A DNA stretch of 64,000 nucleotides from Polyangium mundeleinium (lineage in GTDB: Bacteria; Myxococcota_A; Polyangia; Polyangiales; Polyangiaceae): the NCBI RefSeq assembly GCF_028369105.1, contig NZ_JAQNDO010000001.1, positions 558,001 to 622,000 of the forward strand. Direction: 5' to 3'. Positions 1-64,000 of this stretch are shown here, piece by piece (positions within the stretch are counted from its first letter, which is position 1; every line of letters starts with the position of its first letter). Below the pieces are notes generated by a model. The model worked only from the letters and a program-made list of their open reading frames with translations. It had not been told where the DNA came from and did not search any database. The translations under genes and the position numbers were made by a program.

Positions 1-1
1 G

Positions 2-2533
2 AGCGTGCGCGTGGTCGGGGAGTATCACGGGGTCTGGTACGAGGTGGATTTCATGCCGCTCCGGATCCCGGAGACCAAGAGCTCGGGCGTGCTCGGCGTC
101 GCCACGGACGTCACCGCGCGCAAGCGCGCGCAAGACGCCCTCGAGCAGCAGCAAGCGGTGCTCAAGTACGTCATCGCGAACGTCCCTCACGCCATCTTCT
201 GGAAAGATCGCGAGGGTCGATTTCTGGGAGGCAACCAGAACTTTTTGAATGATACGGGCACGAAGACCCTGGAGAACCTCGTAGGAAAGACCGATTACGA
301 CGTTTGGGGTCGGCGCGAGGACGCGGACGCATTCGTCAAGGCCGACCGCGAGGTCATGGAGGGCGGCGCGTCGATGCTCGATATTGAAGAGCCCGTCCTC
401 CGCACGGATGGAGCGCGGCGTGTGCTGCTCACGAGCAAGGTCCCGATTCGCGACGACAGCGGCAAGGTGACCGGGCTGCTCGGCATCTACGCCGACATCA
501 CCGAGCGCAAGCAGATGGAGATTGACCTCCAGCACGCCAAGGAGGCCGCCGACGACGCAGCCCGCGCGAAGGGGCAATTCCTCACGGTCATGAGCCACGA
601 GCTGCGCACGCCGCTCGCGCTGATCCTCGGCCCGCTCGCCTCGCTGCTCTCCGGGGAGGCAAACGAGCGCGAGCCGCTCTCGCCGGGCGTACGCGCGGAT
701 CTCGAGCGCATCCAGCGCAATGCGCGCCGGCTCCATCGCCTCGTCGACGACATCCTCGATTACCAGAAAATCGAGGCCGGGAAGTTCACGGTCGACTGGG
801 AGGCCGTCGATGCCGCGGAGCTCTGCGCCGACATCGTCGACGCCGCGCGCCCTTCGGCGGTGCGCGGCGGCATCGAGCTCTCGCTTCGCGCCTCGGCCCT
901 CGGCCCGGTCCCGCTCGATCGACGCAAATTCGAGAGGATCGTGCTGAACCTGCTCGGCAATGCTTTGAAGTTCACCCCGCCGGGCGGGCGCATCGTGGTC
1001 CGCCTGCGGAAGGTCGAGGACGAGCTCGAATTCGCGGTCGAGGATACGGGGCCGGGCATTCCGGCGGACAAACAACACCTGCTCTTTCGGCAATTTCAGC
1101 AGATCGACGCCTCGGCGACGCGCAAGCACGAAGGGACGGGGATCGGGCTCTCGCTCGTCAAGGAGCTCGCGGAGCTCATGGGCGGCAAGGCCTTCATGGA
1201 GAGCACGCTCGGCGTGGGCTCGTGTTTCTTCGTGCGGCTCCCGTGCGCCGCGGACCCCATGGCCGCGCCGCGGCCTGCGCCCGCGCCGGTCGACGCGCGG
1301 CTGTCCGCGTCCCACGCGGGCCATTTCGAGGCGCCCGCGGCGAGCGCCCGGTGCGTCGAGACGAGCGGGCGCGGCCCCCGCGTGCTCGTGGTCGAGGACA
1401 ACCCCGACATGGGTTCGTATCTGGTGGATCTCCTCTCCGCCGAATACGACATCGAGCTCGTGACGAATGGCCGGGCGGCGCTGGAAGCCGTGGAGGCGCG
1501 GCGCCCCGAGGTCATCGTATCGGACGTGATGATGCCCGAAATGGACGGCTTCGAGCTCGTTCGCCGGCTCAAGCGAGACCCGGCGTCGCGCGACATTCCG
1601 ATCCTCCTGCTGACGGCGAGGGCGGGGTACGCCGCGGCGGTCGGGGGCCTCGATACCGGCGCGGACGATTATCTGAGCAAGCCGTTCGAGCCGGCCGAGC
1701 TCGCGGCGCGTGTGCGCGCGGCCGCGCGTCTGCACCGCGTGCACGTCGAGCTGGCCGAGAAAAACCGCGAGCTCACGGCGACCTTGCAGCGGCTCTCCGA
1801 GACGCAGGAGGAGCTCGTGCAGGCCGGGAAGATGGCGGCGGTGGGCACGATGCTCGCGGGCCTCTCGCACGAGATCAACAATCCCCTCGCGATCGTCCTC
1901 ATGAATGCTCAGCTCTTGCTTCGTCGGCTCGACGCGGCCAAAGGGCCGACCCTCGACGAGGCTGGCCTCCGCAAGGCGCTGCACACCATCGAGTCGCAAT
2001 CGACGCGTTGCTCGCGCCTCGTGCACACGCTGCTCGACTACTCGCGCGACCATCCGACCGGGCGTGAGCCGTGCGACGTGCGGGCGGCGCTCGACCGCGT
2101 GCTCGCGTTCACGGCGCCTCAGGCGCGTGCGCGCGAGGTACGCCTGGAGGTATGGCAGGATCCCGAGGCTCCGCCGGCGGTGTTCGCGAATGCGGCGCAG
2201 CTCGACGCGGCTCTGCTCAACGTGGTCGGCAATGCGCTCGATGCCGTCTCCGAGGGCGGCGCTGTCTCCGTCGTGGCGCGGCCGCTCGACAAGGGGAAGG
2301 ACGCCGCCCCCGCCGTGGAGATCGAAGTGCGCGACACCGGCTGTGGGATCCCGGCCGAGAACCTCGACCGCATTTTCGAACCCTTTTTCACCACGAAGCC
2401 GCAGGGGCAGGGGACGGGCCTCGGGCTCACGCTCACCCAGAGGTTCGTCACGGACCACGGCGGGCGTCTCTGCGTCACGAGCCAGCTCGGCGTGGGGACG
2501 ACGGTCCGCATGTCGCTGCCGGCGGCGCCGTGA
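2..2533 (+). CDS. Hybrid sensor histidine kinase (PAS-HK-REC-HK), 5' end outside window
   Basis: This is a multi-domain two-component phosphorelay kinase. The frame is open at the left edge, so the true start lies upstream; the first start codon in view is GTG at 5. Counting from there, the end of one PAS domain occupies residues 1-40 and a full PAS domain about 50-170. A first HisKA domain has phospho-acceptor His198 in SHELRTPL, followed by an HATPase with N-box NALKF and G-boxes DTGPGIP and GTGIGLS. A receiver domain follows with acidic residues VEDN, phospho-Asp507 in SDVMMPEMDG and Lys in LSKPF. A second, NtrB-style HisKA has His622 in SHEINNPL and a second intact HATPase ends the protein. 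No membrane segment is visible, so it is probably cytosolic. Having two complete kinase cores on either side of one receiver is unusual; the receiver may gate the second kinase. The ligand and output are unknown. Confidence 0.9.
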   Translation, partial: SVRVVGEYHGVWYEVDFMPLRIPETKSSGVLGVATDVTARKRAQDALEQQQAVLKYVIANVPHAIFWKDREGRFLGGNQNFLNDTGTKTLENLVGKTDYDVWGRREDADAFVKADREVMEGGASMLDIEEPVLRTDGARRVLLTSKVPIRDDSGKVTGLLGIYADITERKQMEIDLQHAKEAADDAARAKGQFLTVMSHELRTPLALILGPLASLLSGEANEREPLSPGVRADLERIQRNARRLHRLVDDILDYQKIEAGKFTVDWEAVDAAELCADIVDAARPSAVRGGIELSLRASALGPVPLDRRKFERIVLNLLGNALKFTPPGGRIVVRLRKVEDELEFAVEDTGPGIPADKQHLLFRQFQQIDASATRKHEGTGIGLSLVKELAELMGGKAFMESTLGVGSCFFVRLPCAADPMAAPRPAPAPVDARLSASHAGHFEAPAASARCVETSGRGPRVLVVEDNPDMGSYLVDLLSAEYDIELVTNGRAALEAVEARRPEVIVSDVMMPEMDGFELVRRLKRDPASRDIPILLLTARAGYAAAVGGLDTGADDYLSKPFEPAELAARVRAAARLHRVHVELAEKNRELTATLQRLSETQEELVQAGKMAAVGTMLAGLSHEINNPLAIVLMNAQLLLRRLDAAKGPTLDEAGLRKALHTIESQSTRCSRLVHTLLDYSRDHPTGREPCDVRAALDRVLAFTAPQARAREVRLEVWQDPEAPPAVFANAAQLDAALLNVVGNALDAVSEGGAVSVVARPLDKGKDAAPAVEIEVRDTGCGIPAENLDRIFEPFFTTKPQGQGTGLGLTLTQRFVTDHGGRLCVTSQLGVGTTVRMSLPAAP

Positions 2534-2570
2534 CGAGCCGCTCGGGCCCCTGCGCCGACGAGGGGGTCAT

Positions 2571-2628
2571 CCTCCCTCCCACGACCTGAACCGATACGCG
2601 CATCGGTTCGGGTCCTCCCCCCCACGGT
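2571..2628. repeat. Dispersed palindromic (REP-like) element
   Basis: The stretch between the convergent genes ending at 2533 and 2658 contains the near-palindrome AACCGATACGCGCATCGGTT at 2589-2608. It is preceded by a CCTCCCTCCCACGACC tract and followed by CGGGTCCTCCCCCCCACGG. The same unit (C-rich tract, ACGACC, palindrome) is repeated five times, in opposite orientation, at 49171-49379. The hairpin it would form could act as a bidirectional terminator for the two converging genes; that role is inferred. Confidence 0.7.
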
Positions 2629-2657
2629 CGGATCCTCAACGCGTGGCGCGGGGGTCG

Positions 2658-3755
2658 TCACCGCCGCCGGACCAAGCTCCCCTTCTGCCCGGCTTCGAGC
2701 GTCCCCTCGCCGACGAGGAACAGCTCCGTCGTGCCCTTGCCCCAGATGCCCTGGAGCGCCGCGGCGCCGTGCGGCCAGTTGAGCTCGTCTTTCCACGTCT
2801 TGCCGCCGTCGCTCGTGTGCTGGAACTGCTGGTTGCGGCCGATCACGTAGAGGTCGCCCTTGCCCACCACGCGGATGCCGAGGAGCTCGTCGCCGTCGAA
2901 GCTCCCGATCGATTTCCACGACGCCGCGCGGTCGTTCGATTCGTACACCGTGCCCTTCGCGCTCACGGCGTACAGGTAATCGATGCTCGCGCCGTCGATC
3001 TGGCGGAGCGGCGCGTCGAGCGTGTCGACCGGCAGCTTCGCCCAGAGATGCCCGCCGATCTTCGATTGCAGCACGATCGGCGCGCCGTCCTTGCTGGCCT
3101 GACCCACGACGTAAATGTCATCCGCGCCGCTGCCCCACACGTCGTACAGCGTGCCGACCACGCCGCTCGTGTCCTTCGTCCACGTCTTGCCGCCGTCCGT
3201 CGTGTTGAGGATGTTCCCGTCGCCGCCCACGACGTAGACGTCGTCCCGGCCGCTCCCCCATACCGCCATGAAAAAGGTGCCCGTGATCGGGATCTTTTGC
3301 GGCGACCACGTGATGCCGCCGTCCGTCGAGTGCATGATCGCATTGCCGCCCACGACGTAGATGTCGTCCGGGCCGCTGCCCCAGACGCAGCGCAGCCACG
3401 CGTCCTTCGGCGAGGCCTGCCGCGTCCAGTTGATTCCGCCGTCCTCGCTGCGCAGGATCGTCCCGCCGCCGCCCACGGCGATCACGAGCTTGTCGAGGCC
3501 CCAGATGCCGCTCAGCGTATCGACGTAGTTGCCGCGCTGCCCAACCCACGCCGAGGCCGCGGCGTCGGGGAGGGTGAGCGTCAGAGGCCCGAGCGCCGGG
3601 CCCTCGTCTTCGGGCTCCGTCTCCTCGGTTTTCGTATTCGTAGGGGGTTTCGGCGTGGTCTGCGTTTGCTGACCGCCGCACGCAGAGGCGAGGAGGACGA
3701 CCGCGAGTCCCGCGTACGGGACGGAACGAAGAAATCGAGTGACTCGGCGCGCCAT
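2658..3755 (-). CDS. Lipoprotein with Ycf48/BNR-type beta-propeller repeats
   Basis: This is a predicted exported lipoprotein of 365 residues. The chosen ATG gives a signal peptide with Arg residues, a hydrophobic stretch (GLAVVLLASAC) and lipobox Cys, followed by a Thr/Pro/Glu-rich linker. Residues from about 70 on form at least six repeats of the kind W-G-S-G-x-D-D-I/V-Y-V-V-G ... STDGG-x-TW, the signature of BNR/Asp-box and Ycf48-like propellers, so it probably folds as a surface propeller. The frame extends upstream of 3755, but that part has no signal peptide, and a -35/-10 pair sits 11 bases before this ATG. The gene converges on the histidine kinase gene across a palindromic repeat. 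The ligand is unknown. Confidence 0.82.
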   Translation of the reverse strand: MARRVTRFLRSVPYAGLAVVLLASACGGQQTQTTPKPPTNTKTEETEPEDEGPALGPLTLTLPDAAASAWVGQRGNYVDTLSGIWGLDKLVIAVGGGGTILRSEDGGINWTRQASPKDAWLRCVWGSGPDDIYVVGGNAIMHSTDGGITWSPQKIPITGTFFMAVWGSGRDDVYVVGGDGNILNTTDGGKTWTKDTSGVVGTLYDVWGSGADDIYVVGQASKDGAPIVLQSKIGGHLWAKLPVDTLDAPLRQIDGASIDYLYAVSAKGTVYESNDRAASWKSIGSFDGDELLGIRVVGKGDLYVIGRNQQFQHTSDGGKTWKDELNWPHGAAALQGIWGKGTTELFLVGEGTLEAGQKGSLVRRR

Positions 3756-3766
3756 GAGGTGCTCGT

Positions 3767-3795
3767 AGGGTAGGCCAAGGTGGGCGAGGGCGTAA
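3767..3795 (-). promoter_or_regulatory. Putative sigma70-type promoter of the Ycf48-like lipoprotein gene
   Basis: On the minus strand TTACGC (3790-3795) is followed after 17 bases by TACCCT (3767-3772), and the ATG begins 11 bases further on. The predicted leader is only a few bases long. Confidence 0.45.
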
Positions 3796-3895
3796 AGGTT
3801 CGCGTGCGCAGGAGGCCCACACGGCCTCGTTGGTGATAAGGTTTCGTGGGAGCCGAGGAGCCGCTCGATGGGCGGCGCAACGCGGTCACGAACCG

Positions 3896-5521
3896 ATGGC
3901 AGGCTGGGGAGATGGAGAACAGCCGGCGCCGAAAGCGCTGGCGATCCGCGGCGAAGTTGCGTGGGAGTCCCTCCGCGAACGCGTCGACAACGTGATCGGA
4001 TTCTGGGTCGGCTTCGTGTTTTCACCGGTGCCGGCGGAGCTCCGCACCCTGCGCGAGCGGGTCGGGCGGCACGTGACCGGTGACAATCACATGATGGTGA
4101 CGCTCGTGCCGAACACGCCGGAAGAGCTGCTCGGTTTGCCCACGCGGCTGCTCGAAGATCGGAGCTTCGCGAACGCATCCCTCGTCTGGATCGAGGCGCT
4201 CCACGCCGAGGCGCCCGGCGCGCCCGAGACCCCGTGGACGCGCGCCTGGGAGCAGACGGTGATCGAGATCGAGGCGCTCTTCGAGGAGCTGCGCGGCGTC
4301 CTGCTCGGAGGCATCGTGCTCGCCGCGCCGCCGGGCGTGGTCGATCCCGTGTCGAAGGCCGCGCCAGATCTCTGGCAGGTGAAGGCGCTGTCCCTCCTCA
4401 TCACGCCGCGAAACGCGAGCGCGCCGCGATCGAGCACGCCGCTGCCCGTGCGCGGCGGGTCGAGGCCCTCGACGAGCTCCATGCGCGCCGCGATCGCCGA
4501 TCCGGACGAACTCGTGGCGATCTCGCAAAACCCAGAGCGGCTCAAGGCCTGGCAAGCCGAGAACTCGACGCGCGCGTCGACGCCGTCGATGCCCCCGGCG
4601 TCGTTCGCGCCCGCGACGCTCGGCTCGAGGCCGACGCCGCCGCCGCCTCCGCCGCGGGCCGAGGTGGCCCGCGCGCACGCGCTCGTCGACGCCGCCGAGG
4701 GGTTCTTGCGGCAAGGCCGGATGCAGGACGCGAAGGACGCGGCCGACGAGGCGGCGACGCTGCTGCGCGTGCGCGGCGACGCGCTCGACGAGGCGCGTGT
4801 CTTCGCGGTGCTCGCGGAAATCGAGACGGAGAACGAGGACCTGTCGCGCGCGGCGGTGCACGTGCAGAAGGCGCTCGCGATGTACGGCGCGCGGATGCCG
4901 GGGCAGGTGCCGCCGGCCTGGTATTGCCTGGCGGCGCGGATCGCGCGGGAGCGGCGCGAGCACGTGGCCGCGACGCGCTTCGAGGAGCTCGCGCTCGGGG
5001 CGATCCGCGCGATGCGGCAAGGCGACGAGGGGCCGGACGCATTGTTCGAGCTTTCGGACGCGCTCGAGCGGATCGGCGATGCGCGGCTCGCCGCGAACAA
5101 GGGGGCGGACGCGACGGTGGCCTTCTCGGAGTGTTTGCTCCTGCGACGCCGGGTCCTCGCGGCGATCGGGGAGGGGCCGGAGGCGCTCGGCGAGGTGTCG
5201 TATTCGTTGAAGCGCCTGGCCGACGCGTGTGTGCACGCGAGCGACGTGGTCGGCGCGGTCGCGGCGTATCGCGAGGCCGTGGCGATCGATCGAAAGCTTT
5301 ACGCGGCGAGCGAGAAAAACGCGGAGGTGCGTTACCAGCTCGCCGACTCGCTCTGGCGGCTCGGGGACGCGCTCACGACGAGCGGCGAGGCGTCCGAGGG
5401 CGAGGCGATGAGCGAGGAGGCGACGCGCCTGCTCGCCGGAGCGGAGCCGCCTTCGGGGCCGCCGTCGCGGATCTTCGGTCCGGCATCACGGCGAGGGCCG
5501 CGCCCGGGGCGCTCGTGGTAA
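3896..5521 (+). CDS. TPR protein with uncharacterised N-terminal domain
   Basis: I do not recognise the family. From the ATG at 3896 the protein has 541 residues. Residues about 10-165 form a mixed alpha/beta domain (FWVGFVFSPVPAELRTLRERV and a strand-like LRGVLLGGIVLAAPPG segment) without a visible catalytic motif. About 80 residues of Ser/Pro-rich linker follow. The C-terminal half consists of helix-turn-helix pairs typical of tetratricopeptide repeats (for example ARVFAVLAEIETENEDLSRA and YSLKRLADACVHASDVVGA). No signal peptide is visible, so it is probably a cytosolic scaffold or regulator. The start is uncertain: the frame is open back to a TTG at 3830, but a TAAGGT -10-like box at 3837-3842 favours 3896. 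Confidence 0.7.
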   Translation: MAGWGDGEQPAPKALAIRGEVAWESLRERVDNVIGFWVGFVFSPVPAELRTLRERVGRHVTGDNHMMVTLVPNTPEELLGLPTRLLEDRSFANASLVWIEALHAEAPGAPETPWTRAWEQTVIEIEALFEELRGVLLGGIVLAAPPGVVDPVSKAAPDLWQVKALSLLITPRNASAPRSSTPLPVRGGSRPSTSSMRAAIADPDELVAISQNPERLKAWQAENSTRASTPSMPPASFAPATLGSRPTPPPPPPRAEVARAHALVDAAEGFLRQGRMQDAKDAADEAATLLRVRGDALDEARVFAVLAEIETENEDLSRAAVHVQKALAMYGARMPGQVPPAWYCLAARIARERREHVAATRFEELALGAIRAMRQGDEGPDALFELSDALERIGDARLAANKGADATVAFSECLLLRRRVLAAIGEGPEALGEVSYSLKRLADACVHASDVVGAVAAYREAVAIDRKLYAASEKNAEVRYQLADSLWRLGDALTTSGEASEGEAMSEEATRLLAGAEPPSGPPSRIFGPASRRGPRPGRSW

Positions 5522-5524
5522 TCT
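5519..5524 (+). promoter_or_regulatory. -10-like TAATCT box before the DUF962 gene
   Basis: TAATCT lies 13 bases upstream of the ATG at 5538, overlapping the end of the previous gene. It fits the TANNNT pattern seen before many starts in this window; no convincing -35 is visible. Confidence 0.35.
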
Positions 5525-5537
5525 CCGCGTCCCGACC

Positions 5538-5852
5538 ATGATTTCCCTGAACGCCGAGTGGACCCGGCTCCTCCACAAGTACCAGGATGATCACCAAGAT
5601 CCGCGCAACCAGGCTTGCCACAAGGTTGGCATCCCCCTCATCGCGCTGAGCTTCCCCGTGGGCGCGACGCTCGTCGGCTTGCCGCTCGCGGGGGCGATGT
5701 TCACCGTGGGCTGGGGTTTCCAGTTCGTGGGGCACGCACTCGAAGGGAAAAAACCTTCGTTCGTGGACGACAAGCGGAGCCTGGTCATCGGGCTGCTCTG
5801 GTGCATGGAGAAGTACGGCGTGCGCGTGTACGAAGAATCGCCCGCGGCATGA
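5538..5852 (+). CDS. DUF962 / Mpo1-like small membrane protein
   Basis: This is a 104-residue membrane protein of the DUF962 (Mpo1/YGL010W-like) family. The family signature is clear: an N-terminal YQDDHQDPRNQACHKVGIPL block with the conserved His residues, two hydrophobic segments (LIALSFPVGATLVGLPLAGAM and FTVGWGFQFVGHALEG), and the GHALEGKKPSF motif. The yeast member Mpo1 is an Fe(II) dioxygenase acting on 2-hydroxy fatty acids in phytosphingosine breakdown. A similar lipid-oxidation role is possible here but is only inferred. The length matches short bacterial members. Confidence 0.85.
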   Translation: MISLNAEWTRLLHKYQDDHQDPRNQACHKVGIPLIALSFPVGATLVGLPLAGAMFTVGWGFQFVGHALEGKKPSFVDDKRSLVIGLLWCMEKYGVRVYEESPAA

Positions 5853-5906
5853 CGACCTCGCCACGCGTGCCAAGCGCGCGTGGATGAGGCAGCATGGAGG
5901 CCGCCG

Positions 5907-8900
5907 ATGCGCCATTTAACGCTTGGGGGCTCCGCTCGGGCGAGCCGAGCTACGCCCCCAAACCCCCAGCATGCTGCCCGTCTCGGGCTCATTTCTGCGG
6001 CGCTCCTCGCCGCTTGTGCAAACCCGACGCCCGTCGCGCCGCAGCAGCCGCCGTCCGCCAAGCTCGCGGAGTCGTTTGTCGCGGCGATCGACGCGGAGGC
6101 GGCCGATCCACTCGCGTCGGCGAAGTACCTCGACGCGATCGATCGGGCCGTCGCGAACGGGCGTGATCCCGAGGCGCTCGCCACGGTCGTCGCGTCGCTC
6201 GACGCGCTCGCGTTCCGGGAAGTCGAGGCGCTCGGGTTGCCCGGAGAACAGGCCGTCGCGTATCGCTCGCGCGACGGGATGCCCGCCGTCGTGGAGCGGC
6301 TGCGCGCGGCGTGGACGGCGGCCGGTGAGCGGCTCGCGCAAGGCGACGATCCGGGCGTGCTGCCGGTGATGCGCGGGAAGCTGGCGACGGCGCTGCACGA
6401 GCTCGCGATGTACGTGGGGCAAGAGCAGGCGGCGATGGTGTGGGGCGAGCGGCGGGGATGCGCGCGGGAAGCCGCGCTCGTCGCGCCGCTCGATTTCGCC
6501 GCGTTGCGAGGCCTCGCGGAGCCCTCACAGGTCGTACCGACGGGCGCGTTTGGCGCGACGTACCCGGGCGCGCGGCCGTTCTTCGCCGAGGTGACGCCGT
6601 ACGTGGTGCGCGCGGACGCGTGCGCGCTCGACGTGAACGCGACGTTCTCGCTGCCCGGCGTGCGCGCGGTCGTGGTCGACATCGAGAACCCGCGCGAGCA
6701 GACGGTGTTCGTGTCGCTCGCGTCGAGGTCGGCGGCGGTCGTCGACGTCGCGGGGACGCGCGTGATCCGTCGTGGCTTCGAGGCCGGTGATGGGGCCGTG
6801 ACGCGGCTCGGGCGTGTCTCGCTCCCGGTCGGGCGCGCGCGTGTCGTCGTGCGGGTCGGGCAGATGAGCGACGGGGATCAGATCGAACTCGACGTGTGGG
6901 GCGACGACGGCCTGCCCTTGCCGCTGCGCGCGCCGAAGGCGGGCGATGTGGCCACGGTGAGCCGGGCCTCGGGCGCGGCGCCGATCGAGATCACGGCGTC
7001 GAGGGCCGGGGACGCGACGCTCGCGCTCACGACGGCCGCGCTGCTCGGGCTCGGGGAGGCGCGCGTGGCCGAGCATCTCCTGGAAGAGCGAGGTTTGCCG
7101 GAGACGAGCAGCCCGCGCGTGTTCTTGCTGGCCGCGCGCGCGACGGCGAAGGCCGACGATCTGCCGGATTCGAAGCAGATCGAGCGGCTGCGCGCCTACA
7201 CGGAGAAGACGCTCGCGGCCTGGCCAAAGGCGTGGGAGGCGCTCGTGACGCGCGCGGCGCTGACGGAGCGCAGGCGCGTGGTCGAGGGGCTCGCGGACGC
7301 GCTCGGCGAGCTCGGCGTGCGTCCGCCGGCGTCGGGGCAAGCCGTGGACAAACCCACGGCGGAGAAGGCCGTGACGGATCCGATGACGCTCACGTACGTG
7401 GCCGCCGCGGCGAAGCGCGGGCAGATGCTCGACGTCGCGGAGGAGGCGTACCGCGCGCTGGAGACGGCCGTGCCGGGATCGCCGCTGCTCGCGCGGGTCG
7501 ACACGTACCTGCACGGGCGGGTCGGCGCGGACGCGGTGAAGGCTGCGTGCGCGGGAGGGACAGGCCGCGCGTATCTCCCGTGCATGCACGCGCATAAGCA
7601 GCGCGGAGACGCGCGCGCGGCGCTGGAGGAGCTCGGCCGCGTGCGGCGCCTGCGCTCGGCGCCGGATGCGTTTCGCGATGCGGAGGTCGGGCTCCATGTG
7701 CTCGCGGGAGATCTCGACGCGGCGATCGCGGCCTACGACGCGACGCCGCCGGCGCGGAGGCGTTTGCTCGACGCGCTCGGCTTTGCGGCGGGCCGGAACC
7801 GGTCGGATCTCGTGCGTCCGCGCCTCGAACGCGATCAACGTGTGGCGGTCGACACGCCGTATGCGATCCCGATCCTACGTCGGATCCTCGCGCTCGAACC
7901 CGATCAAGCGCGCGAACTCGAGGCCGAAGGCGCGCGCCTCGTGTCGGCGGATCGCGCGACGAACGTGATGCCCGGCGCGGGCACGGCGGTGCTCCGGCAC
8001 GTCGAGCGGTACGCCGTGGATGCGGGCGGCGTGCTCCGGTACCTCGTCTACGATCTGCGGCGCGTGTCGGGCACGACGGACGTCGCGGAGGGCGCGGACT
8101 CGTACGGGCCTTCGATCGAGGCGAACGCCGCGCAGCGCTTGCTCCGGCGCCGCATCCACAAGCGCGACGGCCGCGTGGTCGAGCCCGATCAGGTCGCGGC
8201 CGAGCAGAGCCACAGCGATCTCTCGGAGCTCGAAAAGGGCGACTACGTCGAGCAGATCCTCGAAGGGTTCGTGCTGCCGGACGCGGGCGGGCAGATCGTG
8301 GTGGACGGGCCCGACCTCTTGCCGGCCCGCACCGGCGTGCGCGAGGCGGAGATCGAGCTGCGCCGCCCCGCCTCGCTCGCGCTCGGGCTCTGGTCGCATC
8401 CGCTGCTCGGCAAGCCGCAGGTCCGCACGGACAAGGGCGACGAGGTCCGCGTCTGGCGCATCGAGAACAAGGAGCCGCGCCGCATCGAGGACGGCGTGCC
8501 GCGGCTCGAACAGGCGGTGACGATCAGCTTCGGCACGCAGACGTGGGCGAACCTCGGTCGTTTGCTCGACGATCACGTCCGCGCGCTCGAAGACAAGGAT
8601 CCGTACGTCGCGCGGTTCGCGCGCGAGGCCGCGGGGAGCGTCACGGCGCCCTCGCGCGCGCTCGTCGAGCGCGTGGTCACGGCCGTGGGCAAGCGCGTGA
8701 AGGTGCCCGGCGGCGGCGAGCTGTCGGACGTGTCGGCGATGTACGGCACGGGGCCGCAGCAGACGACGGCGCGCACGGTGCTGGAGCTCGGCCAGGGCAG
8801 CCGCGCGCTCGTCGTGTGGCGCGCGCTGCGCGAGCTCGGCGTGGACGCGCGCCTCGCGATCGCCGAGACCGAGCCGTTCAGCGGCGCGGCCGACTTCCCG

Positions 8901-9749
8901 CCGCACGTAGGCCGCTTCCGGTATCCGCTCGTCGTCGCGCGTTTGCCCGAGGGCGAGCTGTGGATCGACGCGGACGTGGACGGTCCGCCCTTGCCTCCAG
9001 GCCGCGTGAGCCCGGAGCTTCGGGGCAGGAACGCGATCCTGCCCGACGGCAGTCTCGTGACGGTGCAGGGCGACGCGAGCGAGAAGGGCGACGAGGTGGA
9101 GATCCGGCTCGCGCTCGACGCGTCGGGCGTCGCGCGCGGCACGTTCTCGATCGCGCTGCGCGGGCGCGAGGCGCAGTCGCTCGCGGACTCGCTCGACATG
9201 GTCGTCGGCACGGATCGGCGCGAGATGCTCCGCAACGTGGTGCTCACGTGGGTGCCCTGGGCCGACGTCGAGGACGTGGAGCTCGGATCGAGCGAGGGCT
9301 CGTGGGAGGTCTCGGTGCGCGCGAAGATCGCGATCTTCGGCTACTCGCAGCCCGAGACCCGCGACGGCAAGACGTGGCTGCTGCCGGGCCTCGAACCGAT
9401 GCACCTCGCGCGTGGTTTCTCCAGCACGCTCGCTTCGTTCTACGCGTCCCGCGCGGGCCGCGAGAGCGCGCTGACCATCGACAGGCCGCTCCAGTACCGC
9501 GTCCGCCGTCGCATCGAGCTGCCCAAGGGCGCGACGGTCGCGCGCGCGCCGTCGTCGGTGAAGGTCGCGCACGAGGGGTTCTCCGCGTCGCGCGAAGGCT
9601 CGTACAAGGAGGGCGTGATCGAGGAGGCGTTCTTGCTCGATCTGCCGACGGGCACGGTGTCGGCGGGCGAGTACGACAGCTTCGTCGAGCGGGTGCGCGC
9701 CGTGGACGACGGCTTCATGGCCGGCACGCGCGTGAAGGTGTCACCCTGA
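5907..9749 (+). CDS. Large lipoprotein with TPR-like region and DUF3857/transglutaminase-like region
   Basis: This is an envelope lipoprotein of 1280 residues. The start at 5907 is chosen because GGAGG sits 6 bases upstream; a GTG at 5880 in the same frame is the alternative. A signal sequence ends in a lipobox (ISAALLAAC). The first 600 residues are helical, TPR-like solenoid. From about residue 680 the sequence resembles DUF3857 (VLRHVERYAVDAGG ... DSYGPSIEANAAQRLLRRRI, then a long beta-rich stretch). This is followed by a transglutaminase-core-like segment (ALVVWRALRELGVDARLAI, then ELWIDADVDG). The catalytic Cys usually found just before this helix is absent, so enzymatic activity is unlikely. 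It probably acts as a scaffold in the periplasm. It is followed directly by murB, which suggests co-transcription. Confidence 0.75.
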   Translation: MRHLTLGGSARASRATPPNPQHAARLGLISAALLAACANPTPVAPQQPPSAKLAESFVAAIDAEAADPLASAKYLDAIDRAVANGRDPEALATVVASLDALAFREVEALGLPGEQAVAYRSRDGMPAVVERLRAAWTAAGERLAQGDDPGVLPVMRGKLATALHELAMYVGQEQAAMVWGERRGCAREAALVAPLDFAALRGLAEPSQVVPTGAFGATYPGARPFFAEVTPYVVRADACALDVNATFSLPGVRAVVVDIENPREQTVFVSLASRSAAVVDVAGTRVIRRGFEAGDGAVTRLGRVSLPVGRARVVVRVGQMSDGDQIELDVWGDDGLPLPLRAPKAGDVATVSRASGAAPIEITASRAGDATLALTTAALLGLGEARVAEHLLEERGLPETSSPRVFLLAARATAKADDLPDSKQIERLRAYTEKTLAAWPKAWEALVTRAALTERRRVVEGLADALGELGVRPPASGQAVDKPTAEKAVTDPMTLTYVAAAAKRGQMLDVAEEAYRALETAVPGSPLLARVDTYLHGRVGADAVKAACAGGTGRAYLPCMHAHKQRGDARAALEELGRVRRLRSAPDAFRDAEVGLHVLAGDLDAAIAAYDATPPARRRLLDALGFAAGRNRSDLVRPRLERDQRVAVDTPYAIPILRRILALEPDQARELEAEGARLVSADRATNVMPGAGTAVLRHVERYAVDAGGVLRYLVYDLRRVSGTTDVAEGADSYGPSIEANAAQRLLRRRIHKRDGRVVEPDQVAAEQSHSDLSELEKGDYVEQILEGFVLPDAGGQIVVDGPDLLPARTGVREAEIELRRPASLALGLWSHPLLGKPQVRTDKGDEVRVWRIENKEPRRIEDGVPRLEQAVTISFGTQTWANLGRLLDDHVRALEDKDPYVARFAREAAGSVTAPSRALVERVVTAVGKRVKVPGGGELSDVSAMYGTGPQQTTARTVLELGQGSRALVVWRALRELGVDARLAIAETEPFSGAADFPPHVGRFRYPLVVARLPEGELWIDADVDGPPLPPGRVSPELRGRNAILPDGSLVTVQGDASEKGDEVEIRLALDASGVARGTFSIALRGREAQSLADSLDMVVGTDRREMLRNVVLTWVPWADVEDVELGSSEGSWEVSVRAKIAIFGYSQPETRDGKTWLLPGLEPMHLARGFSSTLASFYASRAGRESALTIDRPLQYRVRRRIELPKGATVARAPSSVKVAHEGFSASREGSYKEGVIEEAFLLDLPTGTVSAGEYDSFVERVRAVDDGFMAGTRVKVSP

Positions 9750-9802
9750 GCCTGCGTACGTTGCGTCCCCCGCCGCCCGAGCCTCCGCGCGCGCCGGAGG
9801 GC

Positions 9803-10906
9803 ATGCTCTTTGATGTGCCGCTCGCGCCGCGGACCACGCTCGGCGTCGGCGGCCCGGCTGCACGTTACGTCGAGGCGCGCACCGAGGAGGCCGTGCACGA
9901 GACGCTCGCCTGGGCGCGCAACCAGCGCCTCGACGTCACCGTGCTCGGCGGCGGTTCGAACGTGCTCGTCGCGGATCGCGGCGTCGACGGCCTCGTGCTC
10001 CGGGTCGCGGTCTCCGGCGTGAATCATGCGATGGAGGGGGATCGGGTCACGCTGACCGCGGGCGCGGGCGAGCCGTGGGATGCGCTCGTCGCGATGACCG
10101 TGGAGCAAGGCTGGGCCGGGCTCGAGTGCCTCTCGGGCATCCCGGGTGACGTGGGCGCGGCGCCGATCCAGAACATCGGCGCGTACGGGCAAGAAGCGGG
10201 CGACGTGATCACGTTCGTCTACGGCATCGATCGGCGCAGCGGCGCGACCGTGGGCATCGATCGGCTCGGCTGCCGCTTCGGCTACCGCGACAGCGTCTTC
10301 AAGCGCCGGGCGAGCGGCAGGTTCGTGATCGTCGGCGTGACGTTTTCCCTTCAGCGCGGCGGCTCGGCGGCCGTGCGGTACGCGGAGCTCGATCGGCACC
10401 TGCGCGACACGGGCGCCGGCCCTTCGCCTTCGCTCGCCGAGGTGCGCAAGGCCGTGCTGGAGCTACGCCGCCGCAAGTCGATGCTCGTCGAGGCGGGGGA
10501 CGAGAACGCGCGCAGCGCCGGTTCGTTTTTCGTGAACCCGACGCTCGACGAGGCGGCCTTCGCCGAGGCCCGCGCGCGCATCGTGGCCGCGAACGTGCTC
10601 GAACCCGGCGAGAACCTCCCGCAGTTCGTCGCGGGCCCGGGTCGCGTAAAAATCCCGGCGGCGTGGCTCATCGAGCGCGCCGGGTTCAAGAAGGGAACGG
10701 GCGACGGTCCGGTGGGTCTGTCCACGCGCCACGCACTCGCGCTCGTCAACCGCGGCGGCGCGACGGCCGAGGACATCCTTCGCTTCGCGCGCCGGATTCG
10801 TGATGCGGTGCTCGCGCGTTTCGGCGTGCGGCTCGTGCCCGAGCCCGTGATGCTCGGCTTCCGGCCGGAAGAGGTCGAGGACCTCGTGGGGCACCCAACG
10901 ACCTGA
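9803..10906 (+). CDS. murB: UDP-N-acetylmuramate dehydrogenase (UDP-N-acetylenolpyruvoylglucosamine reductase)
   Basis: MurB reduces UDP-GlcNAc-enolpyruvate to UDP-MurNAc with NADPH, via FAD, in the cytosolic phase of peptidoglycan synthesis. The FAD-binding signatures TTLGVGGPA, VLGGGSNVL and GLECLSGIPGDVGAAPIQNIGAYG are present. The GYRDSVFK loop marks the type I enzyme. The catalytic Ser is in SAGSFFVNP and the conserved Glu in LVPEPVMLG near the C-terminus. The start is uncertain: ATG 9803 gives MLFDVPLAPRTTLGVGG, the usual MurB N-terminus, but its GGAGG is only 2 bases away; a TTG at 9761 is the alternative. The length of about 367 residues is normal for type I. It sits directly downstream of the DUF3857-type lipoprotein gene. 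Confidence 0.93.
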   Translation: MLFDVPLAPRTTLGVGGPAARYVEARTEEAVHETLAWARNQRLDVTVLGGGSNVLVADRGVDGLVLRVAVSGVNHAMEGDRVTLTAGAGEPWDALVAMTVEQGWAGLECLSGIPGDVGAAPIQNIGAYGQEAGDVITFVYGIDRRSGATVGIDRLGCRFGYRDSVFKRRASGRFVIVGVTFSLQRGGSAAVRYAELDRHLRDTGAGPSPSLAEVRKAVLELRRRKSMLVEAGDENARSAGSFFVNPTLDEAAFAEARARIVAANVLEPGENLPQFVAGPGRVKIPAAWLIERAGFKKGTGDGPVGLSTRHALALVNRGGATAEDILRFARRIRDAVLARFGVRLVPEPVMLGFRPEEVEDLVGHPTT

Positions 10907-10946
10907 TTTGGCGGCGTGTTCTGCCGCCGCGAAGGCGGCTACGCGC

Positions 10947-10952
10947 TACGCT
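10947..10952 (+). promoter_or_regulatory. -10-like TACGCT box, 6 bases before a GTG start
   Basis: TACGCT is followed by 6 bases and then the GTG at 10959. It is one of a series of TANNNT boxes abutting start codons, which would give a leaderless transcript. No clear -35 is seen. Confidence 0.4.
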
Positions 10953-10958
10953 CTCCCC

Positions 10959-13900
10959 GTGGTCGAACCTCTGGACGAAGGCAAGGTTCCGCAAGAGGCG
11001 CGCGACGAGCTCCCCGAAGGCGAGGAGAACGCGGAACCACGCACCTTCCGCAGCCTGCGGCCGCCGAAGCCGCTCGACGAGGACATGCTCGACGAGCTCG
11101 CGGCGCGCATCGCGACGATGCCCGAGCCCGTCGCCACGCTCGCCGTCGGCGTGGAGATCGCGCGGGCCGAGGGGGACGCGACCGGCGTGCGCAAGCGCCT
11201 CTTCGAGCTCGGGATCGGCATCGTTCGGTACGGTTTTTCGCTCGGCCTCGCCGCGCTCGTGGCGAAGCTCGGCGGCGCGGCGGCGCCGAGGCCGCTCGCA
11301 GAGGCGCTCGCGCGCGCGGCGCGGATCTCGGACGGGATGTGGTGCGAGCTCACGCGCACCATCGGCAACGCGCTGAAGCCCTACGACCCGGCGCTCGCGC
11401 AGATGCTCGCGTTCACGTCGCAGCGGCCGCTGACCGAGCTCGTTTCGGCGCGCAACGATTTCATCCATCGGGGCGGCTCCGGCGACAACGCGCTGGAGAA
11501 GCTGATGGCACTCCTCGAAAATACCGAGGCGCTCCTGTCGCTCTCGCTCCGGTGCGTGGTGTCGCTCGATCCGCTGACGTACGAGGCGCGCATGGGCACG
11601 CCGCTCCGGGGCGGGGTCTGGCGCAAGACGAAGGGCGCGCTGGCCGCGGGCGTCGAGGCAGGCGTCGCGTACGTGGTGCGCGAGGACGGGACGTGGATGC
11701 CCGTGTCGCCCTACCTGCCGCTCGTCGACAAACGGCTGCTCTTCGCGGACGGCCCGCACGCGCCGGGCAAACCGTGGCGCTGCACCGATCCGGAGATCGG
11801 CGAGCATCGGGAGCACCAGCCGGTCGACCGCGCGATCCGCAAGCTCGTGGGCGAGGACAAGAACGCGCCGCAGGAGCTCACGGACAGGCCACGCCTCGTC
11901 GGTCGGGACGCGGCGGTGAAGTCGCTCGAGCGCGCGGCGGAGGAGGCCGCGTCGGGCAGCGTGCGCATGGCGCTCGTGACGGGATCGTTCGGCGTGGGTC
12001 GGACGCGGGTCGCGGACGAGATCGTCGCGGCGGCCGCGGCGTACGGCTTCGGGCGCGTGATCGACGCGCGTTGTTCGGTCGAGCGCAGGACGCCGCTCCG
12101 CGCGCTGCGCACTGCGATCGAGGGCGTGAAGGGGCTCGGGCGCATGCGCGACGCGATCGAGCGCGCGCTCTCGGTCGAGGCCGCGATGACGCGCGCGGCG
12201 CTGGAGGCGTCGATCGAGGCGATCGAGGAGGCGCTCGTGGAGGCGAGCCTCGAAGAGCCGACGGTGCTCGACATGGACGACGCGCAGTGGGCAGACGAGC
12301 ACACGCAGGGGCTTTTGCGCATGCTGACGGATCGAGCGATCCGCAAGGGACGCGGGCGGCTCTTCGTGATCGTGACCGTGCGCGACGAGCCGAACCCGAG
12401 CGTCGCGCTGCGGCGTTTCGTGGGTCGCGTCGAGCAAGGCATCGGCGCGGGCGCGACGCGCGTCATGCTCGACGCGCTCTCCTCGAAGGACGCCTCCGCG
12501 CTCGTGCAGAACGTCGCGCCGATCGCGAAGGACATCGAGCGTGCCGTGGTCGAGGGCGCGGGGGGCGTGCCGTTTTTCCTCGTGCAGCCGCTCCTCGTGT
12601 GGAACGAGACCGGCGCGCTCGTCTGGCGTGACGCGGCGTGGCGACCGCGTGACGAGTCGATCCTGCGCGCCTCGGTGCCGGGCGTGCGGGATCTTTTGCG
12701 CGCGCGGCTCGACTCGTTTTTCGATCCGGGATCGGACGGCGAGCGGGCCGCGCAGCACGTGCTCGCGTGCGTCGCGCTCTACGGCTCGGGTTTGCCGGTG
12801 GAGCAGCTCGTCGCGGCGGTGGAGGCCGCGGGGACGAACGCGCGGAGCGTGGAGCAGGCGCTCGAGCTGCTCGTGGAGTCGGGGCTGCTCATCGTGCGCG
12901 GCGAGCGGCAGGAGTACGGGTTTGCGCAGGAGATCGTGCGGCAAGCGGCGCTCGAAGACGTGCGGCAGAAGCCGTGGTTCCGCCGCATCCACCGGAGCCT
13001 GCTCGAAGCCGTGGGGCGGAGCGAGGTCGCCGAGGAGAACGCGGCGTTTCTCGCGGCGGGTCACGAGTCGCTCGGCGATCGCGAGGAGGCTGCGCGCTGG
13101 TACAGCAGGGCCGTGGCGAAGGCGCTCGCGGGCGGCGAGTTTGAACGGGCGATGGAGCTCGCGGAGAAGCTCGCGCAGGTAGCGAAGGGGGCCGAGCGCG
13201 CGCGCGCGGAGCTTCATGTGGGCGACGCGCTTTTCCGCGCGGGTCGCGCGGCTGAGGCGAAAGAGCGACTCGAAAAGATCCACCTCGACGGCGTCACGGA
13301 CATGGGCGTGCGGCTCGAAGCGCGTACGCTCACGCTCGCGATCGCGGCGATCCTCCGGCATTTGCCTGCCGATCATGATCCGACGCTCGTCGCCGACGCC
13401 GATGCTCATGGCGACATGGCTCTGCGTGTCGAGACGCGCCTCGCTGTCGCGAGGCTCTCCCGGGGGCATCGCGGGCTCTCGCTTGCCGAAGCGGCGATCG
13501 GGCTCGCGGCGGCGTGCCCGCTGGAGCTCCGCTACCGCGCGCTCGGGATGAGGCTCGAGCTTTTGGCGGAGGTCGATCCGAGCGACGTGGTGAGGCTGCA
13601 ACGCGCGACGGAGCTCGTGCGCACCGCTGCGCGCGAGCTCGGCTCTCCGTGGGCCGAGCTCGACGCGGACAACGCATTCGCGTGTGCTCGATCGAACGCC
13701 GGAGATTTTGCGACGGCGCTCCCTCTCTTCGAGAGCATTTCCGAGCGCGCGAAGCGGTTCAAGTTCGGGACGCTCGAACGCGAGGTCCTGGTGAACACGG
13801 CGACCACGTATCTGCGTACCGGAGATGCAGCGCGGGCTGCGAACGCCGCGAACCGCGCTGCGGAGACGTGCCGCGCCGCCGGCGACCTCGTCATGCTCGC

Positions 13901-14303
13901 GGGGGCGCTCTCTGTGTGTGCGGACGGTCTGCTCCGGATCGGGGAGCTCGCCCGCGCGCGCGCCGCGATCGACGAAGCCATCGAGATCATTCTGCCCGGG
14001 CGCGACTACCGAGCGACACTAGCGCTCCTGCGGCGCGTCGAGATCTGCGAGCAGAGCCATGACGAAGAGCAGGCTGCCAAGGACGCGACGACGGCCCGCG
14101 TGATCGCTCTGGAGAACGGCAACGTCGATCATGCTGCGCGAGCCGTCTTGTGGCTCGCGCTCCACGCGGCGCGATGCGCGGACCCGGGCGCGCGCGACGA
14201 ACTCCAGAAGGCTGTCGAGAGCGCCAGCCAAGTCGAAGCCTCCTTGCGCCCCCCGACCCGCCGGCTCGTCGATGCAGCGCGGAAGCTGCTCGCGGCGAGC
14301 TGA
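10959..14303 (+). CDS. STAND/AAA_16-like NTPase with HEPN-like N-terminus and helical repeats
   Basis: This is a cytosolic protein of 1114 residues. The start is set at GTG 10959 because of the TACGCT box 6 bases upstream; the frame is open to 10908. Residues about 60-220 are helical and contain LVSARNDFIH (R165-x4-H170), which resembles the RX4-6H motif of HEPN domains. Residues about 315-560 look like an AAA_16 ATPase found in STAND signalling proteins. The P-loop reads GSFGVGRT (342-349), with Arg348 replacing the usual Lys, while the Walker B VLDMDDAQWADE is good. A winged-helix-like stretch (YGSGLPVEQLVAAV ... GLLIVRG) is followed by TPR-like helices to the end. It may be a signal-transduction or defence switch with weakened ATP hydrolysis; its partners are unknown. 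Confidence 0.7.
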   Translation: MVEPLDEGKVPQEARDELPEGEENAEPRTFRSLRPPKPLDEDMLDELAARIATMPEPVATLAVGVEIARAEGDATGVRKRLFELGIGIVRYGFSLGLAALVAKLGGAAAPRPLAEALARAARISDGMWCELTRTIGNALKPYDPALAQMLAFTSQRPLTELVSARNDFIHRGGSGDNALEKLMALLENTEALLSLSLRCVVSLDPLTYEARMGTPLRGGVWRKTKGALAAGVEAGVAYVVREDGTWMPVSPYLPLVDKRLLFADGPHAPGKPWRCTDPEIGEHREHQPVDRAIRKLVGEDKNAPQELTDRPRLVGRDAAVKSLERAAEEAASGSVRMALVTGSFGVGRTRVADEIVAAAAAYGFGRVIDARCSVERRTPLRALRTAIEGVKGLGRMRDAIERALSVEAAMTRAALEASIEAIEEALVEASLEEPTVLDMDDAQWADEHTQGLLRMLTDRAIRKGRGRLFVIVTVRDEPNPSVALRRFVGRVEQGIGAGATRVMLDALSSKDASALVQNVAPIAKDIERAVVEGAGGVPFFLVQPLLVWNETGALVWRDAAWRPRDESILRASVPGVRDLLRARLDSFFDPGSDGERAAQHVLACVALYGSGLPVEQLVAAVEAAGTNARSVEQALELLVESGLLIVRGERQEYGFAQEIVRQAALEDVRQKPWFRRIHRSLLEAVGRSEVAEENAAFLAAGHESLGDREEAARWYSRAVAKALAGGEFERAMELAEKLAQVAKGAERARAELHVGDALFRAGRAAEAKERLEKIHLDGVTDMGVRLEARTLTLAIAAILRHLPADHDPTLVADADAHGDMALRVETRLAVARLSRGHRGLSLAEAAIGLAAACPLELRYRALGMRLELLAEVDPSDVVRLQRATELVRTAARELGSPWAELDADNAFACARSNAGDFATALPLFESISERAKRFKFGTLEREVLVNTATTYLRTGDAARAANAANRAAETCRAAGDLVMLAGALSVCADGLLRIGELARARAAIDEAIEIILPGRDYRATLALLRRVEICEQSHDEEQAAKDATTARVIALENGNVDHAARAVLWLALHAARCADPGARDELQKAVESASQVEASLRPPTRRLVDAARKLLAAS

Positions 14304-14324
14304 TGTTCGATCCCCGGGCCTTCG

Positions 14325-15518
14325 TTACTCGAGGATCACGACGCCCCGCGTGCGCGCTCTCTCGAGGATCACGACGCCGCGCGTCTTCGGCGCCGGCAGC
14401 TTCGCGAACTTCTCCGCCGCGTCCTTGTACGCCGCGCCCTCGCCCGTGTGCTGGAACGAGAACACCTTCAGGATGAGCCCATCCCCGGGCTCCGTGCGCG
14501 CGATGAACGACGCGGGCTTGAACCCCGGCTTGCTCCCCGACGCGCCGCCGAGGTCGAGCTCGAGCCCACGGATGCGCGGGCACCTCTCGATCCCGACGTC
14601 GCGGCACTTCGTGTCCTTCTTCGCGCCTGCCTCCGCGACCGGCAGATGCTTCATCCCGTCGAGGAGCTTGTCGTCCTTGATGCGCGTGACCTTCCCGTCC
14701 CGCACGCGCGCGAGCGCCTCGTCCAGGCTCCGCAGCGGCGTGCGCGACGCGGCGACGTAGATGTCCTCGAAGCCGAGATCCTTGTCGTTCAAACGAAACC
14801 GCGCGTCCCCGCTCGGGATGCGTGACGCCTGGCTTCCTTCGAGCGGGTTTTTCGTGCCGATCCGCTCGTCCGGGAAGAGCACCGTGAGGCCGCTGCTCGC
14901 GTTGTTCTGGAAGATGTAGACGTACGCCCGCGGCTTGACGTCGACCTTGAAGAACACGCGCGTGTTCGTCGGAAGCGGCTCGTCCGGTTTGACCGTCCGT
15001 GTCCCGCCGCCCGCGCTCTCCGGCAGCTCCGCCTCCATCGACAGGGTGATCGTCAGCTCTTCCTTGCGCTCCGCCTCCGGCACCGTGTGCTGGTAGAGCG
15101 TGTCGAGCGCGGCTTGCCGCTCCTCCTCCGAGGAGGCCTGTTTCACCGCGGCGACCATCGAGCTGACGGGGCTGAGGAGCCCGAGAAGCGCCTTCTTCTC
15201 CTTGTCGTACGTCTCCTTGTCGATCGCGCACGCGTTGTAGTCCCGGCAGAGCCGCGTGTGCGCCGCGACATACTTCTCGGTCTCCGCCGAGATGCGGCGG
15301 ATCGCCACGTCCTCGAACGTCGCCGTGTCCGAGGCGAGGTTCAGGACGCCGATGTCGCCCGCGGCGAGATCACTCGAGCAATCGATGGAGGGACGGACCT
15401 CCTCGCCGCAAGCGACGCTGCCTGGGTTCTTCACCACGCACGACGCGCTGAGGAGGGCGATGCCGGCCACGGCGAGCGCACCGAGGCCGACGTGCACGAA
15501 GCTTCGGCGGTGGGACAT
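14325..15518 (-). CDS. DUF4384-containing lipoprotein
   Basis: This is a predicted lipoprotein of 397 residues. ATG 15518 gives a signal peptide (VHVGLGALAVAGIALLSASC) with lipobox Cys. A helical region (about 60-190) is followed by a DUF4384-like beta domain (about 200-300: VFFKVDVKPRAYVYIFQNNASSGLTVLFP), a fold known from surface and kinase-associated proteins. The C-terminus is an 8-residue duplication, TRGVVILE-RAR-TRGVVILE, from a 24-base direct repeat. A TACCCT box sits 8 bases before the start. It is the last of three minus-strand envelope genes, 47 bases after the AgmX-like gene. The function is unknown. Confidence 0.78.
   Translation of the reverse strand: MSHRRSFVHVGLGALAVAGIALLSASCVVKNPGSVACGEEVRPSIDCSSDLAAGDIGVLNLASDTATFEDVAIRRISAETEKYVAAHTRLCRDYNACAIDKETYDKEKKALLGLLSPVSSMVAAVKQASSEEERQAALDTLYQHTVPEAERKEELTITLSMEAELPESAGGGTRTVKPDEPLPTNTRVFFKVDVKPRAYVYIFQNNASSGLTVLFPDERIGTKNPLEGSQASRIPSGDARFRLNDKDLGFEDIYVAASRTPLRSLDEALARVRDGKVTRIKDDKLLDGMKHLPVAEAGAKKDTKCRDVGIERCPRIRGLELDLGGASGSKPGFKPASFIARTEPGDGLILKVFSFQHTGEGAAYKDAAEKFAKLPAPKTRGVVILERARTRGVVILE
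14328..14384 (-). repeat. 24-base direct repeat duplicating the C-terminal octapeptide
   Basis: Two copies (14328-14351 and 14361-14384) differ at one position and are 33 bases apart start to start, so the reading frame is kept and the gene's last 19 codons carry TRGVVILE twice. It looks like a recent slippage or duplication. Confidence 0.75.
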
Positions 15519-15526
15519 GGCTGCCG

Positions 15527-15532
15527 AGGGTA
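15527..15532 (-). promoter_or_regulatory. -10-like TACCCT box before the DUF4384 lipoprotein gene
   Basis: On the minus strand TACCCT lies 8 bases before the ATG at 15518. It suggests that the gene has its own short-leader promoter although it also follows a same-strand gene. Confidence 0.4.
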
Positions 15533-15565
15533 CGGGGAAGGGCCCGCGTTTGCGAGCCCAGCCCG

Positions 15566-17167
15566 TCAATTGATCGTGAAGGACTTGGTGACGCTGACGG
15601 GCGCGCCGTCGAAGGGCGGGACGCGCGCGCCGCGGAAGACGCCGGCCACGCAGCCGCCGACCGAGGTGCCCGCGAAGGGCGGGCCCTGCACCTGCGCCGA
15701 GGTCACGTTGCCGCTCGGTGCGAACGTCACCTTCACCTTGCCCGTGCCCGTCGGGCCGTCCGCCGTCTTGCAGCTCTTCGCCGCGCCGGCCGCCGAGCCG
15801 AGCGCCGAAGAGGCCGCGCCGCGGTTGAACTCCTTGCCACCCTCCGCAGGCGGGGGCTCCGCCGTGGGCGCGGCCGTCGTCGTAGGCGCCGCCGTCGTCG
15901 CCGTCGGCGCTGCCGTGTTCGTCGGCTTCGGGCCCGTTCCACCCGTGCCTGCGATCGGGCCGCCGACCTTCGCCGTGTCCGTCGTCGCGGGCGCAGCGCT
16001 GTTCGTGGTCGTGGGCGCCACTGCGATCGTGTCCGTGGGCGTCGGGGTGGGCGTCGTGGGCGCGGCGGACGCCGTGGGGGTCGCCGACGTCGTCGTGTTC
16101 TCCGTCGTCACCGGGTTCGGCGGCTGTCCGCGCAGCAGGAAGAACGCGGCCGCGCCTGCGACCACGATGCCGAGCGCGATGCCGACGACGAGGCCCGCCG
16201 AGCTCTTCTTCTGCTCGGGCACCTGCACCATCACGACCTGCGGGATCTGCGTGCCGGTCAGCGGGAGCTGCGTGCCCGTGAGCGGGATCTGCGTGCCCGT
16301 CATCGGGATCTGCGTGCCCGTCATCATGCCGGGCATCGAGGCCATCATCGGCTGCGGAGGCGGCTCCACGACGGGCGCCATGAGCGGAGGCGGCGCGAGC
16401 ATCGGACCGCCGAGCCCGCCGCCGCCGAGGTTCATGATGTCGTCGAGCCCGCCGCGGCCGTCTTTCTTCTTCGGCTCGTCCTTCGTGGCGGCCTTCTCGG
16501 CCGCGGTGAGCGCCGAGAGCGAGAAGAGCACCGAGTTCTCGTTGCGCTCGCCGACCTGGTTGCCCTTCGGCCCCGCGGCAGGCGGCACCGAGGCGCGCGC
16601 GGGCTCCGGCTCGCCCTTCTGCGATCCGAAGAGATCCTGACGACCCCCCGTCTTGCGCGCCGCCGCCTGGTTGCGCGCGGCCGCAGGCGCGGCGCCCGCG
16701 CCCTCGGGCATCATGAGCGTCGCGTTCATGTCGTCTGCGGGCGGCGCTGCGGCGGGTGCTGCGCCGCTGCTGCGACCCACGGCTGACATGATCTCGGGGA
16801 CCTGCGACATCGGCAGCCAGTCCGACATGCCGTCTTTCCAGACGTACGTGTCGTTCGTGACCGTGCCTGCCGCGTACGCAGCCGCGAGCGCGGCGGTCGA
16901 CATCGTGCGTTGGTCGTCGTCGCCGACGTTGACCGTCCAGTCGCTGCCGCCTGCTGCGGCTGCGTTCGGATCACCTGCGAAGACGCGGGTCGCCCCGTCG
17001 TCTTCTTCTTCGTAGCCACCCTGGCCGTGTGCATCGGGCGCGGCTTCGTTCGCGTTGACGACGATGGCCGAGCCGCACTTCTTGCACTTGATCTTGACGG
17101 TCTTACCGACAACTTTTTCGTCGGCGATCGTGTACTTCGCCTGGCACGACTGACACGTAATCTTCAT
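15566..17167 (-). CDS. AgmX/GltJ-like protein: zinc ribbon, GYF domain, membrane segment, AgmX C-terminal domain
   Basis: This is a single-pass inner-membrane protein of 533 residues resembling AgmX/GltJ of myxobacterial gliding machinery. The N-terminal zinc ribbon has C5-x2-C8 and C28-x2-C31. A GYF_2-like domain follows at about 75-130 (VWKDGMSDWLPMSQVPEI). A Pro/Met-rich cytosolic linker contains the heptad TGTQIP repeated four times. The membrane segment lies at about 325-347 (AGLVVGIALGIVVAGAAAFFLL). The periplasmic side has a Thr/Pro/Ala-rich stalk and a C-terminal AgmX/TonB-C-like domain with two Cys (SCKTADG ... GGCVAGVFRG). In Myxococcus GltJ the cytosolic domains bind MglA and regulators. 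Polyangiales carry many paralogues, so a gliding role is not certain. No motility neighbours are visible here. Confidence 0.8.
   Translation of the reverse strand: MKITCQSCQAKYTIADEKVVGKTVKIKCKKCGSAIVVNANEAAPDAHGQGGYEEEDDGATRVFAGDPNAAAAGGSDWTVNVGDDDQRTMSTAALAAAYAAGTVTNDTYVWKDGMSDWLPMSQVPEIMSAVGRSSGAAPAAAPPADDMNATLMMPEGAGAAPAAARNQAAARKTGGRQDLFGSQKGEPEPARASVPPAAGPKGNQVGERNENSVLFSLSALTAAEKAATKDEPKKKDGRGGLDDIMNLGGGGLGGPMLAPPPLMAPVVEPPPQPMMASMPGMMTGTQIPMTGTQIPLTGTQLPLTGTQIPQVVMVQVPEQKKSSAGLVVGIALGIVVAGAAAFFLLRGQPPNPVTTENTTTSATPTASAAPTTPTPTPTDTIAVAPTTTNSAAPATTDTAKVGGPIAGTGGTGPKPTNTAAPTATTAAPTTTAAPTAEPPPAEGGKEFNRGAASSALGSAAGAAKSCKTADGPTGTGKVKVTFAPSGNVTSAQVQGPPFAGTSVGGCVAGVFRGARVPPFDGAPVSVTKSFTIN
16242..16326 (-). 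repeat. 21-base tandem repeat encoding TGTQIPx heptads
   Basis: Four in-frame 21-base units within the AgmX/GltJ-like gene encode TGTQIPM, TGTQIPL, TGTQLPL and TGTQIPQ in the cytosolic linker before the membrane segment. It could be a short docking array. Confidence 0.7.
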
Positions 17168-17367
17168 GGGGAAAGCTGCCCTTCCGGGTCTCGCGCACGT
17201 GCACGAACGATCGTCTTGCTCTCTCGCCGAGGACCTGCGGTCCGGTCGTTACCGGCCTCTCCGTACGCCGTCACAAAGCATAACGGTTTCGCACGAGCGC
17301 GATCAAGCAACCTACAGGTGCTCGTTCGACGTGCGAGCAAGTCACCCCGATCTACCCGACCCGGGCG
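17168..17367. other. Intergenic spacer, no gene seen
   Basis: This 200-base gap separates two minus-strand genes. It has more mixed codon positions than its neighbours and no convincing open frame. It presumably carries the promoter of the AgmX/GltJ-like gene, but I cannot place a clear -35/-10 pair. Confidence 0.5.
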
Positions 17368-18783
17368 TCAGCGGTTCAGGGGTACGAGCGTCGTGCCGTC
17401 TGCCCCACAGAACTGCGCCTCGGAGCCGTAGCGCTCCCCGCACGTCGGGCAGACCTTCCCCGCCGGCGCCCCCGCGCGGGTAGGGGAAGATCGTGCCGGG
17501 GCTTGGGCCTTCGGGGCCTCCGCTTCGGCTTCCGCGTCCTCCGCGTCCTCCGCGCCTGCTGCGGCTTCCGCTTCCGCCGGTGCTTCCTCGGTCAGCTCGG
17601 CGTCCGCCTCCGGGGCCGTCTCCGCCGGCCTCCGCCCGCGCCGCATCAGCACGAGCCCCGCAAAGCCGAGGGCGAAGGCGAGGCCGATCACGATCGCCAC
17701 GAACGTCTGCTTCCGCTCCCGGCCCACGTCGTCCGCGACGCCCTTGCGTCCCCCCACCGCGCCCGTGGCGATCACGGCCACCGCGGCCTGCTCCGGCCCC
17801 TGCGGGTCGAGCGTGCCTGCCGAGAGGAGCGCGTCGTACTTCGTCGGGCTCGTGATCTCCACGGCGATCGGCACGCCCTTGCCGGACACCGTCGCCACGA
17901 GCTCGACGCGCCCCTCCTCGGCGCCCTCCGCCACCGTGACCGTCCCGCTCCCGTCGACGGTCACTTTCGCCGCGAAAGGACCGGGCGTCACCGTCCACGT
18001 CGGCTTGACCCAGACACCACAGCCTTCGCTGTCCGTGACCACGGTTCGGAAGGAAAAACGATCCCCTGGCCGGAGCGTCTTCTTCGCCGGATACACCTCC
18101 AGCCGCGCCGGATCTCCCGCCACCTTGCAATAGTTCGGCGGTGCCTTGGGTGCGGGCACCGCGGCGCTCGCGGCGGCGCTCGGGGGCGGGCTCGCCGGGG
18201 GGCTGGAAGGCGCGGCGCTCGCGGAGGCGCTCGCGGAGGCGCTCGGCGCGGCTTCCTCGCCGTCGCGCTTCACGAGCCCGAACGAGCGCGATCGGCTCGC
18301 CGTCGCCGTGCAGGTCACGCCCTCGGCCGTGACCTTGTGCTCCGACGTCTCCTGCATCGCGATCGACGTGTCCGTCGCCGACACCGTCGTCGTGACGGTG
18401 ATGCGCTCCTTCTCGTTCGAGAGGCTGCACCGCGTCCTCCAGAACCGCCCGCCGCCCGACTGCGAGTGGCTCACGCGCCCGAGCCCCGGCGCCTGCTCCC
18501 AGCACTCGGCCGTGCTCCAGGCGCGCCCTGCGCCGACGATCGACAGCTCGCCGCCCTGCTCGCGGATCTGCACCGATCCGCCGCCCCCGCCTTGACCCCG
18601 CGGCTTCGGCCCGCATGCGTCCACCCAGCCATCGAAGGACCAGCTCTCCGATACGGAGCTCGCCGACCACGAGCCGCTCAGCGTGGGTTTGCCCTGGGCG
18701 CTCGCGCTCGCGGAGCACGCCGTCGTCGTGGCGAGCGCGAGGGCTGCGAGCGAGCGACGTGCGAAGGAACGTGTGCAGCGCAC
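17368..18783 (-). CDS. Exported, membrane-anchored protein with C-terminal cytosolic zinc ribbon
   Basis: I do not recognise the family. This 471-residue protein starts at GTG 18783 with an N-terminal signal (SLAALALATTTAC). Residues 30-190 are a beta-rich exported domain with several Cys. A Ser/Ala/Pro linker follows. Residues about 225-320 look Ig-like (LEVYPAKKTLRPGDRFSFRTVV ... GTVTVAEGAEEGRVELVATVSG). One membrane segment (TFVAIVIGLAFALGFAGLVL, about 355-375) is followed by RRGRR, placing the C-terminus in the cytosol. The last 35 residues form a zinc ribbon, CPTCGERYGSEAQFCGADG. Outside-in topology with a cytosolic metal ribbon suggests a transducer. A TACGGT box lies 8 bases before the start; the gene is divergent from the OmpA gene. 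Confidence 0.68.
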   Translation of the reverse strand: MRCTRSFARRSLAALALATTTACSASASAQGKPTLSGSWSASSVSESWSFDGWVDACGPKPRGQGGGGGSVQIREQGGELSIVGAGRAWSTAECWEQAPGLGRVSHSQSGGGRFWRTRCSLSNEKERITVTTTVSATDTSIAMQETSEHKVTAEGVTCTATASRSRSFGLVKRDGEEAAPSASASASASAAPSSPPASPPPSAAASAAVPAPKAPPNYCKVAGDPARLEVYPAKKTLRPGDRFSFRTVVTDSEGCGVWVKPTWTVTPGPFAAKVTVDGSGTVTVAEGAEEGRVELVATVSGKGVPIAVEITSPTKYDALLSAGTLDPQGPEQAAVAVIATGAVGGRKGVADDVGRERKQTFVAIVIGLAFALGFAGLVLMRRGRRPAETAPEADAELTEEAPAEAEAAAGAEDAEDAEAEAEAPKAQAPARSSPTRAGAPAGKVCPTCGERYGSEAQFCGADGTTLVPLNR

Positions 18784-18791
18784 GGCCGAGC

Positions 18792-18797
18792 ACCGTA
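18792..18797 (-). promoter_or_regulatory. -10-like TACGGT box before the exported zinc-ribbon gene
   Basis: On the minus strand TACGGT is followed by 8 bases and then the GTG at 18783, which supports that start and a near-leaderless message. Confidence 0.4.
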
Positions 18798-18850
18798 GCA
18801 GATCGACGGAGAACGTGGACGGAGAGGACCGCGTGATCCTTGCGATCCTT

Positions 18851-18879
18851 TTGCAGTTGTATTGCGCTGGTGATACGGC
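18851..18879 (+). promoter_or_regulatory. Putative promoter of the OmpA-family gene
   Basis: TTGCAG (18851-18856) is followed after 17 bases by TACGGC (18874-18879), preceded by TG one base upstream (extended -10). The predicted leader is about 50 bases. It lies in the divergent spacer between the zinc-ribbon gene and ompA-like gene. Confidence 0.5.
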
Positions 18880-18935
18880 TTTTTCAGGCTTCCGCGCAAC
18901 CGCGCCTTCAAGATTCGCCTGACGAGGTCCGAGAC

Positions 18936-20825
18936 ATGACGACCCTTGGCTTGCTCACCGGCCTGCGTCGCCGCCCCGTCGCGACGCTCGTGGCGCTCTC
19001 CGCGCTCCTTACCGCCGCGCCCGCGATCGCACAGACCACGGGCACCGATCGCATCCCTGCGTCGAACGGCGAAGGCGCCGACCTGCACCTCTTCCGGCCC
19101 GCGGTCGACTCGCGTGGCTTCTTCACGGTCAACGGCGCGAGCGTCTTGCCCGGCGGCGCCATCAGCTTTGGCCTCGTCCTCGACTACGGCAGGAACCTCC
19201 TCGAGCTCGCGCCCGGCCACGGCGCCGACTACCTCGTCGACCACGCCCTGCAGGGCACGCTGAGCTTCAACTACGGCATCGCCGATCGGCTCGTCCTCGG
19301 CCTCACCGCGCCCGTCGTCCTCAACTACGGCACGAGCGTCACCGACATCGGCCCCGGCGGCACCGGCAACTACGACGACAACGGCCTCACCGCGGAGGCC
19401 CTCGGCCACATCGCCGTCCACGGAAAGCTCCGCCTGCTCTCGCCCGACGGCCCCATCGGCCTCGCCCTGCTCGTGCAAGGCGGCTACGGCATCGGCGGGC
19501 AGCGCAACTTCGGCGCCGATGCAGGCTTCTTCTACTGGCCCCAGCTCATCGTCGAGAAGCAGTTCGGCAAGACGAACGTCGTGCGCCTCGGCCTGAACGC
19601 CGGCTACCGCGGGCACACCGGGGAGAACGCCACGTTTGGCCTCGATCGAGCGGGCGCGCCGCAGCTCGCCTCGGGCGTCTTTCAGTACAACAACCTCGGC
19701 ACCGGCGGCTTCGCGGCGAGCGTCCGCATCGGCGACAAGTTCGACATCACGGCCGAGACCTACGCGAGTTACCTCCTCGCCGGCGCCTCCGACGCGAAGC
19801 AACGCTTGAGCGCCGAGGTCCTCGGCGGCTTCAAGATCTTCATCCAGAAGAACTCGTACCTCTCGCTCGCGGGCGGCATCGGCTACCTGCCCGGCTTTCA
19901 GTCCGCCTCGCAGCGCGGCATGCTCGCGTTCGTCTTCGAGCCGTTCGAGGAGGACCGCGACAAGGACGGCATCCCCGACGACGTCGACCAGTGCCCCGAC
20001 GAACCCGAGGACCGCGACGGCGACGAGGACACCGACGGTTGCCCCGAGCAGGATCCGGTCGACGAGCCCGTCCAGGTTCGCAGCGGCGATCGCGACGGCG
20101 ATGGGATCCTCGACGCGGAGGACGGCTGCCCGGACAACGCCGAGGACAAGGACGGCTTCGAGGACACGGACGGCTGCCCCGAGGACGACAACGACAAGGA
20201 CGGCATCCCCGACGTGCGCGACAAGTGCATCAACACGCCGGAGGACAAGGACGGCTTCAAGGACGACGACGGCTGCCCCGAGGACGACAACGACGCCGAC
20301 GGCATCCTCGACGGCGTGGACAAGTGCCCGGACGAACCCGAGACCTTCAACGGCAAGGACGACGAGGATGGCTGTCCTGACAAGGGCAGCGTCATCGTGC
20401 AGGACAACAACGTCCTCATCCTGGACAAGATCCTCTTCAAGACGGGCAGCGCCGAGATCCTCGCGCAGTCGTTCCCGATCGTGGACGCGGTCGCCGCGAC
20501 GCTGAAGGGCAATCCGAGCTTGAAGCTCCTCGAAGTGCAGGGCCACGCCGACGTGCGCGGCGCCGAGTTCGCTAACGTGAAGCTCACGCAGGCCCGCGCC
20601 GAGTCCGTGGTGAAGGCGCTCATCGAGCGCGGCGTCGACGCGAGCCGCCTGCGCGCCGTGGGCTACGGGCCGTTCTGCCCCATCGATCCGGCGAGCAACG
20701 CCGTCGCGTGGGAGAAGAACCGCCGCGTCGAGTTCAAGATCGTCCGGACCGATGCAGGCCCGACGGGCGTCGAGCTCGGCTGCGAGAAGGCGCGATCGAA
20801 GGGGATCTCCTCGCCGGCGCCCTGA
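18936..20825 (+). CDS. OmpA-family outer-membrane protein with thrombospondin type-3 repeats
   Basis: This is a 629-residue outer-membrane protein. The signal peptide ends at AAPAIAQ. Residues about 50-330 have alternating hydrophobic strands consistent with a beta-barrel. Residues about 335-485 carry five or six calcium-binding type-3 repeats of the DxDxDGIxDxxDxCPDxPED kind. The C-terminal OmpA domain (about 490-600) has the peptidoglycan-binding pattern: ILFKTGSAEIL, VQGHADVRGAE and LTQARAESVVKALIERGVD. It probably links the outer membrane to peptidoglycan. ATG 18936 is preferred over an upstream frame extension because it begins the signal peptide. A hairpin follows the stop codon. Confidence 0.9.
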   Translation: MTTLGLLTGLRRRPVATLVALSALLTAAPAIAQTTGTDRIPASNGEGADLHLFRPAVDSRGFFTVNGASVLPGGAISFGLVLDYGRNLLELAPGHGADYLVDHALQGTLSFNYGIADRLVLGLTAPVVLNYGTSVTDIGPGGTGNYDDNGLTAEALGHIAVHGKLRLLSPDGPIGLALLVQGGYGIGGQRNFGADAGFFYWPQLIVEKQFGKTNVVRLGLNAGYRGHTGENATFGLDRAGAPQLASGVFQYNNLGTGGFAASVRIGDKFDITAETYASYLLAGASDAKQRLSAEVLGGFKIFIQKNSYLSLAGGIGYLPGFQSASQRGMLAFVFEPFEEDRDKDGIPDDVDQCPDEPEDRDGDEDTDGCPEQDPVDEPVQVRSGDRDGDGILDAEDGCPDNAEDKDGFEDTDGCPEDDNDKDGIPDVRDKCINTPEDKDGFKDDDGCPEDDNDADGILDGVDKCPDEPETFNGKDDEDGCPDKGSVIVQDNNVLILDKILFKTGSAEILAQSFPIVDAVAATLKGNPSLKLLEVQGHADVRGAEFANVKLTQARAESVVKALIERGVDASRLRAVGYGPFCPIDPASNAVAWEKNRRVEFKIVRTDAGPTGVELGCEKARSKGISSPAP

Positions 20826-20826
20826 A

Positions 20827-20854
20827 CGGGATTCCTCTCGGAGAATCGAGCCCG
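20827..20854 (+). terminator. Hairpin after the OmpA-family gene
   Basis: CGGGATT...CTC-TCG-GAG-AATC...CCCG folds into an imperfect stem directly after the TGA at 20823-20825. There is no T-tract, so intrinsic termination would be weak. Confidence 0.4.
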
Positions 20855-20935
20855 CCTCCCATAACGCTTCCTATTGGCGAGATCGAGCGCCCTGCAATGC
20901 GCGTCATCGTCGCGCCGCAAGGTGCCTCGTTGCTT

Positions 20936-20941
20936 TATCGT
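20936..20941 (+). promoter_or_regulatory. -10-like TATCGT box, 6 bases before an ATG
   Basis: TATCGT lies 6 bases before the ATG at 20948. It supports that start over an upstream in-frame ATG at 20897 and would give a leaderless message. Confidence 0.4.
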
Positions 20942-20947
20942 CTCGTC

Positions 20948-21433
20948 ATGAAGAATTTCCGCGCCCTTCCTGCTGTCCTCCTCGGGCTGTCTTCGATCCT
21001 CGTGGGGTGCATCGGCGAGAACGAGGACGTCGTCTTCGTGGAGCCTCGCATCGAGGCGCCGGCCGCCGACGTCAAGGTCGGCGTGCTCGGCGTCGCGGTG
21101 AGCGGCGATTTCAAGCTCACGCTCGCGCTCGGGCCACGCGCGAGCGGGCCGAGCACCGTGCAGCTCGGCGCGGTCGCCATCACCGACGCGCCGAACCAGC
21201 AGTCCATCGTGTCGGGTCTCTCGCTCACCTCCACGAAGCCGTTCCCCGTCACCGTGCAGCCGGACAGCGAGGTCACGATCGACTTCCTCCTCGACAAGAT
21301 GATCCCGGAGGGGGCCGTGGACGCGCTTTGCCTGCCCGCGGGCATCCGGATCGCGGCGACGATCCAGGACAGCCTCGAGGTCGGCGCGACGTCCGTCGCC
21401 TCCGACGTGTTCAAGCCGACCGGCTGCATGTAA
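20948..21433 (+). CDS. Small lipoprotein of unknown function
   Basis: This is a 161-residue predicted lipoprotein. ATG 20948 begins MKNFRALPAVLLGLSSILVGC, a classic signal with lipobox Cys. The mature part is beta-rich (VKVGVLGVAVSGDFKLTLALGPRASGPSTVQLGAVAITD) and ends with two further Cys residues. No family is recognised. It stands alone between the OmpA gene and the mutase gene. Confidence 0.75.
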   Translation: MKNFRALPAVLLGLSSILVGCIGENEDVVFVEPRIEAPAADVKVGVLGVAVSGDFKLTLALGPRASGPSTVQLGAVAITDAPNQQSIVSGLSLTSTKPFPVTVQPDSEVTIDFLLDKMIPEGAVDALCLPAGIRIAATIQDSLEVGATSVASDVFKPTGCM

Positions 21434-21469
21434 GGCCGTAGGAAGAAGACAGGCCGGTCTTCCGCGCGC

Positions 21470-21475
21470 TACATT
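21470..21475 (+). promoter_or_regulatory. -10-like TACATT box before the mutase gene
   Basis: TACATT lies 23 bases before the ATG at 21499, leaving a leader of about 15-18 bases. The -35 region is not recognisable. Confidence 0.35.
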
Positions 21476-21498
21476 TCCGCCCGCGAGGTTCGCGATCG

Positions 21499-23250
<1,752 letters not shown>

Positions 23251-23273
23251 GCGGGCCCTGGGCCCCGGGCCGC
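23251..23273 (+). terminator. GC-rich hairpin after the mutase gene
   Basis: GCGGGCCC (23251-23258) pairs with GGGCCGC (23267-23273) with one bulged base, right after the TGA. No T-tract follows. It separates the mutase gene from the promoter of the small peptide gene. Confidence 0.4.
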
Positions 23274-23306
23274 GAACCCGAACGATCCCACCAGAGAAGA
23301 AAATGC

Positions 23307-23336
23307 TTGCCCCGAGCGAGCATTCCTACGTAAACT
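23307..23336 (+). promoter_or_regulatory. Putative promoter of the candidate borosin precursor gene
   Basis: TTGCCC (23307-23312), 18 bases, then TAAACT (23331-23336), in an unusually A-rich patch for this genome (AGAAGAAAATGC just upstream). It predicts a leader of about 80 bases before the ATG at 23422. Confidence 0.5.
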
Positions 23337-23421
23337 AAGACCACTGCCGGCCTGTCGTCCCACTCGAATTGGGCGATGGAGTCATCGTCGATTCAGAGCC
23401 GCACGACATTCGGAGCCTCCC

Positions 23422-23652
23422 ATGGAAGCTTCTCTTGGTCGGTTTTTGGCCGATATGGCCCTCGATCCGTCCCATTTGGCCGCGTTCCTCCAGGATCCCG
23501 AGGCGTTGATGAAGCGGGTGAACCTGGGTGAGGAAGAGCGCCTCGTCGTTCAGAGCGCGAACCCCGCGTTGATGTCCGACTGGCTTTGCACGGAGCGCGG
23601 AGGACCCGCCTCGGCCCCGTGGAACTGCCCGGTTCTCGCCGTCTTGTTTTGA
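23422..23652 (+). CDS. Candidate split-borosin precursor peptide (LigA-like/borosin-binding-domain leader)
   Basis: This is a 76-residue protein with a good ribosome site (CGGAG ending 6 bases before the ATG). Residues 1-55 form a compact helical domain of the LigA-like type (LGRFLADMALDPSHLAAF, then DPEALMKRVNLGEEERLVV). In the Shewanella split borosin SonA this kind of domain, the borosin-binding domain, is used by the methyltransferase to capture its substrate. Residues 57-76 form a flexible tail ending in the hydrophobic NCPVLAVLF, which I take as the candidate core to be N-methylated. The dioxygenase subunit suggested by the LigA resemblance is unlikely because no catalytic LigB partner is present. 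The matching methyltransferase gene starts 3.1 kb downstream. The gene has its own promoter. Confidence 0.7.
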   Translation: MEASLGRFLADMALDPSHLAAFLQDPEALMKRVNLGEEERLVVQSANPALMSDWLCTERGGPASAPWNCPVLAVLF

Positions 23653-23663
23653 GCCACGCCGGC

Positions 23664-23694
23664 GAGGGCCCCTCGTTCGTCACGGAGGGCTCTC
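23664..23694 (+). terminator. Possible hairpin after the precursor gene
   Basis: GAGGGCCC (23664-23671) can pair with GGGCTCTC (23687-23694) around a 15-base loop, 12 bases after the stop. No T-tract follows. It could limit read-through into the kinase gene. Confidence 0.3.
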
Positions 23695-23800
23695 GGGCGT
23701 CTCGCCGCATTCCGTACGCCCGCAGGTGAGCTTGCGTGCGCTGCTGCCTGTCGAAAATTTGCCGCTCAGCATGTTCTTAGCGAACCCGGCCGCACCGGGT

Positions 23801-23806
23801 TAGCAT
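23801..23806 (+). promoter_or_regulatory. -10-like TAGCAT box, 6 bases before a kinase start
   Basis: TAGCAT is followed by 6 bases and the ATG at 23813; TTAGCG 18 bases upstream is a weak -35. It predicts a leaderless kinase message separate from the precursor transcript. Confidence 0.45.
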
Positions 23807-23812
23807 GACGCC

Positions 23813-26752
23813 ATGCGCCTGCGCCCGGGCGATACCTTCGACCGGTACGTGATCGAAGCGCTCCTCGGCGAGGGGGGCATGGGCGAGGTGTATCAAGCGC
23901 GCGACGTCCGCCTGCAGCGCCGTGTCGCGCTGAAGGTCCTGCGCAAGGACGCCGCGGCCGATCCCGAGGGCTGGCAACGCGCCCTCGTCCGCATGCTCCG
24001 CGAGGCCCGGGCCGCCGCGGCGCTGAACCACCCGAACACCGTCTCCATCTACGACATCGGCGAGGCAGAGAATCTGCCCTACCTCGCGATGGAGCTCATC
24101 GAGGGCCTCTCGCTCCGGCGCTTGATCGGCGGCGGCGCCTCGATCTCCACGCGGCTCGGGTGGCTGCTCGACGTGGCCCGCGCCCTCTCCGCCGCCCACC
24201 GCGCGGGCCTCGTCCACCGCGACGTGAAGCCGGAAAACGTGATGCTGCGCGAGGACGGCGCCATCAAGGTCCTCGACTTCGGCATCGCCCGGCGCGTGCG
24301 CCTCGACGCCGACGAGGCCGCCTCCACCCAGCGCGGCACGGAGATCGGGAACAAGATCGGGTCGCTACGCAGCGCCGACACGGTCACGAGCGAAGGCGTC
24401 ATGGTCGGCACCCCGGCGTATATGTCGCCCGAGCAGCTCACGGGAGATCCGGTCGACGCGCGGACGGATCAGTTCGGTTGGGGCGTGCTCGCGTACGAGC
24501 TCATCACGGGCCGCGTGCCCTTCGGCGCGAACCTCGAAGGCATCAAGCTGCTCTCGTCCATCTTGCAGGACGAGCCCCCGTCGCTCGACGGCCTCGTGCC
24601 GTCGGTGATCGAGCGTGTCCTCAAGCGCACGGTCGCGAAGCGCAAAGTCGACCGCTTCTCCTCGATGGATCTCGTGGTCGACGCGCTCGCGCCTTATGTC
24701 GCGTCCGAGCACGCGGGCGGCCTGCACGACGTCGTGATCCCCGGGCCCGACTCCGCGCAGCCGGAGACCCTGGCGCCCGAGGACGTGGCGCCGAACGCGC
24801 GCGTGCTGCCGCTCGGGCCGAGGATGTCCAGGGTCGCGATCGCGACGAAGTCGGAGTCCGCGCCGCCACCCGCGCGCGCCACGCCTGCCACGCACACGAT
24901 GCGCTCGCCGGACCTCGACAAGGCCGGGCGCCTCACGCCGGCGCCGCCCGCGCCCGTCGTGCGCGTGGAGATGTCCAGCCATGCGGGGAAGACCACGACG
25001 GCGGCGATGACCACACTCGAATCGCCGGCCCTGGCGACGGCGGCTCCGCCGAAGCTCGGGCGGCGGTGGCCGCGCTGGTCGATGTTGGGCCTCGGCGCGA
25101 TATGGGTCGTGGCCGCGGCGGTGTGGGGGACCTTCTGGTATCGGAAGAAAGTTGCGCCCCCGCCCGTGGCCACGATGGCGCCCCTGCCTGCGCCCACGCC
25201 GATCACGGAGCTGCCCATTTCGGGATCGTCGAACCCTGCAGCGATCGCCGCGTTTCGGGAGGGTTTGCAGGCCTTGCGGGACGCGTCCTGGGAGTTCGCG
25301 CGGGGGGCGTTCGAGCGCGCGACGAAGGCCGACAATGGGTTTGGCGCGGCGTATCTGCGCCTCGCGCTCATCGAGCGGTTCCTCACCGACACGGCGAGCA
25401 CGCGGCTCGCCTTCCAGCGCGCCGTGCAGCTCCGGAGCACGATGACGGAGCGGGATCAGGTCCTCCTCGACGCGCTCGAACCCCTCCTCCAGCGAGATCC
25501 TCCGGACGTGAACGAGACGGTCAAGCGGATCGAGGACGCCTCGAACCGATATCCGCGGGACGCCGAGCTCGTCAATTTGCTGGTGTCGCTGCAGATGCGC
25601 GCCGAGCCCTCGCGGCTCCTCACGCTGACCGACCGATGCCTCGAGCTCGATCCGAAATACGCGGATTGCTGGCATGCACGGTCGTTTTCGCTCTTCCGGA
25701 TCGGAAAGGAGCGGGAGGCGCTCTCGGCGCTCGATCGTTGCGTCGAGCTCGTGCCGGCGGCGGTGGATTGCCTGCGCGAGCGGGTCCTCGCGCGGAAGTA
25801 TCTCGGGCAGTGCGACATGCTCGAAGCGGACGTGCGGCAATGGATCACCAAGGATCCGAGCTCGGCGATCGCCCACAACGAGCTCGCCGGGGCCCTGCAG
25901 GCCGGCGGGCAGCAAGGCCCCGCCGTGAAGGCGGCCGTCGAGCAGGCGGCGAGGAAATTCCGGGATCAGGGGCGCATCGAGGAGGCCGGCCGGCTGCGCA
26001 TTCATCATGCGGTCATCTCCGGCGACTTCGAGGCCGCCGAGCGCATCGCGCGCGAGCTCGAACAAGACATCGCCGACGAATCCCTGGAGGAGAAGCACAT
26101 CGTCCCGGCCCTCGCGCTCGTCCAGCTTTATGGGGAGCTCGGCCAGGACAAACGCGCGGCCGAGGTGGCCGATCGATTTCTCGCGCAACGCTCGGCGTGG
26201 ACGCAGCCGGTCGTCCGGTCGATCTGGTGGGATCCGACGGTCGCGTTCCTCGAAGCGAAGCGGCGGGGGGGCGGGTTCGACGCCGTGCAATTCACCCTGG
26301 CGCGCGCCTCGTGGGAGAGCAGCTTCGCGAGCAGCACGAACGACATGAAGCAGGCCTCGATCTGGTTCGTCGGGTACGCCATGCCTGCACGAACGGAGGC
26401 CCAGGCGCGGGAGGCGCTCGCGGCGCAGCCCGCGCTCCAGCCGGCGACCTTTTATGCGCAAATGGCGCCGCGGGTGGAGATGTGGCTCGGCGGCGTCCAT
26501 TACCTGGCCGGCGACGTCGAGCGCGCCTTGCCGCACCTCGAAGTGGCCGCCCGCTCCTGCACGGCCCTCGACGAGCCCATTCTCCACACCGTCGCGACGT
26601 ATCGCCTCGGCGTCGCGCGCGAGCAGCGAAACGACAAACAAGGCGCGTGCTCCGCGTATCGAGCCGTGCTCGATCGCTGGGGGCGCGCGAAGGGCTCGGT
26701 CACGGCCCAGGGCGCCGTGGCCCGGGCAAAAGCGTTGAAATGCGTCGAATGA
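23813..26752 (+). CDS. Transmembrane Ser/Thr protein kinase with periplasmic TPR tail (paralogue 1)
   Basis: This is a 979-residue Hanks-type kinase. The kinase domain (about 10-295) has the glycine loop LLGEGGMGEVY, the ATP Lys in VALKVLRK, catalytic HRDVKPENV, DFGIAR and YMSPEQ. The segment between DFG and SPE is unusually long. A Pro/Ala-rich linker leads to one membrane segment near residues 423-443 (SMLGLGAIWVVAAAVWGTFWY). The C-terminal 530 residues are TPR-like helices, predicted to be periplasmic. They carry the Cys pattern RC-x9-DC ... RC-x9-DC ... GQC shared with the next three kinases, and end with GACSAYRAVLDRWG...ALKC. It is likely a receptor kinase. It lies between the candidate borosin precursor and the borosin methyltransferase, 40 bases upstream of the latter, so those two are probably co-transcribed. 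Confidence 0.9.
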   Translation: MRLRPGDTFDRYVIEALLGEGGMGEVYQARDVRLQRRVALKVLRKDAAADPEGWQRALVRMLREARAAAALNHPNTVSIYDIGEAENLPYLAMELIEGLSLRRLIGGGASISTRLGWLLDVARALSAAHRAGLVHRDVKPENVMLREDGAIKVLDFGIARRVRLDADEAASTQRGTEIGNKIGSLRSADTVTSEGVMVGTPAYMSPEQLTGDPVDARTDQFGWGVLAYELITGRVPFGANLEGIKLLSSILQDEPPSLDGLVPSVIERVLKRTVAKRKVDRFSSMDLVVDALAPYVASEHAGGLHDVVIPGPDSAQPETLAPEDVAPNARVLPLGPRMSRVAIATKSESAPPPARATPATHTMRSPDLDKAGRLTPAPPAPVVRVEMSSHAGKTTTAAMTTLESPALATAAPPKLGRRWPRWSMLGLGAIWVVAAAVWGTFWYRKKVAPPPVATMAPLPAPTPITELPISGSSNPAAIAAFREGLQALRDASWEFARGAFERATKADNGFGAAYLRLALIERFLTDTASTRLAFQRAVQLRSTMTERDQVLLDALEPLLQRDPPDVNETVKRIEDASNRYPRDAELVNLLVSLQMRAEPSRLLTLTDRCLELDPKYADCWHARSFSLFRIGKEREALSALDRCVELVPAAVDCLRERVLARKYLGQCDMLEADVRQWITKDPSSAIAHNELAGALQAGGQQGPAVKAAVEQAARKFRDQGRIEEAGRLRIHHAVISGDFEAAERIARELEQDIADESLEEKHIVPALALVQLYGELGQDKRAAEVADRFLAQRSAWTQPVVRSIWWDPTVAFLEAKRRGGGFDAVQFTLARASWESSFASSTNDMKQASIWFVGYAMPARTEAQAREALAAQPALQPATFYAQMAPRVEMWLGGVHYLAGDVERALPHLEVAARSCTALDEPILHTVATYRLGVAREQRNDKQGACSAYRAVLDRWGRAKGSVTAQGAVARAKALKCVE

Positions 26753-26792
26753 GGCACGAGCCCGGCGCATGCCACGGGAGGCATCAGGCCGC

Positions 26793-27590
26793 ATGATCAA
26801 AGAAAAAGGTACGCTCGTCGTCGTGGGCACCGGCATCCGGACGGTCGGTCAGCTCACCGGCGATACCATTGCAAGGCTCAAGACCTCCACGAAAGTCTTT
26901 TACATCATCGCCGATCTCGTCGGCGAGCAGGTCATCAAGCAGATTCAGCCCGCCGCGGAGTCGCTCGGCCGGTTTTACCGGCTCGGCCGCAATCGCCGGG
27001 AGGCGTACGACGCCATGGTCGAGCGGATCATGAGCGCCGTCCGCGACGGCCATCGCACGTGCTGCGCGGCGTACGGCCACCCGGGCGTCTTCGCCTTCCC
27101 CACGCACGAGGCCATTCGCCGGGCGCGCGCCGAGGGCTTCGAGGCCACGATGTTCCCGGCCGTCTCCGCCGAGGATTGCCTCTTCGCCGATCTCGGCGTC
27201 GACCCCGCGAACCCCGGCTGCAACAGCCACGAGGCCACGCGGTTCGTCCTGTACAAGAAGTCCGTCGACCCCACGTCGGGGTTGATCCTCTGGCAGGTCG
27301 GCATGTTCGGCGACGCGACGTACCGGCCCGAGGGCAACCGCGGCCAATGGATTCACGTGCTCGTCGATCGCCTGCTCCAGCATTACCCCGAGGACCACGA
27401 GGTCACCCTCTACGAGGCCGCGGTCTTCATCAATTGCCCCCCGCGCATCGAGCGAATCGCGCTCGGCAAACTCGCCGATGCCGAACTCACGCCCTCGACC
27501 ACGCTTTACGTGCCCCCGGCCCGGCGCGACGTGCTCGACGAGGAGACGTGCGCCGCGCTCGGCATCGAACGCGCGGCCCTCGCGCGCTGA
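26793..27590 (+). CDS. Borosin-type peptide backbone alpha-N-methyltransferase (SonM-like, split)
   Basis: This is a 265-residue SAM-dependent methyltransferase of the tetrapyrrole (precorrin) methylase fold. The sequence follows bacterial split-borosin enzymes such as SonM: GTLVVVGTGIRTVGQ at the N-terminus, CAAYGHPGVFAFPTHEAIRR, then VSAEDCLFADLGVDPANPG. The catalytic set Tyr62-x5-Arg68-x3-Tyr72-x21-Tyr94 has exactly the spacing of Tyr66, Arg72, Tyr76 and Tyr98 in fungal OphMA (recalled). The C-terminus stops after the methylase fold with no fused core, so the substrate must be a separate peptide, most plausibly the 76-residue protein at 23422. The start at 26793 is preferred over the in-frame ATG 26769 because GGGAGG lies between them and the family begins here. 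Expected product: N-methylated backbone amides in the precursor tail. Confidence 0.92.
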   Translation: MIKEKGTLVVVGTGIRTVGQLTGDTIARLKTSTKVFYIIADLVGEQVIKQIQPAAESLGRFYRLGRNRREAYDAMVERIMSAVRDGHRTCCAAYGHPGVFAFPTHEAIRRARAEGFEATMFPAVSAEDCLFADLGVDPANPGCNSHEATRFVLYKKSVDPTSGLILWQVGMFGDATYRPEGNRGQWIHVLVDRLLQHYPEDHEVTLYEAAVFINCPPRIERIALGKLADAELTPSTTLYVPPARRDVLDEETCAALGIERAALAR

Positions 27591-27605
27591 ATTTGCCCGG
27601 CCTCC

Positions 27606-27634
27606 TTCCTGCGAAGGCACCTTCGCGCTACCCT
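27606..27634 (+). promoter_or_regulatory. Putative promoter of kinase paralogue 2
   Basis: TTCCTG (27606-27611), 17 bases, TACCCT (27629-27634), then 7 bases to the ATG at 27642. The message would be essentially leaderless. Confidence 0.45.
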
Positions 27635-27641
27635 CTGCGCC

Positions 27642-30374
27642 ATGCCCCTTTCCCCTGGAGAAAGGTTCGATCGGTACGTCGTCGAAGCGCTCCTCGGCGA
27701 AGGCGGCATGGGCGAGGTGTATCGCGTGCAGGATACGCGCCTCGGCCGCAGCGTCGCGCTCAAGGTGCTTCGGCGCGACATCCAAGGCGGGAGCGAGAGC
27801 TGGGCCCGACAGGTGCGCCGCATGCTCCGCGAGGCCCGGATCGCCGCGGCTTTGAATGATCCCGGCATCGTCGCGGTCTACGACGTCGGCGAGCACGAGG
27901 GCGCGCCTTTCATCGCGATGGAGCTCGTGCAAGGCAAGCTCCTGCGCGACCTCGTGCACGCGGATGCGCCGCTCGGCGAAAAGATCACCCTGCTCTCCGC
28001 GGTCGCGCAGGTCCTCTCCGTCGCGCATCGCGCCGGGCTCGTGCACCGCGACGTCAAGCCCGAGAACGTGATGATCCGCGAAGACGGCGCCATCAAGGTC
28101 CTCGATTTCGGCATCGCGCGGCGCACCGACGAGGAGATCGCGGCGTACGACGGGCCCGACGATTTCGCCACGCGCACCGGGGATGGCTCGTTCGTCGGCA
28201 CCCCCGCGTACATGGCGCCCGAGCAAGTGAAGGGGGATCCCATCGACGCGCGGGTCGATCAATTCGCCTGGGGCGTCACCGCGTACGAGCTCCTCGCGGG
28301 CAAACTGCCGTTCCGTTTGGATCGCGGGCCCGTGAGCCTCATCGCCTCGATCCTGAGCGACGAGCCGCCGCCGATGAACGACGTGCCTCCCGAGATCGAG
28401 GCCGTCGTTTTTCGCGCGCTCGCCAAGGAGCCCGCCGATCGCCACGCCTCGATGGACGACATCGTCACGGCGCTCGCGCCCTTCGCCACGCCGATCACCA
28501 CGCTCCTGCGGAGAAGGGACGGGCCTGCGAACGCCGCGCGTCCCTCCGTGCGAGAGCCGCCTCCTCCGAAGGCGAGCACCCCCTCCCGCAGCACGACGAC
28601 GCGCTCGCCCGCGCGCCGCGCCGCCACGAATCGCACGCCGGTGACGACCCCACGCGCGCCCGCGCGCTCGCGCCGCTTTCTCGGCCTCGCCGCCATCGTC
28701 ACGCTGGGCGTCGCGGCCGCGGGGTTCGTCTTCGCCCGCAAGGCCAGGACCGCGCCGCCGCCCGTGCTCGCGCGGACCTCCCTCACGCCCGTCCCGACGA
28801 TCGTCACCGCGCTGCCTTTGCCGAAGTTCGCCAATGAAGAGGCGCGCGCGGCGTATCGCGAGGGGCTCCAGGGGTTGCGCGACGGGGCCTGGAGGACGGC
28901 CTATGCCGCCTTCGCGCGCGCCACGCAGGCCGATCCGGGGCTCACGTCGGCCTGGCTGCGCATGGCCATCCTCATTTGGGACGCGGATGTCACGACGGGG
29001 CGCGAGCATTTTCGTCGCGCGGTCCTGGGGCGCGCGACGCTCGACGCCCATGACCAGGCCCTCCTCGACGCCCACGAGCCCCTGATTCAGGGCACGCCGA
29101 GCGATATCCCCGAGACCGCCCGGCGCCTCGCGCTCGCCTCCGCTCGATTCCCCGGCAACGCCGAGCTCGCGAACCTCGCTTCGATGTACGAGCTCGGCTA
29201 TCTGCCGCCTTCCGACGTCCTGCCGCGCATCGATCGTTGCCTGGAGCTCGATCCCCTTTATGGCGATTGCTTGCAGGGCCGGGCGCGCCTGCTCATCCGT
29301 CGCACCGGGCACATCGAGGAGGGCCTCGCGGCGCTCGAGCGCTGTATCGAGGCGACCCCGGCCGCCTCCGATTGCCTCATGGATCGAGGCGACACAAACC
29401 TCGCGCTCGGCCGGTGTTCGGTCGTCGAGGCCGGGGCGCGTGAATGGATCGCCAAGGTCAGCCCCGCGCCGGCCGCGCACATGCAGCTCGCGGGCGCGCT
29501 TTACGCGCGCGGCGCGCCCGCGGCTGCCGTGAAGACCGCCGTCGAGACCGCGGCGGCGCAATTCCGCGCGCAGGGGCTCGAAGCCGAGGCCAGCAAGCAG
29601 CTCATTCTGCACGAGATCGCCACGGGCAGGTTCGAGCAAGCCGAGCGCATGCTCCGCGACCATCAGCGCCTCGTCGCCAACGATCCTGCCGTGAGCGCGC
29701 ACGGCTGGGCGGCCAACATGCTCATCCAGGTGCTCCAGGAAATGGGCCGCGACGCCGACGCGGGCCGCGAGGCGCAGAGCTACATCGCGCGCCGTGGCGC
29801 GTTGATCGCCGATCCCCTGAGCGGGGACTTTGCCGTACGTCTCTTGCGTGCCGAGCTCGCCGCGGGGCTCGTCACGCGGGACGTGTACGAGGCCGAGCGC
29901 GCGGCCTGGGCCAAGAGCCATCCGGATCCCACGCTTCGGATAGGCGTCTGGATCTCCGGGTACGCGCTCGTCGCCCGCGACGAAGGCGAAGCCAAGGCCG
30001 CGCTCGCGGTGATGCCGACCGAGGCCCTCAGCAAGGAGCGGAGCTTCTCCCTTCACCTCGGCCTCATCCTCGACAGCGCGCTCGGCCAAACGTATTGGCT
30101 CGCGGGCAACCCCGCCGCCGCGCTTCCGCACCTCACGGCGGCGACCGTCTCGTGCAGCGGCCTCATCGAGCCCATGCTGCCGACGCAGCACATGCGCCAC
30201 ACGAAGAGCCTCCACCAGCTCGGCCTCGTCCGCCAGGCCCTCGGCGATCGCTCGGGCGCGTGTGACGCGTTTGGTCGTGTCCTCGCGCGCTGGGGTGGGG
30301 CGCGCGCCTCGCGCACGGCGGCCGAGGCCCGCGCGCATGTAAAAGCGCTTGGTTGCGAGGCAAAGGCCGGCTGA
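27642..30374 (+). CDS. Transmembrane Ser/Thr protein kinase with periplasmic TPR tail (paralogue 2)
   Basis: This 910-residue paralogue of the kinase at 23813 begins immediately after the borosin methyltransferase gene. The kinase domain (about 8-285) is intact: LLGEGGMGEVY, VALKVLRR, HRDVKPENV, DFGIAR and YMAPEQ. A basic, Pro/Thr-rich linker precedes one membrane segment at about 347-365 (FLGLAAIVTLGVAAAGFVF). The periplasmic tail has TPR-like helices with the shared pattern DRCLELD...GDC, ERCIEATP...SDC and GRC, ending in GACDAFGRVLARWGGA...ALGC. It has its own -10 box. The next kinase gene starts 3 bases after its stop, so the two are translationally linked. Substrate and ligand are unknown. 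Confidence 0.9.
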   Translation: MPLSPGERFDRYVVEALLGEGGMGEVYRVQDTRLGRSVALKVLRRDIQGGSESWARQVRRMLREARIAAALNDPGIVAVYDVGEHEGAPFIAMELVQGKLLRDLVHADAPLGEKITLLSAVAQVLSVAHRAGLVHRDVKPENVMIREDGAIKVLDFGIARRTDEEIAAYDGPDDFATRTGDGSFVGTPAYMAPEQVKGDPIDARVDQFAWGVTAYELLAGKLPFRLDRGPVSLIASILSDEPPPMNDVPPEIEAVVFRALAKEPADRHASMDDIVTALAPFATPITTLLRRRDGPANAARPSVREPPPPKASTPSRSTTTRSPARRAATNRTPVTTPRAPARSRRFLGLAAIVTLGVAAAGFVFARKARTAPPPVLARTSLTPVPTIVTALPLPKFANEEARAAYREGLQGLRDGAWRTAYAAFARATQADPGLTSAWLRMAILIWDADVTTGREHFRRAVLGRATLDAHDQALLDAHEPLIQGTPSDIPETARRLALASARFPGNAELANLASMYELGYLPPSDVLPRIDRCLELDPLYGDCLQGRARLLIRRTGHIEEGLAALERCIEATPAASDCLMDRGDTNLALGRCSVVEAGAREWIAKVSPAPAAHMQLAGALYARGAPAAAVKTAVETAAAQFRAQGLEAEASKQLILHEIATGRFEQAERMLRDHQRLVANDPAVSAHGWAANMLIQVLQEMGRDADAGREAQSYIARRGALIADPLSGDFAVRLLRAELAAGLVTRDVYEAERAAWAKSHPDPTLRIGVWISGYALVARDEGEAKAALAVMPTEALSKERSFSLHLGLILDSALGQTYWLAGNPAAALPHLTAATVSCSGLIEPMLPTQHMRHTKSLHQLGLVRQALGDRSGACDAFGRVLARWGGARASRTAAEARAHVKALGCEAKAG

Positions 30375-30377
30375 CGC

Positions 30378-32975
30378 ATGGCGGAGTCCACGCGATTCGC
30401 CAGCGGCGAGGTGCTCGGCCGGTACGTCGTCGAATCCCTCCTCGGCGAGGGCGGCATGGGCGAAGTGTATCGCGCCCTCGACACGCGCCTCGGTCGCAGG
30501 GTCGCGCTGAAGGTCCTGCGCAAGGACACCGAGCTCTCCGAAGACGCGTGGGCCCACGAGTCCTCGCGCATGCTCCGCGAGGCGCGCGCGGCCGCGGCGC
30601 TCTCGCATGCCGGCATCGTGGCGATCTACGACGTCGGCGAGCTCGACGGCACGGCGTTCATCGCCATGGAGATCGCCGAGGGCGAACCCTTGCGCGCGCT
30701 CGTCGGAAAGGACGCGCCCGACGCCTGGAAGATCCAGATCCTCCACGACGTCGCGCGCGCGCTCGACGCGGCTCACCAGGCCGGCGTCGTGCACCGCGAC
30801 GTCAAACCCGAGAACATCGTCGTGAGCAAGGCGGGCGCCGTGAAGGTGCTCGACTTCGGCATCGCGCGCGGGCTCGATCGCGAGACCGATCCCGGCGCGC
30901 GTACGCTCGAGGTCGAGCCCGCCGAGTCCATGTTCCAGGGCACCCCGGCGTATACGGCGCCCGAGCAGCTCACGGGCGAGGCCCTCGACGCGCGCGCCGA
31001 TCAGTTTGGTTTTGGCGTCGTCGCCCATGAGCTTTTCGAGGGCGAGCTGCCGTTCCGCGTGGACAAGGGCCCTGCGGCCCTCATCAGCTCGATCCTCGCC
31101 GACGAGCCCAAGCCGATGACCCGCGCGCCCGAGGGCGTCCGTGACATCGTCCGGCGCGCGCTCGCGAAAGACCCCGCCGATCGATTCCCCTCGATGGCCG
31201 CGCTCGCCGACGAGCTCGCGCTCCTCTCGATCGAACCCGAGCCCGCCCCGCTCCCCGCGCCGCCCTCGCCTGCCGCTCCCCGTGTTTCCGCGGCCCGCGT
31301 GTTCGCCCTCGTCGCCGTCCTCGCCGCGCTCGCCGCTGTCGCGTGGATCGTGTTTCACCGGGAAAAACCTGCCGATCCTGCGCCGGCCTTGCTTTTTGCG
31401 TCGGCCGTGCTGCCGGTCAAGGTCGCGATCACCGATCTCCCGCTCCCGAGCACGGACAAACCCGAGGCGCTCGTCGCGTATCGCGAGGGGGTCCAGGCCG
31501 TGCGTGACGCCTCCTGGTCGACGGCGCGCCTCGCCTTCGATCGCGCCCGCAAGGCTGATCCCTCGCTCGCGCTCGCGCATCTCCGTTACGCGATGGTCGC
31601 GATCGACTCGGATGACCTCGACCCCTCGCGCGAGGCTTACCGGGTCGCTTTCCTTTTGCGGTCCTCGCTCGGCGAGCGTGATCACGCGATGCTCGACGCG
31701 CTCGAACCCTTTTTGCAGCGCGATCCGCCCGACCTCACCGAGATGCGCCGTCGCATCGGGAACCTATCGGCCCGGTATCCGGGCGACGCCGAGCTCGTGT
31801 ACTGGCAGTTTTTCCCGTTCGTCCACCACACCCCGGCCGAGGTCCTCGCGCTCACCGAGCGTTGCCTCGTGCTCGACGATCGATACGCCGATTGCTGGCA
31901 AACCCAGGCCCGCGCGCTCCTCGCCCTCAGTCGGCCCGAGGACGCGAGGCGCGCGCTCGATCGGTGCGTCGAGATCGCTCCCACCGCGGGCGACTGCATG
32001 TTCGACCGGGCCACCGTGGAGATCCTGTCGGGCCGCTGCGTGGGCCTCGAAGAGGTCGCGCGGAACTGGATCGCGCGCGAGCCCGATCTCGGCCGGGCGC
32101 ATGGGTATCTCGCGTCCGCGCTGTATGGACAGGGCCGCGAGAACGCCGCCGTCCGTGCTGTCGTTGATGTGGCGACGCAAAAGCTCCGCCTCTCGGGTTT
32201 CCAGGTCGAGGCCCTCACGCTCGATTTCGGGTTCGCCGCGGGCACGGGTGATTTCGAGTCCGCGCTCCTGGCCGCGCAGCAGACGAGCAACGTTGGCGAC
32301 ACCGATCACGGGGCCAGCCCCACGGCCAAGCATATCTTTCTTTTGCTCGAGCTCGGGCGCACCGCGGACGCAGGCCGCGTCGCCTCGGACTTCCTCGCGC
32401 GCCAGACGGCCTCGCTCCGCTCCACCGTCGAGGGATGCCTCGTCGACCCCGACCCGTTGTTTTACGCTGTCGCCCATCGCGCGGGCCTGCTCTCGACGGA
32501 CGACCGCGCTGCGCATCGCGACGCCTGGCTCCACCGCTGCGCCGAGCAGGGCGAAGCCGCCTTCGCCTGGTACGCCGGGTATGCCCTGCCTGCAATCACG
32601 CCCGATGACGCGCGCGAGGCGCTCGCCGTGTTGCCGCGTTTCGCCACGCGTCCCGAGGACGTCCCTTTTTATCGTGGCCTTTATGCTGCCGCGCTTCGTG
32701 GAAAAGTCCGGTTCCTCGCGGGCGAGATGGACGCGGCCCTGCCGGACCTCGTCCAGGCTTCGAGCCATTGCGCCATGTTGATGGATCCGGTCAGCTATCT
32801 GCAGAACCAGGTTCGCATCGGTGTCGCGCGTGAAACGCGGGGCGAAAAGGACCTCGCGTGCGCGGCGTATCAGAGCGTCCTCTCGCGGTGGGGCGCGGCG
32901 AAGGACTCGATCTCGGCGCGCGACGCGGCTCGTCGGGCCAAGGCGCTCGGCTGCGCGCCCCGGCGTAGACCCTGA
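30378..32975 (+). CDS. Transmembrane Ser/Thr protein kinase with periplasmic TPR tail (paralogue 3)
   Basis: This is an 865-residue kinase, the shortest of the four paralogues. The catalytic domain (about 12-280) has LLGEGGMGEVY, VALKVLRK, HRDVKPENI and DFGIAR; the activation segment ends in YTAPEQ rather than YMAPEQ. The linker is short. The membrane segment lies at about 311-328 (VFALVAVLAALAAVAWIVF). The tail keeps the Cys pattern ERCLVLDDRYADC, DRCVEIAPTAGDC and GRC, and the closing LACAAYQSVLSRWGAAK...ALGC. It starts 3 bases after the stop of paralogue 2 and so has no promoter of its own visible. Confidence 0.9.
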   Translation: MAESTRFASGEVLGRYVVESLLGEGGMGEVYRALDTRLGRRVALKVLRKDTELSEDAWAHESSRMLREARAAAALSHAGIVAIYDVGELDGTAFIAMEIAEGEPLRALVGKDAPDAWKIQILHDVARALDAAHQAGVVHRDVKPENIVVSKAGAVKVLDFGIARGLDRETDPGARTLEVEPAESMFQGTPAYTAPEQLTGEALDARADQFGFGVVAHELFEGELPFRVDKGPAALISSILADEPKPMTRAPEGVRDIVRRALAKDPADRFPSMAALADELALLSIEPEPAPLPAPPSPAAPRVSAARVFALVAVLAALAAVAWIVFHREKPADPAPALLFASAVLPVKVAITDLPLPSTDKPEALVAYREGVQAVRDASWSTARLAFDRARKADPSLALAHLRYAMVAIDSDDLDPSREAYRVAFLLRSSLGERDHAMLDALEPFLQRDPPDLTEMRRRIGNLSARYPGDAELVYWQFFPFVHHTPAEVLALTERCLVLDDRYADCWQTQARALLALSRPEDARRALDRCVEIAPTAGDCMFDRATVEILSGRCVGLEEVARNWIAREPDLGRAHGYLASALYGQGRENAAVRAVVDVATQKLRLSGFQVEALTLDFGFAAGTGDFESALLAAQQTSNVGDTDHGASPTAKHIFLLLELGRTADAGRVASDFLARQTASLRSTVEGCLVDPDPLFYAVAHRAGLLSTDDRAAHRDAWLHRCAEQGEAAFAWYAGYALPAITPDDAREALAVLPRFATRPEDVPFYRGLYAAALRGKVRFLAGEMDAALPDLVQASSHCAMLMDPVSYLQNQVRIGVARETRGEKDLACAAYQSVLSRWGAAKDSISARDAARRAKALGCAPRRRP

Positions 32976-33016
32976 CGAACGCGCCATCGTCCCTGGGCGG
33001 GAGCCCGCGGACGGGC

Positions 33017-33022
33017 TACGAT
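33017..33022 (+). promoter_or_regulatory. -10-like TACGAT box before kinase paralogue 4
   Basis: TACGAT lies 9 bases before the ATG at 33032, with no good -35. It fits the short-leader pattern of its neighbours. Confidence 0.38.
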
Positions 33023-33031
33023 GTTCCCGTC

Positions 33032-35758
33032 ATGCGTTTCTCGCCGGGGGAGTCGTTCGACCGCTACGTCATCGAGTCGCTCTTGGGCGAGGGTGGCATG
33101 GGCGAGGTGTATCGCGCCGAGGACACCCGCCTCCGCCGCAGAATCGCGCTCAAGGTGCTGCGCAAGGGCGACGAAGCCGACAGCGAGACCTGGGGCCGCG
33201 CGGTCGCGCGTATGCTCCGTGAGGCGCGCGCGGTCGCGGCGCTCTCCCATCCGGGCATCGTCGCCATCTACGACGTCGGCGAGCATGACGGCGCGCCGTT
33301 CATCGCGATGGAGCTCGTCGAGGGGCGCCCTTTGCGGGCCCTCGTGGGCGGGGACGAACCCCTCGGCACGCGCTTGCGCCTCCTCCTGGAGATCGCGCGG
33401 GCCCTTTCGGCTGCGCATCAGGCGGGCCTCGTGCACCGCGATGTCAAACCCGAGAACGTCGTCGTTCGCGGCGACGGCGCCGTGAAGGTCCTCGATTTCG
33501 GGATCGCCCGCAAGCTCGCGCGGACGAGCGCCGATCCCCTCGGACCCACGGCCGACGGCGCGCTCGCCACGATGACGGCCGAGGGCGCGCTCGTCGGCAC
33601 CCCGGCGTACATGGCGCCCGAACAGCTCCGCGGCGAGGAGATCGACGCGCGGGCCGATCAGTTCGCGTGGGGCGTCCTCGCCTACGAATTGCTCGCCGGC
33701 AAGATCCCGTTTCGCTCCGACAAAGGCGCGGTCAGCCTCATGGCGTCGATCCTGAGCGACGAACCGCCCCCGATCACGACCGTGCCCGACGGCGTCTGGC
33801 AGATCCTCGCGCGCGCCCTCGCGAAGGAGCCCGAGGCGCGGTTCGCCTCGATGGACGAGGTCGCGCAGAACCTCCACGTGTTCGTCACCGCGGAGGACAC
33901 GCGGACCATCACGAGCCGCCGCAATGTCGTCCTCGTCTCCTCCACCGGCGACACCCGCGCGCCGGTCGTTGCCTCGCTCCCGCCCCCTTCGGCGTCGCGC
34001 AAGCCCTGGATGTTCGTGGCGCCTGTCGTCGCCCTCCTCGCCGCGGGCGGCGCCGTGGTTGCCCTCCGCAAAGCCCCGGCCGACGTGAATGCTTCGGCGC
34101 CGTCCTCGGCGGTCGTGCCGGCCGGCCCCGCGCCCACGGCCGTCACCGATTTGCCCCTTCCGCCCACGGAAAACGCGGAAGCGCGGCTTGCGTTTCGCGA
34201 GGGGCTCCAGGCGATCCGGGACGCCACCTGGGACACGGCGATTGCCGCGTTCGAGCGGGCGCGCAAGGCCGATCCGGGCATGGCCGCGGCGCACCTCCGG
34301 TTTGCGGCGCTCGAGGCCTCGTTCGACATCAACGCGGCCCGCGAGGCGTTTCGCAAGGCGATCGGCCTCCGCAGCTCGCTCACCGAGCGCGACCAGGCGT
34401 TCCTCGACGCGCTCGAGCCGATGCTCCAGAACGACCCGAGCGATTGCGCGACGTCGGCCCGCAGGTTCGAGGCCATGGTCGCGAAATGGCCCGGCGACGC
34501 GGAGATCGTCTTCTGGTATGCGCGCCAGCTCCTCGAATCCACGAAGGCCTCCCAATCGGAGAAGGTCCTCGCGCTCGCGCGGCGCTGCGTCGAGCTCGAC
34601 CCGCAATACGCCGATTGCTGGCAGACGCAGCAATACGCGCTTTTGCCCCTCCGCCGGAGCGCGGAGGCGCTCGTCGCGCTCGAAAAATGCGTCGAGGTCT
34701 CGGCCGGCGCGGTCGATTGCCTCAATGACAAGATCAAGATCGTCTCGTCGCTCGGCCAGTGTGATGTCGCGGCCGAGACGGCGCGGCGGTGGATGGCCAA
34801 GGAGCCTTCCTCGCCGAAGCCCCACTTGATGCTCGGCGGCGCTCTGTATGGCGCAGGCGAGCCCGAGGCGGCCGTCCGCGCGGCGCTCGACCAGGCGGAG
34901 CGGCGCTTCCGGGCGACGGGTCATCCCTGGCAAGCCGAGGATCTCGTGGCCCGCCGCGCGATGGCGTTCGGCGAGTTCACGACCGGGGCACGCGCCGCGG
35001 ATTCGTTGATGTCCCTGACCCCGCCCATGCCGCAGGATGAGATCGCCGTGTATCACCTGCGGACGTTCGCGCGCTTGGAGCTCGGGGACATCGAGGGAGC
35101 GGCCCAGGTCGCGGACGAGTTCCTCGCGAAGAGCGCGCTCCGGACGGGGCAGTTCATCGGCGGCCACATCCTCGACCCCACCGTGTTCATGCATTCGCTC
35201 CGGCTCCGCGCCGGCAAGGAATCGCGCGCGGAATACGAGGCGGCGCGGTCCGCGTGGCTCGCGAAGCAGAATGTCTCGACGCCCGGGGGACGGCGGGTGG
35301 CCTGGGACGCGGCGTATGCCTGGCCGGCGTATTCGTCCGAGCTCGCGCAGGAGGCCCTCGCGAAGGAGGAAGAGTACATGCGGCTCCCGTCCGGCGAGCT
35401 CGACACGAGCGAGGCGGTATGGACGGGCTCGCTCGGCCATATGCGCCTCCTCGTCGGCAAGGAGATCGAAGCGCTGCCCTACCTCGAGAAGGCCGCGCAG
35501 GTCTGCCCCAACCCCTGGCAGTCGAGGTGGTACGTCCACCAGCAGGCGCGCCTCGGCATCGCGCGCGAGGCGAAGGGCGACAAACCCGGCGCTTGCAGCG
35601 CGTATCGCGCCGTCCTTTCCCGGTGGAGCAATCCGAAAGAATCGGTCACGGCGCGGGACGTGGAGAAGCGGGCGAAGGGCCTCGGCTGCGGTTTTCTCGC
35701 GGACGGGGGGCTCGCAGGGCCCCGTTCGCCGCGGGGTTCGAATCCGAACGCTGGCTGA
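33032..35758 (+). CDS. Transmembrane Ser/Thr protein kinase with periplasmic TPR tail (paralogue 4)
   Basis: This is a 908-residue kinase. The kinase domain (about 8-290) has LLGEGGMGEVY, ALKVLRKG, HRDVKPENV, DFGIARK and YMAPEQ. A membrane segment lies at about 328-347 (PWMFVAPVVALLAAGGAVVAL). The TPR-like tail carries RRCVELDPQYADC, EKCVEVSAGAVDC and GQC, and ends GACSAYRAVLSRWSNPKES...GLGC plus a short extra tail. Among the four it has the longest C-terminal extension after the last conserved Cys. The GAF-PP2C phosphatase gene follows 87 bases later, which pairs kinase and phosphatase functions. Confidence 0.9.
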   Translation: MRFSPGESFDRYVIESLLGEGGMGEVYRAEDTRLRRRIALKVLRKGDEADSETWGRAVARMLREARAVAALSHPGIVAIYDVGEHDGAPFIAMELVEGRPLRALVGGDEPLGTRLRLLLEIARALSAAHQAGLVHRDVKPENVVVRGDGAVKVLDFGIARKLARTSADPLGPTADGALATMTAEGALVGTPAYMAPEQLRGEEIDARADQFAWGVLAYELLAGKIPFRSDKGAVSLMASILSDEPPPITTVPDGVWQILARALAKEPEARFASMDEVAQNLHVFVTAEDTRTITSRRNVVLVSSTGDTRAPVVASLPPPSASRKPWMFVAPVVALLAAGGAVVALRKAPADVNASAPSSAVVPAGPAPTAVTDLPLPPTENAEARLAFREGLQAIRDATWDTAIAAFERARKADPGMAAAHLRFAALEASFDINAAREAFRKAIGLRSSLTERDQAFLDALEPMLQNDPSDCATSARRFEAMVAKWPGDAEIVFWYARQLLESTKASQSEKVLALARRCVELDPQYADCWQTQQYALLPLRRSAEALVALEKCVEVSAGAVDCLNDKIKIVSSLGQCDVAAETARRWMAKEPSSPKPHLMLGGALYGAGEPEAAVRAALDQAERRFRATGHPWQAEDLVARRAMAFGEFTTGARAADSLMSLTPPMPQDEIAVYHLRTFARLELGDIEGAAQVADEFLAKSALRTGQFIGGHILDPTVFMHSLRLRAGKESRAEYEAARSAWLAKQNVSTPGGRRVAWDAAYAWPAYSSELAQEALAKEEEYMRLPSGELDTSEAVWTGSLGHMRLLVGKEIEALPYLEKAAQVCPNPWQSRWYVHQQARLGIAREAKGDKPGACSAYRAVLSRWSNPKESVTARDVEKRAKGLGCGFLADGGLAGPRSPRGSNPNAG

Positions 35759-35806
35759 CGTTCCGCGGCGTCGCGCGGGATGGTAGGCGCGCGCCGGCTT
35801 GCCACG

Positions 35807-35812
35807 TAAGAT
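35807..35812 (+). promoter_or_regulatory. -10-like TAAGAT box before the PP2C phosphatase gene
   Basis: TAAGAT lies 33 bases before the ATG at 35846. The leader carries GAGAGG close to the start as a ribosome site. Confidence 0.35.
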
Positions 35813-35845
35813 GCGCTTTCCCCTTCGAGCTGCCCCCGAGAGGTC

Positions 35846-37480
35846 ATGACCGCCACCCGAAGAGCCCCCGATGAGCCGAACGCCTCGGACCTCGAGCGCA
35901 TCCTCCGCGACGCCACGCGGCTCCAGCTCGACCTTGCCCGCGCCGCAAGCGTCCTGCGCGAGCGCGGCGGTGATCTCGCGCGGGATCTGCCGGGCGAGAT
36001 CGACGGCCTGATCACGCAGCTCTCCACCTTTCGCACGAGCCTCGATGCGGAGCGGCGCGAGCAGGAGGGCGCCATGTCGCGCGAGGCGCAGGCGGCGCTC
36101 TTCGAGGTCGGCAAGGCCATCACCTCCTCGCTCGACCTCAAGACCGTGCTGAACCAGTGCATGGACTCCGTGATCGAGTTGACGAAGGCCGAGCGTGGCT
36201 ACCTCGTCCTCGTCGACCAATACGGCAAGCTCGACGTCCAGGTCGCGCGGAACCTCGACCAGGACACCATTCGGAGCATGGAGTTTGCGTATTCGAGCTC
36301 CGTGGTCGAGGAGGTCTTGAAGAGCGAGCGCAGCGTCCTCACGAGCAATGCGCAGACGGACGAGCGATTCGCGCTCCAGCGCAGCGTGGCGATGTTCCGG
36401 CTCACGAGCATCATGGCCGCGCCCTTGCGCATCCGGGGCAAGGTGATCGGCGTCCTGTACGTGGACAACCGCGCCTTCACCGGGCAGTTCTCGCAAGCGA
36501 AGCTCGATTTGCTGGAGGCGTTCGCGGGGCAGGCCGCGATCGCGATCCACAATGCCAAGCTCTTCGGGCAGACCGACGAGGCGCTCAAGCAACGCCTCCT
36601 CGAGCTCGAAGGCCTTTACAAGGAGCTCGCCGTGGCCCGCGAGCGCGCCGAGAATGGCCTCGCGGCCGTCGAGCGCGAGATGCAGATCGGCCGCGTCCTT
36701 CAATCCGAGTTCCTCCCGCGCGAGCTGCCCTCCTTGCCCGGCTGGCAGATCGCCTCCCGGTTCTTGCCGGCGCGCCAGCTCTCGGGCGATTTCTACGACG
36801 TCTTTCAGCTCGCCTCCGGGGAGTTCGCCGTCGCGATCGCCGACGTCTGCGACAAGGGCGTCGGTGCCGCGCTCTTCATGTCCCTCGTCCGCGGCCTGCT
36901 CCGCGCTTTCGCGCTCCGGGCGGCCGATCGGACCGCGGTTCTCGCGGCCATCACCGAGACGAACGATTACCTCGCCGAGAACCACGGCCGCACGGCCATG
37001 TTCACGACCCTCTTTTTCGGGGTCCTCGACCCGGAGAGCGGCGAGCTCTCCTATGTCAATTGCGGGCACGACGCGCCGATCGTCCTCGGCGCGACCGGCG
37101 AGGAGATCCGCCTCGAATCGACGGGCCCCGCGCTCGGCGCCATCCGGGACGTCGAATTCGAGATGGGCCAGATCACGCTGCTCCCCGGCGATTCTCTCGT
37201 GGCCTTCACGGACGGCGTGAGCGACGCGCTCGACCCGTCCGAGCGCTCGTTCAGCGAGGAAAAACTCCTCTCGATCCTGCGCGGCGGCGCGCCTTCCGTC
37301 ACGACCATGCTCGGCGACGTCGTGGCCGCGCTTCGCCACCACATCGGGGGCGCCGCGCAGTTCGACGACATCACCTTGCTCGCGCTCCGCCGCAATCCGA
37401 CACGCCGCGACTTCCCCACGGGCCAGTACCGCGTGATCGAGCCGATTGTGCAGGCCACGGGAAAGCGCAACCGGCGCTGA
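35846..37480 (+). CDS. GAF-PP2C (SpoIIE/RsbU-type) Ser/Thr phosphatase
   Basis: This is a 544-residue cytosolic phosphatase. A helical N-terminus is followed by a GAF sensor domain (about 85-240: AKAERGYLVL-like core, then MAAPLRIRGKVIGVLYVDNR). A coiled-coil signalling helix lies at about 240-285. The C-terminal PP2C/SpoIIE domain (about 300-530) carries the metal-binding acidic residues in SGDFYD, IADVCDKGVGAALFM, FTDGVSDA and DDITLLALRR. RsbU-like enzymes usually dephosphorylate anti-sigma-factor antagonists. Here the position directly after four Ser/Thr kinases makes it a plausible opponent of those kinases; that is inferred. Confidence 0.9.
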   Translation: MTATRRAPDEPNASDLERILRDATRLQLDLARAASVLRERGGDLARDLPGEIDGLITQLSTFRTSLDAERREQEGAMSREAQAALFEVGKAITSSLDLKTVLNQCMDSVIELTKAERGYLVLVDQYGKLDVQVARNLDQDTIRSMEFAYSSSVVEEVLKSERSVLTSNAQTDERFALQRSVAMFRLTSIMAAPLRIRGKVIGVLYVDNRAFTGQFSQAKLDLLEAFAGQAAIAIHNAKLFGQTDEALKQRLLELEGLYKELAVARERAENGLAAVEREMQIGRVLQSEFLPRELPSLPGWQIASRFLPARQLSGDFYDVFQLASGEFAVAIADVCDKGVGAALFMSLVRGLLRAFALRAADRTAVLAAITETNDYLAENHGRTAMFTTLFFGVLDPESGELSYVNCGHDAPIVLGATGEEIRLESTGPALGAIRDVEFEMGQITLLPGDSLVAFTDGVSDALDPSERSFSEEKLLSILRGGAPSVTTMLGDVVAALRHHIGGAAQFDDITLLALRRNPTRRDFPTGQYRVIEPIVQATGKRNRR

Positions 37481-37488
37481 TCGAGGCG

Positions 37489-37517
37489 TTGAAAAACGCG
37501 GAAGGCGCGGGTAGCCT
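37489..37517 (+). promoter_or_regulatory. Strong sigma70-type promoter with leaderless start
   Basis: TTGAAA (37489-37494), exactly 17 bases, TAGCCT (37512-37517), then 6 bases to the GTG at 37524. It is the best -35/-10 pair in the window and places transcription initiation at about the start codon. Confidence 0.6.
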
Positions 37518-37523
37518 TCGAGC

Positions 37524-38426
37524 GTGCTCTGGGTTGGTGGGAAACGCCTCTACGGCAAGGTCGAGCAGGTAGGCAGCACCTACGTCGCGACGACGTTTGC
37601 CTTCCTCCAGTTCTTGCCGATCTACCCCGTGCGTTCGCACATCGTCGTGGCCGAGGGCGCGGCCGACACGCACAAGGTCGTGCACATCAAGATGAACTGG
37701 AAGAGCGTCGCGACGGGGTATCTCCGCGCGTACGGCATCGCGGCCACGCTCTTCTCGCTCCTCCCGGGCCTCGTCGTGGCGGGCACCTCGAAGGTGCCGA
37801 CGGCCTATGTCGGCGCGGGCCTCGTGCTCGCCTGCGCGGGGGTGACCACGGCGGCGTTCTCCATGATCGGCCGCCTGAGCCGTGAGGAGAAGGCGCAGCG
37901 CCTCCTTTACGCGCGTTTCCTCGGGCACCCCGTGCACCCGTCGATCCTCGACGAGGACATGCGCGGCGCCATCGCGCAGAAGCTGCGTGATTTCCTGGAG
38001 GAGCGCGCGACGGCGGTGATGACGGGCTCGAACTACCGCAAGGGCGGGCCCGTGAAGGCGGGGTATCGGGTGGTCGCGCTCGAGCCGTCGATGCGGGATC
38101 GGGAGTATCTCGAAGCGGCGTTCACGCTCGCCTGCATCGACGCGTCGCTCTCGGTGGGGCCGATGCGGGCCGACGCGGAGCGCGTGCACGGGGCGCTCTG
38201 GAACAAGCTGCTCGCGGAGCACCCGGACGTCATCGACGTCGTGCGGGACGCCGAGGCCTTGCAGCGCTCGTGGGTGAGCAACGTGCTCGGCTTCGTCCCG
38301 CTCGTGGCGGCCATGGGCGTGTGCTGCGTGATGCTCCTGCGCAACGACGCCGTCTTCAAGTGGAAGTCGAGCCCGGCCGAGAAGAAGACCGAATACGGGT
38401 TCGTGCCGGAAGAGCTTTTGCGCTGA
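37524..38426 (+). CDS. Membrane protein of unknown function
   Basis: This is a 300-residue protein starting at GTG 37524. The N-terminus (GGKRLYGKVEQVGSTYVATTFAFLQFLPIYPVRSHIVV) is a motif seen in several membrane-linked myxobacterial proteins. Two membrane segments follow at about 65-88 and 92-115, then a 150-residue cytosolic helical domain, then one more membrane segment near 255-275 (VLGFVPLVAAMGVCCVMLL). No enzymatic motif is visible. It is transcribed from its own promoter after the phosphatase gene. Confidence 0.7.
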   Translation: MLWVGGKRLYGKVEQVGSTYVATTFAFLQFLPIYPVRSHIVVAEGAADTHKVVHIKMNWKSVATGYLRAYGIAATLFSLLPGLVVAGTSKVPTAYVGAGLVLACAGVTTAAFSMIGRLSREEKAQRLLYARFLGHPVHPSILDEDMRGAIAQKLRDFLEERATAVMTGSNYRKGGPVKAGYRVVALEPSMRDREYLEAAFTLACIDASLSVGPMRADAERVHGALWNKLLAEHPDVIDVVRDAEALQRSWVSNVLGFVPLVAAMGVCCVMLLRNDAVFKWKSSPAEKKTEYGFVPEELLR

Positions 38427-38448
38427 AGGCGCGCGCCGCTCATGCGCC

Positions 38449-38478
38449 TTGTGGCGCCGCGGCTTCGCGCGGTACGAT
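38449..38478 (+). promoter_or_regulatory. Putative promoter of the Ser/Gly-linker lipoprotein gene
   Basis: TTGTGG (38449-38454), 18 bases, TACGAT (38473-38478); the ATG at 38511 follows after 32 bases with GGGAG in the leader. Confidence 0.45.
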
Positions 38479-38510
38479 CGTGGGCGTTTTCCCTGGGAGC
38501 ACCTACGCCC

Positions 38511-39971
38511 ATGCGCCTTTTCCATTTCGCCGCGCCGTTCACCCTCGCCGTCTCCCTCGCCGCGTCCGGTTGTAGCAGTGACGTCGCCTCGTCCTCGGGG
38601 TCCGGCGCATCCTCGGCGTCGTCGTCCTCGTCGGCCGGCGGCGCGGGCGGCATGGGCGGCGCGGGTGGCGTCGGGGGTGGTTCGTCCTCCTCGGGCACCG
38701 GCGCCGGCGGCGTCGCTTGCACGGACGAGGTTTGCAACGGGCTCGACGACGATTGCGACGGCGCCATCGACGAAGACGCCTCCCTTTGCGCGGGGCCCGG
38801 CGAGGTCTGCGCTGCGGGCGCTTGCGCGGCCGACTGTGGCCATCCCGAGGCGAACCCTTGCGCGCAGGACACCGTCTGCAACGTCAGCGACAAAGACCCC
38901 GGCGCCTGCGTCGCGCCCGACGCCGGCTGCGTCGTCACCGGCCCGCTCGTCCCTTGTGGTGCCTCGACCTGCGGCCCCGGCACCACCTGCGACGCTGCCA
39001 CGAATACCTGCGTCGCGTCCCTGCCTTGCGCGGGCATCAAGTGCACCGGCACGGTTTGTCGTGGCGTCGCGTGCCCCTGCGAGCGCCCTGCGCCGAGCTG
39101 CACCGGCGCCACGCTCGAACAGCTCAACGCGTCGGCGTTCGTGAATGGCCTCGTCGACATCGACTTCGACCTCGCCTGCAATGCCTGGGGCGTCACCGTC
39201 ATCAGCGGACCCGATTACCTGCGCAAGGTCAGCACCACCGGCCAGGTCTCCACGGTCCAGGGCGTCACGAACCTCAACATGGGCGAGGTCGCTGCGCTCC
39301 AGGGCCAGGACGGCACGTTCGGCGGCGACGTCACCGAGGTCGGGCTCACGTACAACTGCTGTGCGAACTGCGGTTGTCAAGGCACACCGCAGGGCGTCGC
39401 GTTCTTCGACCAGATGACGAATGCTTTGCCGCTCGTCATCCCGAGCGCGAAGATCACGACCGGCGCGGGCCCCTTCAAGAGTGGTTACCTCGACACCGGC
39501 CCGCAGGGCCTCACCTGGGGCCTCCGGAAGAAGCTTTACGTGGGCAATGTCGATGCGGACGGCGATTTCCACACCGTCGACCTCGTCGATGGCACGAAGG
39601 GCCTCGTCGCCACCCTGCCGGCCCGCGTCTACGCCGCGTCGCCCTACGATGGGAGCCGCCTGCTCGTCGCGCTCGCGACGAAGGAGATCGTGCTCCTCGA
39701 CGTGAACACCGGCGCGACGACGCCCTTCGCGGCCCTGCCGGCGGACATCACGAGCCTCGCGCGGGATCCGTTCACCGGCCACGTCTATGTCTCGCTTTTC
39801 GGCGGCGAGATCCACGACCTCGATGGATTCGGCACGGATCTCGGTATGTTCGCGAAGGGCGCGAAGAGCGGCCGGATCGCCCTCGCGCGGGACAACTACC
39901 TTTACCACGTGAACGCTGCGCCCGTGGGAGGCGCCTCGATCGAGCGATTCCCGCTCCCGCAGACGTATTGA
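38511..39971 (+). CDS. Surface lipoprotein with Ser/Gly linker, metal-binding motif and propeller-like domain
   Basis: This is a 486-residue lipoprotein. The signal ends in AASGC. A long low-complexity Ser/Gly linker (about 25-65) is typical of Polyangium-type surface proteins. One MopE-like putative metal motif, CNGLDDDCDGAIDE, is followed by a Cys-rich stretch to about residue 200. The C-terminal 280 residues look like a beta-propeller (repeated GYLDTGPQGLTWG, KKLYVGNVDADGDF and LLVALATKEIVLLDVNTG segments). Probably it is a surface binding protein; the ligand is unknown. Confidence 0.75.
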   Translation: MRLFHFAAPFTLAVSLAASGCSSDVASSSGSGASSASSSSSAGGAGGMGGAGGVGGGSSSSGTGAGGVACTDEVCNGLDDDCDGAIDEDASLCAGPGEVCAAGACAADCGHPEANPCAQDTVCNVSDKDPGACVAPDAGCVVTGPLVPCGASTCGPGTTCDAATNTCVASLPCAGIKCTGTVCRGVACPCERPAPSCTGATLEQLNASAFVNGLVDIDFDLACNAWGVTVISGPDYLRKVSTTGQVSTVQGVTNLNMGEVAALQGQDGTFGGDVTEVGLTYNCCANCGCQGTPQGVAFFDQMTNALPLVIPSAKITTGAGPFKSGYLDTGPQGLTWGLRKKLYVGNVDADGDFHTVDLVDGTKGLVATLPARVYAASPYDGSRLLVALATKEIVLLDVNTGATTPFAALPADITSLARDPFTGHVYVSLFGGEIHDLDGFGTDLGMFAKGAKSGRIALARDNYLYHVNAAPVGGASIERFPLPQTY

Positions 39972-40037
39972 AGTTGACGCCCTGCAGGCCTTGCCTTCCA
40001 ATCCTCGTGTCAACGTCGTGACCCGCCGCTGCCCGTG

Positions 40038-41057
40038 ATGATTCGATCCCTCCATAGGCCCCTTCTCTTCGGGGCCCTTCTGCTCACGATGGCTTGCTCG
40101 AGCCGGGGGCCCACGCCCGAGGTCGGGCCCTCCGCGCCGCCGCCCGCGCCGCTGCCGGTCGTCCCGAATCCGCCGTCGATCGCCGCGCCGCCGCCGCTCG
40201 AACCCAAAAAACCCGCGCCACCCGCGCCGGTGGAGCCTTCCCCTCCACCCGCGCCCCCGGAGACGAGCGCGCTTCCGGCCCGCGTGGACGGCATGATCCT
40301 CGTGCCCGCGGGGCCTTTCACGATGGGCGCCGACAGCGGAGGCGAGGCCGACGAATGGCCCGCGCACACCGTGACGCTGCCGGCGTATTACCTCGACGAG
40401 TTCGAGGTGACGAACAGCGACTACGCCCGCTGCATCGAGGCGAAGGTCTGCCCGCCGCCCGAGCCGAGCAACGCAGATCGCAATGGCGTCGGCCCGGACA
40501 AACGGTTCCGGGGGCCGAAGCAGCCCGTGAGCAGCGTCTCCTGGGACAGCGCGCGCGCCTATTGCGCATTCGTGGGCAAGCGCCTCCCGCGCGAGGCGGA
40601 GCTCGAAAAGGCGGCGCGCGGCGAGAACGGTCGGCTGTACCCATGGGGCCACTCGCCGCCCGGGCCCGAGCGCGCCGTCTTCGCGGTCAGCGTCACGGCG
40701 GATGTCGGGACACACCCCGCGGGGCGGGGACCGTACGGGCACCACGACCTCGCCGGCAACGTGTGGGAGTGGGCCGAGGACATCTACGATCCATTCGCGT
40801 ACAAGCGCGCCGGCGCCTCCGAGGGGCGCGGCGGGACGTGCGAGGAGACCCTCGAAGCCTACGCGGAGCTTCGCCGGAAGCGCCAGCAGGGTTTTACCGG
40901 GTCGAACAAGATCCCGACCGAATGCGAGCGGGTCCTGCGCGGCGGCGGATTCAACTATCACGCGACGGGGCTCCGCTCCACGAACCGCGTCCATCACCCG
41001 GCGCGCTACAGGATGGTGATGAGCGGGTTCCGGTGCGCGAGGGACGCGAAGGGCTAG
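40038..41057 (+). CDS. Lipoprotein with SUMF1/FGE-like domain lacking the catalytic cysteines
   Basis: This is a 339-residue lipoprotein (signal LLFGALLLTMAC, then a Pro-rich linker to about residue 85). Residues 90-335 form a formylglycine-generating-enzyme/SUMF1 domain: MILVPAGPFTMGADSG, YYLDEFEVTNSDYARC, PVSSVSWDSARAYCAFVGKRLPREAELEKAARG, HDLAGNVWEWAED and VLRGGGFNYHATGLRSTNR...GFRCARD. True FGE enzymes have two Cys in the segment where this protein reads GGGFNYHATGLRS, so formylglycine formation is unlikely. It may be a ligand-binding or other PvdO/EgtB-like member. ATG 40038 follows an in-frame GTG at 40035; either could be used. Confidence 0.82.
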   Translation: MIRSLHRPLLFGALLLTMACSSRGPTPEVGPSAPPPAPLPVVPNPPSIAAPPPLEPKKPAPPAPVEPSPPPAPPETSALPARVDGMILVPAGPFTMGADSGGEADEWPAHTVTLPAYYLDEFEVTNSDYARCIEAKVCPPPEPSNADRNGVGPDKRFRGPKQPVSSVSWDSARAYCAFVGKRLPREAELEKAARGENGRLYPWGHSPPGPERAVFAVSVTADVGTHPAGRGPYGHHDLAGNVWEWAEDIYDPFAYKRAGASEGRGGTCEETLEAYAELRRKRQQGFTGSNKIPTECERVLRGGGFNYHATGLRSTNRVHHPARYRMVMSGFRCARDAKG

Positions 41058-41160
41058 CGCCTCGCCCGGGGACATGGGCGATCGGAGAACCGCCCCATGG
41101 TGTAGGATGGACTGAGGGCACGACGTCGGCTCGGCGTTCGGGCTCCGGGACCACGTCACC

Positions 41161-41790
41161 ATGACCGCGGAGGATCGGGGCGATCTCGAGCGTGAGCTCG
41201 GGACCCGCCTTGCCAGAGGAGACCTGAGGGGCGTCGCGACGACCGTGCTCGCGACGTACGGGCCCGAGATCTACGCGTTCGTCGCAGCCATGCACCGCGA
41301 CGAGAGCGACGCCGAGGAGGTCTTCGCCCGCTTCGGCGAGGCGCTCTGGCAGGGGCTCCAGCGCTTCGAGGGCCATGCCTCCTTCCGCACCTTCGCCTAC
41401 GCCGTCGCGCGAAGGGCCTCGGTTCGCTTCCGCAGGGACGCGGCGCGCAGGCGCAAGCGCGAGGGCGAGCTCGACAGCGCCGAGCTCTCGGGCGTGATGG
41501 AGGAGGTTCGCGAGCGCACGGCCTCGTACCTGCGGACGACGATTCGCAGCCGCCTCGCCGCGCTGCGCGCCTCGCTCCCCGAGGAAGACCAGGAGCTGCT
41601 CATGCTCCGCGTGGACCGCAAGCTGCCCTGGGACGAACTCGCCGTGGTGCTGCGCGGCGAGGACGAGCCGCCCCTCTCGGCCGAGGACAGACGCCGCGAG
41701 GGGGCGAGGCTGCGCAAGAAGTTCCAGCTCCTGAAGGACCGGCTGCGCGAGATGGCCCGCCGCGAGGGCCTGCTCGACGAGGACGGGTGA
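41161..41790 (+). CDS. RNA polymerase sigma factor, ECF-like
   Basis: This 209-residue protein has a sigma region 2 pattern (YGPEIYAFVAAMHRDESDAEEVFARFGEALWQGLQRFEGHASFRTFAYAVARRASVRFRRD in separate pieces) and a region 4-like C-terminal half (LRASLPEEDQELLMLRVDRKLPWDELAVVL). The region 4 helix-turn-helix is followed by an extra RRREGARLRKKFQLLKDRLRE helix. It overlaps the following kinase gene by 4 bases (GTGA), so the two products are translationally coupled, and the kinase probably controls or is controlled by the sigma factor. A TAGGAT box lies at 41103-41108. Confidence 0.82.
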   Translation: MTAEDRGDLERELGTRLARGDLRGVATTVLATYGPEIYAFVAAMHRDESDAEEVFARFGEALWQGLQRFEGHASFRTFAYAVARRASVRFRRDAARRRKREGELDSAELSGVMEEVRERTASYLRTTIRSRLAALRASLPEEDQELLMLRVDRKLPWDELAVVLRGEDEPPLSAEDRRREGARLRKKFQLLKDRLREMARREGLLDEDG

Positions 41791-44585
41791 GCACGATGTC
41801 GTCGCAGAGCTTCGCCTGGCTGGAGGCCACGCTCGCGGGGAGCCCTTCGTCGTCCGACGCGACAGACGACTCGTTCCTGCGCGAGGTCGCGCGCATCGAC
41901 GACGTGCCCGTGCCCCGCAAGCGCGAGGAGAAAGCGGGCAACCGCGTCGCGGATCGGTACGTGCTCGTATCGCTTCTCGGCAGCGGCGGGCAAGGCGCGG
42001 TGTGGGAGGCGGAGGACACGCTCACGGGCGAGCGGGTCGCGCTGAAGGTGCTGCGCGCGGTGTCGGCGACCTGCGCGGCGCGCGCGCAACGAGAGATCGC
42101 GGTGCTGCGGCTTTTGCGCCTGCCCGGCGTGGTGCGCCTCGTCGACGAGGGCCTCCAAGGCGACAGCCCCTTCCTCGTGACCGAGCGCATCATGGGCCGC
42201 CCCTTCCCCGGCGTGAGCGTCCCTTGCTCCTGGGAGGAGCTCGAGCCCGTCCTCGTTCGCCTGCTGGAGACGCTCGCGCGGATCCACGCCGTGGGCATCG
42301 TCCATCGCGATCTCAAGCCCGACAACGTGCTCGTGGGGCCGGACAAGCGCCCCGTGGTCCTCGATTTCGGCCTCTCGTCGCCGTCCGCCGCGTCGCCGGA
42401 TCCGATCACGGACGCGGGGCAGATCGTCGGCACCCTTTCGTACATCGCGCCCGAGCAGTTCCGCGAGCAACGCGCCACGGCGCGCACCGATCTCTACGCC
42501 GTCGGAATCATGGCGTACCTCGCGCTCACGGGGCGCGTCCCCCATGAGAAGCGCGACATGTGCGCGTTCATCCTTTCGCGCTTGAACGAGCCCGCGCCGA
42601 ACCTGCGCACGCTCGTCCCGCACCTGCCCTTCGAGGTGGCGCTCGTGCTCGATCAGCTCATCGCCACGAACCCCGCGGATCGACCACGCTCGGCGGCGGA
42701 GGTCGTGGTGCGGCTGCGCGATCGCCTCATCCCCTCGACACGTTCGAGCAGCGTCCCGCCGCCGCTCCGCCCGATCCTGATCCCGCGGGATCGGCAGCCG
42801 CCGCGCACGGTCGCGGCGCTCCAGGCCTTGTTCTCCGGTCCGAACCGCCTGCTTTATCTGCAAGAGGACGCCGCCCGGGTGCTCTTCGCGCGCACCGCGG
42901 GCGAGCCTGCGCTCGTCGCGCGGGAGCTCGAAGCGTGGGTGCGCGCGGGCCTGGCGCGCTGGGACGGCGAGCGCGTGGCCGTGGATCGCGAGGCGATCGA
43001 GGTGCTCGAAGCGGGGCTCGTGGTCGCGACACACGACGACACGGGCGCGATGCGGCTCCACCTGACGCCGCGGCAGTGGGACCTCGTCGCGTGGGTGGCG
43101 CTCGCGTTCCCGCATGCGGACGTGGGCGTGCTGGCCGAGGCGCGCGACGACGATCCGGAGGACGTCGAGGTCGAGCTCGATGAGCTCGTGCGCGCGGAGG
43201 TCTTGCGCCCGCTGCCCGAGGGGAAGTTCCTCCCGGCGATCTGGCCGGATGTGGAGGAGCTCTGGACGGTCGAGGCGCAGCAGCGCGCGCATCGGGCGCT
43301 CGCCGCGGCCTTGCCGCTCGGCGCGCCGGGCCGGCTGATGCATCTGCTCAAGGGCGCGGTCGACGATCGGGAGAGCGCGGCCGACGTGACGCGGGAGGTC
43401 GTGCGGGCCTCGCAACGGCTCGCGGCCGAGGGGCGCACCACGCGGGCGACGCTCCTGCTCACGGAGGGCCTGCGGATGCTCCGGCAGAATCCGCAAGCGT
43501 CGCGCGAGGATTGGGCGCGGCTCTTCGCGTCGTGGGTGGAGATCGCGCTCGCGGAGAACACGTCGACCGCGCTCGATCGGGTGCTCTACGAGCTTTGCCG
43601 GCCCGGCGCGGCCGACGATCCGGCGCTCGCGCACCTCGCGGCGCTCGTGCGCGCGGCGCTCGCGGCCGGGCCCTGGACCTCCCGCGTGCTCGTGGCGGCG
43701 GCCGAGGTGCTGCCGTTCACGGATCCGTCGCTCGAGCTGCGGCGGCAGGGCGTGCGGGTGCTCGCGGCGCGGCGCGGGGCGCTCGCGGCCGAGGAGGCGA
43801 CGATCGCCGAGGTCGCGGCGTGGGCCGAGGCCGGCGGGGATCGCGTCGCGCAGGCGCGCGCGGCGAGCTGGCTCGGACGGCTGCGGTATCGGCAAGGGCG
43901 CTTCGACGAGGCGGCGGCGTGTCATCTGGCCGCGGCGGCGGGCGAGGCGTGGCCCGTGGCGCGGTTGTGGGCGCTGCTCTTCGGGGCCTCGGCGCTGCTC
44001 GAAGCGTTTCGTTTCGAGGAGGCGAAGGCCACGGCCGAGGAGGCGCTCGCCCTCGCGCGGCACTGCCGCCATGCCGTTTGCGCGGGCCGGGCCGAGTGGA
44101 TCCTCCGATCGGTCGCGTACCGGATGGGCGTGCTCGATGGCGGGCCCGTGGACCATGAGCTCGTCGAGGCGACGCCGCTCGTGGGCGGCTCGGATCTCGA
44201 AGCGCTCGTGTGCCTGACCGAGGCCGCGGTCGCCCACCGCGCGGGGGATCGCGCCCTCGCGCGTGACCTCGGCGGCCGGGCCTACCGCGTGTGGCGGCCT
44301 TTGCAGGAGCGTGTCGGCGCGCTGCTCTCCGCGGGCCTCTTCCTCGTGCACGGCGGCGATTTGCCGGGGGCCGAGGTGCAGGCCCTCGTCGAGGCTGCGC
44401 GGACGTGCCCGATCCCCGGCGTGGGCGTGCAGGCGCTCGCGCTCCTCGTGGCGGCCGGGGTGCCGGTCACGTGGGGGAGGGACGACGTCGACAGGCTCGT
44501 CGTGCTCGTCCCTGTGGATCGGCGACGGGATCGGATGGATGTGCTCTCGGTGGAGGAGGCGCTCGAAGGAATGCCACGCGCCTAG
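41787..44585 (+). CDS. Cytosolic Ser/Thr protein kinase with helical repeat tail
   Basis: This is a 932-residue kinase. After 55 variable residues the kinase domain (about 55-315) has LLGSGGQGAVWEAED, VALKVLRA, HRDLKPDNV, DFGLSS and YIAPEQ, all active-site residues intact. Unlike the four kinases at 23.8-35.8 kb it shows no membrane segment. The remaining 600 residues are helical, with a winged-helix-like part near 370-460 (LTPRQWDLVAWVALAFPHADVGVLAEA) and then TPR-like repeats. It is co-translated with the sigma factor upstream. Suggested role: a cytosolic signal integrator acting with that sigma factor. Confidence 0.85.
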   Translation: MSTMSSQSFAWLEATLAGSPSSSDATDDSFLREVARIDDVPVPRKREEKAGNRVADRYVLVSLLGSGGQGAVWEAEDTLTGERVALKVLRAVSATCAARAQREIAVLRLLRLPGVVRLVDEGLQGDSPFLVTERIMGRPFPGVSVPCSWEELEPVLVRLLETLARIHAVGIVHRDLKPDNVLVGPDKRPVVLDFGLSSPSAASPDPITDAGQIVGTLSYIAPEQFREQRATARTDLYAVGIMAYLALTGRVPHEKRDMCAFILSRLNEPAPNLRTLVPHLPFEVALVLDQLIATNPADRPRSAAEVVVRLRDRLIPSTRSSSVPPPLRPILIPRDRQPPRTVAALQALFSGPNRLLYLQEDAARVLFARTAGEPALVARELEAWVRAGLARWDGERVAVDREAIEVLEAGLVVATHDDTGAMRLHLTPRQWDLVAWVALAFPHADVGVLAEARDDDPEDVEVELDELVRAEVLRPLPEGKFLPAIWPDVEELWTVEAQQRAHRALAAALPLGAPGRLMHLLKGAVDDRESAADVTREVVRASQRLAAEGRTTRATLLLTEGLRMLRQNPQASREDWARLFASWVEIALAENTSTALDRVLYELCRPGAADDPALAHLAALVRAALAAGPWTSRVLVAAAEVLPFTDPSLELRRQGVRVLAARRGALAAEEATIAEVAAWAEAGGDRVAQARAASWLGRLRYRQGRFDEAAACHLAAAAGEAWPVARLWALLFGASALLEAFRFEEAKATAEEALALARHCRHAVCAGRAEWILRSVAYRMGVLDGGPVDHELVEATPLVGGSDLEALVCLTEAAVAHRAGDRALARDLGGRAYRVWRPLQERVGALLSAGLFLVHGGDLPGAEVQALVEAARTCPIPGVGVQALALLVAAGVPVTWGRDDVDRLVVLVPVDRRRDRMDVLSVEEALEGMPRA

Positions 44586-44590
44586 CCGAT

Positions 44591-45256
44591 TCACGCGGCC
44601 ACGGCGCAAAGCGCGTTCACCGTCACGACGGCGCGGCCCGTGAGATCCGGCGTGTTCACGGCGCCGAGGTAGGTCAGCGCGTACGTCCCGCCGAGGCTCG
44701 CGTCAGGGGCGCTGTACGGCGCTTCGTTGAGGTTGTTCAGCGTGCTCGTCGTGACGCGGTCGAAGAGGTGCCACGTCTCCAGGGTGCCGCTGGCGATGGG
44801 CGTCACGACGAGCACGCCGACGCGCCGGTTGCCCTGGGTGATGTCGTAGATGCCGAGGTCGACCTGCTGCGGCAGGCTCGGCATCGCGGCGGAGATGCTC
44901 CCGGCGTTGTTCGAGGCGAGCCGGTCGCAACGCGCCTCGATGTACTCGATGCCGCAACCCGTCGAGATCGTCAGCCGCGCGAGGTAATCGTTCACGCTGA
45001 AGCTGGCCGGCGGCACGCCTGTGCCCCGGAACGACAGGCCCACGGGCGTGCCCAAAAACGAGCTGCTCGGGCGGACGTACTCCGCGTAACCGGAACCGAT
45101 GGGTGCGCTCGTGTACAGAAACCAGTGCTCGACGCGGGTATCCCCGTCGAGCTCCGTCACCACGAGGCGCCCGACCTCGAGCAGCGGCGCGGTCGGAACA
45201 CGCGGATCGCGCTGAAAAAGAATGTACTGACCTGCGCCGATATGCCCACTGATCAT
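44591..45256 (-). CDS. Protein of unknown function
   Basis: I do not recognise the family. From ATG 45256, chosen because GGAGAG lies 7 bases upstream, the protein has 221 residues; the frame extends to 45322 without a ribosome site. It is beta-rich, with no signal peptide, membrane segment or catalytic motif (MISGHIGAGQYILFQRD, VGRLVVTELDGDTRVEHWFLY, QVDLGIYDITQGNRRVGVLVVTP). Two similar halves, each with a hydrophobic strand followed by an EHWFLY or ETWHLF motif, suggest an internal duplication. The gene converges on the kinase gene. Confidence 0.6.
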   Translation of the reverse strand: MISGHIGAGQYILFQRDPRVPTAPLLEVGRLVVTELDGDTRVEHWFLYTSAPIGSGYAEYVRPSSSFLGTPVGLSFRGTGVPPASFSVNDYLARLTISTGCGIEYIEARCDRLASNNAGSISAAMPSLPQQVDLGIYDITQGNRRVGVLVVTPIASGTLETWHLFDRVTTSTLNNLNEAPYSAPDASLGGTYALTYLGAVNTPDLTGRAVVTVNALCAVAA

Positions 45257-45354
45257 GGCGTACTCTCCTCGGAAGAACGAACAAGAGGCCCCGGGCGGGA
45301 CGAACGGCCCCCCAGCCTTCATCGAGAGAGTTCCCGCTGCGGACCGATGTGACG

Positions 45355-45382
45355 AAAAAAAACTCCGCGGCCGGAAAGTTTG
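45355..45382 (-). terminator. Rho-independent-like terminator for the MopE-like gene
   Basis: On the minus strand AAACT-TT-CCG-GCCG-CGG-AGTTT forms a stem followed by a run of T residues (seen as the A-tract at 45355-45363 on the plus strand). It lies about 125 bases after the stop at 45506 and is the only hairpin in the window with a good T-tract. Confidence 0.55.
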
Positions 45383-45505
45383 TCCGCCCCCTCTGACGGA
45401 TCGGGGATGAACGGTGGGGAAACCTACCTCCTGGGCGCGGAGGCAGCTACGGAACCTCGCCGTTGCCCGCCGGGCGCGTCGGCACCGGCGGGCGTGGCGG
45501 GGGTG

Positions 45506-46987
45506 TTACTTGCAGAGGCCGTTCTGGCAGGTCGTGGCCGCCGGGCAGTCGGCGTTGCTCGCGCATTGCAGGATCGTGCAGTTGCCGTTCAGGCAGAGCT
45601 GCGGCGCCGGGCAGATCAAGGAGCCGGGGGTGACGTCGTCGACCACGCCGTCGCAGTCATTGTCGATCCCGTCGCACGTCTCGTTGGCGGGGACGCAGCC
45701 GCCGGGCAAGCAGACCCCGTTCGGCGTGCAGATCTGGCCGAGCGGGCAGTCGGCGTTGATCTGGCACGGCTGCACGACGCACGAGCCCATGATGCAGGTG
45801 CCGCCGTTCGGGCAGAGGGAGAGCCCGCCGGGCGTGGGATCGTCGACCAGGCCGTCGCAATCGTCGTCGAGGTTGTTGCAGTACTCGGGCGTGGGCATGC
45901 ACATGCCGCCGCACTGGCCATTGACGCAGAGGGTGCCGTCGGCGCAGATCGTGTTCTCGTCGATCGAGCCGTTGCAGTTGTCGTCGACGCCGTTGCAGGC
46001 CTCGGGCTGCGGGACGCAGCCGTTCGGGTTGACGCACGTCCCGGTCGCCGGATCACAGAGATGGCCGGCGGGGCAATCGGCGTCGGCCATGCAGCCCTGG
46101 AATGTGCACATGCCATTGACGCACGTGCCGCCCATCGGGCAGAGGAGCGTGCCGGGCGTGGGCTCGTCGATCTGGCCGTCGCAATCGTTGTCGTAGCCGT
46201 CGCAGAGCTCGGGCGTGGGCGAGCACATGCCGCCGCACTGGCCATTGACGCAGGCGCTGCCGTCGGCGCAGAACGCGTTGTTGTCGGGGATGCCGTTGCA
46301 ATCGTCGTCGAGGCCGTTGCAGGTCTCGGGCGCCGGGACGCAGCCGCCCGGCAAGCACACGCCGGCCATCGGGTTGCAGAGCTGGCCAGGCGGGCACTCC
46401 GCGTCGGTCATGCAATGCACGACCACGCAGGCGCCGGCCATGCAGGCGCCGCCGTTCGGGCAGAGGATCGCGCCGGGCGTGGGGTTGTCGACCTGGCCGT
46501 CGCAGTCGTTGTCGATGCCGTCGCATTGCTCGGGGAGGGCGCTGCACACCGGGTCCGGGACACACATCCCGAACATGTCGCAGAAATGGTCGGGCGGACA
46601 GTCGCACACGAGCTGGCACATGCCGTTCGCGTCGCAATACGCGTTCGGCGGACAGGGCATGTTCTCGTTGCATTGCGCCTGGCCGCCGCACATGCCATTC
46701 ACGCAGATGCTCCCGTCGGCGCAGACGACGGGGCCGTTCGGGGTGGCGTCGATCTGCCCGTCGAGATCGTCGTCGACACCATTGCAAACCTCGGGCTGGG
46801 GGCCGTCGTTCTGCAGGATGCAAGCGCCGTTCACGCAGAACTGGCCGGGCGCGCAATCGGAGTCGGCATTGCACGCGCCGTTGCCGCCGATGATGACGGA
46901 ATCGATACACCCGCCGAAGGGCGCGATCGCGAGGAGGGCGCCGAGGGGGAGGAGGGCCTTGAGGAAGGAAGCACGAAGGTTTTTCAT
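45506..46987 (-). CDS. MopE-like Cys-rich lipoprotein with repeated putative metal-binding motifs
   Basis: This is a 493-residue lipoprotein (MKNLRASFLKALLPLGALL...FGGC). The mature protein is built from about four modules of roughly 100 residues. Each has CNGVDDxCxGxID-type Asp/Cys motifs, the CADGxxCVNGxCGG block, a TPGxxxCPxGGTC block and a DADCPxGxxC block. Such motifs are annotated as putative metal-binding repeats, as in the methanotroph copper-binding surface protein MopE. Here they suggest a disulphide-rich, calcium- or copper-binding surface protein; the metal is not determined. A terminator lies downstream. The frame reads upstream to 47692, but that part has the shadow composition of a GC-rich genome and no signal peptide. 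Confidence 0.82.
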   Translation of the reverse strand: MKNLRASFLKALLPLGALLAIAPFGGCIDSVIIGGNGACNADSDCAPGQFCVNGACILQNDGPQPEVCNGVDDDLDGQIDATPNGPVVCADGSICVNGMCGGQAQCNENMPCPPNAYCDANGMCQLVCDCPPDHFCDMFGMCVPDPVCSALPEQCDGIDNDCDGQVDNPTPGAILCPNGGACMAGACVVVHCMTDAECPPGQLCNPMAGVCLPGGCVPAPETCNGLDDDCNGIPDNNAFCADGSACVNGQCGGMCSPTPELCDGYDNDCDGQIDEPTPGTLLCPMGGTCVNGMCTFQGCMADADCPAGHLCDPATGTCVNPNGCVPQPEACNGVDDNCNGSIDENTICADGTLCVNGQCGGMCMPTPEYCNNLDDDCDGLVDDPTPGGLSLCPNGGTCIMGSCVVQPCQINADCPLGQICTPNGVCLPGGCVPANETCDGIDNDCDGVVDDVTPGSLICPAPQLCLNGNCTILQCASNADCPAATTCQNGLCK

Positions 46988-47112
46988 GGCGTGGTCGTCT
47001 TTCTCGTGGATGGGCGCGCGCGTCCGTTCGCCCACGCAAAGGACGCGCGGCGCGGCTGTCCGGGTCTTCGTCTGGCTTCGTGGCCGGACGTCCGCCGATC
47101 CGTGAGGAAATG

Positions 47113-47937
47113 TTAAGGGCTCGCGGGACAGGCCTTCCGCACGCGATCGGCGAGCGGCGAACCGGGGCTCTCCGAAAGGAACCGGGCCGCCTCGGCGCGG
47201 GCCTCGGCGACGCGGCCGAGCTTGCAGAGTGCGAGCACGCGCGCCGCGGTCCGCTCCGCGCGCAGCGATTGCCCTTCTGCGCCCGCCGAGGTCTCGTCGA
47301 GCAAACGCAACGCCTGCTCCGGATCCCCTTCCTTCATGGCGCCATGCACGGCGCGAAGGCGTTTCGTTTCGGCGAGCAGCGGGTCCACGACGGGCGCGGG
47401 GGGAGGCTCGTTCGTCGCGATGGGCGCCGCCGGTCGCTTGAAAGGAGCATTCACCGCCGGCGTGTTCTGGTGCGCGGGCACAGGCGGAGGCGGCGGTTCG
47501 TCCGTCGGCAGAGCCTCCAGGGGCTGCACCTCCACCTCCGCCGGCCTTTGCGCGGGGGGTGTTTGTCCAAGGGGAGCGGGCGCTTCGAGGTGCGTCGCCG
47601 CGGGGGGCGTCTCCACGTGGGCCTTCGTGGGCCCGAGGATCGCCACGGCAGAGGCGGCGCCGCCCACGATCAATGCAAGCATTCCTTTCCACGCCAGGCC
47701 GCCGAGGGAAAACACGGCGCTGGTTTTGGCTGCGGAGGCGATTTTCGTGGCGGAGGCGACCTCGCCGAGCTTCGTCGTCGCGGCGTCGGCGACGCCCTCG
47801 CCCCCGACCGAAGCACCGCCCGCTGCAATCGCAGCCGCGAGCGCGCGGCGCAGGCGGGCGCGATCGGCGGGCGAGGGATCGTCCCCGTCGCGCCCTGCAA
47901 GAAGGATGGCCCGCGCTTCGGGGCCGAGCTCGCTCAT
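47113..47937 (-). CDS. Single-pass membrane protein, probable anti-sigma factor
   Basis: This is a 274-residue protein whose start overlaps the stop of the upstream sigma-factor gene by 4 bases. The N-terminus is cytosolic (about 1-75), followed by one membrane segment at about 80-105 (WKGMLALIVGGAASAVAIL), a Pro/Ala-rich periplasmic stalk and a TPR-like tail (LLAETKRLRAVHGAMKEGDPEQALRLLDE ... ALCKLGRVAEARAEAARFL). This is the usual layout of anti-sigma partners in myxobacteria, although no zinc-binding ASD motif is seen. It probably restrains the sigma factor at the membrane. Confidence 0.72.
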   Translation of the reverse strand: MSELGPEARAILLAGRDGDDPSPADRARLRRALAAAIAAGGASVGGEGVADAATTKLGEVASATKIASAAKTSAVFSLGGLAWKGMLALIVGGAASAVAILGPTKAHVETPPAATHLEAPAPLGQTPPAQRPAEVEVQPLEALPTDEPPPPPVPAHQNTPAVNAPFKRPAAPIATNEPPPAPVVDPLLAETKRLRAVHGAMKEGDPEQALRLLDETSAGAEGQSLRAERTAARVLALCKLGRVAEARAEAARFLSESPGSPLADRVRKACPASP

Positions 47938-48575
47938 CGGAGCCTCCACGTATCGCGCGCCCGCTCCCGGGCGACCGCTTGCTCGAAATCGCGCCGCGCC
48001 GCCCGCAGCCGCGCGTAAATGGTGTTCACGTTTTCCCCGAGCGCGTCCGCGATCTCGGGCGCCGTCATCTGCTCCAGCTCCGCGAGCACGAGCACCGTGC
48101 GTTTCTCGAATTCGAGCTCATCGAGCAGCTTGTGCAGGAGGCGCGCGCCTTCGAGCCGAACGGTATGCTCGTGCGGGCCCTCCGTGCGCTCGTCGGGCAC
48201 CGAATCGACGTCGACGGCCTCGGCCTTGCCGCAGGCGTGCGGGCTCTTTCGCCGGAGGGCGCGCCGGTGGTCGCTCGCGACGCGGGTGACGATGGAGCAG
48301 ATCCACGTCTTCAGCGAGGAGCGGCCCTCGAACTGGCCGAGGCGGCGATACACGACGAGGAAGACCTCCTGCACAGCGTCGTCGACGAGCGCGTCGGGGA
48401 CGCCGAGGCGGCGCACGTTGCGGAAGACGAGGTCGAAATGCTCCTCATAGACGGTTTCGAAGGGGGGCACGACCACCGCCTCGGCCCCGCCCCCGCCCCC
48501 CGGGCGCGCCGCGGCCGTGGACTCGGGGGCGAGCGGCGAGGGGAGGGCAGCGTGGACGGAGGCGGAAGGAGGCAA
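47934..48575 (-). CDS. ECF RNA polymerase sigma factor
   Basis: From TTG 48575 the protein has 213 residues. Region 2 reads ETVYEEHFDLVFRNVRRLGVPDALVDDAVQEVFLVVYRRL, split here across the -10 recognition helix, then GRSSLKTWICSIVTRVASDHRR. Region 4 reads LLDELEFEKRTVLVLAELEQMTAPEIADALGENVNTIYARLRAARRDF, split by the helix-turn-helix. It is coupled by a 4-base overlap to a membrane-bound anti-sigma-like gene. The start is uncertain: GTG at 48470 or 48476 would remove a Gly/Pro-rich N-terminus and still leave a full sigma core. Confidence 0.85.
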   Translation of the reverse strand: MPPSASVHAALPSPLAPESTAAARPGGGGGAEAVVVPPFETVYEEHFDLVFRNVRRLGVPDALVDDAVQEVFLVVYRRLGQFEGRSSLKTWICSIVTRVASDHRRALRRKSPHACGKAEAVDVDSVPDERTEGPHEHTVRLEGARLLHKLLDELEFEKRTVLVLAELEQMTAPEIADALGENVNTIYARLRAARRDFEQAVARERARDTWRLR

Positions 48576-48621
48576 GCGTGTCCTTGGTGGCCGGCGCCTT
48601 GACGTTCCGTGACGAAAAATC

Positions 48622-49752
48622 TCAGAACCGCACCTCGAAGCCGAGCTCGGCCCGGCCGACGACGGGCGAGGCGCGGTGGACGGTGCCGAGGCCATCGACG
48701 ACGAGGTCCGGGTGGACGATGGGGACGCCGGCGCCGAGGCCCACGACGAGGGCGACGGGCCGCGCGAACGTCCAGGCGAGACGTCCCCCGGCGGAGAGGG
48801 CGAGCCAGGGGGCGGCGCCCTGGCCCGGGGAGGAGACGCCGGCGCTGGAGCTCTGGATGCGGCCGGCCTCGAAGGCGACGCAGGGGCCGAGTTCGAAGCG
48901 GGGGCGCCGGAAGAAGGCAGCGCAGGCGCCGACGTGGGCGAGGGTGAGGTCGATGTCGCCGGTGGCCGTGCCGAGGGTGGGGAGGGGGAAGGTGCGGGTC
49001 GGGAGGTAGGTGAGGCCCGCTTCGAGGCGGTACCGGCCGACGAAGAGGGAGATCGCGGCGCCGAGGGCGAGGGTGGGGGTGGGGAAGGTGCCGGCGTCGG
49101 CGAGGGCGCGCACGGAGAGGGCCATCGGCGGCGGTGGTGGTTGTGAGGATACCGACAGAGGGACCTTCGAAAGCGATACGCGTATCGGTTCGGGTCGTGG
49201 GGGGGAGGGCTGGAACCGATACGCGCTTCGGTTCGGGTCGTGGGGGGGAGGGCTGGAACCGATACGCGTATCGGTTCGGGTCGTGGCGGGAGGGCTCGGG
49301 GTGATGTGCGCTTCGGTTCGGGTCGTGGCGGGAGGGCTCGGGGCGATACGCGCTTCGGTTCGGGTCGTGGGGGGGACCTCCGGCGGGGGTTCGGCGATCA
49401 CGTCGGGATCGATCATCATGGCGATGATCAGGGCCGCGGCCTCGCCGAGGGCGGCGCAGGAGGAGGCCTCGACCTCACGCGTCCGGGGTCCCTCCTCGCT
49501 CCGTGTCTCCAGCCGAACCCGGAACCGTCCCGCCTCGTCGCGCTTCACCTCGGCCGTGACGTCGAGCGGCTCGGCCTGCGCGCCTCGGCCGCCGAGCAAT
49601 CGATCCACCTCGGCCGAGACCACCTCGGCCGTGGGACACCCTTCCGGGGCGGACCATCGCAGGCGGACCGCGCTTTCGGCGTGCGCATCGGCGGCGAGGC
49701 CGAGCGACGCGAGGGAGGCGAGGATCAAGGAGGGGGCGCGGGCCCGAAGCAT
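48622..49752 (-). CDS. Putative outer-membrane protein with repeat-expanded linker
   Basis: This is a 376-residue exported protein. The signal peptide ends at AADAHA. Residues 27-125 form an alpha/beta domain (LRWSAPEGCPTAEVVSAEVDRLL ... SCAALGEAAALIIAMMID, split). Residues about 127-195 are a linker made by five tandem copies of a palindromic repeat (peptides such as TTRTEARI, TTRTEAHI, TTRTDTRI, then DPNRSAYRF and EPIRV from two other reading phases). The C-terminal 180 residues have alternating strands consistent with a beta-barrel, ending in a terminal Phe (ELGFEVRF), the outer-membrane insertion signal. It is followed by the ECF sigma gene on the same strand. Confidence 0.72.
   Translation of the reverse strand: MLRARAPSLILASLASLGLAADAHAESAVRLRWSAPEGCPTAEVVSAEVDRLLGGRGAQAEPLDVTAEVKRDEAGRFRVRLETRSEEGPRTREVEASSCAALGEAAALIIAMMIDPDVIAEPPPEVPPTTRTEARIAPSPPATTRTEAHITPSPPATTRTDTRIGSSPPPHDPNRSAYRFQPSPPRPEPIRVSLSKVPLSVSSQPPPPPMALSVRALADAGTFPTPTLALGAAISLFVGRYRLEAGLTYLPTRTFPLPTLGTATGDIDLTLAHVGACAAFFRRPRFELGPCVAFEAGRIQSSSAGVSSPGQGAAPWLALSAGGRLAWTFARPVALVVGLGAGVPIVHPDLVVDGLGTVHRASPVVGRAELGFEVRF
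49171..49379. repeat. Five-copy palindromic repeat array inside a coding sequence
   Basis: Five units start at about 49171, 49214, 49257, 49299 and 49341, spaced 43, 43, 42 and 42 bases. Each has a core of the form AACCGATACGCGTATCGGTT, a perfect 20-base palindrome in the third unit and degenerate in the others, followed by CGGGTCGTGG and a G-run plus AGGG. The length of the G-run decides whether the next copy keeps the reading phase. The same unit, in inverted orientation, sits at 2571-2628. Confidence 0.85.
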
Positions 49753-49768
49753 GGAGTCACTTATGTCA

Positions 49769-50305
49769 TCAAGGCGCGGGCTGGCTCGTGACGACGAGGC
49801 CCGGGATCGCGTGCTGTTCGGCGAGAGCGCGGGACACGACGACCACCTTGGGATTCAGCCAGGTGAGTTCCCGCTTGATCGCTTCGGCGAGCGCGGAGGC
49901 CGCGGCGGGCGTCGGCGTGCGATCCTCTTCGAGCCAGAGCACGACGGGGACCTTCTGCTTGCATCCCAGGAGGGCACGCAAGAACGGACCGAGGTCGTTC
50001 CGGTCGAGCGGTGTTCGCTGACATGCCCACGCCATCGAGGCGATCGAGTCACGCACTTTCCAGGCGATCTCCTTCGCGAGGTCGCCGCTCGTGAGCCGTT
50101 GCTTGTTCTCGATTCGATAGTCCCGGAAGTCCTTGACCTCGATGAACCAGGACGCGCCGAAGAGCAGGCCTACGAAATCGACAGCCCGGGTCCCCTCGAA
50201 CCGCTTCAATCCATCCTGAAACGCTGCATGGTCGTCCCACTTGAGGACCTGCCAGTCGTCCCCAAAGGCGAAGGAGAGCCGCCCCTCGACGTGAAGCGCG
50301 CTCAC
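49769..50305 (-). CDS. PD-(D/E)xK nuclease-like protein, partner of an ATPase
   Basis: This is a 178-residue protein starting at a GTG that overlaps the stop of the upstream ATPase gene by 4 bases (GTGA). The sequence AVDFVGLLFGASWFIEVKDF has Asp43 and the Glu56-Val-Lys58 pair at the spacing of a PD-(D/E)xK nuclease core. The helix KEIAWKVRDSIASM and the strand KVPVVLWLEED follow in an order consistent with that fold. No assigned family is recognised. With the ATPase it forms a two-gene cassette resembling phage-defence pairs. Less-biased codon use than in neighbouring genes hints at horizontal acquisition, judged by eye only. Confidence 0.62.
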   Translation of the reverse strand: MSALHVEGRLSFAFGDDWQVLKWDDHAAFQDGLKRFEGTRAVDFVGLLFGASWFIEVKDFRDYRIENKQRLTSGDLAKEIAWKVRDSIASMAWACQRTPLDRNDLGPFLRALLGCKQKVPVVLWLEEDRTPTPAAASALAEAIKRELTWLNPKVVVVSRALAEQHAIPGLVVTSQPAP

Positions 50306-51351
50306 GCGGTGCTCCCCGTGTCTTCGTCGAAGAGCTTCCGCTCGAAATCGTAATGCTTCGTGAACTCGTCGAGGATCGGGTTGTCGGGCAGCTCGGCGAG
50401 TGTGCTGCCCGGCGCGATCTGCACCGGGTCGTGCTCTTTCTTCCGGTGAAATGCGAAGAAGCGGATGGGGACATCCGGACACCGGCCATACTCCGAGAGG
50501 AGCGAGAGCTTGTGGGCGAGCAGATAATCGTGTGTCGTGACGAAGATCTGCACGCCACGCTTTCCGAGTTCGAGCAGGATGTCCACCACGAGGGAGACGA
50601 GCCGCGGATTGAGGTTCGCCTCCGGCTCGTCCCAGAACAGAATGCCGTTCGTCGTGAGGGAGCCATTGAGGACGAGGTGCGCGAGGCCGGCGATCTTGCG
50701 CAAGCCCTCCGCGACGAGGTGGGCTTCCATAGCGCCGTCCTTGCGCACGAGGTAGAATCGCCCTCCCTGGAGGGCGACGTTTCCCCCGAGCGCGGCCGCG
50801 ATGGGCTCGATCAGCGCCTTGGCCTGCGCGGAGCGGGGGCCGCGCAGCACGGCCCGGCCGAGGGCGATGCAGGCGTCGTAGTACGTCTCGTCGAAGGAGA
50901 GCTCCCGATCCTGGTACGCGGCGATGAACCCCTCGTACATGGCGAGGATTTCGCGCGTCGGGAGGAAGATGGTCGGCTCTTCGCTCTTCCAGGTCGCCGC
51001 GCGCACGTCGAGCTTTTTTTTGCCGCGGGTATACAGCGTCAGGCGTAAATCCCCGGAGCTGCCCTCGATGTCGATGTCGCCGTGTCCTTGTCCTTTGCGT
51101 CGACGCACGAGGCGCCCGAGGAATCCGTCGTCGGGCCGGAACACCTTGGCGAGCTTTTCATGCATTCGAGCGTCGAGGGGGATCGTGCTCTCGGCGTGCT
51201 CCATGACCTTGATGGGCGCGTAAAGCGCCTTCATGGCGTGCGACTTCCCCGTGGCGTTCGTCCCCAGGAATACGTTGATGCCGGCGCAGGGCTGGAACGC
51301 GACGTCCTTGAACGCGCTGAACTCCGTCAACCGGACCGCCTGGATTTTCAT
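50302..51351 (-). CDS. ABC/AAA_15-AAA_21-type ATPase (OLD/PARIS-like ATPase domain)
   Basis: This is a 349-residue SMC/ABC-class ATPase. The N-terminus MKIQAVRLTEFSAFKDVAFQ leads to the Walker A GTNATGKS. A large helical insertion follows. The signature region is weak (LVAEGLRKIAGLAHL), the Walker B is LFWDEPEANLNP with the catalytic Glu, and the switch His lies in TTHDYLL. This is the AAA_15/AAA_21 layout found in overcoming-lysogenization-defect and PARIS AriA-type ATPases. It is coupled to the PD-(D/E)xK-like gene rather than to a TOPRIM/DUF4435 partner, so it is not classical PARIS, nor Septu, whose partner is an HNH nuclease. Probable role: phage sensing. Confidence 0.8.
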   Translation of the reverse strand: MKIQAVRLTEFSAFKDVAFQPCAGINVFLGTNATGKSHAMKALYAPIKVMEHAESTIPLDARMHEKLAKVFRPDDGFLGRLVRRRKGQGHGDIDIEGSSGDLRLTLYTRGKKKLDVRAATWKSEEPTIFLPTREILAMYEGFIAAYQDRELSFDETYYDACIALGRAVLRGPRSAQAKALIEPIAAALGGNVALQGGRFYLVRKDGAMEAHLVAEGLRKIAGLAHLVLNGSLTTNGILFWDEPEANLNPRLVSLVVDILLELGKRGVQIFVTTHDYLLAHKLSLLSEYGRCPDVPIRFFAFHRKKEHDPVQIAPGSTLAELPDNPILDEFTKHYDFERKLFDEDTGSTA

Positions 51352-51414
51352 GGGAGCGCCCCGAGCCTACTCGTGATGGAACCCGCGCGCATCCGGGTTC
51401 ATCATGCCCCGCGA

Positions 51415-52287
51415 ATGAGCCGGCCGAAAACGAGCAGCGCGCGCCCGGCGCGCCCTTCCCCGACGGGACTGCCCTCCCGCGAAGGCCTGCTCCGGGACCT
51501 CGGCCGCTCGCCCGACGAGCGCCCCGTCTTTTCCTTGCCCTCGCCGCTCCTCCCCTGGATCGGCATCCTCCTCGGCATCGCCGTCGCGCTCCTCGCGCGC
51601 GCGCTCACGCGGGAGGGGCCTTGGGGCGTCACGCTTTGGGGCGCGCTCGCCCTCGCGGTCGTCGTCGTCCTGCTTTTTCCGCGCAAGCTCGTCGTCGGTG
51701 AGGATGGGCTCTTGCTCGTCTGGATCCGCGCCCGCTTCATCCCTTATCGCGACATCGCCTACGTCGAGACCTCCGACGGGTTTTCCTTTCGCCACCCCGG
51801 CATCAACATCGCCCTCCGCTCGGGCCGCGCCGTCGATTTCGCCACCAGCGTCTTCAAGGAGCGCTGGGCCGAGCGCGACGTCCTCCTCAGCTTGATTCGC
51901 GCCACCGCGGAGGCCGCGAACGCACGCCGCCCCGCCCACGCGCCCGACGCCCTCGGCCGCGGCGGCAGACCTCACGACGCCTGGGCGCGCGCGCTCCGGG
52001 CGATCGGATCGGGCGCCCATGAGGGCCTGCGCATCTCGCCCGTCCCCGCCGAGGAGCTGCTCCGTGTCGCCGAGAGCCCGGGCGCGCCGGTCGTCGATCG
52101 CGCCGCCGCGTTCGTCGCCCTCGCCGCCTCGCGGGACGACGAACATTTGCGCCGTTTGCGCATCGCCATCGACCTCACGGCCGCGCCCGAGACCAAGGCC
52201 GCGTTGCAAGCGGCGCTCGCGGCGGACGGCGACGAGGCTTCGATCGCCGAGGTCCTCGCGTTTGCCGAGACAAGGACGCGGCCCTGA
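51415..52287 (+). CDS. Membrane protein with PH-like domain and helical C-terminus
   Basis: This is a 290-residue protein from ATG 51415. Two membrane segments lie at about 47-64 (PWIGILLGIAVALLARAL) and 70-88 (WGVTLWGALALAVVVVLLF). A bacterial PH-like domain follows (about 90-155: KLVVGEDGLLLVWIRARFIPYRDIAYVE... FATSVFKERW). The last 100 residues are helical and HEAT-like. No catalytic motif is visible; it is probably an envelope protein of unknown role. The frame reads upstream to 51082, but that overlaps the divergent ATPase gene. Confidence 0.65.
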   Translation: MSRPKTSSARPARPSPTGLPSREGLLRDLGRSPDERPVFSLPSPLLPWIGILLGIAVALLARALTREGPWGVTLWGALALAVVVVLLFPRKLVVGEDGLLLVWIRARFIPYRDIAYVETSDGFSFRHPGINIALRSGRAVDFATSVFKERWAERDVLLSLIRATAEAANARRPAHAPDALGRGGRPHDAWARALRAIGSGAHEGLRISPVPAEELLRVAESPGAPVVDRAAAFVALAASRDDEHLRRLRIAIDLTAAPETKAALQAALAADGDEASIAEVLAFAETRTRP

Positions 52288-52359
52288 GCCCGTGATCCAT
52301 CGGCGTCGGAAACCGGGCGAAACCCTCGCCACGACGCCCTCCTTCCTTAATGATGGCGC

Positions 52360-54060
52360 ATGCCCTTGCGCCGCACGTGTCCCTCGGCGCTCGTCCTCGC
52401 GAGCGCCGCCCTCCTCGTTGCCTGCTCCGATCCTGCCGAGCTCCCCATCCCGCCCGCGCCGTATGCGCCGCCGCCGAGCTCCGCCGTCGTCGAGGACGGA
52501 CCCGTGCGGATTCGCCGCGACGTCTTCCTCGTCCCCGGCGTCACGCCGCCGCCGAACCCCCTGACCGGCAGCGCGACGCCCGCCGAGCTCAACGCCGTCC
52601 GCGTCGTTCGTTACCGCGTCGACGCCGATCCGCCCGCGCCTGCCCGCGCGGTCGCCGTCCTCATGCCGGGCTTCCTCGGCGGCGCCAGCAGCTACGATCC
52701 CATGGCGCGCGCCATCGTGCGCAGGTCCAAGAACGGCGAGGCCTTCGAGGCCTGGGCCATCGATCGACGCTCGAACTTGCTCGAGGATCACCACGGCCTC
52801 GACGTCGCCGAGTTCCGCAAGGATCCCGAGATCGCCAAGCGGTACTACTTCGAGGAGGAGGCCGCCGAGGACAAGACGTTCCCGGGCTTCGTGGATCAGA
52901 CCGCGGTCGATTTCGCCTCCGAGTGGGGGCTCGACACCACGATCGGCGACCTCCGCCGCGTCGTCGAGATCGTCGCGCCCGAGGAGCGCAAGGCGCGCGT
53001 CTTCCTCGTCGGGCACTCGCTCGGCGCCACGATCGCCGAGGAGTACGCGGCCTGGGATTTCGACGGAAAGCCCGGCTACGGCGAGCTCGCGGGCCTCGTG
53101 CTCGTCGACGGCGTCGCGCGGCAGGAGGGCGCCCTTGCCCCGACGATCACCGAAGAGGACTACCTGAAAGGTTCGTCCCAGGAGCCCAACGCCTACCTCA
53201 CCCCGGGCCTCGAAACGATCCGCAAGACGACGCGCTACATCGCGCTCCCGCTCCTCGGCCTCAAGATCTACCCCGTCGCCGCGGTCGCCGGCATGCGCGC
53301 GATGTGGTCGCCCACGGCGATCACCGAGGATCCGTACCGCGACAACGCCTTCCTCACGCTCCTCTCGCTCACGCAGGTCCCGCGCATGACGAACCGCGCG
53401 GCCATGGGGTTTGCCATGGACGAAGCCTCGAACGGCGTCTCCTTCGCGGCCGTCTCCTGCGGCGAGAGCAAGGGCGGCGCGCTCGCCGCGTACGACAGCC
53501 TCTTCGGCACCAAGCTCATCCAGCCCTCCGATCCTAAGGCCACGTACGATTGGGTGGAGTACGACGCCAAGAGCCCGCGCGAGCACACCTCCCTGGACGA
53601 CATTTCGCGCTCCTGGTTCGAGGGCCCCTCGCTCGATTTCGCCGAGTGGTACTTCCCGGCACGCCTCTCGCTCGACGCCCAGGCCGCGGCCACGCTCGTC
53701 TTGAAAGAGACCGACTGGCCCCGCGCGACGCACGGAATGCGCGCGATTCACGGCGCTTCCATGGACCTCCCGATCTTCGCCGCCGTCGCGGGCCTCGTCG
53801 GGGACACGGCCGCCCTCGACCCGCTGCGTGCTCTCGTTCAGAACGTTCCCATCGGACCGGACCGGCCCCTCGCGGGCAAGCCCCGCACGGATCCCGACGC
53901 GTTCGTCGTGCTCGACATCGTCAAGCTCACGCACATCGATCCTCTGGCTGGCACCGATGACGGTCAGGGCGATGTTACGAAATGGTACGACTCGCTCACC
54001 ACGTGGATGACCACGAACAGCCCCGCAGGGGGCGTGGTCCTCGCTCCCTCGGACCCGTGA
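52360..54060 (+). CDS. Lipoprotein alpha/beta hydrolase
   Basis: This is a 566-residue lipoprotein with lipobox LLVAC. After a Pro-rich linker an alpha/beta hydrolase fold begins (VAVLMPGFLGGASSYDPMARAI). The nucleophile elbow is GHSLGATIAEEYA, preceded by the strand RVFLVG. A lid-like helical insertion lies between about 270 and 420. Asp and His candidates for the triad cannot be fixed by eye. The substrate is unknown, possibly a lipid or ester in the periplasm or at the surface. The efflux adaptor gene starts 3 bases after its stop, so the three genes 52360-58399 form an operon. Confidence 0.8.
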   Translation: MPLRRTCPSALVLASAALLVACSDPAELPIPPAPYAPPPSSAVVEDGPVRIRRDVFLVPGVTPPPNPLTGSATPAELNAVRVVRYRVDADPPAPARAVAVLMPGFLGGASSYDPMARAIVRRSKNGEAFEAWAIDRRSNLLEDHHGLDVAEFRKDPEIAKRYYFEEEAAEDKTFPGFVDQTAVDFASEWGLDTTIGDLRRVVEIVAPEERKARVFLVGHSLGATIAEEYAAWDFDGKPGYGELAGLVLVDGVARQEGALAPTITEEDYLKGSSQEPNAYLTPGLETIRKTTRYIALPLLGLKIYPVAAVAGMRAMWSPTAITEDPYRDNAFLTLLSLTQVPRMTNRAAMGFAMDEASNGVSFAAVSCGESKGGALAAYDSLFGTKLIQPSDPKATYDWVEYDAKSPREHTSLDDISRSWFEGPSLDFAEWYFPARLSLDAQAAATLVLKETDWPRATHGMRAIHGASMDLPIFAAVAGLVGDTAALDPLRALVQNVPIGPDRPLAGKPRTDPDAFVVLDIVKLTHIDPLAGTDDGQGDVTKWYDSLTTWMTTNSPAGGVVLAPSDP

Positions 54061-54062
54061 TC

Positions 54063-55301
54063 ATGCCTGTCCTCGCAACACCCCGAAGGCTTTCGGTCTG
54101 GCTCACCCTCGGCATCACGCTCCTCGTGATCGCGCTCTTCGGCTGCTCGAAAAAGGACGAGGGCGCAGGCCCTCCCGGGGGCGGCAAGGGGAAGATGGCG
54201 TTCCCCGTCGAGCTCGCGCCCGTCCCCGGCGAGCGCGTCGAGTACTCCGTCACCGCGGTCGGCAGCGTCGACGCGTACGAGCGCGTGCAGGTCACGGCGC
54301 GCGTCTCCGGCGTGATCGAGCACGTGCGGTTCGCCGAGGGCGACGTCGTCAAGAAAGGCCAGGTCCTCGTCGAGATCGATCCGGCCCGCTTCAACCTCGC
54401 CGTCCGCAGCGCCAAGGCCACGCTCGAGCGCGCGCAAGCCTCGGCGGCCGAGGCGCAGCAGAACCTGGATCGGCGGGAAAAAGCGGGCGCCGACGGCGCG
54501 GGTGTCTTCTCGAAGGAGGACGTCGATGGCTGGAGGACACGCGCGCGCACCGGGACGGCGCAGGTCGCCGAGGCGCGCGCCGCGCTCGACGAGGCGAACC
54601 TGAACCTGCGTGACGCGTACGTGCGCGCGCCCATCGAGGGCAAGATGCAGACGCGCACGGTGCAGACCGGCCAGTTCGTCCAGCCCGGCACGGTGCTCGG
54701 CACGGTCCTGCGCCGCGACCCGCTCCTGCTCCGTTTCCCGGTCCCCGAAGCCGACGCGCCGCGCCTCTCGGCCGGCATGAACGTCTCGTTCAAGGTCACG
54801 GGCATCGAGCACGACTTCTCGGCAAAGATCACGCTCGTCGCGGACGCGGCGGATCCCGCGACGCGGATGGTCCCGATCGTCGCCGAGGTCGCGGACGAGA
54901 AGAAGGATTCGCTCCGGCCCGGCGCGTTCGCCGACGTCACCGTGCGCGTCGGCGCGACCGAGAACGCGCCCGTCATCCCGCAGACCGCGATTCGTCCGAG
55001 CGAAAAGGGCTTCCTCGCGTTCGTCGTGGAGAACAACGTCGCGCACGAGCGTGTGCTCGCGCTCGGCATGCGCACGGCCGACGGGCGCGTCGAGGTACGC
55101 AAGGGCTTGAAACCCGGCGAGATGCTCGTCGTGCGTGGCGCCGAGCCGCTGCGTGACGGCACCACGGTGCGCGTCGCGCCGCCGGGCCAAGGGCCTGGCA
55201 AAGGGCCGCCCGGGGCATCCAGCGCGGCCGCGCCGCCGGGGACGTCGAGCGCGCCCAGCGAAGGCGTCGGCGCGCCTGCGAAGGGAGGGAGCGCGCCATG
55301 A
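54063..55301 (+). CDS. RND efflux periplasmic adaptor (membrane fusion protein)
   Basis: This is a 412-residue lipoprotein (LGITLLVIALFGC). It has the HlyD/AcrA adaptor order: beta-barrel strand YSVTAVGSVDAYERVQVTARVSGVIEHV, lipoyl half DVVKKGQVLVEID, an alpha-helical hairpin (about 115-190), then the second lipoyl half (APIEGKMQTRTVQTGQFVQPGTVLGTV), beta-barrel and membrane-proximal domains. The Ala/Pro/Gly-rich tail is unusual. The stop overlaps the start of the pump gene by 4 bases (ATGA). No TolC-type outer-membrane factor is encoded nearby. Confidence 0.92.
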   Translation: MPVLATPRRLSVWLTLGITLLVIALFGCSKKDEGAGPPGGGKGKMAFPVELAPVPGERVEYSVTAVGSVDAYERVQVTARVSGVIEHVRFAEGDVVKKGQVLVEIDPARFNLAVRSAKATLERAQASAAEAQQNLDRREKAGADGAGVFSKEDVDGWRTRARTGTAQVAEARAALDEANLNLRDAYVRAPIEGKMQTRTVQTGQFVQPGTVLGTVLRRDPLLLRFPVPEADAPRLSAGMNVSFKVTGIEHDFSAKITLVADAADPATRMVPIVAEVADEKKDSLRPGAFADVTVRVGATENAPVIPQTAIRPSEKGFLAFVVENNVAHERVLALGMRTADGRVEVRKGLKPGEMLVVRGAEPLRDGTTVRVAPPGQGPGKGPPGASSAAAPPGTSSAPSEGVGAPAKGGSAP

Positions 55302-58300
55302 GCCTGACCGAAGCGTGCCTGCGCAAGCCCGTCCTTGCGTGGATGATGATGCTCGCGACGATCGTCTTCGGCATCGTCGCCGCGACCCGCATCGGCATCA
55401 GCCAGTTCCCCGACGTCGATTTCCCGACCATCAACGTCAACGTCACCTGGGAAGGCGCCGCGCCCGAGGCCGTCGAGCACGACATCGTCGAGCAGATCGA
55501 GGAGTCGGTCGTCCAGGTCGAAGGCGTCAAGTCGCTCACCTCCTCGTCCCGCCAGGGCGGCGCCTCGATCACGGTCGAGCTCGACCTCTCGCGCAACGTC
55601 GACTCCGCGCTCCAGGACGTGCAGGCCAAGGTCTCGCAGGCCCAGTCGCGCCTGCCGCGCGACATCGACCCGCCCGTCATCTCCAAGTCGAACCCCGAGG
55701 ACCAGCCCATCATGTGGGTGGGCTTGTCGGGGCCGTTCTCGCCGCAGACCCTCGCCGACTACGCGCGCTACCGCGTCAAGGAGAAGCTCCAGACCGTGCC
55801 GGGGATCGGCGAGGTCATGCTGGGCGGCTACCTCGAGCGCAACGTCCGCGTCTGGTTCGACGCCGACAAACTCGCGGCCAAATCGCTGACCGTGACGGAC
55901 GTGATCGCGGCCCTGCGCCGGGAGCACGTGGAGCTTCCGGCGGGGCGCCTGGAGACCATGGGCCGCGAGGTCAACGTGCGTGTCCTCGGCGAAGCGCTCG
56001 ACCTCGAAACGCTCCGCCGCATCGTCGTGCGGGAGCAGGAGGGCGTCCCGACGTACATCGAGGACGTCGCGATCATCGAGGACGGCTTCGAGGACGTGCG
56101 GCGCATGTCGCGCGTGAACGGCCAGCCCGCACAGGGCATGGGCATCAAGAAGCAGCGCGGCTCCAACGCGGTCGCGGTCGCGGGCGGCGTGAAGGTGATG
56201 CTCGACGAGATCCGGAAGACCTTGCCCGAGGGCATGGAGCTCCAGATCAACTTCGACTCGACGCGCTTCATCGAGCAGTCGGTCCACGAGATCGAGCTGG
56301 AGCTCATCCTCGCGGTCGCGCTCACGGCCCTCGTCTGCTGGCTCTTCCTCGGCTCGCTCTCCAGCACGCTCAACGTGATCCTGGCGATCCCGATGAGCCT
56401 GCTCGGGACGATCGCGGCGATCTACTTCCTCGGCTTCACGCTGAACACCTTCACGCTCCTCGGCCTCTCGCTCGCGGTCGGCATCGTCGTCGACGACGCG
56501 ATCATGGTGCTCGAGAACATCTTCCGGCACGCCGAGCAGGGCAAGGATCGCGTGCGGGCCGCGCGCGAGGGCACGGCCGAGATCACCTTCGCCGCGCTCG
56601 CCGCCACGGTCGCCGTCATCGCCATCTTCATCCCCGTCATCTTCATGGAAGGCGTGATGGGGCGCTTCTTCCTCCAGTTCGGCGTGACGCTCTGCATCGC
56701 CGTGGCCCTCTCGTACGTCGAGGCCATCACGCTCGCGCCCGCGCGTTGCGCGCAGCTCCTCACGACCTCGCGCGAGGGCCGCAGCAAGATCGGCATCTTC
56801 GTCGATCACGCCTTCGACAAGCTCTCCGCCGGCTACGGCTGGCTCCTCGGGCGGGGCCTCAAGTTCCCCTCGCTCGTGCTCGTCGCGTCCGTGGGCCTCT
56901 TCGTGGGCGCGGTCTTCGCGTTCCAGGCGCTCCCCGGCGAGTTCGTCCCTTCGCAGGATCAGAGCCGCCTCATGGTCCGGCTCACGACCGCCGTCGGCTC
57001 CGACATCCGCGAGACCGACAAGATCGTCACGAAGGCCGAGACCATCGTGAACAACGCGCCCGAGGTGGCGCGCACGCTCGTGGTCGTCGGCGGCTTCGGC
57101 ACGGGCGCCGTGAACAGCGGCATGATCTTCGTGACGCTCAAGCCCCGGGGCGAGCGCAAGGCGACGCAGAACGAGTTCGCCGCCGTCCTGCGCAAGGAGC
57201 TCAACGCGATCCCGGGCGTACGCGCCATCGTGCAGGATCTCTCGCAGTCGGGCTTCACCGCGTCGCGCGGCTTCCCCGTGGAGTTCTCGATCCGCGGACC
57301 CGAGTGGGGCGAGCTCGTTTCGCACAGCGAACGCATGAAGGCCGAGCTTCAGGCGGCGGGCCTCGTCGTCGACCTCGACTCCGACTACCAGCTCGGCATG
57401 CCCGAGCTACGGATCGTCCCGGATCGCGCGCGCGCCGCGGATCTCGGCATCTCCGTCGAGGAGATCGCGACGACCCTGAACGCGCTCGTCGGCGGCACGC
57501 GCGTCGGCAAGTACAGCGCAGGCGGGCGACGCGTCGACGTGCGCATGCGCCTGCTCGCGGATCAGCGCTCGCGGCCCGAGGATCTCTCGCGCCTCAAGCT
57601 CCGCGCGAAGTCAGGGGAGCTCGTGCCCCTCTCGACGCTCGTGAAGTACGAGGAGCAGCCTGCGCTCCAGGCGATCACGCGCCGGGATCGCGAGCGCGCG
57701 ATCACCCTCTTCGGCAACGTGGCGCCGGGCAAGTCGCAGAGCGACGCCCTCGCGCTCGTGGAGAAGCTCGGCAAGGACGTACCGACTGGCTACCACGTGG
57801 TCCTCGGTGGCGCGTCGGTCGCCTTCCGCGAGTCCATGGGTGGCCTCGTTTTCGCGCTGATCCTCGGGATCATCGTCGCGTACATGGTGCTCGCGTCGCA
57901 GTTCAACTCGTTCCTGCACCCGGTCACCGTCTTGACGATCCTCCCGCTCTCCGTCGCGGGCGCAGCGTTCGCGCTGCTCCTCATGAAGCAGACGCTCAAC
58001 ATCTTCAGCATGATCGGGATCGTCCTCTTGATGGGGATCGTGAAGAAAAACTCGATCATCCTGGTCGATTACGCGACGGAGCTCCGCAACCACGGCAAGA
58101 ACGCGCTCGACGCGATGCTCGAAGCGGGCCCGGTTCGTCTTCGGCCCATCCTGATGACATCCATCGCGACCCTGATGGCGGCGATCCCCTCGGCGCTCGC
58201 GCTCGGCGAGGGCAGCGAAGTGCGCGCGCCCATGGCGATCGCGGTCATCGGCGGCCTCGTGATCTCCACGGGCCTGAGCCTCCTCGTGGTCCCGGCGTTT

Positions 58301-58399
58301 TACATCGTCGCCGACCGCATCGCGGCGCGCCTCGCGCGCTCTCGCCCCGCGTCCACCCCGCCGCTCGTCGAGCCAGTCCCGCCTCCTCCGCACGTTTGA
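55298..58399 (+). CDS. RND efflux pump inner-membrane transporter (HAE1 family)
   Basis: This 1033-residue proton-driven RND transporter has the expected length and 12-segment layout. Family motifs are FPDVDFPTINVNVTWEGAAPE near the N-terminus, the porter domain LPRDIDPPVIS, and the TM4 motif LAVGIVVDDAIMVLENI with the proton-relay Asp pair. The second-half motif MIGIVLLMGIVKKNSIILVDYA contains the TM10 Lys region. It partners with the adaptor upstream. Substrates cannot be predicted; hydrophobic toxins or lipids are typical. The C-terminus is Pro-rich. Confidence 0.95.
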   Translation: MSLTEACLRKPVLAWMMMLATIVFGIVAATRIGISQFPDVDFPTINVNVTWEGAAPEAVEHDIVEQIEESVVQVEGVKSLTSSSRQGGASITVELDLSRNVDSALQDVQAKVSQAQSRLPRDIDPPVISKSNPEDQPIMWVGLSGPFSPQTLADYARYRVKEKLQTVPGIGEVMLGGYLERNVRVWFDADKLAAKSLTVTDVIAALRREHVELPAGRLETMGREVNVRVLGEALDLETLRRIVVREQEGVPTYIEDVAIIEDGFEDVRRMSRVNGQPAQGMGIKKQRGSNAVAVAGGVKVMLDEIRKTLPEGMELQINFDSTRFIEQSVHEIELELILAVALTALVCWLFLGSLSSTLNVILAIPMSLLGTIAAIYFLGFTLNTFTLLGLSLAVGIVVDDAIMVLENIFRHAEQGKDRVRAAREGTAEITFAALAATVAVIAIFIPVIFMEGVMGRFFLQFGVTLCIAVALSYVEAITLAPARCAQLLTTSREGRSKIGIFVDHAFDKLSAGYGWLLGRGLKFPSLVLVASVGLFVGAVFAFQALPGEFVPSQDQSRLMVRLTTAVGSDIRETDKIVTKAETIVNNAPEVARTLVVVGGFGTGAVNSGMIFVTLKPRGERKATQNEFAAVLRKELNAIPGVRAIVQDLSQSGFTASRGFPVEFSIRGPEWGELVSHSERMKAELQAAGLVVDLDSDYQLGMPELRIVPDRARAADLGISVEEIATTLNALVGGTRVGKYSAGGRRVDVRMRLLADQRSRPEDLSRLKLRAKSGELVPLSTLVKYEEQPALQAITRRDRERAITLFGNVAPGKSQSDALALVEKLGKDVPTGYHVVLGGASVAFRESMGGLVFALILGIIVAYMVLASQFNSFLHPVTVLTILPLSVAGAAFALLLMKQTLNIFSMIGIVLLMGIVKKNSIILVDYATELRNHGKNALDAMLEAGPVRLRPILMTSIATLMAAIPSALALGEGSEVRAPMAIAVIGGLVISTGLSLLVVPAFYIVADRIAARLARSRPASTPPLVEPVPPPPHV

Positions 58400-58613
58400 C
58401 GCGCTGGGTCGACCAACTCGTGCTCAAGCCCTCCCGTCCCGGCAGAAAAATCGATCGCAACTGTTGCCGTTCGAGAGGCTCGGCTTTAGGTGCGCCGGGG
58501 TGACTTGATGTTGCAAAGAACATTCCGCAGCCTGGACGGTGGGGGGTTCGCCTCGGGCGACACGAACGTGCACAAACCGCTACGCGTCAGGCTTGCTTCT
58601 TCTGCACATCGTG

Positions 58614-58619
58614 TAGGAT
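58614..58619 (+). promoter_or_regulatory. -10-like TAGGAT box at leaderless distance from an ATG
   Basis: TAGGAT is followed by 6 bases and an ATG at 58626 that opens a 57-codon frame ending at 58799. TTGCTT at 58593-58598 is a possible -35 with a short 15-base spacer. Confidence 0.35.
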
Positions 58620-58824
58620 TGGCGCATGCCGACCGCTGGGGGCCGAGGGAGTCACGCTGCTGCGATCCGAGGGACGATCGCGCCGCGCACACTCGGTGCC
58701 GGGGCAAACGCGGCGCTCCGTTCGCGCCTCGCCCCTCCCCAAGCCCCCCCAACGGCAATCTTCTCTTGCACCCAGGGCAGGGTTCCCTGGAAAATCTGAA
58801 AAATCGGCCTTTGGGAGATGAACG

Positions 58825-59064
58825 ATGAGCGCCAAGAACCGACCTCACGCCCCGGCCGTCGCTGTTGCCCCTCGCGAAGCGGCGTTTCAGGATGCAGTGG
58901 TCCTCGTTCGTGAACCCTTCGTCATCGACCGAGCGGTGGCCATGCAGGCCATCCGCTACACGAAGGAGCTTCTGTCCGGCTCTTTCGCGCCGAACACACA
59001 ACGCGAGTCCATGCCATCCTCCAACCCGTCGACCTCGAGGCGACGCGCTGCGAGCGGCCGCTAG
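58825..59064 (+). CDS. Small hypothetical protein (79 aa)
   Basis: ATG 58825 has GGGAG ending 7 bases upstream. The product (MSAKNRPHAPAVAV ... VLVREPFVIDRAVAMQAIRYTKELL) has one amphipathic central helix and a Ser/Arg-rich tail. It has no recognised family, signal peptide or membrane segment. Its reality rests on the ribosome site and a moderately GC-rich third position; it could be non-coding. Confidence 0.35.
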   Translation: MSAKNRPHAPAVAVAPREAAFQDAVVLVREPFVIDRAVAMQAIRYTKELLSGSFAPNTQRESMPSSNPSTSRRRAASGR

Positions 59065-59107
59065 AACTTCCAAAGCGGTCCGCGCGTCGATGTAGCGCTG
59101 GGACCGA

Positions 59108-61534
59108 ATGTACATCCTCCACCTGTCGGATCTTCACGTCACGGAGCCCGGGCAAACGCTCGACGACGTGTGGATGCACCCGGCGCAAGCGCTGGGGACG
59201 CTGCATCCGGTCCCCTTCGACTTCGTCGTCGTGAGCGGGGATCTCACGCAGCGCGGGAGCGCCGCGGAGTACGACGAGCTGCTCGAGTTCGCGGAGCACC
59301 GCCTCCTGCCGCTCGTCGTGAACCGCGAGCGCGCGCGCGTCGTGTTCGTTCCGGGCAACCACGACGTCGACTGGGGCGCCGACATCGGCGAGCCCGTGCG
59401 CGTCACGTCGCTGCGCACCGCACACGACTTCGACCTGCTCGAGCAGGAGATGCAGCGGCTCAAGCGCTCGCCGGATCTCTCGGATCTGCGCATCGACGTG
59501 GGCCGTTACGGACATCTCGACCTCGTCAAGCTGCGGGCGGGCGCGGAGTACAACAAGCGCTTCGCGAACGTCCAGCGTTTCTTCGACCGTTTCTACGGCG
59601 AGTCCTTGGATGGCCGCGGCCGCGCCTTTGATCTCCTCGATCCGAACGAACGCGAGCACTGGTCGGCGCATGTCTTCCCCACGGAGAAAGTCGCGTTCTT
59701 CGGTTTCAATTCCTGCCATCGGAACGACAAGTACTGGACCGGCGCCTGCGTCTCCACGCGCGCCGTCTCCGCCGCGCGCGACTTCGCCAACGGCCTCGAT
59801 CGCGACACGCTGCGCGTCGCCGTCTGGCACCACGGCTTCACGAGCGAGCGTGGGCGCCCCGATTACCTCACGCTGCAGGACGTCGGCACCCTCTACGCCG
59901 CGGGCTTTCGCATCGGCTTTCACGGCCACACGCACCAGGAGAGCTCGAAGCTCGTCGAGCTCTTCAAGAGCCGCTTCGTCATCATCTCCACGGGATCTCT
60001 CGGCTCGGCCGCGCACGAGCGCCCCGGCGCCGTGGGCAACCAGTTCTCGGTGGTACGGCTCAGCCCGAGCACGGTCAGCGTCGAGGTGTACGAGCGCGAC
60101 GGCGAGGCCGGCGAGTACGCGCTCGAGCCGAAGCGCAAGTACTTCGAGGTGAACTGGGAGCCCGTCGCGCAGGCCGAGCGCTTCGTGAAGGCCCGCGAGC
60201 ACACCCGGATCTGGAGCGTCGGCGATGACGGCATCGCGCTCGTCGAGGTGGAGCTGCGTGACTTCGTGGCCCCCGTCGAGACGCCGATCGCCGTGCTCGA
60301 ACCGCCCTACAACAACGTCCAGGCCGAGCCGCGCGCGACCACGTGGCGCGGCCGTCGCGAGGTGAAGGAAGAGCCCCTCGGCGGCGGACGCGTGCGCTTC
60401 ATGCTCCAGGGCGCCGACAAGACCGAGCGGTACCTCACGTGGAGCTACCACCTTTCGAACGCCGTCGCGCTCACGCAGGCCGAGCTGAACTTGCTGGAGA
60501 AGCGCGATCGTTGGTACCCCAACTTGATCGACGGCTATGACGTCCGCTCGCACGTCGTCCGCTTCGAGTCCGACCACCTCACGCTGGCGCTCGTGTTCGC
60601 CGAGAGCTCGGGCGCGACGATCGAGGACGCGTATCCCATGGTCGAGCGCTGCTACGAGCAGTTCGGCGAGGATCGCTGGGAGCCCGTGGAGTTCGAGCAG
60701 GAGCGGTGCCGCTCGCACTTCATCGTGGGCAAGACGCACGTGGAGCTCAAGATCCCGGGGCCGATCGTGGGCTACCGGTACTCGCTCGCGTATCGCCCCG
60801 GAGGCGCCGGCAAGGAGTACCCCGAGGCCGCGAAGTGGACCGCGCGCGCCTTGCTGGAGCGCTGCTGCGGCAAGCCCCTGTCGAACCACTCGCTCTCGGC
60901 GAAGCTCACGGAGGCGGTCGGCAACTCGATCTACAAGATCGCCACGGCCTCGCCGTGGGGCGTGCAGACCGCGCCGATCGTACGGAACGGCCTGCTCTCG
61001 GAGCGCGGGTCGTGGATGGGCATGATCTGGGACGCGAACCTGCGCGTGCTCTGCCCGGCGTTCGGCCAGTTCTGGCCGCAGTCCTGGGCCGCGCGCTTCA
61101 CCTGCGGCAGCGGCGTCGCGGGCCACGCCTTCCGCTTCAACATCGCGGCGGCGTGGCATCGCGACGCGCATGCGACGACGAGCATCATCTACCAGCCGAG
61201 CCCGGATCATCACCGCCTCTTCGCGCGGCACTACCGCTGGATCTTGTGCTTCCCGCTGCGCCTCGCGCCGGAGGAGGAGTCGTCGCTCGGCGTCGTTTGT
61301 CTCGCGAGCGAGGAGGAGAACACCCAGGTCGAGCGCGCGCTCGGCCACCTCGCCCGCGCGATCTGCACCGAGACGATGGATCCCGAGGCCACGAAGCTCC
61401 GCCTCATGCTCCAGACCGTCATCAACGCCGTGTTCTGGACGTGCGTGACCGATCCGAACCACGGGCTCAGCGAGAGCGAGGGGCGGTACGCGCGCCACGT
61501 GCTCAACGCGCTGCTCTCGTCGGCGACGGACTAG
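59108..61534 (+). CDS. Calcineurin-like metallophosphoesterase fused to a GAF-like domain
   Basis: This is an 808-residue protein. The N-terminal calcineurin-like phosphoesterase (about 1-310) has all metal motifs: LSDLH, VVSGDLTQ, VPGNHDVDW, WHHGF and FHGHTHQ. A middle region (about 370-570) of beta-rich sequence is of unknown kind. The C-terminal 230 residues resemble a GAF domain (APIVRNGLLSERGSWMGMIW ... SGVAGHAFRF ... ILCFPLRLAPEEESSLGVVCLA). The combination suggests a ligand-regulated phosphodiesterase acting on a nucleotide or other phosphoester in the cytosol. The gene meets the transporter gene tail to tail, and the palindrome CTAG at 61531-61534 supplies the stop codon of both. Confidence 0.82.
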   Translation: MYILHLSDLHVTEPGQTLDDVWMHPAQALGTLHPVPFDFVVVSGDLTQRGSAAEYDELLEFAEHRLLPLVVNRERARVVFVPGNHDVDWGADIGEPVRVTSLRTAHDFDLLEQEMQRLKRSPDLSDLRIDVGRYGHLDLVKLRAGAEYNKRFANVQRFFDRFYGESLDGRGRAFDLLDPNEREHWSAHVFPTEKVAFFGFNSCHRNDKYWTGACVSTRAVSAARDFANGLDRDTLRVAVWHHGFTSERGRPDYLTLQDVGTLYAAGFRIGFHGHTHQESSKLVELFKSRFVIISTGSLGSAAHERPGAVGNQFSVVRLSPSTVSVEVYERDGEAGEYALEPKRKYFEVNWEPVAQAERFVKAREHTRIWSVGDDGIALVEVELRDFVAPVETPIAVLEPPYNNVQAEPRATTWRGRREVKEEPLGGGRVRFMLQGADKTERYLTWSYHLSNAVALTQAELNLLEKRDRWYPNLIDGYDVRSHVVRFESDHLTLALVFAESSGATIEDAYPMVERCYEQFGEDRWEPVEFEQERCRSHFIVGKTHVELKIPGPIVGYRYSLAYRPGGAGKEYPEAAKWTARALLERCCGKPLSNHSLSAKLTEAVGNSIYKIATASPWGVQTAPIVRNGLLSERGSWMGMIWDANLRVLCPAFGQFWPQSWAARFTCGSGVAGHAFRFNIAAAWHRDAHATTSIIYQPSPDHHRLFARHYRWILCFPLRLAPEEESSLGVVCLASEEENTQVERALGHLARAICTETMDPEATKLRLMLQTVINAVFWTCVTDPNHGLSESEGRYARHVLNALLSSATD

Positions 61535-62784
61535 CTGACGAGCAGCAGGTAGCCGATCGCCACGACCATCGAGGCGACCGTCACGGGCAAACCCGCGCGG
61601 AGGTACGTGACGAACCCGATCTCGTCTTCCGCGTGCGCGGCCTCGACGACGATGATGTTCGCGACGGAGCCGAGGAGCGTGAGGTTGCCGGCGAGCGTCG
61701 TGGCCATCGCCGTGACGGTCCAGGCGAGCGTGGGATCGGGCAGCGTCCGGATCATCGGCTCGGCGAGCAGGATGAAGGGCACGTTGCTCACGACCTGACA
61801 GCCGAGCGTGAACATCGCGGAGAGCGCGGCCATCGCGGCGCCGCGATCGGCCGGGATGAACGGCCGCGCCGCGGCGAGCGTCTCGTCGACGAGGCCCGTG
61901 CGCTGGAACGCGGCCGCCACGATGAAGAGCGCGCCGAAGAAGACGAGCACGGTCCACGTCACGCCCGAGAACAGCGACGCGGGATCACGCCTGCGAAGGA
62001 CGAGGAGGGTAGCCGCGCCCGTGAGCGCGGCGAACGCGAGGTTCGCGCCGGCGAGGAAGGCGATCGAGACGCCCAGGATCACGACGAGCGCGAGCGTCAG
62101 CTCCCCGCGCGATCGGGCCGCGACGGGGGCGTCCGCGTCGATCGCCGCGGAGCTCGTCGGCCGCAGTTGCTTCCGGAAGAGCCAGTGCAGCGTTGCCGCC
62201 GTCACCAGCAGCGCGAGGAAGCCGGCTGGCCCCCCGCGCAGGAGATAACTCCGGTACGACAACCCCGACAGGTGCGCGACCAGCATGTTTTGCGGGTTTC
62301 CCGCGAGCGTCATCGCGCTGCCCGCATTCGCCCCCATTGCCAGCGCGAGCAGGTACGGCACGCGGGGAAGGCCCGCCCGCCGCGCCGTCGCGTCCACCAC
62401 GGGCGCGAAGAGCACGCACACCGGATCGTTCACCAGCACGGCCGAGAGCAACCCCGAGGCGATCGTCGTGCCGTACAGCAGGCCCACCGGCGAGGGCTTC
62501 CGCGCGAGCAAAAACGACGCGGCCATCTCGAAGAACCCGGCCTCCGCGAGCGCGGCCGCGAGCAGCATCATCCCGAGCAGCAGCCCGATCGTGTTCGGCT
62601 CGACGGCGGCGAACGCGGCCTTCGCGTCGATGCCCCAGCGCGGCTCGATCGACGCGAGCACGACCATCGCGCACGCCCCGACGAGCGCGCCTGCGGGTCG
62701 GCCGATCGGCAGGAGCGACAGGCGCCGAAAGGCGATCAGCACATAGGTCGCGACGAACACGGCGAGCGTGGGCAGGTGGCTCAT
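61531..62784 (-). CDS. ArsB/NhaD-type (SLC13-like) membrane transporter
   Basis: This is a 417-residue integral membrane protein with 10-12 hydrophobic segments. The ion-transporter family blocks are recognisable: GLLLGMMLLAAALAEAGFFE, LLSAVLVNDPVCVLFAPVV (the NDP motif), AMGANAGSAMTLAGNPQNML in the middle hairpin, VSNVPFILLAEPM (the second SNVP-like hairpin) and AGNLTLLGSVANIIVVE. It is probably an anion or Na+/H+-coupled carrier such as arsenite or dicarboxylate permease relatives; the substrate is undetermined. ATG 62784 is chosen because earlier codons lie in a low-quality, Arg-rich extension. It is divergent from ribA. Confidence 0.85.
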   Translation of the reverse strand: MSHLPTLAVFVATYVLIAFRRLSLLPIGRPAGALVGACAMVVLASIEPRWGIDAKAAFAAVEPNTIGLLLGMMLLAAALAEAGFFEMAASFLLARKPSPVGLLYGTTIASGLLSAVLVNDPVCVLFAPVVDATARRAGLPRVPYLLALAMGANAGSAMTLAGNPQNMLVAHLSGLSYRSYLLRGGPAGFLALLVTAATLHWLFRKQLRPTSSAAIDADAPVAARSRGELTLALVVILGVSIAFLAGANLAFAALTGAATLLVLRRRDPASLFSGVTWTVLVFFGALFIVAAAFQRTGLVDETLAAARPFIPADRGAAMAALSAMFTLGCQVVSNVPFILLAEPMIRTLPDPTLAWTVTAMATTLAGNLTLLGSVANIIVVEAAHAEDEIGFVTYLRAGLPVTVASMVVAIGYLLLVS

Positions 62785-62918
62785 GGGGGGAACGGCTTCG
62801 TGTCGGCGTCGGGAGCTTGCTCTGAATCGACGCGTGATGGCTCGGCAAAGCGGCAAGCAACCGAGCGGCGGGTTTGTCCTTCTGGACCCTTTGCGAGGGC
62901 GTACGGGCGCCCCCGACC

Positions 62919-62947
62919 TTGTCACACGCGGGGCTGTACGCTACGTA
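62919..62947 (+). promoter_or_regulatory. Putative promoter of ribA
   Basis: TTGTCA (62919-62924), 17 bases, TACGTA (62942-62947), about 80 bases before the ATG. A second AT-rich box, TGCTATATA, occurs at 62990-62998. No FMN riboswitch consensus was seen in the leader. Confidence 0.4.
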
Positions 62948-63026
62948 CGTTGCCCCCGGAGATCCCGAGGTCCTGGGAGGCCCTGGGGATGCTATATACG
63001 TCCACGCAAACGCACAGGAGAGCGAG

Positions 63027-63707
63027 ATGTACGTCCCCGACGTGGTGATCCGGCCTCGGCTCGAGATTCTAGCGAAGGCTCCCGTCCCCACGCAGACCGG
63101 TTTGTTCGAGATGATGGTGTTCCGGTATGGTGAGCAATCCGCCGAAAGCGGGCTCTCCCCGGACCATGTGGCGCTGGTGATGGGCGATGTGCGTGGGCGG
63201 TCGTCCGTCCTCGTCCGGGTGCACTCGGAGTGCCTGACGAGCGAGGTCTTCGGCTCCCTGAAATGCGATTGCCGTGGGCAGCTCGAAGCGGCGCAGGCCG
63301 AGATCGCGCGGCGGGGGCAGGGCGTCGTCGTGTACCTGCGCCAAGAGGGCCGGGGCATCGGCCTTTCGAACAAGATCCGCGCGTACGACCTGCAGGCGCG
63401 GGGGCACGACACCGTGGACGCGAACCGGATGCTCGGGCTCCCGGACGACGCGCGGGATTATGCGCCGGCCGCGGCGGTGCTGGAGCACCTCGGCGTCGCC
63501 TCGATCCAGCTCATGACGAACAACCCGCTCAAGGTGCAGGCGCTCCGGCAGCTCGGCACGCGGGTCGAGGCGCGCGAGCCATCGATTGTCGGGACGAACC
63601 CGTTCAGCCAGGGGTATCTGGAGGCGAAGCGGGTGCGGATGGGGCATTCGCTGCCGCCGGTGGACGCGGCCTTGATCGCCTCCGCCGAGAACATCGACGC
63701 CGAGTGA
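63027..63707 (+). CDS. ribA: GTP cyclohydrolase II
   Basis: RibA opens the GTP ring to give 2,5-diamino-6-ribosylamino-4(3H)-pyrimidinone 5'-phosphate with formate and pyrophosphate, the first step of riboflavin synthesis. The 226-residue protein carries the zinc site ECLTSEVFGSLKCDC (Cys-x10-Cys-x-Cys), RRGQGVVVYLRQEGRGIGLSN with the catalytic Arg, and the C-terminal GTP-binding MTNNPLKVQALRQLGTRV. ATG 63027 has AGGAG 6 bases upstream. No DHBP synthase (RibB) domain is fused. Its stop lies 3 bases from the convergent glmU stop. Confidence 0.95.
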   Translation: MYVPDVVIRPRLEILAKAPVPTQTGLFEMMVFRYGEQSAESGLSPDHVALVMGDVRGRSSVLVRVHSECLTSEVFGSLKCDCRGQLEAAQAEIARRGQGVVVYLRQEGRGIGLSNKIRAYDLQARGHDTVDANRMLGLPDDARDYAPAAAVLEHLGVASIQLMTNNPLKVQALRQLGTRVEAREPSIVGTNPFSQGYLEAKRVRMGHSLPPVDAALIASAENIDAE

Positions 63708-63710
63708 CGT

Positions 63711-64000
63711 TCAGCCGCCCGACGGCTTCTTCGCCGCGCCCGCCTTGAGACGCGCCTTGAGCCGCGACGCGTAGCCCTCCTTGTTCTCCTGCTTCACCCG
63801 CGAGATGGCGAGCGCGTCGTCCGGCACGTCGCGCGTGACCGTCGTGCCCGTCCCCACGTACGCGCCCACGCCGATCCGCACCGGCGCGATGATCTGCGAA
63901 TCGCTGCCGACGAACGCGCCCGCGCCGATCTCGGTGCGGTGCTTCTTGAACCCGTCGTAATTGCAGAAAATGGTCCCCGCGCCGATATTCGCGCCCTCGC
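63711..64000 (-). CDS. glmU: Bifunctional N-acetylglucosamine-1-phosphate uridyltransferase, C-terminal fragment
   Basis: Only the last 95 residues lie in the window; the rest runs off the right edge. They match the left-handed beta-helix acetyltransferase domain of Glm[32 protein letters not shown] (in overlapping pieces), [19 protein letters not shown] and [15 protein letters not shown], followed by a Lys-rich tail. GlmU makes UDP-GlcNAc for the peptidoglycan and LPS pathways, fitting with murB in the same window. The full enzyme normally also has an N-terminal uridyltransferase domain, not visible here. Confidence 0.88.

Follow-up and report, generated by a model that had tools for sequence, protein, structure and literature searches.

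A probable split borosin precursor encoded with a SonM-like methyltransferase and kinase genes in Polyangium mundeleinium

A short open reading frame in the 64,000-nucleotide stretch of the Polyangium mundeleinium genome (13.25 Mb in total) analysed here, hereafter the window, very probably encodes a borosin precursor of the split kind, like those of type IV, the type with which it was compared. An earlier note had proposed a borosin core in its tail; the reading as a borosin precursor is supported because a leader resembling that of SonA and an enzyme resembling SonM are encoded in the same putative operon (Table 1).

Table 1. Features of the putative borosin locus (positions in the window)
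Feature	Position	Strand	Remarks
Methylmalonyl-CoA mutase gene	21499-23250	+	upstream of precursor
Conserved upstream block	23284-23421	+	bounds approximate; from alignment of 6 upstream regions
Precursor open reading frame	23422-23652	+	ATG start, 76 aa
Leader, residues 1-55	23422-23586	+	predicted five-helix borosin binding domain
Residues 56-70, CTERGGPASAPWNCP	23587-23631	+	invariant part of tail, linker and putative core start
Residues 71-76, VLAVLF	23632-23649	+	variable, mostly hydrophobic end of tail
K1, Ser/Thr kinase	23813-26752	+	TPR domain at the C-terminus; single membrane helix predicted, borderline (Pfam Pkinase, TPR)
Borosin-type alpha-N-methyltransferase	26769-27590	+	273 aa; TP_methylase; separate from precursor
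K2, kinase of K1 family	27642-30374	+	
K3, kinase of K1 family	30378-32975	+	
K4, kinase of K1 family	33032-35758	+	
GAF/SpoIIE protein	35846-37480	+	directly after K4

The start codon of the precursor gene is preceded by a GGAG six nucleotides to its 5' side. The span given for the tail in the earlier note, 23590-23652, is exact with the stop codon counted in, since codon 57 begins at 23590 and the stop closes at 23652, and every landmark it listed is present: residues 57-76 read TERGGPASAPWNCPVLAVLF, with Gly60-Gly61, Pro66-Trp-Asn-Cys-Pro70, Val71 to Phe76 at the C-terminus, and cysteines at positions 56 and 69. Relatives with 82-97% identity occur in all five other Polyangium genomes, and no homologue was detected at E <= 0.01 in the 53 non-Polyangium genomes among the 59 searched. 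For the leader, six orthologues (the window and L041-L045) give a pN of 0.067 and a pS of 0.246 (pN/pS 0.27), these being Nei-Gojobori proportions without correction, pooled from 15 pairs that are not independent, with the GTG start of three orthologues scored by the script as a change in codon 1. Judged by these genus-wide relatives and by pN/pS, the reading frame is more than a chance one. PHROGs matched neither the precursor nor the enzyme, and NCBIfam gave nothing above its curated cut-off (best for the precursor, IniB_NTERM, E 5.5e-4; best for the enzyme, a YabN-type family, E 1.9e-12).

The conserved block upstream of the gene is probably its promoter and 5' leader. A second conserved non-coding block lies before K1 (23740-23812); both blocks are conserved across six genomes, and GCCTGTCG occurs in each of them in the window. 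An RNA element within 23200-23900 was considered and rejected, the two Rfam matches being far under the gathering score and read as chance.

The AF2 model of the precursor (14 sequences in, mean pLDDT 75) places the helices of the leader at residues 5-14, 16-24, 26-32, 37-44 and 48-57. Searched alone against PDB sequences, the precursor had no useful match; a profile of 14 precursors reached SonA chains at E 2.5e-4 to 4.6e-4, with the fungal borosins ranking behind (E 0.3-0.6, a weak match to the OphMA/dbOphMA clasp). In structural comparisons with VIA-align, 52 residues of the leader model were aligned with SonA chain 7ltr_I (Z 7.5, rmsd 1.5), the best of 21 chains, of which 12 gave Z >= 2, at values that the tool warns may be common among helical bundles (Z below about 13). 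Foldseek matched the leader to the same chain with a probability of 0.99 (TM 0.81 on the target, E 0.49), its top matches being a DesB chain and SonA (probability 0.99, E 0.46-0.49) and none reaching E <= 0.001. The Z value alone is not decisive, and it is therefore sequence, fold and gene context that jointly carry the borosin claim.

The other sequence and structure matches of the leader are LigA (Pfam, E 7e-4, under Pfam's own cut-off) and DesB, dioxygenase domains with a similar helical fold. These matches, along with the occurrence of leader-like domains that have no enzyme nearby, would fit a LigA-like domain in an unrelated small protein, the methyltransferase then having another substrate. 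We regard this as highly improbable: precursor and methyltransferase occur together in all six Polyangium genomes and are directly adjacent in five further Polyangium pairs (at the paralogous loci L044, L045, L048 and L049). No dioxygenase was found among the neighbouring genes scanned, and the co-encoded enzyme is a methyltransferase. Leader-like N-termini followed by about 115 more residues were also seen at L050 (about 10128-10640, +), L051 (about 9348-9851, -) and L052 (about 8985-9488, -), and the stretches fetched for these loci gave no borosin methyltransferase match near them.

The best solved relative of the enzyme is SonM (7ltc_A, E 8.1e-61, residues 14-266 aligned), and the closest solved enzymes after it are dbOphM and OphMA of the omphalotin type, whose methyltransferase domain is homologous (E 1e-54 to 7e-48). 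Nine of ten SonM positions are identical (Y58, R67, R68, Y71, Y93, F99, E146, W166 and Q167), the tenth, E173, being replaced by D. Y58, R67 and Y71, which matter for catalysis in SonM, and Y93, which matters for its cofactor (PMC8429565), correspond to Y70, R76, Y80 and Y102 here, so that the SonM catalytic residues are kept in the Polyangium enzyme. It is a separate SonM-family alpha-N-methyltransferase with no fused core, whereas enzyme and core form one protein in OphMA and dbOphMA. The enzyme is also separate in the type IV system SonM/SonA of Shewanella oneidensis, where SonM has 263 residues and SonA 71 (273 and 76 in the window) and the leader has five helices, as predicted here (PMC8429565). 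The SonA and SonM genes are adjacent; here, precursor and enzyme genes are about 3.1 kb apart, with the gene for the 979-residue K1 in between, all on one strand in a putative operon. Unlike that of SonA, the tail of the Polyangium precursor contains proline and cysteine, with an invariant PWNCP, and its methylation is predicted.

Beyond the leader, residues 59-76 have no predicted fold (pLDDT < 50 in the AF2 model), and the tail falls into two parts with different patterns of change. Among the six orthologues, 13 of 55 columns vary in the leader, none of 15 at residues 56-70 and five of six at residues 71-76. The middle part is identical in all six proteins despite synonymous differences between the genes (pN 0.000, pS 0.262), and the end changes faster than synonymous sites do (pN 0.373, pS 0.256), differing in both residue and length (VLAVLF, MLAMF, VLMMF, TLAMIF and MLIQ, mostly hydrophobic after the CP, with MLIQ the exception). 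The Fisher values for column variability (0.0024 and 0.031) are descriptive only, because the borders at 55/56 and 70/71 were picked after alignment, the genomes are related, and residues 71-76 were compared ungapped despite their different lengths. The tail variability that the earlier note proposed to look for is thus seen at residues 71-76, not at residues 56-70, and its argument against a core, a tail conserved across homologues, gets a divided answer, most of the tail being fixed and its end variable. Between distant paralogous loci the tails differ strongly from one another: those of the C and D loci fail to align with the tail of the window precursor, and those of the E loci appear, by eye, unrelated to it.

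The residues methylated in SonA are Leu63 and Ile65 (PMC8429565). In the structural register, with residues 4-55 of the model on SonA 3-54, these two fall on Ser64 and Pro66. We infer a core that starts near residue 64 and runs to the C-terminus, made up of a fixed and a variable part. In the pathway we envisage, residues 1-55 would fold into the borosin binding domain and dock on the separate SAM-dependent methyltransferase, and the disordered tail would enter its active site. Backbone amides from about residue 64 to the C-terminus would then be alpha-N-methylated, presumably in N-to-C order. Prolines 62, 66 and 70 of the precursor carry no amide hydrogen, and positions 66 and 70 would be passed over. 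A protease, none being recognised in the operon, would release the product. That the last eight residues are the best methylation sites, as had been suggested, is possible.

A shorter product is a plausible though less likely alternative. It would be confined to the invariant residues up to position 70, with residues 71-76 expendable and either trimmed or left unmodified, as the absence of any amino-acid change at 56-70, the variability of what follows, the first sites near 64-66 set by the SonA register and the recurrence of PW[NS]CP in a second precursor family would all suggest. The residues past the CP are mostly hydrophobic, however, which expendable sequence need not be. As for the disulphide between Cys56 and Cys69 that had been suggested, both residues are invariant in the six orthologues, but the pair is not general across families, since in the second family position 56 is Arg, one of its three members having Cys54, and a further Cys stands six residues beyond the PWxCP Cys.

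This second family consists of 170-residue proteins at L040 (15362-15874, -), L046 and L047, in which the motif reads SPWSCPYMLGCPT or SPWSCPYLLGCPT and a long Pro/Ser/Thr/Arg repeat comes after it. The two families are identical at 23 of 55 leader residues and six of 21 tail residues, all six of these lying in the stretch that ends in PWxCP. The PLSTRA-type Pro/Ser/Thr/Arg repeat tail that follows SPWSCPYML in the second family may be a region with several cores or, alternatively, a substrate for kinases.

Methyltransferases of this type were detected in eight of the 59 genomes searched and, across the taxonomic family, nine of 108 genomes have a match at E <= 1e-20, all six Polyangium genomes included; these six carry 16 methyltransferases at E <= 1e-10. 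The leader profile, run on the reading frames of the fetched stretches, detected a leader-like one for 18 of the 21 methyltransferases examined, only four of these 18 being independent because the other 14 are rows of the profile itself. Those four (L053-L056) have E values of 4e-7 to 5e-3; no such frame was found for two methyltransferases in L097 and one in L098. At L053 and L054 the peptide is encoded about 1.1 kb downstream of the enzyme. The precursor-like peptides at these two loci (L053:7843-8136, -, and L054:11390-11671, +) carry an acidic DPGDDPDPNPDP stretch near their end and lie near a more distantly related methyltransferase. A pattern scan of the genome contigs returned four loci, all from Polyangium, such patterns reaching close relatives only.

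The genes from the precursor to K4 lie on a single strand with gaps of 160, 16, 51, 3 and 56 nucleotides. Compared with receptor-like Hanks Ser/Thr kinases, K1 has the kinase motifs GxGxxGxV, HRDxKxxN and DFG. Every kinase in the window has one leading hydrophobic stretch, that of K1 (residues 423-441) being borderline (KD 1.69, against 2.3-2.9 in K2-K4). Residues 443-979 of K1 give an all-helical model (pLDDT 92), and six cysteines of the TPR part are invariant in all 22 kinase rows. These cysteines and the hydrophobic stretch are hints of an extracytoplasmic sensor.

The order precursor, K1, methyltransferase occurs in nine of the 16 Polyangium methyltransferase loci, which belong to two paralogous families (six A and three B), and three C pairs are located among the cluster kinases. 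Such additional precursor-methyltransferase pairs were seen at L044:6752-7989 (one) and L045:4323-9449 (two), with none at that place in the window. Families A and B are sisters both in the enzyme tree (21 rows, midpoint root; 91/92, under the tool's star threshold) and in the kinase TPR tree (22 of 35 hits; K1A and KB, 100/99), which fits duplication as a unit. Among the 27 kinase hits of the genus with at least 40% identity (a line set once it had been seen that the next hits reach 35% at most), 24 have a borosin methyltransferase no more than 10 kb away. The remaining three, on contig C244 of G005, look like the other part of a K2 that is broken off where contig C255 ends.

The kinases may serve the borosin pathway. 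Another reading would place peptide and enzyme in the service of kinase signalling, with the modified peptide binding K1 as a ligand or being its substrate, rather than chiefly a metabolite for secretion; the position of K1 between precursor and enzyme, the matching A/B topologies and the clustering of kinase hits near methyltransferases would all agree with this. We nevertheless consider it unlikely. At E <= 1e-60, 23 of the 108 genomes have members of the kinase family, with one hit from outside Polyangium as high as 42%, and three genomes of genus g20 hold at least 12-13 copies each (13 candidates per genome scored) with no methyltransferase match detected. Such members without a borosin enzyme rule out a kinase family exclusive to borosin loci. 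Conversely, G036 has a methyltransferase and its kinase relatives elsewhere in the genome, and for four of the 16 Polyangium methyltransferases (D and E) the fetched stretch contains no close kinase, that of L053 showing only a 32% one. Generic TPR proteins make up the 50 Foldseek matches listed for the TPR part of K1; no quorum-sensing peptide receptor was seen among them, a negative that excludes nothing. A further, speculative idea is that precursor, kinase and methyltransferase are inherited together as one cassette in which the methylated peptide, a borosin acting as a signal, would be sensed or phosphorylated by its own transmembrane TPR kinase.

The split borosin favoured here would be a new member of its group, the kinase-linked gene order being its most unusual feature. 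As of 2021, no type IV borosin pathway had been linked to a final product, according to PMC8429565. The Polyangium family, with its invariant linker and variable six-residue end, offers a comparative set for telling residues required by the enzyme from those it tolerates, and the repeated order of precursor, kinase and methyltransferase is a handle on the role of the peptide for its producer. Judged by titles and the beginnings of abstracts, the literature matches listed included no Polyangium borosins and no borosin-linked kinases; an earlier report is possible, for instance in the papers of Cho et al. and Imani et al., which according to PMC11285071 defined borosin types V-X.

Neither protease nor exporter was recognised among the eight downstream genes scanned in the window, three of which have no Pfam match, and the ten proteins scanned near other loci (four at L040, two each at L048 and L049, plus one precursor-like peptide each at L053 and L054) include no shared protease or exporter. 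Among those ten are acetyltransferases, malic enzymes, a P450 and an M4 peptidase, the last encoded on the opposite strand. Farther on in the window, past the GAF/SpoIIE protein, a sigma-70 region 2 protein is encoded at 41161-41790.
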